Assembly: GCA_002171475.2 (NCBI GenBank)
Contig: NHEX02000014.1
Span: 4,131 to 36,779, forward strand
Length of the DNA: 32,649 nucleotides
Source of the DNA: Flavobacteriales bacterium TMED96
GTDB taxonomy: Bacteria; Bacteroidota; Bacteroidia; Flavobacteriales; Flavobacteriaceae
Direction: 5' to 3'
Shown here: in pieces, positions 1 to 32,649 of the stretch
Layout: each line of letters starts with the position of its first letter
How positions within the stretch are numbered: position 1 is the first letter of the stretch
The notes under the pieces: model-generated
Seen by the model: only the letters and a program-made list of their open reading frames with translations
Told to the model about the DNA's origin: nothing
The model's database searches: none
Position numbers and translations under genes: made by a program

Positions 1-744
1 CAACATATAATTTCAGATAAATCTATATATATTGAATCCTCTGGAGTAATTGATTCACATGACTATATGAATCATTTATTTAGAATTGCCTCAGATTATT
101 GCACATTTATCTTTGAAAGTAATGCTCTTGAAATAAAAAAAAGAAGAGATGTATATGAATTACAAATTCAAAGAAAAAATAAAGAAATTGAGACAATCAA
201 TACTTCAAGTATTATTAATTGTGCAGGATTAAACAGTTACACTATAGCAAAAAAAATAATGAATCAAAAGCTTCAAATACCATCATTAAAATTTTATAAA
301 GGTTCCTATTTTGCATTAAGTTCAAAGTGGAGAAATAGATTTAACAGATTAGTTTACTCTCTTCCACAACCAGATGACTCTTTAGGCATTCATATAAGTT
401 TTGATTCGACAGGTAGAACCAAAATAGGACCTGATTATGAAAAAGTTGAAGCAAATAATTTTGATTATACCGTAAATGAAAATTCTCAAAAGCAATTTTT
501 TGACAGTGCTAAGGACTATATAAAAGATTTACAGTTTGATGATTTGACTCCTGATTATTCAGGTGTAAGACCAAAACTTTTTTTTACAAATGATAATTTT
601 TCTGAATTTTATATAAACGAAGAGAATAAAAATGGATTTCCGAATTTAATTAATCTGATAGGAATTGATTCACCAGGTCTTACTGCTTCATTGGCAATTG
701 GAGAATTAGTTGTTCAAACTATGATTCCGAAAATGAATCTTTAA
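1..744 (+). CDS. FAD-dependent oxidoreductase, L-2-hydroxyglutarate oxidase (LhgO/L2HGDH)-like, 5' truncated
   Basis: The reading frame is open from the first base and ends with TAA at 742-744, so 247 C-terminal residues are visible and the N-terminal FAD-binding GxGxxG part lies outside the window. Recognisable family blocks are ESSGVIDSHDYM near the start, INCAGLNS (the second dinucleotide-fold block), KFYKGSYFALSS, RLVYSLPQPDDSLGIHISFD with a following GPD, and YSGVRPKLF close to the end. This order matches the L-2-hydroxyglutarate oxidase branch of the DAO superfamily, which oxidises L-2-hydroxyglutarate to 2-oxoglutarate. Substrate is inferred from family only. The ATG at 67 is internal, because the conserved SGVIDSH block lies upstream of it. 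The gene ends convergently and overlaps the 3' end of the minus-strand gene by 26 bases. It has no obvious link to the glycan genes. Confidence 0.85.
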   Translation, partial: QHIISDKSIYIESSGVIDSHDYMNHLFRIASDYCTFIFESNALEIKKRRDVYELQIQRKNKEIETINTSSIINCAGLNSYTIAKKIMNQKLQIPSLKFYKGSYFALSSKWRNRFNRLVYSLPQPDDSLGIHISFDSTGRTKIGPDYEKVEANNFDYTVNENSQKQFFDSAKDYIKDLQFDDLTPDYSGVRPKLFFTNDNFSEFYINEENKNGFPNLINLIGIDSPGLTASLAIGELVVQTMIPKMNL

Positions 745-2530
745 GTTGAGAAAAATTTGAATAAACTTTGTCTTCATAATCCAATAATGAATCGTCTTGA
801 CTAATTTTTTCTATCATTTCGTCCAAACCCGTTTCAATATCATATTTTTTCTTAAATCCTAATTGTGTGACAATTTTATTAAACGAGACTTTATAATTTC
901 TTTTGTCAACATCCTCATCTACTGTATTGTATTCTGACTCCGGGAATTTAGCTGAAACTTTATCTCCAATTTGATCAATTGTGAAATTCATGTCATCTGA
1001 ACCAACATTAAATATTTGTTTGTGAGTTACTTTTTTGTCTGATTCTATAGCTAGTTTGAATGCTCTTGCTACGTCCTTGCAGTGAATAAATGGTCTCCAC
1101 TGATCGCCTCCAAAAACACTAAATTTCTTATCACGCAATGCTCTTATTAATAAGGTATTAACTACTAAATCATATCTCATTCTTGGTGAAAAACCAAATA
1201 CTGTTGAAAGCCTTAATATTGTTGGACTGGTAATTTTACTATTATCTAGGATATAGTTTTCTGAATATATTCTAGTCCTCGCATATAGAGACACAGGATT
1301 TAATGGAGAATCTTCTGTCAAATATCCAGACGTACTTGCACCATAAACACTACAACTCGATGCAAACACTAACTTTTCAACTTCGTAAAAATTACATATT
1401 TCTGTTAAAATTTTTGAACTCTCATAATTTAAATTAAGCGTTTCCTCCGCATCAATACTACTAGCAGGGTCACCTACAATTGCTGCAAGTGCAATTACAT
1501 ATTTATTATCTTTAACCGCTTTTACTAAGTGTTTAATATTTGCAACATCACCATCAATAACAGTTAATTTTGGGTGATCTTTTATGTGATTAATGGAATT
1601 TTTGCCAAATGTAAAATTATCCAAAATTGTTACATTATAGTTATCATCTAAGAGCATTTGAACTAAATGAATACCGATATAACCAGCTCCTCCAGTAACC
1701 AATATATTTTTTGACTTTTCAGATTCTACTTTATGTAAAAGTGTATCCTCAATTTCCTTAACTTGATCCATGCTTGAAAGCGATAAAGGAATATCTTGTT
1801 TCAAGGACTGATCAATAGTTAAAAATGAAACACTTAAATTAACAACTTCTCTCAATAAACTTTTTTTCAGGAAAATATTATCATCAAAGATACCTGAATA
1901 TATTACAATCTCAATATCAAGCTCTTTAATGATATTTTTCAACTCAGCTGTATTACCAATTACGTCATAATTAAAAATCTTTTTTCCTTTTTCATACTTG
2001 TCATCTAAAATTCCAACAATATTATATGAATTTCTATTATGCGGATTTTTTAAAAATTCATTAGTTTTTTTATTGGCACCAACAATAATAGTATTCTTAG
2101 TTCCAAATAAAACATCTTCTCTTTCATTAATAAATCTTCTTAAAAGCCTTGCATTTGCTGCAAAAAAGCTGAATAAAAGATAAAAAAGGATTAATGCTTT
2201 GAAATTAATCTCAAATCCAAAGGAAAAAGCAAAAATAATTAAAATGAGGAAGGATATTAAAACATTCGATGATAACCTAAAAATTTCATTTAAACTAGCA
2301 TATGCCCAAATTGATGCATAGTTCTTTGTTAAATATGAGGAAATTATATAACCAAACATAAAAAGGCTGAATTGATAGAAAATATCAACGGCATTATTTC
2401 CAACAAATTTAAAACTATATAAGAAAGCGTAAGAAATTATTAATGAAAATAAAGAGATGATTATATCAATTAAAAACTTAATAATTGGCTTTATATTTTC
2501 ATTCATATTATCAATTCTCATCTTAGACAT
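719..2530 (-). CDS. Membrane-anchored Rossmann/SDR fusion: WbpM/PglF-like N-terminus with a GalE/RmlB-like epimerase domain
   Basis: The 603-residue protein has three parts. Residues about 15-125 form four or so hydrophobic membrane segments. Residues about 143-245 form a nucleotide-binding Rossmann domain (NTIIVGANKKT) like the CoA_binding_3 domain of WbpM/CapD/PglF proteins. Residues about 274-603 are an extended SDR domain with GGAGYIG at 280-286 and SSCSVYG at 391-397. In the PglF family the catalytic domain is normally a GSIGSE-type 4,6-dehydratase; here a different SDR subfamily occupies that place. The expected catalytic YxxxK reads Y416-ARTR, with arginine at 420 instead of lysine. 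Start ATG at 2530 overlaps the stop of the upstream aminotransferase by 13 bases, so it is the last gene of the minus cassette. A role in making the nucleotide sugar used by the neighbouring transferase is inferred; the exact reaction is unknown. Confidence 0.85.
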   Translation of the reverse strand: MSKMRIDNMNENIKPIIKFLIDIIISLFSLIISYAFLYSFKFVGNNAVDIFYQFSLFMFGYIISSYLTKNYASIWAYASLNEIFRLSSNVLISFLILIIFAFSFGFEINFKALILFYLLFSFFAANARLLRRFINEREDVLFGTKNTIIVGANKKTNEFLKNPHNRNSYNIVGILDDKYEKGKKIFNYDVIGNTAELKNIIKELDIEIVIYSGIFDDNIFLKKSLLREVVNLSVSFLTIDQSLKQDIPLSLSSMDQVKEIEDTLLHKVESEKSKNILVTGGAGYIGIHLVQMLLDDNYNVTILDNFTFGKNSINHIKDHPKLTVIDGDVANIKHLVKAVKDNKYVIALAAIVGDPASSIDAEETLNLNYESSKILTEICNFYEVEKLVFASSCSVYGASTSGYLTEDSPLNPVSLYARTRIYSENYILDNSKITSPTILRLSTVFGFSPRMRYDLVVNTLLIRALRDKKFSVFGGDQWRPFIHCKDVARAFKLAIESDKKVTHKQIFNVGSDDMNFTIDQIGDKVSAKFPESEYNTVDEDVDKRNYKVSFNKIVTQLGFKKKYDIETGLDEMIEKISQDDSLLDYEDKVYSNFSQLKDSFSES

Positions 2531-3678
2531 TGTTTAATAATTTTTTCTGTTTTATCACAAATTTTATAAATGTCATCTTCATGAATTGTTGGATGAACAA
2601 GGAACATCAATGATGTTTCACCAAGCTCTTTAGCAACTTTTAATGAAGGTTTCTGTTTAGAAAACATTTTGTCAAATGCTTTTTCTTTATAAATCTCACT
2701 ACAACTTCCACTATAACATGCAATTCCTAAATCATTCAATGAATTCATAATGAAATCTCTATCTTTTTCTGGTTTTAACTTTTCAGGTTCAGTGAAAACA
2801 TAATATTTATAGTATGCATGCTTTATATGCGATGGCGGTAAAGCAATTCTTAATCCATCTAGATGTTTAAAAGCATCATTAAAAATATTAGATAAGCGCG
2901 TTCTTTTATCAATCCATGAATCTAATTTTTTAAGTTGAAGACGTCCAATTGCTGACTGAATTTCTGTCATTCTGGCATTTGTGCCATGATCTTCATGTAG
3001 CCATCTGAATCCTGGAGGATGTTCTTTATTGTATACAGTGTCATAGCTTTTACCATGATCTTTAAAAGACCAAACAGAAGACCAATAGTCTTTATTATTT
3101 GTAGTAACCATTCCACCTTCTCCAGCTGTTGTCATTATTTTATCTTGGCAAAAAGACCATGCATTTACGTCTCCAAATGATCCAACAGATTTTCCATTAT
3201 ACTTAGCTCCATGCGCTTGAGCACAATCCTCAATTAAAAATAAATTATGTTTATTGCAAATTTCTTGAATTTTCTCCATTTCACATGGCCAACCAGCTAA
3301 GTGAATTGCCATAATAGCTTTTGTATTTGGAGTAATTGCAGCTTCAATCAAATCTGGGTCCATATTTTGAGTATTTCTATCAATATCAATAAAAACTGGT
3401 TTTGCACCTAAATGCATTACACTAAAAGCGCTTGCAACAAAAGTTTTTGGACTCATGATTACCTCATCACCGCGAGAAATTCCCAATGCGTGAGCTGCTA
3501 GAATTAATGCATTTGTACCGTTGTCAACTGCAACGGAATGCTCAACTCCCACATAAGATGAAAATTCTTTTTCCAATTCTCTGCCTTCAGATCCCGTCCA
3601 ATAATTTATTTTTCCTGATTTTAGTATTTCGGTAGCTTTTTTAATATCTTCAGGATAAAAATGTGGCCAACTATTCAT
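2518..3678 (-). CDS. DegT/DnrJ/EryC1/StrS-family PLP-dependent sugar aminotransferase
   Basis: The 386-residue protein is full length for the family that transaminates keto-sugar nucleotides using PLP. Visible motifs are the N-terminal YWTGSEGRELE, VAVDNGTNAL around 50, HLAGWPCEM around 126-134, LIEDCAQAHGA at 148-158 (Asp151 should contact the PLP ring) and SFCQDKIMTTAGEGGM with the Schiff-base lysine K180. The ATG is set by a strong Shine-Dalgarno AAGGAG four bases upstream, inside the end of the acetyltransferase gene, with which it overlaps by 8 bases. Position between an acetyltransferase and an SDR, downstream of a PglC-like transferase, suggests PglE-like formation of a 4-amino-sugar nucleotide that is then acetylated (inference). 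Confidence 0.92.
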   Translation of the reverse strand: MNSWPHFYPEDIKKATEILKSGKINYWTGSEGRELEKEFSSYVGVEHSVAVDNGTNALILAAHALGISRGDEVIMSPKTFVASAFSVMHLGAKPVFIDIDRNTQNMDPDLIEAAITPNTKAIMAIHLAGWPCEMEKIQEICNKHNLFLIEDCAQAHGAKYNGKSVGSFGDVNAWSFCQDKIMTTAGEGGMVTTNNKDYWSSVWSFKDHGKSYDTVYNKEHPPGFRWLHEDHGTNARMTEIQSAIGRLQLKKLDSWIDKRTRLSNIFNDAFKHLDGLRIALPPSHIKHAYYKYYVFTEPEKLKPEKDRDFIMNSLNDLGIACYSGSCSEIYKEKAFDKMFSKQKPSLKVAKELGETSLMFLVHPTIHEDDIYKICDKTEKIIKQCLR

Positions 3679-4090
3679 GTAACTCCTTAATTAATTTTGC
3701 TGGACACCCAGCAAAGAATGTATTTTTAGGTATATTTTTTGTAACAAAACTATTTGCACCAACTATTGCATTTTCACCAATTGTAATACCAGGCATAATA
3801 GTTGTATGAGAACCAATTCTTGCATTATATCCAATAATTACTTTTCCTTTTTTTTCATCAATTGAAGAGTATGAATATATTGAACAGTGAGAACCAAACT
3901 GAGCATATTCACCAATTTCAATATGATATAAGGCATTCAAATAGGTAAACGCTCCAATATCTGTAAATCTTCCTAATTTTAAATTTTCAGGGTGATGAAC
4001 TATCCATCCATATTTTGTAGGTTTTCCGTGCTCCATACTTGGGACTTCCCAATTAGAAAATCTTTTTGTGTCAGCTTTAATTATTTTCAT
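3671..4090 (-). CDS. Left-handed beta-helix (hexapeptide repeat) sugar acetyltransferase
   Basis: The 139-residue protein is made largely of hexapeptide turns such as IEIGEYAQFG, VIIGYNARIG and ITIGENAIVGANSFV, ending in the usual FAGCPAKLIKEL. It belongs to the WbbJ/WbpD-like O- or N-acetyltransferases that use acetyl-CoA. I chose the ATG at 4090 (MKIIKAD) because AAAGGA lies four bases upstream. The longer ATG at 4129 would add 13 residues and deepen the overlap with the sugar transferase gene. There is no PglD-type N-terminal Rossmann domain, so it is shorter than PglD. Its neighbours, an initiating transferase upstream and a sugar aminotransferase downstream, suggest acetylation of the amino group made by the aminotransferase (inference). 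Confidence 0.88.
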   Translation of the reverse strand: MKIIKADTKRFSNWEVPSMEHGKPTKYGWIVHHPENLKLGRFTDIGAFTYLNALYHIEIGEYAQFGSHCSIYSYSSIDEKKGKVIIGYNARIGSHTTIMPGITIGENAIVGANSFVTKNIPKNTFFAGCPAKLIKELHE

Positions 4091-4688
4091 TTGATCCTTT
4101 AAACTTAATGTCATCTTTGGAATTATCAAAATTTACATCTCTGTTCAAGAAAATTTTTTTTGCAGTTAATACTATTATCTTACAATCTAATAGTAAAGAC
4201 TGATTATTTATATACCAATTATCAAGATTAAATTTTTCTTCCCAAGATAATTGATTTCTACCATTCACCTGAGCCCACCCTGTAATTCCAGGTTTTACTA
4301 AAAATCTTTTATTCTGATCGTCATTATAATACTTTTTGTACTCATATAGTAAAGGTCTAGGGCCTACAAAACTCATTTCTCCTTTTATAATATTTATAAG
4401 AGTTGGAAGTTCATCTAGGCTAAATTTTCTTAAAATTGCACCCAACTTTGTCGTTCTTTTTTTATCATTTATTTTAGATGGATTTAAATCTCCATGGTTA
4501 TTCATTGTTCTGAATTTAATTATAGTGAACGGCTCCCCATTAAAACCACCTCTTGCTTGCTTAAAGATAATTGGAGCGCCTAGATCAAAATAAACAAGGA
4601 TGCTTATAAAAATTAAAATTGGAGAAAACAAAATTATTAATAAAAGACTTAATGAAAAATCAAATATCTTTTTTACAAAATTATACAT
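4077..4688 (-). CDS. PglC-like undecaprenyl-phosphate phosphosugar transferase (initiating sugar transferase)
   Basis: The 203-residue size and motif set match the small monotopic phosphoglycosyl transferases (PglC type), which move a phosphosugar from a UDP-sugar to undecaprenyl phosphate at the inner membrane and so start a glycan repeat unit. A hydrophobic re-entrant helix spans residues 10-33, followed by IIKFRTMN (57-63), the catalytic Asp-Glu dyad in LDELPTL (D92, E93), MSFVGPRPLL (105-114) and KPGITGWAQVNGRN (132-145). It lacks the extra membrane helices of the larger WbaP/WcaJ forms. The start overlaps the upstream glycosyltransferase stop by 8 bases, and the 3' end overlaps the acetyltransferase by 14 bases. 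Confidence 0.95.
   Translation of the reverse strand: MYNFVKKIFDFSLSLLLIILFSPILIFISILVYFDLGAPIIFKQARGGFNGEPFTIIKFRTMNNHGDLNPSKINDKKRTTKLGAILRKFSLDELPTLINIIKGEMSFVGPRPLLYEYKKYYNDDQNKRFLVKPGITGWAQVNGRNQLSWEEKFNLDNWYINNQSLLLDCKIIVLTAKKIFLNRDVNFDNSKDDIKFKGSNENN
4095..4100 (-). promoter_or_regulatory. Shine-Dalgarno that sets the acetyltransferase start
   Basis: AAAGGA on the minus strand, four bases before the ATG at 4090 and inside the 3' end of the sugar transferase gene. It supports the 139-residue form over the longer reading frame. Confidence 0.55.
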
Positions 4689-5883
4689 TTTCTATTAATT
4701 TTTTTAGTTTTTCAAAAAGTATTTCTCTGGAAAAATTTTTTTCAGCAAATTTGCGAGCGTTTTTTGAAAAACTTAAACTTTTTCCTTCATCACTTAAGGT
4801 AATAAAAGCATTATAAAGCTCTTCAAAAGAATTATGTTCTACTGCTAGCCCCAGCCTATTATCCGATATCATATTAGCTACCCATCCTTCGTAATTATTG
4901 ATTACAGGCAAACCTAATGAAAGATAGTCAAAAAATTTATTTGGAGATGTTCCGTAATAAAAAATTTCTTCATTTCTTAATAATTGTAAGCCAACATTGG
5001 CTTTTATTTTTTTAAGAAAATTAGGTAAGTCCTCTTTCATTACGGGAGCATGAAAAAATATATTTTCAATGCTACTATTTGAAGCTTCTGATATTAGACT
5101 TTGTTTAAGCATACCATCTCCAATCAGATGTATATTAATTTTTAAAGTATCAGAAAATTGATTTTTCTGTAACCATTTAGAAAAATTTATAACATAGTCT
5201 AACCCATTTGCATAACCATGAGCTCCAAAATAAACTGCATTAATACTTTTATATTCTTTGTTGAAAATTGGTTTAAAAAATTCAGTATCACAGCCATTAG
5301 GAATAAGCACTATATCTTTTTTATCAAAACCAAGCTCTCGAATTCTATCTCCAGCTCCAGGAGAAAGAACGACAAAAGCGGATGAAAATTTATATATTAA
5401 TTTCTCTAACAATTTACTTAAGAAAATTATTATTGGATTTTTTAAGACTTTAAGCTTTATCGGGACTTCAGGCCATGAATCTCTTATCTCAAAAATAACT
5501 TTCTTCCTTTTAAATATTTTGTAAATAATTGCTGTTAAACCTGAAGAAATTGGTGGTGAAGAAGCATATACGATATCAAATTCATTTTTAAATAAATATC
5601 TTACAGAGAGATATGATTGCTTAAGAAAGGCTATCATTCTATTATTAAAGCTTAACTTGTTTGAATAGGGAACATTAAATTGTATAACATTTATTCCATC
5701 AATGTTTAATTTTCTTATATCATTATTAAATTCCTTATCTTCATGAAAGAATCTATCATGATTTGTACATAAAATTGATACCTCATAACCACATTTAACT
5801 AGTCTTTTGGCAAATTCATATGATCTGGTTCCCGATGAACCCTGAGGTGTTGTAAAGTAGTCATGTAGATATGCAATCTTCAC
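4681..5883 (-). CDS. GT4-family glycosyltransferase (WbuB/WcaI-like)
   Basis: The 400-residue protein is a two-domain GT-B glycosyltransferase. The N-terminal acceptor domain starts IAYLHDYFTTPQGSSGTRSYEF and carries EIRDSWPE at 132-139. The C-terminal nucleotide-sugar domain has PNGCD at 195-199, HLIGDG around 252 and TSPNKFFDYLSLGLPV at 312-327, the loop that replaces the usual EGxPxxxLE of GT4 enzymes in this WbuB-like subgroup. The start is GTG at 5883, sharing one base with the stop of the upstream epimerase (TAGTG); no ATG is nearby and the glycine-rich N-terminal motif leaves no room for a later start. It probably adds the second sugar to the lipid-linked sugar made by the next gene (inference from WbuB-like members and context). 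Confidence 0.88.
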   Translation of the reverse strand: MKIAYLHDYFTTPQGSSGTRSYEFAKRLVKCGYEVSILCTNHDRFFHEDKEFNNDIRKLNIDGINVIQFNVPYSNKLSFNNRMIAFLKQSYLSVRYLFKNEFDIVYASSPPISSGLTAIIYKIFKRKKVIFEIRDSWPEVPIKLKVLKNPIIIFLSKLLEKLIYKFSSAFVVLSPGAGDRIRELGFDKKDIVLIPNGCDTEFFKPIFNKEYKSINAVYFGAHGYANGLDYVINFSKWLQKNQFSDTLKINIHLIGDGMLKQSLISEASNSSIENIFFHAPVMKEDLPNFLKKIKANVGLQLLRNEEIFYYGTSPNKFFDYLSLGLPVINNYEGWVANMISDNRLGLAVEHNSFEELYNAFITLSDEGKSLSFSKNARKFAEKNFSREILFEKLKKLIENV

Positions 5884-6977
5884 TATTTATCTTTTATATA
5901 ATTTAATAACTCTCTTTTAATTCTTTTTGAAGTGGCACCATCCCAGAGAGGAATTCTTGTGGACTTTTTTTTCTTAATATTTGATAATGCTAAATGTAAT
6001 TTTTTTTCGAAATCATTGTAATTATTGTCAATTAATTTATTTGTACCTACATCAATTGTTACCGGTCTTTCCGTATTTTCTCTTAAGGTGAAGCAAGGAA
6101 CATTCAAGAAAGATGTTTCTTCCTGAACTCCGCCAGAATCTGTGATAACAAATTTTGCATAATTTTCCAAACTAAGAAAATCAATGTAATTTAAAGGCTC
6201 AATACCGATAAAATTATTATTATCTAATTTTGTAATCATATCTTTCATTCTATGATGAACGGGACAAATCACTTTAATTTTTTTAGAAACTTGATTTATG
6301 AAATCAATATTTAAATTTCTCGTTGATATATGATCTACATTTGATGGTCTATGCATTGTAAGAAGACAATACTCTTTTTCTTTTAGATCATATTTTTTAA
6401 GAATTGATTTATTAATCTTATTTTTCATCATTACGAGACTATCAATCATAATATTACCAACAAATTTAACCTTGTTTTTACTTACTCCTTCATTTATCAA
6501 ATTCTCTTTTGCAGATTCTGAGTGTATTAAAAGCAAGTCAGATAATTTATCAACAATAAGTCTATTAATTTCTTCTGGCATATCCATATCAAAAGATCGT
6601 AAACCAGCTTCCACATGAACTACATCAATATTTAATCTTTTTGCAATTACTGTAGCTCCTACAGTAGAATTAACATCGCCATAAACAATTACTAAATCTG
6701 GCTTTTCTGCAACTAAAATTTTATACATCTTTTCAACAATTTTTCCTATCTGTATGATTGGATCATAATGTCCTATATCTAAAAAATAATTAGGCTTTTT
6801 AATTTCAAATGTGTCAAAAAATGACTGTGACATTTGATAATCATAATGCTGTCCTGTATGAATTAGAACTTGAGTCATATCATCATCTTCATTTAAATAT
6901 TTGATTAGAGGGAAGGCCTTAACAAAATTTGGTCTAGCACCTACTATGTGTAAAAATTTAAGATTTGATTTTTTCAT
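5883..6977 (-). CDS. wecB: Non-hydrolysing UDP-N-acetylglucosamine 2-epimerase (WecB/WbpI type)
   Basis: The 364-residue protein carries the family blocks in order: HIVGARPNFVKAFPL (10-24), IHTGQHYD (39-46), VYGDVNST (98-105), HVEAGLRS (121-128), MPEEINR (133-139), a TMHRPSNVD block, VITDSGGVQEE and LRENTERP. The acids in YGD, HVEAGLR and PEE belong to the conserved active-site set. It interconverts UDP-GlcNAc and UDP-ManNAc, or works on a 2,3-diacetamido analogue as WbpI does; the sequence does not let me choose. It is the first gene of the minus cassette. A 61-base divergent gap separates it from the plus-strand glycosyltransferase. Confidence 0.93.
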   Translation of the reverse strand: MKKSNLKFLHIVGARPNFVKAFPLIKYLNEDDDMTQVLIHTGQHYDYQMSQSFFDTFEIKKPNYFLDIGHYDPIIQIGKIVEKMYKILVAEKPDLVIVYGDVNSTVGATVIAKRLNIDVVHVEAGLRSFDMDMPEEINRLIVDKLSDLLLIHSESAKENLINEGVSKNKVKFVGNIMIDSLVMMKNKINKSILKKYDLKEKEYCLLTMHRPSNVDHISTRNLNIDFINQVSKKIKVICPVHHRMKDMITKLDNNNFIGIEPLNYIDFLSLENYAKFVITDSGGVQEETSFLNVPCFTLRENTERPVTIDVGTNKLIDNNYNDFEKKLHLALSNIKKKKSTRIPLWDGATSKRIKRELLNYIKDK

Positions 6978-7038
6978 AGTTTTTTAGTTTCATGTTTGTA
7001 TTATATTAGCATAAATAACTTTAATTAAGAAAACTATA
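6978..7038. promoter_or_regulatory. Divergent intergenic region, likely holding two promoters
   Basis: These 61 bases separate the first genes of two divergent cassettes, so promoters in both directions are expected. The stretch is extremely AT-rich. TATAAT-like hexamers can be read on both strands (minus strand around 6999-7006, plus strand around 7000-7014), but none has a convincing -35 partner, so I do not name exact sites. Confidence 0.4.
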
Positions 7039-8094
7039 ATGCCAAAAAAGAAAAGAATCTTATTCGTCGGATCTTTTAAAAAAAGTAATACTGTTAAAGG
7101 TGGACAAAACACCGCATCTATTTTGCTAGAAAAAGCTTTAAAAAGCCATTACAAAGTAATAAAAATAGATTCCACAATGATCAGCATTCCTCCACCCAAT
7201 CTTTTCATAAGAGCTTTTTTTGCCATGAAAAGAATAGTCTTTTTTTTATTTTTGGCTCCTACCTGCAAATCAATCATAATTTTTTCTGCTGATGGGCTTA
7301 GTTTTATTGAGAAGGGACTGATGGCAATAATAGGCAAATTATTAATGAGGAATGTTATTTTTTGTCCTAGATCAGGATACCTCCTAGAACAATTGGATAA
7401 ATCAATTTTATTAAAAATGTATTTAAAAATAATTGGTTTTTTCTCAAATCATATTGTTTGTCAAAGTCAATTTTGGAAAGATCAATTTTCCAGACATGGT
7501 TTGAAATATGAAAAATTAATTGTAATAAATAATTGGATAGATATAAAACTAAATAATAAAGAAATATTGAATAATAGTCCTATTAAAGTTCTTTATCTGG
7601 GGTGGATTACAAGAGAAAAAGGTATTTTTGATTTGATAGCAGCAGCGCAAAAAGTACCAAGCATGAAATTTATATTCTATATTTGTGGTGATGGAAAAGA
7701 TATAAATAAGATTAGAGATAAAATTGAATCTTCTGGAAAAAATAATATTATTTTGAAAGGTTGGATAAGCGGAGATGAAAAATTAAATTTATTTAAATCC
7801 TGTGATGCTTTTATCTTTCCTTCACATTCAGAAGGATTTCCAAATGCTATCCTTGAAGCTATGATGCATAAGCTGAGCATTGTTGCATCTGATACAACAT
7901 CGCTACCGGATATAATCCAACATAAGAAAAATGGGTTATTGTTTGCTGCAAAGAACATAAAAGATTTAGAAGATACAATTCTTTTATTAGACAATTTTAA
8001 ATTAAGGAAAGAAATGACTGAAAATGCTTATAATCAATTAGAAAAAAGGTTTAGTGTTAAATCAGCTAAACAAAAATTTATGAGGATACTTTAA
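7039..8094 (+). CDS. GT4-family glycosyltransferase
   Basis: The 351-residue GT-B protein starts KKRILFVGSF with KGGQNTAS at 20-27, a typical glycine-rich acceptor-domain loop. The donor domain has VLYLGWITREKGIFDLI (184-200), ICGDG around 215-219 and SEGFPNAILEAM (264-275) with the E265-x7-E273 pair that binds the nucleotide sugar in GT4 enzymes. Part of residues 55-80 is hydrophobic and may lie at the membrane. It is the first gene of a plus-strand cassette and is followed after 5 bases by the first AsnB homologue. Donor and acceptor cannot be predicted. Confidence 0.9.
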   Translation: MPKKKRILFVGSFKKSNTVKGGQNTASILLEKALKSHYKVIKIDSTMISIPPPNLFIRAFFAMKRIVFFLFLAPTCKSIIIFSADGLSFIEKGLMAIIGKLLMRNVIFCPRSGYLLEQLDKSILLKMYLKIIGFFSNHIVCQSQFWKDQFSRHGLKYEKLIVINNWIDIKLNNKEILNNSPIKVLYLGWITREKGIFDLIAAAQKVPSMKFIFYICGDGKDINKIRDKIESSGKNNIILKGWISGDEKLNLFKSCDAFIFPSHSEGFPNAILEAMMHKLSIVASDTTSLPDIIQHKKNGLLFAAKNIKDLEDTILLLDNFKLRKEMTENAYNQLEKRFSVKSAKQKFMRIL

Positions 8095-8099
8095 TAATT

Positions 8100-9986
8100 A
8101 TGTGTGGAATTGCGGGATATTTTGGTAACAGTAAGAGTCAACTTCAAGAATTAAAAAATTATGGTATAGAGTCAATTAAGCACAGAGGACCAGATAGCAA
8201 CGGAATAATGCATTGGGAAGATAAAAATTGTCTCTTTTTGCACACCAGACTTGCAATTAGAGATCTAAGTCCAACAGGTGCACAGCCAATGACTTCAAAA
8301 GATGAAAGATATACTATTGTTTATAATGGGGAATTATATAATACTCAAAACGTCAAAGAAAAGTTCTTGGGACCAAAATATAACTTAAGAGGTTTATCAG
8401 ATACGGAGATTATATTAGAATCTTTTGCAAAGCATGGAATAAAAATTATAAAAAGCCTGAATGGAATTTTTGCATTTGCTATTAGAGATAATTTGCAAAA
8501 TAAGATATATCTTTTTCGTGATCCTTTAGGAGTCAAACCTCTTTATTATTCTTATAAAAAGAATAGTTTTGCATTTTCAAGCGAAATGAAAACTTTACTA
8601 TCTTGCAATCTCGTAGAAAAAAATATCAATATCAAATCAGCCAAATGTCATGTAAGATTTATGTGGTCTCCAGGCGAAGAAACAATTGTTTCAGATATCA
8701 AAAAACTTCTTCCAGGACATGGTATAATTATAAATAACGAAAAAGAGATTGAAAAATTTCATTATAAATCATTTCAACCCTCTTTAGAAAAAATGACATT
8801 GAAAGAATCAGATATTATTGAACAATGTAAGGAAAAAATAGAAAAAGCAGTAAAAAGGCAACTAGTTTCTGATGTACCTGTAGGATTTTTCTTGTCTGGA
8901 GGCGTAGATTCGTCTGCCATAGTATCAATCTCTAATAATATATTAAACGAAAAGCTTGAGTGCTTTACAATACATGATGACGATTTAAATGAAAAATCAA
9001 AAGATGGATTTACTAGTGATTATAAATATGCCCAAATTATGGCAGATTACTTGGATGTAAATCTAAACACTATTAGTACAAAAAATACAATATCTCAAGA
9101 TTTAGAAAAAATGATATATTTCATGGACGAACCTAATGGAGATCCTGCCTGTCTTAATACATATTATATTGCAGAATACGCAAAAAAAATGGGTATAAGT
9201 GTTCTAATCGGAGGAACAGCCGCAGATGATATATTTACGGGCTATAGGAGACATACAGCAATAAAATTAGATAGTTATATTAATTATATACCAAAAAAAT
9301 TAAGGAAATATTTATCAAACAGCTCCACATACCTAGATACAAGGAATGCAAGCCAACGAAGAATAAAAAAATATTTAGACAATATCCAGAACAATGATAA
9401 TCAACGAATAATAAATTATTTTAATTGGCTTGATAAAGATATTGTATCAAATTTATTTATTGATAAATCAACAAAATATGATGGTGAAATTTATTCATCG
9501 ATAGATACCCTCCCAAATGAAACTAAAAAATTAGATAAAATGTTACACATAGAACGTCTTCATTTTTTAGCTGACCACAATTTAAATTATTCAGATAAAA
9601 TGGGGATGGCTCATGGAGTAGAAGTTAGGGTCCCATATTTAGATCATGATTTAGTAGAATTTACTTTAAAAGCTCCTCATCATTTATTACAAAAAAAATA
9701 TTCAAATAAATGGCTTTTAAAAGAGTCAATTAAAGACTATATACCCAAAAGCATAATGAATCGACCAAAGACAGGTTTTGGAGCCCCTTTAAGAGCATGG
9801 CTATCAACAGATTTACTAGACTTAAAAAATGATTTATTATCAAATGACCAAATTAAAAAGGATGGGATATTTGATCCCTTGGCAGTTTCAAAATTAATTA
9901 AAAAAGATGCAGATGGTTATATCGATGGTTCATATAGTATTTTTGCAATAATGTGTATTAACTTGTGGATTAGGAAGTTTATGTAA
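8100..9986 (+). CDS. asnB: Asparagine synthase-like glutamine amidotransferase, copy 1
   Basis: The 628-residue protein begins MCGIAGYFG, so after Met removal Cys2 is the class II glutamine amidotransferase nucleophile; HTRLAIRDLSPTGAQPM (48-64) and NGELYN (76-81) complete that site. The synthetase half has the PP-loop SGGVDSS (266-272), where ATP activates the acceptor carboxylate. True asparagine synthetase makes Asn from Asp. In O-antigen loci, homologues such as Francisella WbtH amidate uronic acids, and the location here in a glycan cassette favours that kind of role (inference). It is about 75 residues longer than E. coli AsnB. Its stop overlaps the next start by one base (TAATG), indicating translational coupling. 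Confidence 0.92.
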   Translation: MCGIAGYFGNSKSQLQELKNYGIESIKHRGPDSNGIMHWEDKNCLFLHTRLAIRDLSPTGAQPMTSKDERYTIVYNGELYNTQNVKEKFLGPKYNLRGLSDTEIILESFAKHGIKIIKSLNGIFAFAIRDNLQNKIYLFRDPLGVKPLYYSYKKNSFAFSSEMKTLLSCNLVEKNINIKSAKCHVRFMWSPGEETIVSDIKKLLPGHGIIINNEKEIEKFHYKSFQPSLEKMTLKESDIIEQCKEKIEKAVKRQLVSDVPVGFFLSGGVDSSAIVSISNNILNEKLECFTIHDDDLNEKSKDGFTSDYKYAQIMADYLDVNLNTISTKNTISQDLEKMIYFMDEPNGDPACLNTYYIAEYAKKMGISVLIGGTAADDIFTGYRRHTAIKLDSYINYIPKKLRKYLSNSSTYLDTRNASQRRIKKYLDNIQNNDNQRIINYFNWLDKDIVSNLFIDKSTKYDGEIYSSIDTLPNETKKLDKMLHIERLHFLADHNLNYSDKMGMAHGVEVRVPYLDHDLVEFTLKAPHHLLQKKYSNKWLLKESIKDYIPKSIMNRPKTGFGAPLRAWLSTDLLDLKNDLLSNDQIKKDGIFDPLAVSKLIKKDADGYIDGSYSIFAIMCINLWIRKFM

Positions 9987-12079
9987 TGAAAAAGCTCATA
10001 CAGCATATTAATGATGGTAAAATTGAACTAGTAGACTGTCCTAAACCTTCAATTGGAAAACAAGAAATTCTTTGCGAAACAAAATGTAGTTTAATTTCTT
10101 CTGGAACGGAAAGAATGTTGCTTGACTTTGGTAAGTCTAATTTTTTACAAAAAGCTCTAAAACAAAAAGATAGAGTCAAAGATGTTTTCAATAAAATTAA
10201 TACTGATGGACTAATTCCTACAATAGAAGCTGTAAATCACAAATTAAATACTCCAATACCTTTAGGATATTCAAATGTAGGAAGGGTTATTTCCATTGGT
10301 TCAGAAGTTAAAAATTATCAAATAGGTGATAGAATTGTTTCTAATGCCTGTCATGCAGAAATTGTTACAACACAGAAACATCTCAGTGCAGTAATTCCGG
10401 ACAATGTTTCAGATGAAACAGCATCTTTTACAGTAATTGCTAGCATTGCTATGCATGGAGTAAGATTAGCAAATGTTACACTAGGAGAAACTGTGGCTGT
10501 TGTAGGATCTGGCCTTATAGGTTTATTAACAATACAGATATTAAAAGCAAATGGATGTAATGTTATAGCGTATGATTTTGACAAGAAAAAGTTAATGCTA
10601 GCAGAAAAATTTGGTGCACAAAGTTTTTTACTTGATAATGAAGGGTCGGGAAAGAATTTTGCTTTAAATCATACGAATGATATAGGAGTTGATAAAACCA
10701 TTATCACAGCTTCCACTAAAACTAGCGAACCAATTAAATTAGCTTCCAAAATTACAAGGAAGAGGGGAAAAATAATTCTTGTTGGTGTAGTAGATATACA
10801 TTTTGATAGATCAGATTTGTATGAAAAAGAAATTAGCTTTCAAGTATCGTGCTCGTATGGTCCGGGAAGATATGATAATAACTATGAAAATCAAGGAATA
10901 GACTATCCTATTGGATATGTCAGATGGACTGAACAGCGTAATTTTGATGCTGTCTTAAGATTAATGAGTGAAGGAAAAATTGTCACAAATGATTTATTAA
11001 CTGAAAAGTATAAGTTTAATGATGTTAACAAGGCTTATGACTCCCTATTAACTTCCAAAAATATTATTAGTATACTTTTAGAGTATTCCTCAAATAGTGA
11101 AAAGAAAATTGATGATATTGTCCAGATAGAAGAAAAATCATTTATCAAAACAGACCCTATAATATCTGTTGTTGGTTGCGGTAATTATACGCAAAGAAAT
11201 ATTTTACCTTTATTGAAAAAAATGAATTTAAACCTTGATACGGTAATATCTAAGGAAGGATTAAGTGGTACTATTAATGGTAAAAAGTTTGGATTTTCTA
11301 ATTCCTCTACAAATCTTGAGAAAACTTTAAATAAATCTTTATCAAATACTTTTTTTATTACCACAAGACATAACTTACACTCTGAAATTGCTAATGAATG
11401 TCTTAAAAAAGAGAAACATATTTTTTGTGAAAAGCCATTAGCACTTTCAATGGAAGAATTAAATGAAATTAAAGAAAACTACAAAAAATCTAATAGTAAA
11501 ATAATGGTTGGTTTCAATAGAAGATTTTCTACTTTGACAACTAAAGCAAAACAATTATTAAAAAATTGTCATTCTCCTAAAAGCTTTATATTTACGTTCA
11601 ATAGCGGATTTATACCTGCAGATCATTGGGTGCATGATAAAAAAATTGGAGGCGGAAGAATAATAGGAGAGGCTTGTCATCATATTGATTTAATGAGATT
11701 TCTTTGTGGAGAAAAAATTATAGAAATAGATACATCTTTCCTTAAGAATGGTCAATTGGATACGGCTATAATAACTTTGAAATTTGAAGATGGTTCTATA
11801 GGCTGTATTAATTATTTTTCTAATGGAAATAAATCTCATGCTAAAGAAGATATCAAGATTTTTTGTGAAGAAAAAATATTGCATTTAGATAACTTTAAGG
11901 CTTTATACGGTTATGGCTGGAATAATTTTAAAAAACTAAAATTATTTTCTCAAGATAAAGGTCAAGAACAATGTTTAATCGAATTTATTGATTCTATTAA
12001 AAATGGCTCTCCATCACCAATACCTTTTGATGAAATTTATGAGGTAAGCAAATATTCCATTAATGCTGCGAAAAATTAA
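9986..12079 (+). CDS. Two-domain oxidoreductase: medium-chain dehydrogenase fused to Gfo/Idh/MocA domain
   Basis: The 697-residue protein is a fusion. Residues 1 to about 365 are a medium-chain dehydrogenase/reductase: CSLISSGTE at 34-42, LGYSNVGRVISIGSEV at 93-108 and the NAD(P)-binding GSGLIG at 174-179. The catalytic-zinc GHE motif reads GYS, so the zinc site looks lost. Residues about 392-697 are a Gfo/Idh/MocA domain with VVGCGNY (395-401), CEKPLAL (481-487) carrying the conserved lysine, and GGGRIIGEACHHIDLMRFL. This architecture is known in exopolysaccharide clusters, often beside a heparinase-like gene as here, but its substrate is unknown to me. It may oxidise, reduce or epimerise a sugar or sugar nucleotide (inference). 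The 3' end overlaps the next gene by 17 bases. Confidence 0.9.
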   Translation: MKKLIQHINDGKIELVDCPKPSIGKQEILCETKCSLISSGTERMLLDFGKSNFLQKALKQKDRVKDVFNKINTDGLIPTIEAVNHKLNTPIPLGYSNVGRVISIGSEVKNYQIGDRIVSNACHAEIVTTQKHLSAVIPDNVSDETASFTVIASIAMHGVRLANVTLGETVAVVGSGLIGLLTIQILKANGCNVIAYDFDKKKLMLAEKFGAQSFLLDNEGSGKNFALNHTNDIGVDKTIITASTKTSEPIKLASKITRKRGKIILVGVVDIHFDRSDLYEKEISFQVSCSYGPGRYDNNYENQGIDYPIGYVRWTEQRNFDAVLRLMSEGKIVTNDLLTEKYKFNDVNKAYDSLLTSKNIISILLEYSSNSEKKIDDIVQIEEKSFIKTDPIISVVGCGNYTQRNILPLLKKMNLNLDTVISKEGLSGTINGKKFGFSNSSTNLEKTLNKSLSNTFFITTRHNLHSEIANECLKKEKHIFCEKPLALSMEELNEIKENYKKSNSKIMVGFNRRFSTLTTKAKQLLKNCHSPKSFIFTFNSGFIPADHWVHDKKIGGGRIIGEACHHIDLMRFLCGEKIIEIDTSFLKNGQLDTAIITLKFEDGSIGCINYFSNGNKSHAKEDIKIFCEEKILHLDNFKALYGYGWNNFKKLKLFSQDKGQEQCLIEFIDSIKNGSPSPIPFDEIYEVSKYSINAAKN

Positions 12080-13889
12080 TTTATATCAAAAAATTCTTAC
12101 CATATTAAAGCTTGGGCCGCGCAGTCTACTAACTCTTTTAATATATAAATTAAAGCTTAAAATATTTTTAAACCCAGTAGCTAACAAGTCAGTTCAACTA
12201 GAACTAAATGATTTTTTTTATGACAATTCAAAGCTATTTGAAAAAGATTATCAAATAGCTAATCTTTGGTCTAATAATATATCTATGTATGGTTATAATT
12301 TAGAAGGTACAAACACTAAAACTCCCCCAATTTGGCATAAAGACTATTTACTAAATGAAGAATATAATTATCAAGAATATTATTGGAATAAAATTATTTT
12401 CAATAACATAAAAGACCTAAAAAATATTTGGGAATTATCAAGATTTGACTGGTCAATATACTTTGCGCAAAGAATCGCTTTAGGAAATAAAAAAGATTTA
12501 TCAAAATTAAATGAATGGATCAAGAATTGGCATGAAAATAATCAACCCTACAAAGGAATTAACTGGATTTGTGCGCAAGAATCATCTATAAGATTATTAA
12601 ATTTAATTTCAACTTCTATAATTCTAAATAATCATAAAAAACTAAAACACGATTTAAAGCAATTACTAAAAATTCATTTAGATAAAATTTACCATACGAT
12701 AGAGTATGGTATTGCACAGAATAATAATCATGGATTAATAGAGGCAGTTGCACTGTTATCTGGTGGAATAGTTTTAAAACATAACAATTCAAATGGAGCT
12801 AAATATATAGTAAAAGGTAGAAAAGTTATTAAAGATAGGGTTAAAAAATTAATTTTTAATGATGGAGGTTTTAGTCAGTATTCAATGAACTATCATCGAC
12901 TTATGCTCGATGGATTATCAATTGGAAAAATAGTTACTAAAAAATTTGATGAAAATGGTTTTGATAAAGAAACGGATAAAAAAATACAAGACGCTATATT
13001 TTTCATATATAATTTTACACAAGAAAAAGATGGCTTATGCCCAAATATTGGCAACAATGATGGAGCCAAATTGATACCTCTTGATAGTAGCCCCTATAAT
13101 GACTTTAGACCATCTATACAACTTGCAGCACATTTATTTCATGGATACTCGCTATTTGAGAATAACAAATATAATAATTCAAAAAGCTTATGGATGGGAA
13201 TAAAAATTAATGAATTTCATTTTTCAAAAAAGGTAAGCATGCTATACAAAAATAGTGGTTTAGCTATCTTGCGAAATAACAATTTTAAAATATATTTTAA
13301 ATATCCTTCTTTTGATTTCAGGCCATCACAAGCAGATAGTCTTCATCTGGATCTAAATATTAAAAATACCAATATTTTATGCGATGCAGGTTCTTATTCA
13401 TATAATGAAGATATAGAAAAAAACTATTTTAGGGGGGCAAAAGGACATAACATACCTGAGTTTGATAATAAAGATCACATGAGAAAATTGAGTAATTTTT
13501 TATATATGGATTGGTTATACTCGAAAAATTTGTTTTACAATTTTGAAGAAAAAAATTTACAAAAAATAGAATGTTCAATAAAAGATTATAGATCAATAAA
13601 ACATAGAAGAAAAATAGAATTATCAAATGATAAAGTTATTATTACAGATGTCTTTAATGAACGCTTCTTTAATGGAATACTTAGATTTCGACTAAATAAT
13701 ATTTGTAACACAAAATGGAATTTTTACAATAAAAAAGTTGAAAATAAATATGCAACTCTTACATTCAATAAAAATATAATGAAAAGGAATGGATGGAAAT
13801 CTGATTCTTACATGAAAAAAGAAAAAATTGATGTTGTAGAAATTGATATTAATCCAAATGATAAAATTGTCACTACAATTACTTTCTAA
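12063..13889 (+). CDS. Heparinase II/III-like polysaccharide lyase family protein
   Basis: The 608-residue protein has an N-terminal alpha-helical toroid with IWELSRF (122-128) and NNNHGLIEA (220-228), and a C-terminal beta-sandwich with DAGSYSYN and YFRGAKGHN around residues 440-465, the usual heparinase II/III signatures. Members cleave uronic-acid glycans by beta-elimination. Copies in polysaccharide clusters may act on the cluster's own product, and a uronic acid polymer would fit the dehydrogenase and AsnB homologues nearby (inference). I see no standard signal peptide; the N-terminal 35 residues are basic and hydrophobic (LGPRSLLTLLIY). The start overlaps the upstream gene by 17 bases. 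The 3' end overlaps the convergent amidotransferase gene by 4 bases. Confidence 0.88.
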   Translation: MLRKINLYQKILTILKLGPRSLLTLLIYKLKLKIFLNPVANKSVQLELNDFFYDNSKLFEKDYQIANLWSNNISMYGYNLEGTNTKTPPIWHKDYLLNEEYNYQEYYWNKIIFNNIKDLKNIWELSRFDWSIYFAQRIALGNKKDLSKLNEWIKNWHENNQPYKGINWICAQESSIRLLNLISTSIILNNHKKLKHDLKQLLKIHLDKIYHTIEYGIAQNNNHGLIEAVALLSGGIVLKHNNSNGAKYIVKGRKVIKDRVKKLIFNDGGFSQYSMNYHRLMLDGLSIGKIVTKKFDENGFDKETDKKIQDAIFFIYNFTQEKDGLCPNIGNNDGAKLIPLDSSPYNDFRPSIQLAAHLFHGYSLFENNKYNNSKSLWMGIKINEFHFSKKVSMLYKNSGLAILRNNNFKIYFKYPSFDFRPSQADSLHLDLNIKNTNILCDAGSYSYNEDIEKNYFRGAKGHNIPEFDNKDHMRKLSNFLYMDWLYSKNLFYNFEEKNLQKIECSIKDYRSIKHRRKIELSNDKVIITDVFNERFFNGILRFRLNNICNTKWNFYNKKVENKYATLTFNKNIMKRNGWKSDSYMKKEKIDVVEIDINPNDKIVTTITF

Positions 13890-15721
13890 AGTTCTATATC
13901 ATTTAAATCAATCCAACTAGCAAATGTTAAAATCTTATAGAGTAAAAATCCGTTATCTTTTCTGTCCATACAATGTTCGTTGAAGAGTTTTTCTATTTTA
14001 CTAACATTAAAAAAATATGACATTTTTGAAGAGGAAAGAACGGAATCAACAAATCTATCTTTAAGTTCATTTTTTAACCATGACTTGTATGGAACCCCAA
14101 AACCTCTTTTTTTAGATTTAAAAATTTGTGTATTAAATTTATTTTCAAATGTTTTTCTTAACAATAATTTAGAGTTGAACAATTTAATTTTATCTGCAGC
14201 TTTAATTCCTGAAACATATTCAAAAATATCATTATCCAAAAAAGGTACTCTAATTTCAATACCATTTGCCATTGTTGATCTATCAACTTTTTCAAAAAAT
14301 ATATCAGGTAAAATAATTTGGGAATCCATATAGAATAACTTATCTAAAGAAGGTTTTTCATTTGACATCGATTCAAGTATTTTTTTATATCTATTAATTG
14401 CTGTATCAGAAAATTTAACATCATCAAAAAATGATTTATTCATATAGGAAATATTTTCATCTGGATTTTTATCTTCGCATAATAAATATGCAAATCTTTC
14501 GTAATCATTTTTTTTATTTAATGCACTACTTAATCTTTTAAAAGTTCTTGAAAATGGCGATCCTAATTGGAACATATATTTTAAAATAGATCTATACTTT
14601 ATAATTTGATATCTATTATATCCACCAAATAGTTCATCTCCCCCATCTCCCTGGAGAACAACTTTAATGTTGTTAGGTAAATTTTTAGTCATCAAATAAA
14701 GGGGGATATTGGCTGCGTCTGAAAATGGTGTGTCATGATGGTACATCATTTTTTGAAAAGTTTCATCAACGTTAAAATCTTGAATTTCAAAAATTGAATG
14801 TTTTACATTTAATTCCTTGGCAATTTTTTTTGCAAATAAAATATCTTGCTTATTATAATCTCCAAACTTTGCTGTAAAACATGTGATATCCTTACCTATA
14901 TATTTTGACATATATGCAACAATTGATGAATCTATACCACCGCTTAAGAAAATACCAATATCAACATCGCTAATAGTTTGTCTTTTAATGCTTTTTTCAA
15001 ATAAAGAAAATAGAACTTGCGAATCAAAGTTTGTTTTTTTGATTAATGAAATATCATAATATTTTTTTAAAAAAAATCTTTCGGTTGTTAAATCTATTTT
15101 TAAAAAATGTCCTGATTCTAATTTTTTAATACCTTGATATAATGTATTTTCTCCTAGTGTATTACCGTAAAATAGGAATTCACTTATTGCATTCTTGTTT
15201 ATTTTTTTTTCAACAAAATTACAACTTAAAATACCTTTTATCTCAGATGAGAACATAAATGACTCTGAATCTTGATAGAAAAATAAAGGTTTTATTCCAA
15301 AACGATCTCTACATAAATAAACTACTTTTTTCTTTAAATCATGAATAGCAAATGCAAACATTCCATTAAACTGATTTATACAATTAATACCAAATTTTTC
15401 ATACATTTTTAAAACAATCTCTGTGTCTGAATCGGTATTAAAAGAAAAAGAACCATCAGAAAAGTATTTTTTCTTTAGCTCCTTAAAATTATATATCTCA
15501 CCATTAAATACGATGTGAATTTTTTTATCATTACTAGACATTGGTTGGTTCGCCTTATCTGAACAATCAATAATAGCTAATCTATTGTGACCAAGGGCAA
15601 CATTCTCATTAATAGAATAATTACTATTATCAGGGCCACGATGATGCTGACTCTTGACCATAGCAGAAATAAAAAAATCATTTGAATTTTTTTGACTTAT
15701 TATACCTGAAATGCCACACAT
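13886..15721 (-). CDS. asnB: Asparagine synthase-like glutamine amidotransferase, copy 2
   Basis: The 611-residue protein starts MCGISGIIS with the Cys2 nucleophile. It has HNRLAIIDCSDKANQPM (45-61), NGEIYN (73-78), CRDRFGIKPLFF (137-148) and the PP-loop SGGIDSS (260-266), plus GDGGDELFGGYNRY and DRSTMANGIEIRVPFLDN in the synthetase half. It is clearly diverged from copy 1, so this is not a recent duplication. It is the last gene of the minus export cassette, starting 4 bases after the polymerase stop. Amidation of a uronic acid in the repeat unit, as proposed for WbtH-like proteins, is more likely than bulk asparagine synthesis because of the context (inference). A 9-T tract at 15192-15200 is in frame. 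Confidence 0.92.
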   Translation of the reverse strand: MCGISGIISQKNSNDFFISAMVKSQHHRGPDNSNYSINENVALGHNRLAIIDCSDKANQPMSSNDKKIHIVFNGEIYNFKELKKKYFSDGSFSFNTDSDTEIVLKMYEKFGINCINQFNGMFAFAIHDLKKKVVYLCRDRFGIKPLFFYQDSESFMFSSEIKGILSCNFVEKKINKNAISEFLFYGNTLGENTLYQGIKKLESGHFLKIDLTTERFFLKKYYDISLIKKTNFDSQVLFSLFEKSIKRQTISDVDIGIFLSGGIDSSIVAYMSKYIGKDITCFTAKFGDYNKQDILFAKKIAKELNVKHSIFEIQDFNVDETFQKMMYHHDTPFSDAANIPLYLMTKNLPNNIKVVLQGDGGDELFGGYNRYQIIKYRSILKYMFQLGSPFSRTFKRLSSALNKKNDYERFAYLLCEDKNPDENISYMNKSFFDDVKFSDTAINRYKKILESMSNEKPSLDKLFYMDSQIILPDIFFEKVDRSTMANGIEIRVPFLDNDIFEYVSGIKAADKIKLFNSKLLLRKTFENKFNTQIFKSKKRGFGVPYKSWLKNELKDRFVDSVLSSSKMSYFFNVSKIEKLFNEHCMDRKDNGFLLYKILTFASWIDLNDIEL

Positions 15722-15725
15722 CTTT

Positions 15726-16994
15726 TTAATATTTCCTTGAAATTTTTGTGAAAATTAAATCTATGAAATAAAATAAAGCAATTATCATGCTTATAAGAAA
15801 AATTTGCTGAAAAATTAATACAAAATCATAGCTTATTGAAAATGAAAAAACATAAATTAACAAACTGTTCATAAGATAAAAATTTTTATTAATTGAAAAT
15901 AGTTTACCAAAAAATATTCCAAAAAATATTAAGCCTATATAAGAAAAATTTAAGAAGGTTTCCGTTATTATGCTTCCTCTAAATCCACCTCCGATAAAAT
16001 ATATTTCAGGATAGTAATATTTAACGAAGTTCAACGAAAATACATTACCAGTTCTTTCAACAAAAAAACTAGGTAATGAATCATAAAGTGATGAGAAAAA
16101 AGTACCACTGAAATCAACTAATATATCATTATAAATATTATAATGGATAAGATGTACTCCTAGAAATTCAGTATTACCAGGCCTTAGCCAATTAATTAAA
16201 TTAAATTCACTCAAAAATTCCAAAAAAGCGATATTGCTAGAAACACCTCTTGTTAATGGAAGAAATAATATAAAAAATACTACAATGATTGATGGTATAA
16301 TAATATTTGATTTTAAAAAATTAAATGAAAATCGATTTTTCATTAAGTAAAGAATTGGTAAAATTCCAACCAACCATCCTCTTCTATTACCAAAAATTAG
16401 TATTTCTAATAAAGCAAAAAGTAAAATCATAATACCTACGGTTTTATTTTTTTTATCAAATAAAGATGTATAAATAATGCTTAGTACCATGAACATTATT
16501 TTAGCAAAATCAAAAATTTTATTAGGATTATCATATGAATCAATCCTATTAAACAGATTAGATCCTGAAAGTATTGCGATGAAATAATTAATAATCAAAA
16601 TACCTACAAGAAAAAAGATGGAAAAAAATAAAGATTCTTGTTTAAATAGATTTTTTAACTGATCATTTATTTTTTGTAGTGAAGTATCATTTTTTTCTAT
16701 TATCATAATAAGATAAAATGAAGAAAAAAAGAGTGTAGCTTTAATAGTGTAGTCAATTACAGAAGCTATCTCAACTCTACTATTCTCCCAAAAAAAAACG
16801 TCAGCAGGTCCTGCAAGAATATATAATGCAGATATAATTGAAAAAATAACTCCAACATTTAGGCCTCTTATGGTATATATATAGCAAATTGCATAAAGAT
16901 GAAAAAGAAAAAGAGAAATAAACTTAATATAATAAAACCCATTCATAGAAAAAGAAATCATACATAGCAGAAAAAAATATATATAAAAATGCAT
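15726..16994 (-). CDS. wzy: Wzy-like O-antigen/polysaccharide repeat-unit polymerase
   Basis: The 422-residue protein has about eleven hydrophobic membrane segments and no soluble domain. Polymerase-like features are IFGNRRGWLVG (200-210) in a cytoplasm-side loop, a long periplasmic-type loop between about 260 and 335 with RPGNTEFLG, and GGGFRGSIITETFLNFSYIG (335-354), which resembles the conserved Gly-rich/TExxxNFGxxG block of oligosaccharide repeat-unit polymerases. Wzy joins lipid-linked repeat units at the periplasmic face of the inner membrane. It lies directly behind the flippase (TGATG overlap of one base) and the Wzz homologue, the standard Wzx/Wzy set. Primary-sequence conservation in this family is low, so the call rests on topology, the block above and context. 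A 9-A tract at 16790-16798 is in frame. Confidence 0.82.
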   Translation of the reverse strand: MHFYIYFFLLCMISFSMNGFYYIKFISLFLFHLYAICYIYTIRGLNVGVIFSIISALYILAGPADVFFWENSRVEIASVIDYTIKATLFFSSFYLIMIIEKNDTSLQKINDQLKNLFKQESLFFSIFFLVGILIINYFIAILSGSNLFNRIDSYDNPNKIFDFAKIMFMVLSIIYTSLFDKKNKTVGIMILLFALLEILIFGNRRGWLVGILPILYLMKNRFSFNFLKSNIIIPSIIVVFFILFLPLTRGVSSNIAFLEFLSEFNLINWLRPGNTEFLGVHLIHYNIYNDILVDFSGTFFSSLYDSLPSFFVERTGNVFSLNFVKYYYPEIYFIGGGFRGSIITETFLNFSYIGLIFFGIFFGKLFSINKNFYLMNSLLIYVFSFSISYDFVLIFQQIFLISMIIALFYFIDLIFTKISRKY

Positions 16995-18220
16995 CAGATT
17001 TTAATTTTTTTAATATTTGATAGTAAAATAAATCCATAAATAAATAAGAAGGGGTATAAGAAAACTATGTCTAAAAAAATACTTACTGATAAAAATAACA
17101 AAATTTGAAGTGCTATTTTGAAAAACCAAGTAAAAGAAATGCCCACTTTTTTTGAATATGTATACAATAAATGTAAGTCAACAAATCGGGAGAAAAGGAA
17201 AACATATGAAAAAAATTCAACTGAAAAATCTTTAGTATATAGATTCACGATAAGAATGGACAGAAGGAGATATAAAAAATAATGATTTCTTTGTTCTTTA
17301 AAATCACCCTCAATATTCAGTCCTATTATTGTTATAAAACCTAAGCTAACTAAAGGAATTGTCAATAAACTGTTGGTAAAAACAACATGATTAGGATTAT
17401 CATAAAGAAAAGGGAGATAGACCCCTTGAAATACAATTGATAAAGTGGATATCAAAATAGCAAAACTAAAAACTACATAAATTAAAATTTTAAAATCATT
17501 ATTACGTAAACCTGATTTAACAAAAACTGGATAAAGCACAGTTCTAAAAATGCTAAAAATTACATAACTTTTTACAACAAGATCTCTCAAGCTAGTGTAT
17601 TCACCATAATCACTAAGGCTTAGATAATTATAGATAAATAACTTATCAAATGATGCTATAAAAAAAACGACTACATAAAAACCATAACTAGGAATTGCCT
17701 TACCAATGTACTCTTTAATAATATCCTTATATTTTAAAAAATCTATATTGAAAATATTTACATCAAGCATAAGCGATTTATAGATGAAGATTAAATAGAG
17801 TAAAACAGAAAATATAAAAATTGAGAAAATGTAATACATACTTTCGCTAGTAAAATAAGATATTAATATCATAATCAAATACAATATTGATAGTAAATAG
17901 TTTCTTGATGAATTCGAAAAATTAACTTTATTATTATATTCTAAATATCCCCATAGAGATGAAGTTGGAATAAAAATACAAATACTAACCATCAGAAAAA
18001 TAAATTTTGCAAGATTTAAATCAAAGATTATACCAAAAAAAATAAGGGCTATTAGTAAAATTATTGCAATTAAAATATTAAAAGAATGAAGGACTCCTAA
18101 AGTCTCCTCATTGTTACTTTTTAGCATATGAATAATGACTTGTCTGGATCCATCCATAGATGTCACCGAAAAATATAAAAGAAATATAAAATTTAAATAA
18201 CCATAGGCTTCGGCTCCCAC
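16994..18220 (-). CDS. wzx: Wzx-like polysaccharide flippase; 5' end probably frameshifted at a 10-nt homopolymer
   Basis: The open frame from a GTG at 18220 gives 408 residues with about eleven membrane segments and an N-terminus GAEAYGYLNFIFL, which matches the end of the first helix and loop (LGPEGYGLY-like) of Wzx/MATE-type flippases. The family therefore needs one more helix before it. That helix is encoded in the same frame up to 18304 (KIFFFLIFIAIIFASITSFF), but no ATG, GTG or TTG precedes it before a stop at 18305-18307. One base fewer in the A10 tract at 18288-18297 would join it to a TTG-started frame at 18323 (IEKSLTKDFFLIF), overlapping the wzz stop by 8 bases as other genes here do. 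Wzx moves lipid-linked repeat units across the inner membrane. Wzz lies upstream and Wzy downstream. Confidence 0.85.
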   Translation of the reverse strand: MGAEAYGYLNFIFLLYFSVTSMDGSRQVIIHMLKSNNEETLGVLHSFNILIAIILLIALIFFGIIFDLNLAKFIFLMVSICIFIPTSSLWGYLEYNNKVNFSNSSRNYLLSILYLIMILISYFTSESMYYIFSIFIFSVLLYLIFIYKSLMLDVNIFNIDFLKYKDIIKEYIGKAIPSYGFYVVVFFIASFDKLFIYNYLSLSDYGEYTSLRDLVVKSYVIFSIFRTVLYPVFVKSGLRNNDFKILIYVVFSFAILISTLSIVFQGVYLPFLYDNPNHVVFTNSLLTIPLVSLGFITIIGLNIEGDFKEQRNHYFLYLLLSILIVNLYTKDFSVEFFSYVFLFSRFVDLHLLYTYSKKVGISFTWFFKIALQILLFLSVSIFLDIVFLYPFLFIYGFILLSNIKKIKI

Positions 18221-18287
18221 ATTATTAAAAATAATCGGGATGCTAAAAAAGGAAGTGATTGATGCAAAAATGATTGCAATAAATATT

Positions 18288-18297
18288 AAAAAAAAAA
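18288..18297. repeat. A10 homopolymer at the flippase frame break
   Basis: Ten A on the plus strand (ten T in the sense of the flippase). It marks the point where an N-terminal frame starting near 18323 must shift to join the flippase frame. Nine bases would restore continuity. Confidence 0.9.
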
Positions 18298-18315
18298 TCT
18301 TTAGTTAATGATTTT

Positions 18316-19230
18316 TCAATCAAGATATCCGACAATCTTTAAAATATCTTTTCTGTAGTATAATAATAATTCAATGGATAAGCCTAATAAGAATACTAAT
18401 TTTAGTTTGTCAAAAAGAGTATTTAATCTTTTTAATGGGTAACTAGGGTTATCGAGTATTTGAATTGGCATTTTTGAATTAAATTCTTCTATTTTCAACA
18501 TTTCAATTTGGTTTTGAAGATTTAATCTTGAATAATCAATTGAACGTTGTTTTCTTAGTAATTTTTCTAATTCTAACTCTAAACTTGGAGAAGATATATT
18601 CACGTTATTATATTTGAAATCTGAAATTTGATTATCAACTATATCTAGATCTGCAATCTTTGAATCAAGAGACTGATTTAAAAAAATTAGCTTATCTCTT
18701 ATATCTTTTAACTTTATCTCAGATAGATGAAGATCCAATAAATCTAATATCTCTCGGTTTAGTTGTTGAGAATTTTCTGGAGTGTTTAAGGCGGTAGAAA
18801 CAACAACTACTAAATTTTTTCTTTCAACATATGTATTTAAAATTTCTTCTCTGTAGATCTTAAGCATTTTTTCATTAGCAATTTTTTCATCTCTAATATC
18901 TTTGTCATTTAAAAAATTATTCTTCAAATAATCTGAAAAAGAACGATCAGCAATTTCAATGTTTAGCACATCATCAAAAAACTTTCTGCTGTTCAAAATC
19001 GTAGGGTAAATATTAGGATTTGATTCAATGCTAAATGATTCTTCTAAATTGATTCCTAAACTAGAGCCAATACTTGAAATATCTAAACCAGAATTACTTT
19101 TATTGTCCTGTTTTACATAAAGTCTAGCAGTTGATTCATATTTAGGACTATCGAAAAAATGAAATATGATTGACAAACAAAATAAAGCAAATATTATTGA
19201 TCCTTTTTTAAAATTTTTAAAGCTGCTCAT
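18316..19230 (-). CDS. wzz: Wzz-like polysaccharide chain-length determinant
   Basis: The 304-residue protein has the Wzz layout: a membrane helix at residues 11-26, the periplasmic start YESTARLYVKQ, a long coiled-coil-rich middle (about 150-255), a proline-containing PSYPLKRLN block, and a second membrane helix at about 276-292. Wzz proteins set the number of repeat units added by Wzy. There is no Wzc-type tyrosine-kinase domain. A 45-base gap precedes it, the longest inside this minus cassette, possibly with an internal promoter. It lies immediately before the flippase. Confidence 0.85.
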   Translation of the reverse strand: MSSFKNFKKGSIIFALFCLSIIFHFFDSPKYESTARLYVKQDNKSNSGLDISSIGSSLGINLEESFSIESNPNIYPTILNSRKFFDDVLNIEIADRSFSDYLKNNFLNDKDIRDEKIANEKMLKIYREEILNTYVERKNLVVVVSTALNTPENSQQLNREILDLLDLHLSEIKLKDIRDKLIFLNQSLDSKIADLDIVDNQISDFKYNNVNISSPSLELELEKLLRKQRSIDYSRLNLQNQIEMLKIEEFNSKMPIQILDNPSYPLKRLNTLFDKLKLVFLLGLSIELLLYYRKDILKIVGYLD

Positions 19231-19275
19231 ATACTAAAAATAGTAATTTTATTTAAATAAAGTATTAACATTATA
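19231..19275 (-). promoter_or_regulatory. Possible internal promoter before wzz
   Basis: The only sizeable gap inside the minus export cassette. On the minus strand a perfect TATAAT lies just after the nucleotidyltransferase stop, with a weak TTAGGA 17 bases upstream inside that gene. The match is partial and the region is AT-rich, so this is tentative. Confidence 0.25.
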
Positions 19276-19614
19276 TTACTTGCTCATATTTTTCCTAATC
19301 TCTGTAGCAGATATTTTTCCAATATCGCTCGGAGGAACATGCTCTATAATGTCATACCCTCCTCCCCTGCCATAATTAACAGACTCTAGGTCAGGTATGG
19401 TAATAACTTTAACTCTTTTACTCTCAACTAAATCAAAAAGTTCTTTTTCAATATTATTCTTTACTTCTTCAGGAGTAAAGGGGTTTGAATTGTCTTGAGC
19501 TGTTTCTCTGATTGCAATACATACGTTAAATCCAGAATTTAGTCTTTGATCAATTAACCATCTATGTCCCTTATGCCAGGGTTGCCATCTTCCTATAAAC
19601 AGTGAGTATTTCAT
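19276..19614 (-). CDS. Small HxGH-motif nucleotidyltransferase (NadM/cytidylyltransferase-like fold)
   Basis: The 112-residue protein opens MKYSLFIGRWQPWHKGH, where GRWQPWHKGH (8-17) is the nucleotide-binding HxGH block of the nucleotidyltransferase alpha/beta phosphodiesterase superfamily. It ends with ISATEIRKNM (101-110), the second signature (ISxTxIR). It is shorter than NadM or CoaD (about 160-180 residues). It should transfer AMP or CMP from a nucleotide triphosphate to a phosphorylated acceptor; the acceptor is unknown. The HxGH block at residue 14 fixes the start, so the 44-base overlap with the upstream kinase gene is real. Together with that kinase it forms a phosphorylate-then-activate pair (inference). 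It is not the RfaE C-terminal heptose enzyme, whose motif differs. Confidence 0.8.
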   Translation of the reverse strand: MKYSLFIGRWQPWHKGHRWLIDQRLNSGFNVCIAIRETAQDNSNPFTPEEVKNNIEKELFDLVESKRVKVITIPDLESVNYGRGGGYDIIEHVPPSDIGKISATEIRKNMSK

Positions 19615-20047
19615 CTACGCTCTCCTTAACTGTTAAATTTCCAGTATCTATCGTTAATGAACTTGGATCAACTGGTGGTTCATAATCTTTAGCAAAATAT
19701 TCTTCTCTTCCTCTTATTTCAGAGGTATGCAAATAAACTTCTAAAAATAGAAAATCCTCTTTTAATTCATCTCTCAAAAATCTATAAGGAGCAACAATTG
19801 AAAGAATACATGAATAATTTTTATTTGCTAAAAATCTAGCAATAGAAATAGCTGATGATATATTCCTAATTCTTCCCTCTTTGGAATAGTCTTTATTTTT
19901 ATTAATGAATCTTAAATCATCTCCGTCAATATTAATAATCTTTATTGATGAATCATTTTGGGGGTTCATTCCTTTAATCAGTTCTTTGGCTAAGGTAGTT
20001 TTGCCGCTACCTGGTTGACCTGTAAGCCATATTATAATATTTTTCAT
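19571..20047 (-). CDS. Adenylylsulfate kinase (CysC)-like P-loop kinase
   Basis: The 158-residue protein has the Walker A GQPGSGKTT (10-18), IDGDDLR (40-46), VAPYRFLRDEL (85-95, the SPYRADRD counterpart of CysC) and YEPPVDPSSLTIDTG (122-136, the YExPxxPxLxLDT counterpart). It is shorter than CysC (about 195 residues) with a reduced lid region. CysC phosphorylates the 3'-OH of APS, but relatives in capsule loci phosphorylate other substrates, so the substrate here is open. I chose ATG at 20047 (MKNIIIWLTG); a longer open frame to 20137 would run inside the upstream dehydrogenase gene. One base separates it from that gene's stop. No CysD/CysN or PAPS pathway gene is present. Confidence 0.82.
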   Translation of the reverse strand: MKNIIIWLTGQPGSGKTTLAKELIKGMNPQNDSSIKIINIDGDDLRFINKNKDYSKEGRIRNISSAISIARFLANKNYSCILSIVAPYRFLRDELKEDFLFLEVYLHTSEIRGREEYFAKDYEPPVDPSSLTIDTGNLTVKESVDEILTVYRKMATLA

Positions 20048-20048
20048 T

Positions 20049-20912
20049 TTAGTCAACAGAATCCTCCGAAACTGCTCGACCTTTAAGATTTTCCCAATCC
20101 TTTTCAGGACGAACTTGAAGATTAGTTTTCCAGGCACCTTCTAAAACATTCATATCTATATCCAAGTCTTTGGCGAAATTAATCATTGCCTGTATATCTT
20201 TTGGAAAACAACTACCACCAAACCCTCTCTTACCATCATGTCCAGGCACCTTTACATGTGAGTGACCTATTCTTCCATCTAAAATAAAACCCTCTACGGC
20301 CATCTCCCAATCTGCATCTACCTTTTCAGCAACTAAAAGCATTTCATTTAAAAAAGATACTTTAGTTGCAAAGAATAGGTTATTCATATACTTAATAAGC
20401 TCTGCTGTTTCATATGTAGTTTGAATAACCGGTAAATATGCTCCAAATCTATGTTTATACAATTTTGCTACTTTTTCTGTATGATTTGAATCACCGCCTA
20501 AAATAACTCTAGCTTGATTTATAAAATCAAAATGTGCAGATCTTTCAGTTAAAAATTCTGGATTAAAAACAATATTCAATTTTGGGTACAATTTCTGGAG
20601 CTTTAAAGACGTACCTGGCACTATTGTTGATCTAATCAAAATAATATTATCATCTCTTTCTATGACAGATGAAATATCTTTCAATACAGCATGAATTATA
20701 GACAAATCAATAGCTCCATCTTTTGATGCTGGAGTTGGTACGGATACAAAAATAACTTCTGACTCATTTACAGTTTCATGCAAAGAATGAGTACTTTTTG
20801 CTGGGTCAACATCATATATCCTAACTTTAGCATCATATCCAGTATGAGGAGAAAATCCTGCTGCTACCGCTGTTCCAACAAATCCTTTGCCAATAATCCC
20901 AATATTATTCAT
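20049..20912 (-). CDS. Short UDP-glucose/GDP-mannose dehydrogenase-family protein lacking the C-terminal domain
   Basis: The 287-residue protein has the NAD-binding GKGFVGTA (8-15), VSVPTPAS (57-63), RSTIVPGTS (94-102), NPEFLTE (117-123), AELIKYMNN (170-178) with the catalytic-type lysine K174, and KRGFGGSCFPKDI (228-240) with nucleophile C235. The residues for two-step oxidation of a sugar nucleotide to a uronate are therefore present. Normal family members have about 400-450 residues; the UDP-binding C-terminal domain is missing, and the protein ends cleanly at TAA. The start is supported by a strong AAGGAG seven bases upstream (20920-20925). It is the first gene of the minus cassette and is nearly fused to the kinase gene. 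The substrate may not be a UDP-sugar given the lost domain (inference). Confidence 0.85.
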   Translation of the reverse strand: MNNIGIIGKGFVGTAVAAGFSPHTGYDAKVRIYDVDPAKSTHSLHETVNESEVIFVSVPTPASKDGAIDLSIIHAVLKDISSVIERDDNIILIRSTIVPGTSLKLQKLYPKLNIVFNPEFLTERSAHFDFINQARVILGGDSNHTEKVAKLYKHRFGAYLPVIQTTYETAELIKYMNNLFFATKVSFLNEMLLVAEKVDADWEMAVEGFILDGRIGHSHVKVPGHDGKRGFGGSCFPKDIQAMINFAKDLDIDMNVLEGAWKTNLQVRPEKDWENLKGRAVSEDSVD

Positions 20913-20954
20913 TTTTGCACTCCTTAATTATTAGAATTCAAAATAGATAAAAAT

Positions 20955-20984
20955 TTGCAATCAACAAATTATTTTATTTATGAT
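20955..20984 (+). promoter_or_regulatory. Candidate sigma70-type promoter for the tRNA and downstream genes
   Basis: TTGCAA at 20955-20960 and TATGAT at 20979-20984 are separated by 18 bases, with 4/6 and 5/6 matches to the consensus, about 38 bases before the tRNA. The rest of the 110-base divergent gap 20913-21022 holds the Shine-Dalgarno of the minus-strand dehydrogenase (20920-20925) and a weak minus-strand TTAACA/TTAAAT pair (21014-20986). Confidence 0.4.
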
Positions 20985-21022
20985 TATTTAAACAATGCTT
21001 ATATATTTTGTTAAGTATTCTA

Positions 21023-21096
21023 GGGCCCATAGCTCAATTGGTTAGAGCAACGGACTCATAATCCGCAGGTTCGGGGTTCAAGTCCCTGTGGGCCCA
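21023..21096 (+). tRNA. tRNA with CAT anticodon (elongator Met or Ile2)
   Basis: The cloverleaf can be drawn by eye. The acceptor is GGGCCCA/TGGGCCC (7 pairs); the D stem is GCTC/GAGC with an AATTGGTTA loop. The anticodon loop is CTCATAA with CAT at 21057-21059 on a four-pair CGGA/TCCG stem. The T stem is CGGGG/CCCTG around TTCAAGT, and the discriminator is A at 21096. The closing 27-43 pair of the anticodon stem is an A-C mismatch. No CCA is encoded. A CAT anticodon may be elongator Met or the lysidine-modified Ile tRNA; I cannot separate these here. Confidence 0.93.
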
Positions 21097-21099
21097 CAA

Positions 21100-22011
21100 A
21101 TGAGTAGTCATTCTTATATACATAACTCAAAAAACGAAAACATTTATATTAATATTAATGGTGAATTGTTTTCCAGAGATAATGCAAAAATATCTGTATT
21201 TGATAGTGGATTTTTGTTAGGAGATGGAGTTTGGGAAGGTATTAGACTTCACAAGTCTAAACTTGTTTTTATTTCTGAACATCTTGATAGACTTTTCAAT
21301 AGTGCTCGTGGAATTTCTCTAAATATTCCCTTATCAAAAGATGAGATTATTTTTGAAATTGAAAAGGTATTATCGAAGAATGAAATGACAGATGATGTAC
21401 ATATTCGCTTAATTGTATCTAGAGGTGACAAAATTACTCCATATCAAAATCCGAACGCAAATGTAGGACCAATAAATTTTGTCATTATACCTGAATATAA
21501 AAAAACCGACCCGGAAATTTATAAAAATGGAATAATAATTGGAAGAGTCTCTACAATTAGACCTACTGAAAATATTTTAAGTACACATTATAACACCTTG
21601 AGTAAACTAAATTGCATCTTGGCCAGCATCGAAGCCAATAAACTTAAATATGATGAAGGTATTATGAATGATCCTTACGGTAACATAAGCACTTGCAATT
21701 CCACCAATCTTTTTTTTATTAAAAAAGGTCAAGTTTGGACCTCAACTGGAAAATTTTGTCTCAATGGAATAACTAGGAGTAAAGCAATTCATATATGTCA
21801 TATAAATGAAATTCCATGCATTGAAACGAACTTTACTTTTGAGGACATTGAAGATTGTGAAGAGGCTTTTGTTACAGGCACATTTGCAGGAATTATTCCC
21901 GTAACCAAAATCGAAAAGTATAAATTAAGTTCAACAAACTCTAGCTCTTTAGTCAATAAAATAAGAGCCTCATATAATCAATATATAAATCAATACATAT
22001 CTTCTCAATGA
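21100..22011 (+). CDS. Class IV (IlvE/D-amino-acid transaminase fold) PLP-dependent aminotransferase-like protein
   Basis: The 303-residue protein has the fold-type IV blocks IYINING (15-21), AKISVFDSGFLLGDGVWEGIR (29-49), a Schiff-base lysine K169 in LSKLNCILASIEANK, STNLFFIKKG (201-210), CLNGITRSKA (220-229) and VTGTFAGIIPV near the end. The glutamate that normally contacts the PLP pyridine nitrogen (SE or TE before the small-residue loop) reads ISTC, so it is Thr198 here. Substrate is therefore uncertain. The ATG at 21100 is 3 bases after the tRNA; a GTG at 21088 lies inside the tRNA and is rejected. There is no room for a Shine-Dalgarno. The 3' end overlaps the sulfotransferase-like gene by 4 bases (ATGA). 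Confidence 0.87.
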   Translation: MSSHSYIHNSKNENIYININGELFSRDNAKISVFDSGFLLGDGVWEGIRLHKSKLVFISEHLDRLFNSARGISLNIPLSKDEIIFEIEKVLSKNEMTDDVHIRLIVSRGDKITPYQNPNANVGPINFVIIPEYKKTDPEIYKNGIIIGRVSTIRPTENILSTHYNTLSKLNCILASIEANKLKYDEGIMNDPYGNISTCNSTNLFFIKKGQVWTSTGKFCLNGITRSKAIHICHINEIPCIETNFTFEDIEDCEEAFVTGTFAGIIPVTKIEKYKLSSTNSSSLVNKIRASYNQYINQYISSQ

Positions 22012-22721
22012 TAGTTGCTTGTTGGTCAGGTCCAAGAAATATTTCAACAGCACTAATGAGATCATGGTCTTCAAGAAAAGATACATTTGTAACAGATGAA
22101 CCTTTTTATGCATATTATTTAAAACAAACTAAGTTAAAACATCCTCAATATGAGGAAATCATAAATCATTACCCTTCAAATTATGATGAGGTTGTTAATT
22201 ACCTTATTAATAAAATTCCCAAAGATAAAAAAATTTGGTATCAGAAACATATGGCTCACCATATGCTCGATTTAAATAATATTAATTGGGTGAATAATTG
22301 TGAAAATTGCATTTTACTAAGACATCCAAAAGAAGTAATTAGTTCTTATTCCAAAAAAAATAAATTGAACTCAGTTGAAGAATTAGGATACCCACAGCAA
22401 TATGAAATTATAAAATACCTTAAAAAAATAAATAGATCATATATCATTATTAATTCAAGTGACCTAATAAAACATCCTGAAAAGGTATTATCAGATTGGT
22501 GTATGAAAATTAATATTAAATTTGACAAGTCTATGTTGGAATGGAAGACAGGTAATCATGAAAATGATGGTATTTGGTGGAAAAGCTGGTATGACAACGT
22601 AATAAAAACTTCTGGATTTCAAAAATATGAAAAAAAAGATATTAACATTGAGAATAAATATGATTCTATTTATAATGAATCAATGAAGTATTATAGTTTT
22701 TTAAAAGAGGATAAAGGATGA
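22008..22721 (+). CDS. Sulfotransferase-like P-loop protein
   Basis: The 237-residue protein starts CWSGPRNISTALMRSW (5-20), a 5'-phosphosulfate-binding-like loop, followed by DEPFYAYYL (30-38). It also has LLRHPKEVISSYS (103-115), the R-x(n)-S motif that binds the 3'-phosphate of PAPS in sulfotransferases. It therefore has the elements of a PAPS-dependent sulfotransferase, but the subgroup is poorly characterised and the acceptor is unknown. ATGA overlap with the aminotransferase-like gene and another ATGA overlap with the next small gene show one tightly coupled unit. A joint role with the aminotransferase is inferred from this coupling. Confidence 0.78.
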   Translation: MIVACWSGPRNISTALMRSWSSRKDTFVTDEPFYAYYLKQTKLKHPQYEEIINHYPSNYDEVVNYLINKIPKDKKIWYQKHMAHHMLDLNNINWVNNCENCILLRHPKEVISSYSKKNKLNSVEELGYPQQYEIIKYLKKINRSYIIINSSDLIKHPEKVLSDWCMKINIKFDKSMLEWKTGNHENDGIWWKSWYDNVIKTSGFQKYEKKDINIENKYDSIYNESMKYYSFLKEDKG

Positions 22722-22918
22722 ATTCTTTACTAAAATTGTGGTCACAACCAAAATGGATTAAATGGCTTATTTATTTAGCTATTGTATACATTTTATTTCT
22801 AATTAAAGAAGCATTTGCAATTGTCTTATGGTTCCTTTTTTGTATTATTTTATACTATATCATTTTTGCTAATAATGTATTTAAAACAAGGACCTACTAT
22901 GAAAAAAATAATTTTTAG
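22718..22918 (+). CDS. Small two-helix membrane protein of unknown function
   Basis: The 66-residue protein has two hydrophobic segments (about 14-31 and 35-51) joined by a short turn with KEAF, a Trp-rich basic N-terminus (LWSQPKWIKW) and a polar C-terminal tail. I do not recognise a family. It is likely real: AGAGGATAAAGG lies just before the ATG, it overlaps the sulfotransferase-like stop by 4 bases, and its end overlaps the peptidase start by 20 bases. Its membrane location suggests it could tether or assist a neighbouring product, but this is a guess. Confidence 0.65.
   Translation: MNSLLKLWSQPKWIKWLIYLAIVYILFLIKEAFAIVLWFLFCIILYYIIFANNVFKTRTYYEKNNF
22888..22892 (+). promoter_or_regulatory. 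Shine-Dalgarno that sets the M1 peptidase start
   Basis: AAGGA six bases before the ATG at 22899. It selects the lipoprotein signal-peptide start and excludes the longer open frame beginning at 22815. Confidence 0.6.
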
Positions 22919-24551
22919 TTTAGTCTTATTAACATTATTGTCTTGTCAGGAAAGCAGACCTCACGGAAACCAATATGAGTTACCAGAATTAACGCCTAAT
23001 AATTATTTAATAGGGAATTTAAATGACAATCGTTCATCATATAGAGTTTCATTTTATGACATAAATATTGATTTTGATATTGAAAAAAAATCAATAGATG
23101 GATATGTCACAATAAAGGCTGAAACTTTGAGAGATTTAAATTCATTGCAGGTTGATTTAGCAGAAAATTTAAATATTAAAAAAGTAACCCATGAAGGAAA
23201 TGAATTATCTTTTTCAAGAGAATATGATGCAGTTTTAGTTGATTTTATTTCAACTATAAAAAAAGATAGTATTTTTGAGTTTACAGTTTTTTATCAAGGA
23301 ATTCCACAGAGCGCAGATAATCCACCATGGGCAGGAGGGTTTACATGGTCAAAAGATAAAGATGGAAGAGACTGGATTGCCGTTTCATGCGAGGGTGAGG
23401 GTGCAAGAATCTGGTGGCCAAATAAAGATCATATCACAGCAGAAGGTGATAGTGTTCGAATGGCTTATACGGTTCCATCAAATATGGTAGCTGTGGGTAA
23501 TGGTAAATTAAAGAGTGTCGTTAATAATGGCGATAAATCCACTTATGAATGGTTTGTTAGCAACCCAATAAATAATTATAATATTTCAGTACAAATTGGA
23601 AATTATGTAGCAGTCCAAGATACTTTAATTAAAGGTGATAAAATTCATGATATGAACCACTATGTTCTGGATTATAATAAAGAACTTGCATCAAATTATT
23701 TTACTCAATCAAAAGAAGTTATACGATTTTATGAAAAATATTTTGGGGATTATCAATGGTATGAAGATGGCTATAAACTAATTGAAGTACCATATTTAGG
23801 AATGGAACATCAGTCTGCGGTCACGTATGGTAATGGATTCAGTATTTATAATGGAGTGCGAAGTAAAAGTTGGCCAATGTATGGAGTTATGGACCCTCTT
23901 ATTATCCATGAAACAGGTCATGAATGGTTTGGTAATAGCGTTACTGCATCGGATCCAACACATATTTGGATTCATGAAGGTTTGCAAGTTTATTCAGAAG
24001 CGATATATTTTGAAGATAAGTTTAAGAGTTACGAAGTTGGAGTTCATTACTTAAATACACTTAAAAATAGAATTGTTAACGAAATACCAATTGTTGGAAG
24101 AGAAAATGAAAATCATTGGGCTCTTCACGGTGATACTTATATGAAAGGTGCATGGGTAATGCATACTTTAAGAAGTGCAATAAATAATGATGAGGTTTGG
24201 TTTCAGATTTTAAAAGAATTTATGACTGAAAATGCTAAAGGCTTTGCTAATACAAGAGATTTCTTTACAAAAGTTTCTGAAAAAACCAATGAGGATTATT
24301 GGTATTTTGCTGAGCAGTATTTTTATACACCAAATCAACCTAAGTTAGAATACTATCAAACTGATGATAATTTTTATTATAGATGGAATGATGTAAATGA
24401 TAATTTTATAATGCCAATAGATTTACTTGTTAATGGAAAAGAAATTAGAGTAAATCCGACAAAAAGTTATCAATCTTTTACAATCAAAAGACATTCACAA
24501 ATTGAAGTAATGGACTGGAAGTTTTACGTCAAGCCAGTTTTAAATCAATAA
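22899..24551 (+). CDS. M1-family zinc metallopeptidase, lipoprotein
   Basis: The 550-residue protein starts with a lipoprotein signal MKKIIFSLVLLTLLSC with the lipobox cysteine at 16, so it is probably anchored to a membrane outside the cytoplasm. The beta-rich N-terminal domain begins with YRVSFYDINIDFDI. The substrate-binding GAMEN loop reads GMEHQ (301-305). The zinc site is HETGH (337-341) with the third ligand E360, the exact HExxH-x18-E spacing of gluzincins, and KGAWVMHTLR follows. The protein should be an active aminopeptidase trimming peptides. The usual C-terminal helical domain is short. It sits between a small membrane protein and a Wzi-like barrel; the link to glycan synthesis is not evident. 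Confidence 0.93.
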   Translation: MKKIIFSLVLLTLLSCQESRPHGNQYELPELTPNNYLIGNLNDNRSSYRVSFYDINIDFDIEKKSIDGYVTIKAETLRDLNSLQVDLAENLNIKKVTHEGNELSFSREYDAVLVDFISTIKKDSIFEFTVFYQGIPQSADNPPWAGGFTWSKDKDGRDWIAVSCEGEGARIWWPNKDHITAEGDSVRMAYTVPSNMVAVGNGKLKSVVNNGDKSTYEWFVSNPINNYNISVQIGNYVAVQDTLIKGDKIHDMNHYVLDYNKELASNYFTQSKEVIRFYEKYFGDYQWYEDGYKLIEVPYLGMEHQSAVTYGNGFSIYNGVRSKSWPMYGVMDPLIIHETGHEWFGNSVTASDPTHIWIHEGLQVYSEAIYFEDKFKSYEVGVHYLNTLKNRIVNEIPIVGRENENHWALHGDTYMKGAWVMHTLRSAINNDEVWFQILKEFMTENAKGFANTRDFFTKVSEKTNEDYWYFAEQYFYTPNQPKLEYYQTDDNFYYRWNDVNDNFIMPIDLLVNGKEIRVNPTKSYQSFTIKRHSQIEVMDWKFYVKPVLNQ

Positions 24552-24558
24552 GTTTTAA

Positions 24559-25788
24559 ATGAGTAAAAAGTATATCTTTTTTATCTTTTTATTTCAAATC
24601 ATATATTCACAAAATATAATTCAAGAAATAAGTTTTTATAAAAATCCATCTGAAAATAGTTACTATTGGATTGAAAATAATAATTATGGTCTGGGTTCAA
24701 GTTTGTATGACTTGGAAATTAAAAAAAGATTTTTATCGGAAGATTTTGAGATATTTTCATCAATCATTTTTTCTTATTCAGATGATAGCAAATTAAGATT
24801 TAAGGAAGTTTTTTTAAAAAAAAGGGTTTCAAATAATACCTATTTAAAAATCGGAAAATATTACAGAGACTTTAGTGTTTATTTGGATGATGAATTAAGT
24901 TCTGGATCATTATTAATTAGCACAAATGCCGAAGCATTACCAAAAATTGGTTTACTTTCAAAAATTGAAATTAATGATAAGTATAATATGCGTTTAGGTA
25001 TTTCTCATGCTAAACTAGCAAAAAGTAAAGTTTACAACGAAGAACCAAAAATACATGAGAAATTTATTTACCTAGATATTCTAATGAATGAAAAAGAAAA
25101 ATTTAGTATTGGCCTTGTCCATGAGGCTATATGGGGCGGTTCATCATATAGGCTTGGAAAACAACCAGATTCATTTAGAGATTTTTTAAAAATACTAATA
25201 TCTGCTGACAAAGGAAAAACTGAAGGTGAACCTCATACCAATGCCCTTGGAAATCATCTTGGTATTTGGGATTTTGTTTATGAAAAAAAGATTAATTCAA
25301 AAAAACTATCTTTTTACTATCAACATCTTTTTGAAGATACAAGTGGTTTAAGATTTGCAAATAAAACAGATGGTTTGTGGGGTCTACGTTTAAACAACTA
25401 TATAAATAATTTAGATATTCTTATTGAGTATTTTACAACGAAAAATCAAAGCATTGATCCGCCTTATGTAGATGAATTTTACTACAATCATGGTGTATAT
25501 GATGAAGGATGGTCTTACAAAGGGAAAACCCTTGGTAGTCCATTTATAAGCTCTACCGATTCTTCAATAAAAAAAGAATTTGAAATCATTTACATTGGAT
25601 TGAATTACAAATTTTCTTCAAAAAATTCACTTAAATTTATTTGTTCAAAACCATTTGGATCTACAGAATCTGCACAGTTTAAAGTTGTTTCTGAAAGAAA
25701 ATATAAAAATAAATCATTCGATTTTTATGCACTTAATAATTTAAATAATACGATTGGATTGGGAATTAACTTAAGATTATCGTTCTAA
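24559..25788 (+). CDS. Wzi-like capsule assembly outer-membrane beta-barrel protein
   Basis: The 409-residue protein starts with a signal peptide (KYIFFIFLFQIIYSQ) and consists of alternating polar and aromatic beta-strands ending in RLSF, as barrel proteins do. It has the blocks EAIWGGSS, GNHLGIWDF, YYQHLFEDTSGLRF, DGLWGL and FYYNHGVYDEGWSYKGKTLG, which resemble the Wzi family of Bacteroidota-type capsule assembly proteins. Wzi is an outer-membrane lectin that holds exported capsule on the cell surface, and this fits the Wza, Wzx, Wzy and Wzz genes in the window. It follows the M1 gene after 7 bases and overlaps the convergent GmhA gene by 12 bases. Confidence 0.8.
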   Translation: MSKKYIFFIFLFQIIYSQNIIQEISFYKNPSENSYYWIENNNYGLGSSLYDLEIKKRFLSEDFEIFSSIIFSYSDDSKLRFKEVFLKKRVSNNTYLKIGKYYRDFSVYLDDELSSGSLLISTNAEALPKIGLLSKIEINDKYNMRLGISHAKLAKSKVYNEEPKIHEKFIYLDILMNEKEKFSIGLVHEAIWGGSSYRLGKQPDSFRDFLKILISADKGKTEGEPHTNALGNHLGIWDFVYEKKINSKKLSFYYQHLFEDTSGLRFANKTDGLWGLRLNNYINNLDILIEYFTTKNQSIDPPYVDEFYYNHGVYDEGWSYKGKTLGSPFISSTDSSIKKEFEIIYIGLNYKFSSKNSLKFICSKPFGSTESAQFKVVSERKYKNKSFDFYALNNLNNTIGLGINLRLSF

Positions 25789-26350
25789 AGAATTTTCTAC
25801 TAAATCACAAATTAGATGGCCTGCTAAAATATGAAATTCTTGAATTCTAGCTGTGATTTTGCTTTCAACGTTAAAGTTATTGTCAGATAAGGTTTTAATA
25901 ATTCCTCCGTCATTTCCAGTCATGGAAATAACGTTCATAGAATTAGCTTTCGCACACTTAATTGCATTAATAATATTTTTTGAATTCCCACTAGTAGATA
26001 ATACAATTAGAGTATCTCCAATTTTACCATGAGCTTGAACTTGTCTTGAAAATATATTGTCAAAACTTTCGTCATTGCTCCATGCTGTTATAAATGAAAG
26101 GTCAGTATTTAAACAAATAGAATTGAATGGTTTTTTTTTTATTTTTATACATACCTCCTGTTAATTCAGCGGATAGATGATTTGCTTGAGAAGCACTCCC
26201 TCCATTTCCACACCAAAAAATACATCCATTGTTTTTTAAGGAATCGATAATTTTGTTAGCTATATTTTCTATTGCTAAAAAGTCTTTTGAATCAAAGTTG
26301 CTAAGTATTGCTTTATGATCATTAATTGCTTCAGTAATTTTTTCTTTCAT
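25777..26350 (-). pseudogene. gmhA: GmhA-like sedoheptulose-7-phosphate isomerase (SIS domain), frame broken at an A10/T10 tract
   Basis: From ATG at 26350 the frame encodes WCGNGGSASQANHLSAELTGG, a perfect GmhA substrate-binding block, then runs into TGA at 26102. In the next frame the rest of the protein is intact from about 26130 to the TAA at 25777-25779: ICLNTDLSFITAWSND, VLSTSGNSKNIINAIK, TGNDGG and ARIQEFHILAGHLICDLVE, all typical of GmhA. One base fewer in the ten-base run at 26131-26140 joins the halves into about 190 residues, the normal length. GmhA makes D-glycero-D-manno-heptose 7-phosphate. The gene may be decayed, phase-variable, rescued by slippage, or affected by a sequencing error. 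It overlaps the upstream epimerase by one base (TAATG). Confidence 0.88.
26131..26140. repeat. T10 homopolymer at the gmhA frame break
   Basis: Ten T on the plus strand (ten A in the gmhA sense, part of a KNKKK-coding stretch). Nine would keep gmhA in frame. Confidence 0.92.
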
Positions 26351-27261
26351 TAATCTAATCCAATTTCTTTCTTATACTTTTTAACCCAATCTTCGATTTT
26401 TTGTGTTGGCTCCCAATTTAATAATTTTTTTGCTAAAGAATTATCAGCAAGTGTTTCATTTGGTTCAAGGATGGGATCAAGATTTATCTTTGGTCCACCA
26501 ATCATTTCAGCTATTTGATTTACTGATCTGTTATCTCCATTTCCAATATTGATTACTTCCCCATTACCAACATTTTCAGAACTTGATGCAAGAATATTTG
26601 CACTTACAACATCTCCAACATAAGTAAAATCACGTCTTTGTTCACCATCTCCATTTATTGTCATTGGTTGATTGTTTAGTCTTTGATATATAAATATTCC
26701 CATTACTAATGCATATGCCCCATCAATATTTTGCCTTTCACCATAAACATTAAAATATCTTAAAGAAACTGTTTGAATTTGATAAACTTTTGCAAAAACT
26801 TTACACATTACTTCTCCATAAAATTTTTGTGCACCGTAAGGTGACATTGGATTCGCATCAAAATTTTCTTTTAACGGTAACTTTTTAGAATCTCCATATG
26901 CAGATGATGATGCACTATAAACAAATCTTCTAACCTTTGCATCGCTTGCACATTTTAAAATATTAAGCGTACCTATGGTATTGTTAATTTCATATTCTAG
27001 TGGATTTTCAATCGATGGCTGAACTCTCGCTTTAGCTGCTAACATGAAAACAGTATCTGCTCCCCTCATAGAATGTACAATTTTATCATAATTTGAAATA
27101 TTGCTCACATCAAGCTCTAAAACAGATGCTTTAGGGTTCAAATTTGATTTTTTCCCTGTAGTAAAATTGTCTATTATTGTTACTTCGTTTTTATTCTCAA
27201 TTAGTTTATCAACAAGATTACTACCAATGAAACCTGCTCCTCCAACTACAACATACTTCAT
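26350..27261 (-). CDS. NAD-dependent UDP-sugar 4-epimerase-like extended SDR
   Basis: The 303-residue protein has GGAGFIG (7-13), LAAKARVQPSIENPLEYEIN (74-93), SASSSAYG (116-123) and the catalytic Y142-GAQ-K146, followed by RYFNVYG and NGDGEQRRDFTYVGDVV. The set resembles UDP-GlcNAc/UDP-Glc 4-epimerases (WbpP/GalE) rather than HldD, which lacks the RVQPSIENP block. It would provide a galacto-configured sugar nucleotide for the glycan. It is set between the heptose kinase (ATGA overlap, GGAGAG ribosome-binding site) and gmhA (TAATG overlap), so it is translationally coupled to heptose genes although its own reaction probably is not part of that pathway. Confidence 0.87.
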   Translation of the reverse strand: MKYVVVGGAGFIGSNLVDKLIENKNEVTIIDNFTTGKKSNLNPKASVLELDVSNISNYDKIVHSMRGADTVFMLAAKARVQPSIENPLEYEINNTIGTLNILKCASDAKVRRFVYSASSSAYGDSKKLPLKENFDANPMSPYGAQKFYGEVMCKVFAKVYQIQTVSLRYFNVYGERQNIDGAYALVMGIFIYQRLNNQPMTINGDGEQRRDFTYVGDVVSANILASSSENVGNGEVINIGNGDNRSVNQIAEMIGGPKINLDPILEPNETLADNSLAKKLLNWEPTQKIEDWVKKYKKEIGLD

Positions 27262-28184
27262 TCTATTTTCTCTCCCTTCAATAAATTATTTATATCTTCT
27301 AGCGTTGCAAAAGATGTACCTTTTTTACCAACAACTACTGCAGCTGCAGCATTAGCAATTAAGGCTGATTTTTCAATATTCTTTGTTTTGAAATATGCTA
27401 AGGAAAGTGCTGCAATAACGGTATCCCCAGCTCCGGTCACATCAGGATTATTAACTTGATGAGCATCAATATGACTTATAAATCCATTCTTGCCAACAAC
27501 AGTCATTCCATTTTCTCCTTTTTTAGCAACAATATATTCTAAGTTGGTTTTTTTAATGATTGATTGACAAACCTCAACCAAAGTATCATTGTTATCTATT
27601 ATTAATTTTGATGCTTTTTTTAATTCGTCAAGATTAGGTGTAATAATTTTTGCATTTGAATAGAATGAAAAATCATCTTTTTTAGGGTCCACAAAAATAT
27701 TTTCATTTTTAATATCTGAGAACCATGTATTATTTAGTACTCCCTTATTGTAGTCCGAAAGAATAACTACATCATAGTCATCGAATTTGATATTAGAAAT
27801 ATCTGGACACCAGTCTTCTAAGACTTTTTCATAATCTACCCTTACAACTTGCTTATCATTATTATAATATCTTCTTTTCATTGTAGTTAAATCACTAATT
27901 TGACTGAGGTGTTCTGTATTAATTTTCTGATTATTTAATATTTTTTTAAGCTCGCTTCCATGACAATCTGAACCAATATAACCGAGGCATGATACGCTTG
28001 CCCCTAGCTTGCTCATATTTAATGCAACATTTCCTGCACCGCCTGGCACTATCAATTCATCTTTAGGCTCCAAAACAGGAACTGGTGCTTCTGGTGACAT
28101 TCTTACAGATGAACAAAAAATGTATTGATCAACCATGAAATCCCCAATTAATAATACTTTTATATCTTGAAAATGTTGATTCAC
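27258..28184 (-). CDS. hldA: D-glycero-beta-D-manno-heptose-7-phosphate kinase (HldA / HldE N-domain type)
   Basis: The 308-residue PfkB-family protein carries RfaE-specific blocks: VLLIGDFMVDQYIF (10-23), VRMSPEAPVPVLE (27-39), VPGGAGNVALN (46-56), KQVVRVDYE (111-119), DVVILSDYNKGVL (138-150) and PDVTGAGDTVIA (247-258) with catalytic D254. It phosphorylates D-glycero-D-manno-heptose 7-phosphate at C1. The second, nucleotidyltransferase domain of bifunctional HldE is absent, so another gene must do that step. The start is GTG, overlapping the TGA of the upstream mutase (GTGA). With gmhA downstream it forms a partial heptose pathway. Confidence 0.9.
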   Translation of the reverse strand: MNQHFQDIKVLLIGDFMVDQYIFCSSVRMSPEAPVPVLEPKDELIVPGGAGNVALNMSKLGASVSCLGYIGSDCHGSELKKILNNQKINTEHLSQISDLTTMKRRYYNNDKQVVRVDYEKVLEDWCPDISNIKFDDYDVVILSDYNKGVLNNTWFSDIKNENIFVDPKKDDFSFYSNAKIITPNLDELKKASKLIIDNNDTLVEVCQSIIKKTNLEYIVAKKGENGMTVVGKNGFISHIDAHQVNNPDVTGAGDTVIAALSLAYFKTKNIEKSALIANAAAAVVVGKKGTSFATLEDINNLLKGEKIE

Positions 28185-28924
28185 TTTGCTTTACCTTGCT
28201 TAATAACTAAATCTTGTTTTCGCTGAAGTTCATCATTATCAATCAAATATTGTTTTTTTAGCACATTATTATTTTTATCAAATTCATACACAAGAGGTAT
28301 ACCTGTTGGAATGTTAACAGTCATTATTTCATCATTTGATAATTTATCCAATATTTTTACGATTGCTCTTAAAGAATTACTATGAGCAACAATTAAATGA
28401 GATTTTTTTTTGGCAGTTAAAAAATTAAAATATTCTTCCCAAAAAGGAATTAACCTAGAAATAACCATTTTTAAACTTTCTCCTGATGGTAAAGAATCTT
28501 TATCAATAAAACTAAATTTTTTAATAAACCTTGGATGTCTTTTATCATTATAATCTAAAAATGGCGGTGGAGTATCAAAGCTTCTACGCCAAATTTTTAC
28601 TTGATCTTCTCCATACTTTGATGCTGTTTCTGATTTATTAAGTCCTTGAAGAGCACCATAGTGTCTCTCATTTAATCTCCAATCATATTTAATTTCATTC
28701 TTATCAAATTTTAATATATCAGCAACAATATTTGCTGTATGGTTCGCACGAGTTAAAATTGAAGTATAAATTGAATAAACTTCAATATTCGATTTTAGCA
28801 ATTGATTAGCAGCAAAATTTGCTTCATCAATTCCATTATTTGTGAGATCCACATCTGTCCAGCCCGTGAAACGATTTTCAAGATTCCATTGGCTTTCACC
28901 GTGGCGCAGAAGTACAAGCTTCAT
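28181..28924 (-). CDS. gpmA: 2,3-bisphosphoglycerate-dependent phosphoglycerate mutase
   Basis: The 247-residue protein is a textbook dPGM: LRHGESQWNLENRFTGWTDV (6-25) with the phospho-histidine H8, TRANHTA with R59, the NERHYGALQG block with E86, WRRSFDTPPP (112-121) and VAHSNSLRA with H181. It interconverts 3- and 2-phosphoglycerate in glycolysis and gluconeogenesis. It is placed inside a polysaccharide unit, overlapping the Wza-like gene by one base (TAATG) and the heptose kinase by four (GTGA). The motifs are too typical to suggest a change of substrate. A 9-T tract at 28413-28421 is in frame. Confidence 0.95.
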   Translation of the reverse strand: MKLVLLRHGESQWNLENRFTGWTDVDLTNNGIDEANFAANQLLKSNIEVYSIYTSILTRANHTANIVADILKFDKNEIKYDWRLNERHYGALQGLNKSETASKYGEDQVKIWRRSFDTPPPFLDYNDKRHPRFIKKFSFIDKDSLPSGESLKMVISRLIPFWEEYFNFLTAKKKSHLIVAHSNSLRAIVKILDKLSNDEIMTVNIPTGIPLVYEFDKNNNVLKKQYLIDNDELQRKQDLVIKQGKAK

Positions 28925-30861
28925 TAATTGTTACTATCAACTATGACTAAAATAGCAGCAATATTAGCTAGAGTTGATGATAAATCAGCAATAAAACTAG
29001 TTACATCAAATTCATCTGGGTTAGGATTCTCTGGTACGAAAATAGAATCACCTGGGAATACTCTTTTTGTTTTGCCGCGAAAAATATTAACCGGATCAAT
29101 TTCTCCATTAGCCCTAACAACATACGCCCTTTTTTTAAGACTGTAAGGCTTATAACCTCCAGCTAATTCGATAGCTTCTGACAATGTCATACCATTCCCT
29201 GATTGATGAGCGATGAACCCGGGGTTATATACATTGCCATCAACTCTTATTACATTTGTCTTCGGTAGAATTGTAATAATATTTTGATCTGCTATTTGAA
29301 AGTTAAGATCAATATTCGATACAAGTTCAACTTTATTGAATTCATTGCCCTCACTATCAATACTAAGTAAGTTTTTGGTAACTGATACACTATTTATTGA
29401 ACCCATTTCAGTTATACCACCAGCTAATTTTATTGCTTGTGCCAAACTTAATCCTTCTTTAAGAGGATAAGTCCCCGGTGAATTAACTTCACCTTTAATT
29501 GTATATGTATAACTATTCTTATATTTAGTCGATTCATAGACAAAAATTTTGTCATTCACTTCAAGTTTAAAACTATTTGCATCTGAATAATCTACTCTCA
29601 ACTCTTTTCCGTAGAATTGATTTTCATCCAATCTTGATATTACAATCTCATTGTTAATTGTTTTTCTAAAAATAGGATCTTCAAATCCTCCAGCAACATC
29701 TAAAACTTCTTTTAAAGTAATTCCACTTTCTTCATTTTGATATCTTAATAGATCAATTGGATATTTCCCAGGTCTTGTAACTCTTCCAAAGACGGAAACA
29801 GAAGTATCATTTTTCGCAATTGGTATAAGCTCAACAACAGATCCGTTTTGTATTTTTATTTTAGCATTTTGGGATAAATGTATTAATCTACCAGACCTTG
29901 CAATATCATCAGAATCACGTATATCTATTGGTATTATATCATTTATTACTGCTTTATCACTAGCCATTGAGGAAAGACCCCCAGCATAACTGATAAGATT
30001 GGACAATGAGTCTGAATCTAGTAATTCATAAAGTCCAGGATTAATTATTTCACCTTTAATTTCTGCTCTATTTACGGCTACTGGAACGTGAATTACATCT
30101 CCATCTAAAATTCTTATATTTGAAAAGGAATTCATGCCATTTAAAAAGAAAGAATAAAAATCAACTACTGCAATTATTTCAGAATTTCTGATAATTTGAA
30201 CTTTTCTTAATGAACCGTTATCCTTAATACCTCCAGCTTGAACTAATGCAGAAAAAATATCTGAAAAAGGATGGATGAGATTTATTCCAGGGCTGGTTAC
30301 TTGTCCAGAAAAATATACGTTAACAGATTTAATTTTCCCCAACTCTAACATTAACTGAGTTGAATTATTACTACTGTTTAAAGTTGAATAAATTCGTGAA
30401 AGCTCAGATGAAAGTAAGTTTTCAGCTTCATTAAGAGTTTTACCAGACAAGTTGACAAACCCGATATTTTGGTAATAAATCATGCCATCTTTATTTAAAA
30501 TAAATTTTTCCCTAGAATTTTTTTCGCCCCAAAGAGATAAAATTATTTCATCACCAGCACCTAATTTGAAGTCTACAGGAGTGGGAATATTGTCAAAAAA
30601 ATTAATTTGTTTATTAAAATAATCGTAGCCGAAAAATGATGAGAGATTTTCAGAATCTTTTTGTTCAATTTCAATTTCAATTGATTCTTGGTTGATAGAG
30701 TCTACACTTTCAAGTGCGCTATCCATAGAAGGATTTTGAATAGAAAGTTTTTCTCTTATTTCATCTAACTGAGAATTAGTAAGTTTATTTAAATCACTTA
30801 AGGGTGCTTGTGCGAATGAAAAGCTTTGAAGAAGAATAAATGCACTAATAATTATTTTCAT
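28924..30861 (-). CDS. Wza-like SLBB-domain polysaccharide export protein
   Basis: The 645-residue protein has a signal peptide (IIISAFILLQSFSFAQ), no lipobox cysteine, and a Poly_export domain around 95-160 (FKLGAGDEIILSLWG, then DGMIYYQNIGFVNLSG). Five SLBB repeats follow at about 183-225, 267-310, 355-400, 453-495 and 538-582, each with a GxVxxPGxY/F-like turn and an AGG-ending helix. A C-terminal hydrophobic helix spans about 621-641. E. coli Wza has two SLBB-type domains, so this is a long form with a tall periplasmic barrel. It should form the outer-membrane channel for the polysaccharide. No Wzc-type kinase is adjacent. A 39-base gap precedes it; I see no clear promoter there. Confidence 0.9.
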   Translation of the reverse strand: MKIIISAFILLQSFSFAQAPLSDLNKLTNSQLDEIREKLSIQNPSMDSALESVDSINQESIEIEIEQKDSENLSSFFGYDYFNKQINFFDNIPTPVDFKLGAGDEIILSLWGEKNSREKFILNKDGMIYYQNIGFVNLSGKTLNEAENLLSSELSRIYSTLNSSNNSTQLMLELGKIKSVNVYFSGQVTSPGINLIHPFSDIFSALVQAGGIKDNGSLRKVQIIRNSEIIAVVDFYSFFLNGMNSFSNIRILDGDVIHVPVAVNRAEIKGEIINPGLYELLDSDSLSNLISYAGGLSSMASDKAVINDIIPIDIRDSDDIARSGRLIHLSQNAKIKIQNGSVVELIPIAKNDTSVSVFGRVTRPGKYPIDLLRYQNEESGITLKEVLDVAGGFEDPIFRKTINNEIVISRLDENQFYGKELRVDYSDANSFKLEVNDKIFVYESTKYKNSYTYTIKGEVNSPGTYPLKEGLSLAQAIKLAGGITEMGSINSVSVTKNLLSIDSEGNEFNKVELVSNIDLNFQIADQNIITILPKTNVIRVDGNVYNPGFIAHQSGNGMTLSEAIELAGGYKPYSLKKRAYVVRANGEIDPVNIFRGKTKRVFPGDSIFVPENPNPDEFDVTSFIADLSSTLANIAAILVIVDSNN

Positions 30862-30900
30862 GTTTTCAATTTAGTTTTAAAATTATTCTTTACAAATAAA

Positions 30901-31926
30901 TTAAATGGACAACCATCTATCATTTTCAAGGGTCCATTTTATTGTTGATTCAAGTCTATCGTACGCAGACTTAGGTACCCACCCCATGTTCTTCATTTTT
31001 TCTCCGTCCAATGCATATCTTAAATCATGCCCAGGTCTTTGTGAGTGAAAATCAACCATTTCATATATTAATTCCTTCTTTTGTGTTTGGGCAATGAATT
31101 GAGCAAGTTGAAGATTATCAATTTCGTCTTTTCCTACGATATTGAATTTTTGACATTTAGCTCCCGTTGAATCTTGCCTTAAACTTTCAATATTATAATT
31201 AAATAAGAACATTAAAGCATCTGCAACATCTTCAGCATGTATATAATGTCTTGATCCTGCGACTGTCTTTTCTGAATTAGCATGAACAGTAACTTTTTCA
31301 CTGTCTCTTACTTTTTTTATTACCATAGGAATATATTTTTCAGGATTTTGTCTTTCTCCAAAAACATTCATTGTATGAGTTATTAATGATGGTAATCCAT
31401 AAGTATTTTCGAATGCAACAACTAATTCTTCGGCACCTGCTTTTGTTGCAGAGTATGGGTTAGTTGAATTATATCTGTCATTCTCTTTATAATTTATTCC
31501 TTTTGGTGCTGGACCAAAAACTTCATCTGTACTAAAATATGCAAATCTCTCAAGGTTCTCTAGCTTTCTGGCATAATCGAGTATATGTGCTGTACCAACA
31601 ACATTATCCATCACAAACTCTAATGGATAAGATATCGAACGATCTACATGTGAACCAGCAGCAAGGTGACTAATCAAATCGACAGTCCCTATCGAAGCAG
31701 CAATTTCAGGATTTATTTCAGCTTTTAAATCATGATGAATTACTCTAACTCTTTTTCGTTCAGATTCAGGGTATGACATAACAACTTCATTTAATCTATT
31801 TAAATTTCCACTAAAATCTAATCTATCTAGTGTAACGATATGCCAGTCTGTGGTTGATAAAATCTTATCAATAACATGATGAGCAATAAATCCTGCCCCT
31901 CCAGTAATTAAAATTCTTTTACTCAT
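30901..31926 (-). CDS. RmlB-like nucleotide-sugar 4,6-dehydratase (extended SDR)
   Basis: The 341-residue protein has ITGGAGFIAHH (7-17), HLAAGSHVDRSI (87-98), the dehydratase signature FSTDEVFG (131-138) with T133, D134, E135, and the catalytic Y158-SAT-K162. HTMNVFGERQNPEKYIP and GSRHYIHAEDVADA follow. This is the full active-site set of dTDP-glucose 4,6-dehydratases, which make 4-keto-6-deoxy sugars. The substrate could be another nucleotide sugar, because no RmlA, RmlC or RmlD is visible. The upstream DegT aminotransferase overlaps its start by 8 bases, a usual partner acting on the 4-keto product (inference). Confidence 0.9.
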   Translation of the reverse strand: MSKRILITGGAGFIAHHVIDKILSTTDWHIVTLDRLDFSGNLNRLNEVVMSYPESERKRVRVIHHDLKAEINPEIAASIGTVDLISHLAAGSHVDRSISYPLEFVMDNVVGTAHILDYARKLENLERFAYFSTDEVFGPAPKGINYKENDRYNSTNPYSATKAGAEELVVAFENTYGLPSLITHTMNVFGERQNPEKYIPMVIKKVRDSEKVTVHANSEKTVAGSRHYIHAEDVADALMFLFNYNIESLRQDSTGAKCQKFNIVGKDEIDNLQLAQFIAQTQKKELIYEMVDFHSQRPGHDLRYALDGEKMKNMGWVPKSAYDRLESTIKWTLENDRWLSI

Positions 31927-32649
31927 TATCTTTCAAACTCTCTATTATGCTTGTAATATGATTTTCGGTAAGATAAGGATGCATTGGTAAACTAACAATT
32001 GTTTGTGATAAATTTTCGGAAACAGGAAAATCTTTTTTCTTATAACCTAAGTACTCAAAAGCTTTCATTAAATGTATTGGAAATTTATAATATACTACTG
32101 ATGGAATTTTATTTTTTTGAAGTCTATTAATTAAAGTATTTCTTTTTTCATTTGATCCTAATACGATTGAAAATAAAGCATGAGCAGATTGATATTCTTT
32201 TGGATGATATTGTGCATTATTCAAATACTTACGATAGTTATCATTGACGATATTTCTCATTTCAAGCTCTTCATCAAAAATTGTAAGCTTTTCTAATATA
32301 ACTGCTGCTTGAATACTATCAAATCTTCCATTTAGACCAATTCTTTCACTATTATAACGATCGGTTTTAGTTCCATGAATTCTAATGGCTTTACATTCCT
32401 CTGCCAAAGTATCATCATTGGTAAAAATTGCACCACCATCTCCATAACACCCAAGAGGTTTAGCTGGGTAAAATGATGTTGCAGCAATATCCCCAAAAGT
32501 ACCAACCTTTTTATCTCTGATAGAACCTCCAAAACTTTGTGCTGCATCCTCGATAACTTTCAAATTATATTTTTTAGCGATTTTATCAATTAGCCTATAT
32601 CGTGCAGGCAATCCAAATAAATCTACAGGGATGATTGCTTTTGGTTTGA
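31919..32649 (-). CDS. DegT/DnrJ/EryC1/StrS-family sugar aminotransferase (WbpE-like), 5' truncated
   Basis: The frame is open to the window edge, giving 242 C-terminal residues. Visible blocks are AIIPVDLFGLPA, VIEDAAQSFGG (Asp contacting PLP), ATSFYPAKPLGCYGDGGA with the Schiff-base lysine in YPAK, RIHGTKTDRYN and GLNGRFDSIQAA, then VSLPMHPYLTENHI near the end. These match the WbpE/ArnB-type aminotransferases that act on 3- or 4-keto sugar nucleotides. The N-terminal substrate-binding part lies beyond the window. It is clearly different from the aminotransferase at 2518-3678 (SFYPAK versus SFCQDK). It precedes and overlaps the RmlB-like gene by 8 bases. Confidence 0.93.
   Translation of the reverse strand, partial: KPKAIIPVDLFGLPARYRLIDKIAKKYNLKVIEDAAQSFGGSIRDKKVGTFGDIAATSFYPAKPLGCYGDGGAIFTNDDTLAEECKAIRIHGTKTDRYNSERIGLNGRFDSIQAAVILEKLTIFDEELEMRNIVNDNYRKYLNNAQYHPKEYQSAHALFSIVLGSNEKRNTLINRLQKNKIPSVVYYKFPIHLMKAFEYLGYKKKDFPVSENLSQTIVSLPMHPYLTENHITSIIESLKDNE

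Follow-up and report, generated by a model that had tools for sequence, protein, structure and literature searches.

A kinase and a very small nucleotidyltransferase as a candidate sulfate-activating pair in bacteria, archaea and viruses

The stretch of DNA analysed here, called the window throughout, comprises 32,649 nucleotides of a contig from the assembly of Flavobacteriales bacterium TMED96. Three genes follow each other on its reverse strand: a dehydrogenase of 287 residues (20049-20912, ATG to TAA), a kinase of 158 residues (19571-20047 counted from its ATG and ending with TAA; the mechanical open reading frame begins at GTG and gives 188 residues) and a tiny HxGH nucleotidyltransferase (NT) of 112 residues (19276-19614, ATG to TAA). 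The dehydrogenase and kinase genes are separated by 1 base, and the 3' end of the kinase gene overlaps the 5' end of the NT gene by 44 bases (19571-19614), so that the coordinates, the spacing and the NT length are those given by the first-pass annotation of this DNA. A sulfotransferase gene (PF19798, 162 bits) is found about 1.1 kb beyond the dehydrogenase, at 22008-22721 on the forward strand and thus divergent from the trio. The setting of the kinase and the NT in the window is a polysaccharide locus, with the short sugar dehydrogenase adjoining. The contig may be misbinned in its assembly.

Pfam assigns to the dehydrogenase only the NAD-binding domain (90 bits, cut-off 27) and the central domain (80.6 bits, cut-off 25.4) of the UDPG/GDP-mannose dehydrogenase family, in agreement with the earlier remark that it has no UDP-binding C-terminal domain. 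The motifs GKGFVG and GFGGSCFPKD are retained. Among 21 viral relatives, 17 stop no more than 5 residues from where the alignment ends; the relatives L100-L102 end 17 residues past that point, and the lengths range from 284 to 309 residues stop to stop, the fragment L105 aside. As the viral relatives are equally short, the dehydrogenase does not look broken. Ahead of the viral gene there is often a sulfotransferase together with an epimerase-like gene (L089, L090, L092 and L093); in L096 the genes ahead of it encode an epimerase, a HAD protein and an APS kinase fused to DUF2061.

Judged by its sequence, the window kinase belongs to the APS-kinase family. It carries the P-loop GQPGSGKT (residue 10) and the motifs DGDDLR (41), DYSKEGR (53), APYR (86) and DYEPP (121), and it matches Pfam APS_kinase (PF01583) with 64.4 bits (cut-off 21.1, 1.6e-17), which is the best family both for this protein and for the group-1 kinases scanned. 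At E 0.01 it matches 24 PDB sequences, each of them an APS kinase or a chain of ATP sulfurylase/PAPS synthase. The AF2 model has a pLDDT of 93.4, and each of the 50 Foldseek matches listed for it is an APS kinase or includes an APS kinase domain, with TMq up to 0.84. The family profile finds APS kinases in the PDB at 1.4e-28, shikimate kinase at 8.3e-8 and adenylate kinase at 5.9e-15, the last match being confined to the surroundings of the P-loop. Both this profile (A2) and the alignment used for the kinase model include the canonical APS kinases of L090, L093 and L113 and are drawn towards that family; the window kinase on its own receives the same assignment from Pfam and the PDB. Its glycine-rich loop, DGDxxR, DYSxxGR, PYR and DYEPP align with canonical members, with a shortened lid segment, and its score lies well below the cut-off of the NCBI equivalog domain for adenylyl-sulfate kinase (TIGR00455; 69.5 vs 138.7). 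The established substrate of the APS-kinase family is an adenylyl product, not a free small molecule.

The NT carries the motifs GRWQPWHKGH (from residue 8), NPFT (44), NYGRGGGY (80) and ISATEIR (101). In an alignment of 69 sequences, the residues G8, Q11, P12, H14, H17, L20, P74, G82, R83, G86, Y87, S102 and R107 are invariant. The Pfam score for CTP_transf_like is 19.2, slightly under the cut-off of 21. The nearest sequence is archaeal NMN adenylyltransferase, with scores far under both NCBI cut-offs for that enzyme (38.5 vs 127 and 36 vs 181.2). The ATP sulfurylase family PF01747 does not match the NT, and no Sat chain is among the PDB matches of the NT profile at E 0.01. The AF2 model (mean pLDDT 89.4; 76 for residues 91-100 and near 61 for residues 101-112) predicts an HxGH Rossmann core with an NMNAT/PPAT-like fold, and the closest structures listed are phosphopantetheine and NMN adenylyltransferases, with Z 9.9-10.9 over 102-109 residues among the best 50 listed. 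Foldseek and VIA-align matches listed are mainly PPAT and NMNAT, and Sat is not among the matches listed. The stretch from the third strand to the ISxT helix is shorter than in NMN adenylyltransferases, at about 25 residues, and holds the invariant GR..GY. This motif was counted in the 273 of 277 NT open reading frames that have GRxQPxHxxH; of their 197 distinct sequences, 194 carry GR..GY, one exception is the NT of Microvirga and the two others are cut short. R83 may hold a small anionic acceptor.

By sequence, the closest known relative is NadM, the archaeal-type NMN adenylyltransferase, which is also among the nearest folds and shares GRxQPxHxGH and the S-x-T-x-x-R helix. The NT differs in being about 50 residues shorter, in the GRxxGY loop that replaces the acceptor segment, and in its coupling to an enzyme of the APS-kinase family. 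The likeness would suit NAD salvage, in which a kinase and an NMN adenylyltransferase work together as in NadR and offset NAD depletion during phage infection, and a NADAR-domain gene does stand ahead of a fused kinase-NT gene in phage Bhz60. We regard this explanation as highly unlikely, as the NMN-binding segment of NMN adenylyltransferases appears deleted in the NT, and the context is one of sulfotransferase, CysD/CysN and DUF2061. In addition, the kinase is of the APS-kinase family, whereas the kinase of NadR belongs to the ribosylnicotinamide kinase family.

A scan of IMG/VR for the NT revealed 287 encoding stretches, of which the best 80 were kept, and a further scan, of one genome per species, added 47 loci that their titles place mostly in Marinimicrobia, Pelagibacteraceae (SAR11) and SAR86. 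The viral loci include near-duplicates, 134 NT loci collapsing to 69 at 90% identity. A kinase resembling that of the window lies within the NT stretch in 78 of the 80 viral and 45 of the 47 genomic loci, in support of the earlier proposal that the two are functionally coupled; it was not recognised in viral L025 and L062 or in genomic L111 and L119. The later viral sets have no recognised kinase with the NT in 6 of 56 and 10 of 80 loci, some of them at contig ends. The kinase usually adjoins the NT, with one or more genes intervening in some loci. The 44-base overlap recurs in 16 of 96 measurable pairs (6 of 43 non-redundant), and overlaps of 8, 26, 1 and 23 bases are also frequent. In several loci, the kinase and the NT form a single protein. 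The PHROG phage family phrog_10255 (230 positions) matches the window kinase over its first part and the NT over its last; it thus spans both parts as here, under the name 'kinase' only and with no two-enzyme reading given. The conserved unit is the kinase with the NT, not the trio.

The company of some pairs might suggest repair of nucleic-acid ends, with the kinase, a HAD 3'-phosphatase and the nucleotidyltransferase acting on RNA or DNA ends. HAD-like genes sit between the kinase and the NT in L026, L037, L056 and L014, one HAD_PNKP match above cut-off (33.5 bits) lies beside the NT in L129, and DNA-metabolism genes are neighbours in some phages, as for the fused kinase-NT genes of cultured Stenotrophomonas phages. 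However, a HAD 3'-phosphatase equally suits the recycling of PAP, the window kinase and the group-1 kinases scanned fit APS_kinase better than any other family, the bacterial and archaeal context is one of glycan and sulfotransferase genes, and HxGH enzymes are not known to act as ligases. End repair is therefore extremely improbable.

The first-pass annotation had read dehydrogenase, kinase and NT as successive steps of one path, namely oxidation, phosphorylation and activation of a single sugar- or polyol-like molecule, and had asked for a neighbourhood search. The tight three-gene block does recur in L108 and L110, and the same three kinds of gene stand side by side in L090 and L093. However, the trio seldom co-occurs, an outcome that the annotation itself had named as counting against its reading. 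None of the 80 viral NT loci and 3 of the 47 genomic ones have the dehydrogenase within the fetched stretch, which is often cut by a contig end; in L108 and L110 it adjoins the NT, and in L109 it lies some 5 kb off on the opposite strand. A weak match of 24% was found in addition in L131; with this match counted as found, the dehydrogenase was missing from all 80 viral and 43 of the 47 genomic stretches. Conversely, 4 of 21 dehydrogenase-led viral loci contain the NT. The trio was therefore rejected as one pathway; the mostly absent dehydrogenase and a kinase family that acts on adenylyl sulfate speak against the linear path, for which we see very little chance. The dehydrogenase is an occasional neighbour of the kinase-NT pair and of sulfotransferase/epimerase cassettes, and it could supply an oxidised sugar to the same sulfated glycan instead of an activation step.

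A second NT branch links the enzyme to canonical APS kinases. In 42 of its 56 viral loci, the NT lies beside or is fused to an APS kinase with the lid motif FTG[IV], and in 8 of 56 the kinase is non-canonical. NT relatives adjoining or fused to canonical APS kinases are found in viral contigs, in one gammaproteobacterial contig and in haloarchaeal plasmids. The NT of L113 precedes a canonical APS kinase (136 bits) in a shared reading frame that the contig end cuts short, and that of Natrinema (L291) is fused to one of 152 bits. The two canonical partners tested pass the TIGR00455 cut-off of 138.7, with 165.4 for L093 and 160.3 for L291. A tblastn search with the L113 fusion yielded nine haloarchaeal plasmid genes, with two-piece matches over 84-93% of the query. 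The eight annotated fusions are all called cysC, and in 8/8 a sulfotransferase lies upstream, directly or with one small open reading frame between; the ninth, in a record without annotation, stands outside this count. A YqcI/YcgG gene directly follows the fusion in 7 of the 8; the eighth has it close by on the opposite strand. In Natrinema, Pfam recognises the sulfotransferase, the APS kinase with CTP_transf_like, and YqcI_YcgG.

The sulfotransferase genes were then searched over whole viral contigs, 34 chosen from the first viral sets and 36 from the 56 second-branch loci, some of them closely related; the second set left out repeats of L093 and L090, L211-L290 lay outside the search, and PF00685 and PF03567 were searched in the first 34. 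A sulfotransferase over cut-off is present in 25 of the 70 contigs, with none over cut-off in the other 45. With positions of both genes taken by hand from the tables, it lies within 5 kb of the NT in 17 of the 25 contigs, against 4.0 expected at random (P 8e-10), and farther away in 8. When one contig per lineage was taken, a selection made after the hits were known, the corresponding figure is 6 of 14 against 2.5 expected (P 0.02). Hits below cut-off (L068 near, L053 far, and second hits in L160 and L040) were not counted separately, and the sulfotransferase-looking genes of L037 and L051 and the fragment in L091 have no Pfam match. Among genomic loci, the sulfotransferase is upstream on the same strand as the kinase and the NT in L107 and L109, and divergent in L110. 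The association between sulfotransferase and NT is real and far from universal. Relatives of the pair thus combine an adenylyltransferase-like NT coupled to an APS kinase with linkage to sulfotransferases. PAPS reduction is a poor alternative use in the viral contigs, because PAPS_reduct (PF01507, which also covers CysD) is over cut-off in 0 of 36, with four sub-threshold hits, and it was rejected as a general use.

The pair could instead make the 3'-phospho-nucleotidyl donor of another small anion, such as phosphoramidate or phosphonate, for a sulfotransferase-like transferase, as in the O-methyl phosphoramidate pathway of Campylobacter. That system uses four genes and another anion, and its Cj1416 belongs to another nucleotidyltransferase fold. 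The likeness lies in a nucleotidyl anion that is later 3'-phosphorylated and used for the capsule: according to an excerpt of PMC11800397, Cj1415-Cj1418 jointly make CDP-phosphoramidate 3'-phosphate, Cj1415 being a kinase by the title cited there. Window-type kinases are, in addition, non-canonical with a short lid, and genes judged by eye to encode HisH-like amidotransferases neighbour the pair in L108 and L131. However, the partners of NT relatives include canonical APS kinases over the NCBI cut-off, Pfam-recognised sulfotransferases adjoin these relatives, and another anion is an unlikely acceptor.

The classical sulfate-activation enzymes were compared between 19 genomes that carry the pair or the NT (18 chosen from the 47 genomic loci plus the window's own) and 14 control genomes. 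ATP sulfurylase (PF01747) was found in 0/19 vs 5/14 and CysD in 1/19 vs 10/14, whereas Sulfotransfer_3 is over cut-off in 12/19 vs 2/14, with three matches in each of four SAR86 genomes. Some of the genomes are incomplete assemblies from single cells or metagenomes, which weakens each single absence but not the overall pattern. The window kinase had been described as CysC-like and without a sulfate-activation partner; ATP sulfurylase and CysD were indeed not found in the same assembly, but the partner is probably the NT itself. AprBA lies near the pair in SAR11. As a general source of APS it was rejected, AprA being over cut-off in only 3 of the 19 genomes, with weak matches below cut-off in seven more.

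We consider it likely that the kinase and the NT form a two-step sulfate-activating unit, in which the NT is a minimal sulfate adenylyltransferase. We infer sulfate as the acceptor, and the reactions would proceed as follows. The NT would adenylylate sulfate to make APS, and the APS-kinase-family enzyme would convert APS into PAPS by phosphorylating the ribose 3'-OH, which would draw the unfavourable first step forward. The PAPS would be spent by sulfotransferases on sulfating glycans or other acceptors, and HAD-fold or CysQ-like phosphatases, present at some loci, may recycle PAP. The NT likely acts first and the kinase second, since the APS-kinase family acts on the adenylyl product, with 3'-phosphorylation of the ribose following adenylylation; the order of phosphorylation before activation given in the first-pass annotation is probably reversed. 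The role in decoration that it suggested is retained, as the pair probably serves a glycan or another acceptor. Adenylyl transfer to sulfate is energetically uphill, as established for ATP sulfurylase (excerpt of PMC3728988), and coupling to an APS kinase would therefore be selected, which fits the gene overlap and the fusions. Against this reading, the NT has no detected sequence similarity to ATP sulfurylase and is closest to NMN adenylyltransferases, and the window kinase scores well below the NCBI cut-off and has a short lid.

The proposed unit resembles Sat-CysC (PAPS synthase), where an adenylyltransferase is coupled to an enzyme of the APS-kinase family, adjacent or fused in either order, and feeds sulfotransferases. 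Sat is a member of the HxGH superfamily with roughly 390 residues. The NT, in contrast, has 112 residues, its own GRxxGY motif and no detected similarity to PF01747, and the lid of the window kinase is short. PAPS synthesis is thus known as a kind of system, and the NMNAT-like mini-enzyme as its first step is apparently unnamed: among the titles and beginnings of abstracts listed by searches of the open PMC literature, none names a minimal sulfate adenylyltransferase of this kind. On balance, we lean towards the 112-residue NMN-adenylyltransferase-like NT being a sulfate adenylyltransferase of another kind, in addition to Sat and CysDN, which with the kinase would make a portable PAPS cassette of less than 1 kb in many phages, SAR11, SAR86, Marinimicrobia and haloarchaeal plasmids, and the missing PAPS source for their sulfotransferases.

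Sulfotransferases require PAPS. The function of phage sulfotransferases is termed unclear in an excerpt of a marine phage paper (PMC10580990), and the enzyme sulfating the N-glycan of Halobacterium was unidentified in 2014 according to an excerpt of PMC4335974. If the proposal is true, a minimal sulfate adenylyltransferase fills the gap of the PAPS source and shows how small a sulfate-activating enzyme can be. It would also give a function to proteins that existing records name kinase, cysC/adenylyl-sulfate kinase or hypothetical, and lead one to expect that plankton and their viruses carry sulfated glycans on their surfaces. The production of sulfated compounds would also gain from a compact PAPS cassette.

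The same role is proposed for the NT as is played by CysD/CysN (NodP/NodQ), which supply APS to the APS kinase CysC and so to sulfotransferases such as the Nod-factor enzyme; those proteins differ in belonging to the PP-loop and GTPase families. Both systems meet on the Nod plasmid of Microvirga lotononidis, where the gene order is NodI, NodJ, sulfotransferase, kinase-NT fusion, CysD, and CysN fused to DUF2061, the last without a kinase domain. The kinase half of the fusion (L293) keeps its motifs and scores 48.9 against the TIGR00455 cut-off of 138.7. The NT half is decayed: it has HESH, GL in place of the invariant GR, and VSPTAVQNR in place of ISATxxR, and it is the only full-length one without GR..GY among the 197 distinct NTs. 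A decayed NT beside CysD/CysN, in this one case, is as expected if the NT and CysDN do the same job. Relatives of the kinase alone occur on proteobacterial plasmids. The Methylosinus plasmid has no annotated sulfotransferase near the kinase, and the other three of the four looked at have one, overlapping the kinase gene in Rhodoferax, 1.5 kb off in Rhizobium and about 6 kb off in Cupriavidus.

Comparison of the window with the Marinimicrobia loci L107-L110 revealed syntenic relatives, at 32-85% identity, for eight genes (window 21088-31926) around the trio of dehydrogenase, APS-kinase-family kinase and HxGH nucleotidyltransferase. The epimerase shares 84-85% identity with its Marinimicrobia relatives, the M1 peptidase 71-82% and the aminotransferase 73-78%. 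Among the assigned relatives of the window's assembly, the nucleotidyltransferase was found in none of 59, and the window sulfotransferase was absent from all six same-genus genomes. Therefore, the window contig looks Marinimicrobia-like. Its presence in the TMED96 assembly, which has a contamination of 6.5%, would reflect either misbinning or transfer.

By eye, HisH-like amidotransferase and HisF/WbpG-like genes, a combination also seen in N-acetamidino sugar clusters, lie downstream of the kinase-nucleotidyltransferase pair in two loci (L108 11577-12984; L131 14593-15216). In the window, an 82-residue open reading frame (26102-26350) resembles by eye the start of phosphoheptose isomerase and is possibly truncated; next to it is a heptose-kinase-like gene (27258-28184).

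In five loci (L026 5663-6001, L037, L056, L014 and L129 10342-10698), the kinase and nucleotidyltransferase genes have a HAD-like gene between them or next to them, and that of L129 matches the PNKP 3'-phosphatase domain over the cut-off. It is possible that these genes encode a 3'-phosphatase of PAP. In L119, from an alphaproteobacterium in which AprA is present, an inositol-phosphatase-family (CysQ-like) gene (4854-5645) is directly upstream of the nucleotidyltransferase, which there is without a recognised kinase.

The small domain DUF2061, predicted to be a membrane domain, forms a fusion with CysN on the Microvirga lotononidis Nod plasmid (L293 10172-11761) and with a canonical APS kinase in L096 (3993-4721), and it adjoins the nucleotidyltransferase in a viral locus (L044 6351-6572). 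Based on these three arrangements, DUF2061 is probably a membrane component of sulfate activation.

A Rhodoferax plasmid (L306 4519-6582) carries three consecutive genes, for tail fibre assembly, a sulfotransferase and an annotated adenylyl-sulfate kinase, the last of which matches APS_kinase and KTI12 about equally (31 bits); the run perhaps serves phage tail-related sulfation. In Stenotrophomonas phage Bhz60 (L003 4148-5324), the fused kinase-nucleotidyltransferase gene is overlapped by a NADAR-domain gene. On haloarchaeal plasmids, a YqcI/YcgG-family gene (10872-11621 in the Natrinema locus L291) follows the fused gene in seven of the eight annotated plasmids and lies near it in the eighth.
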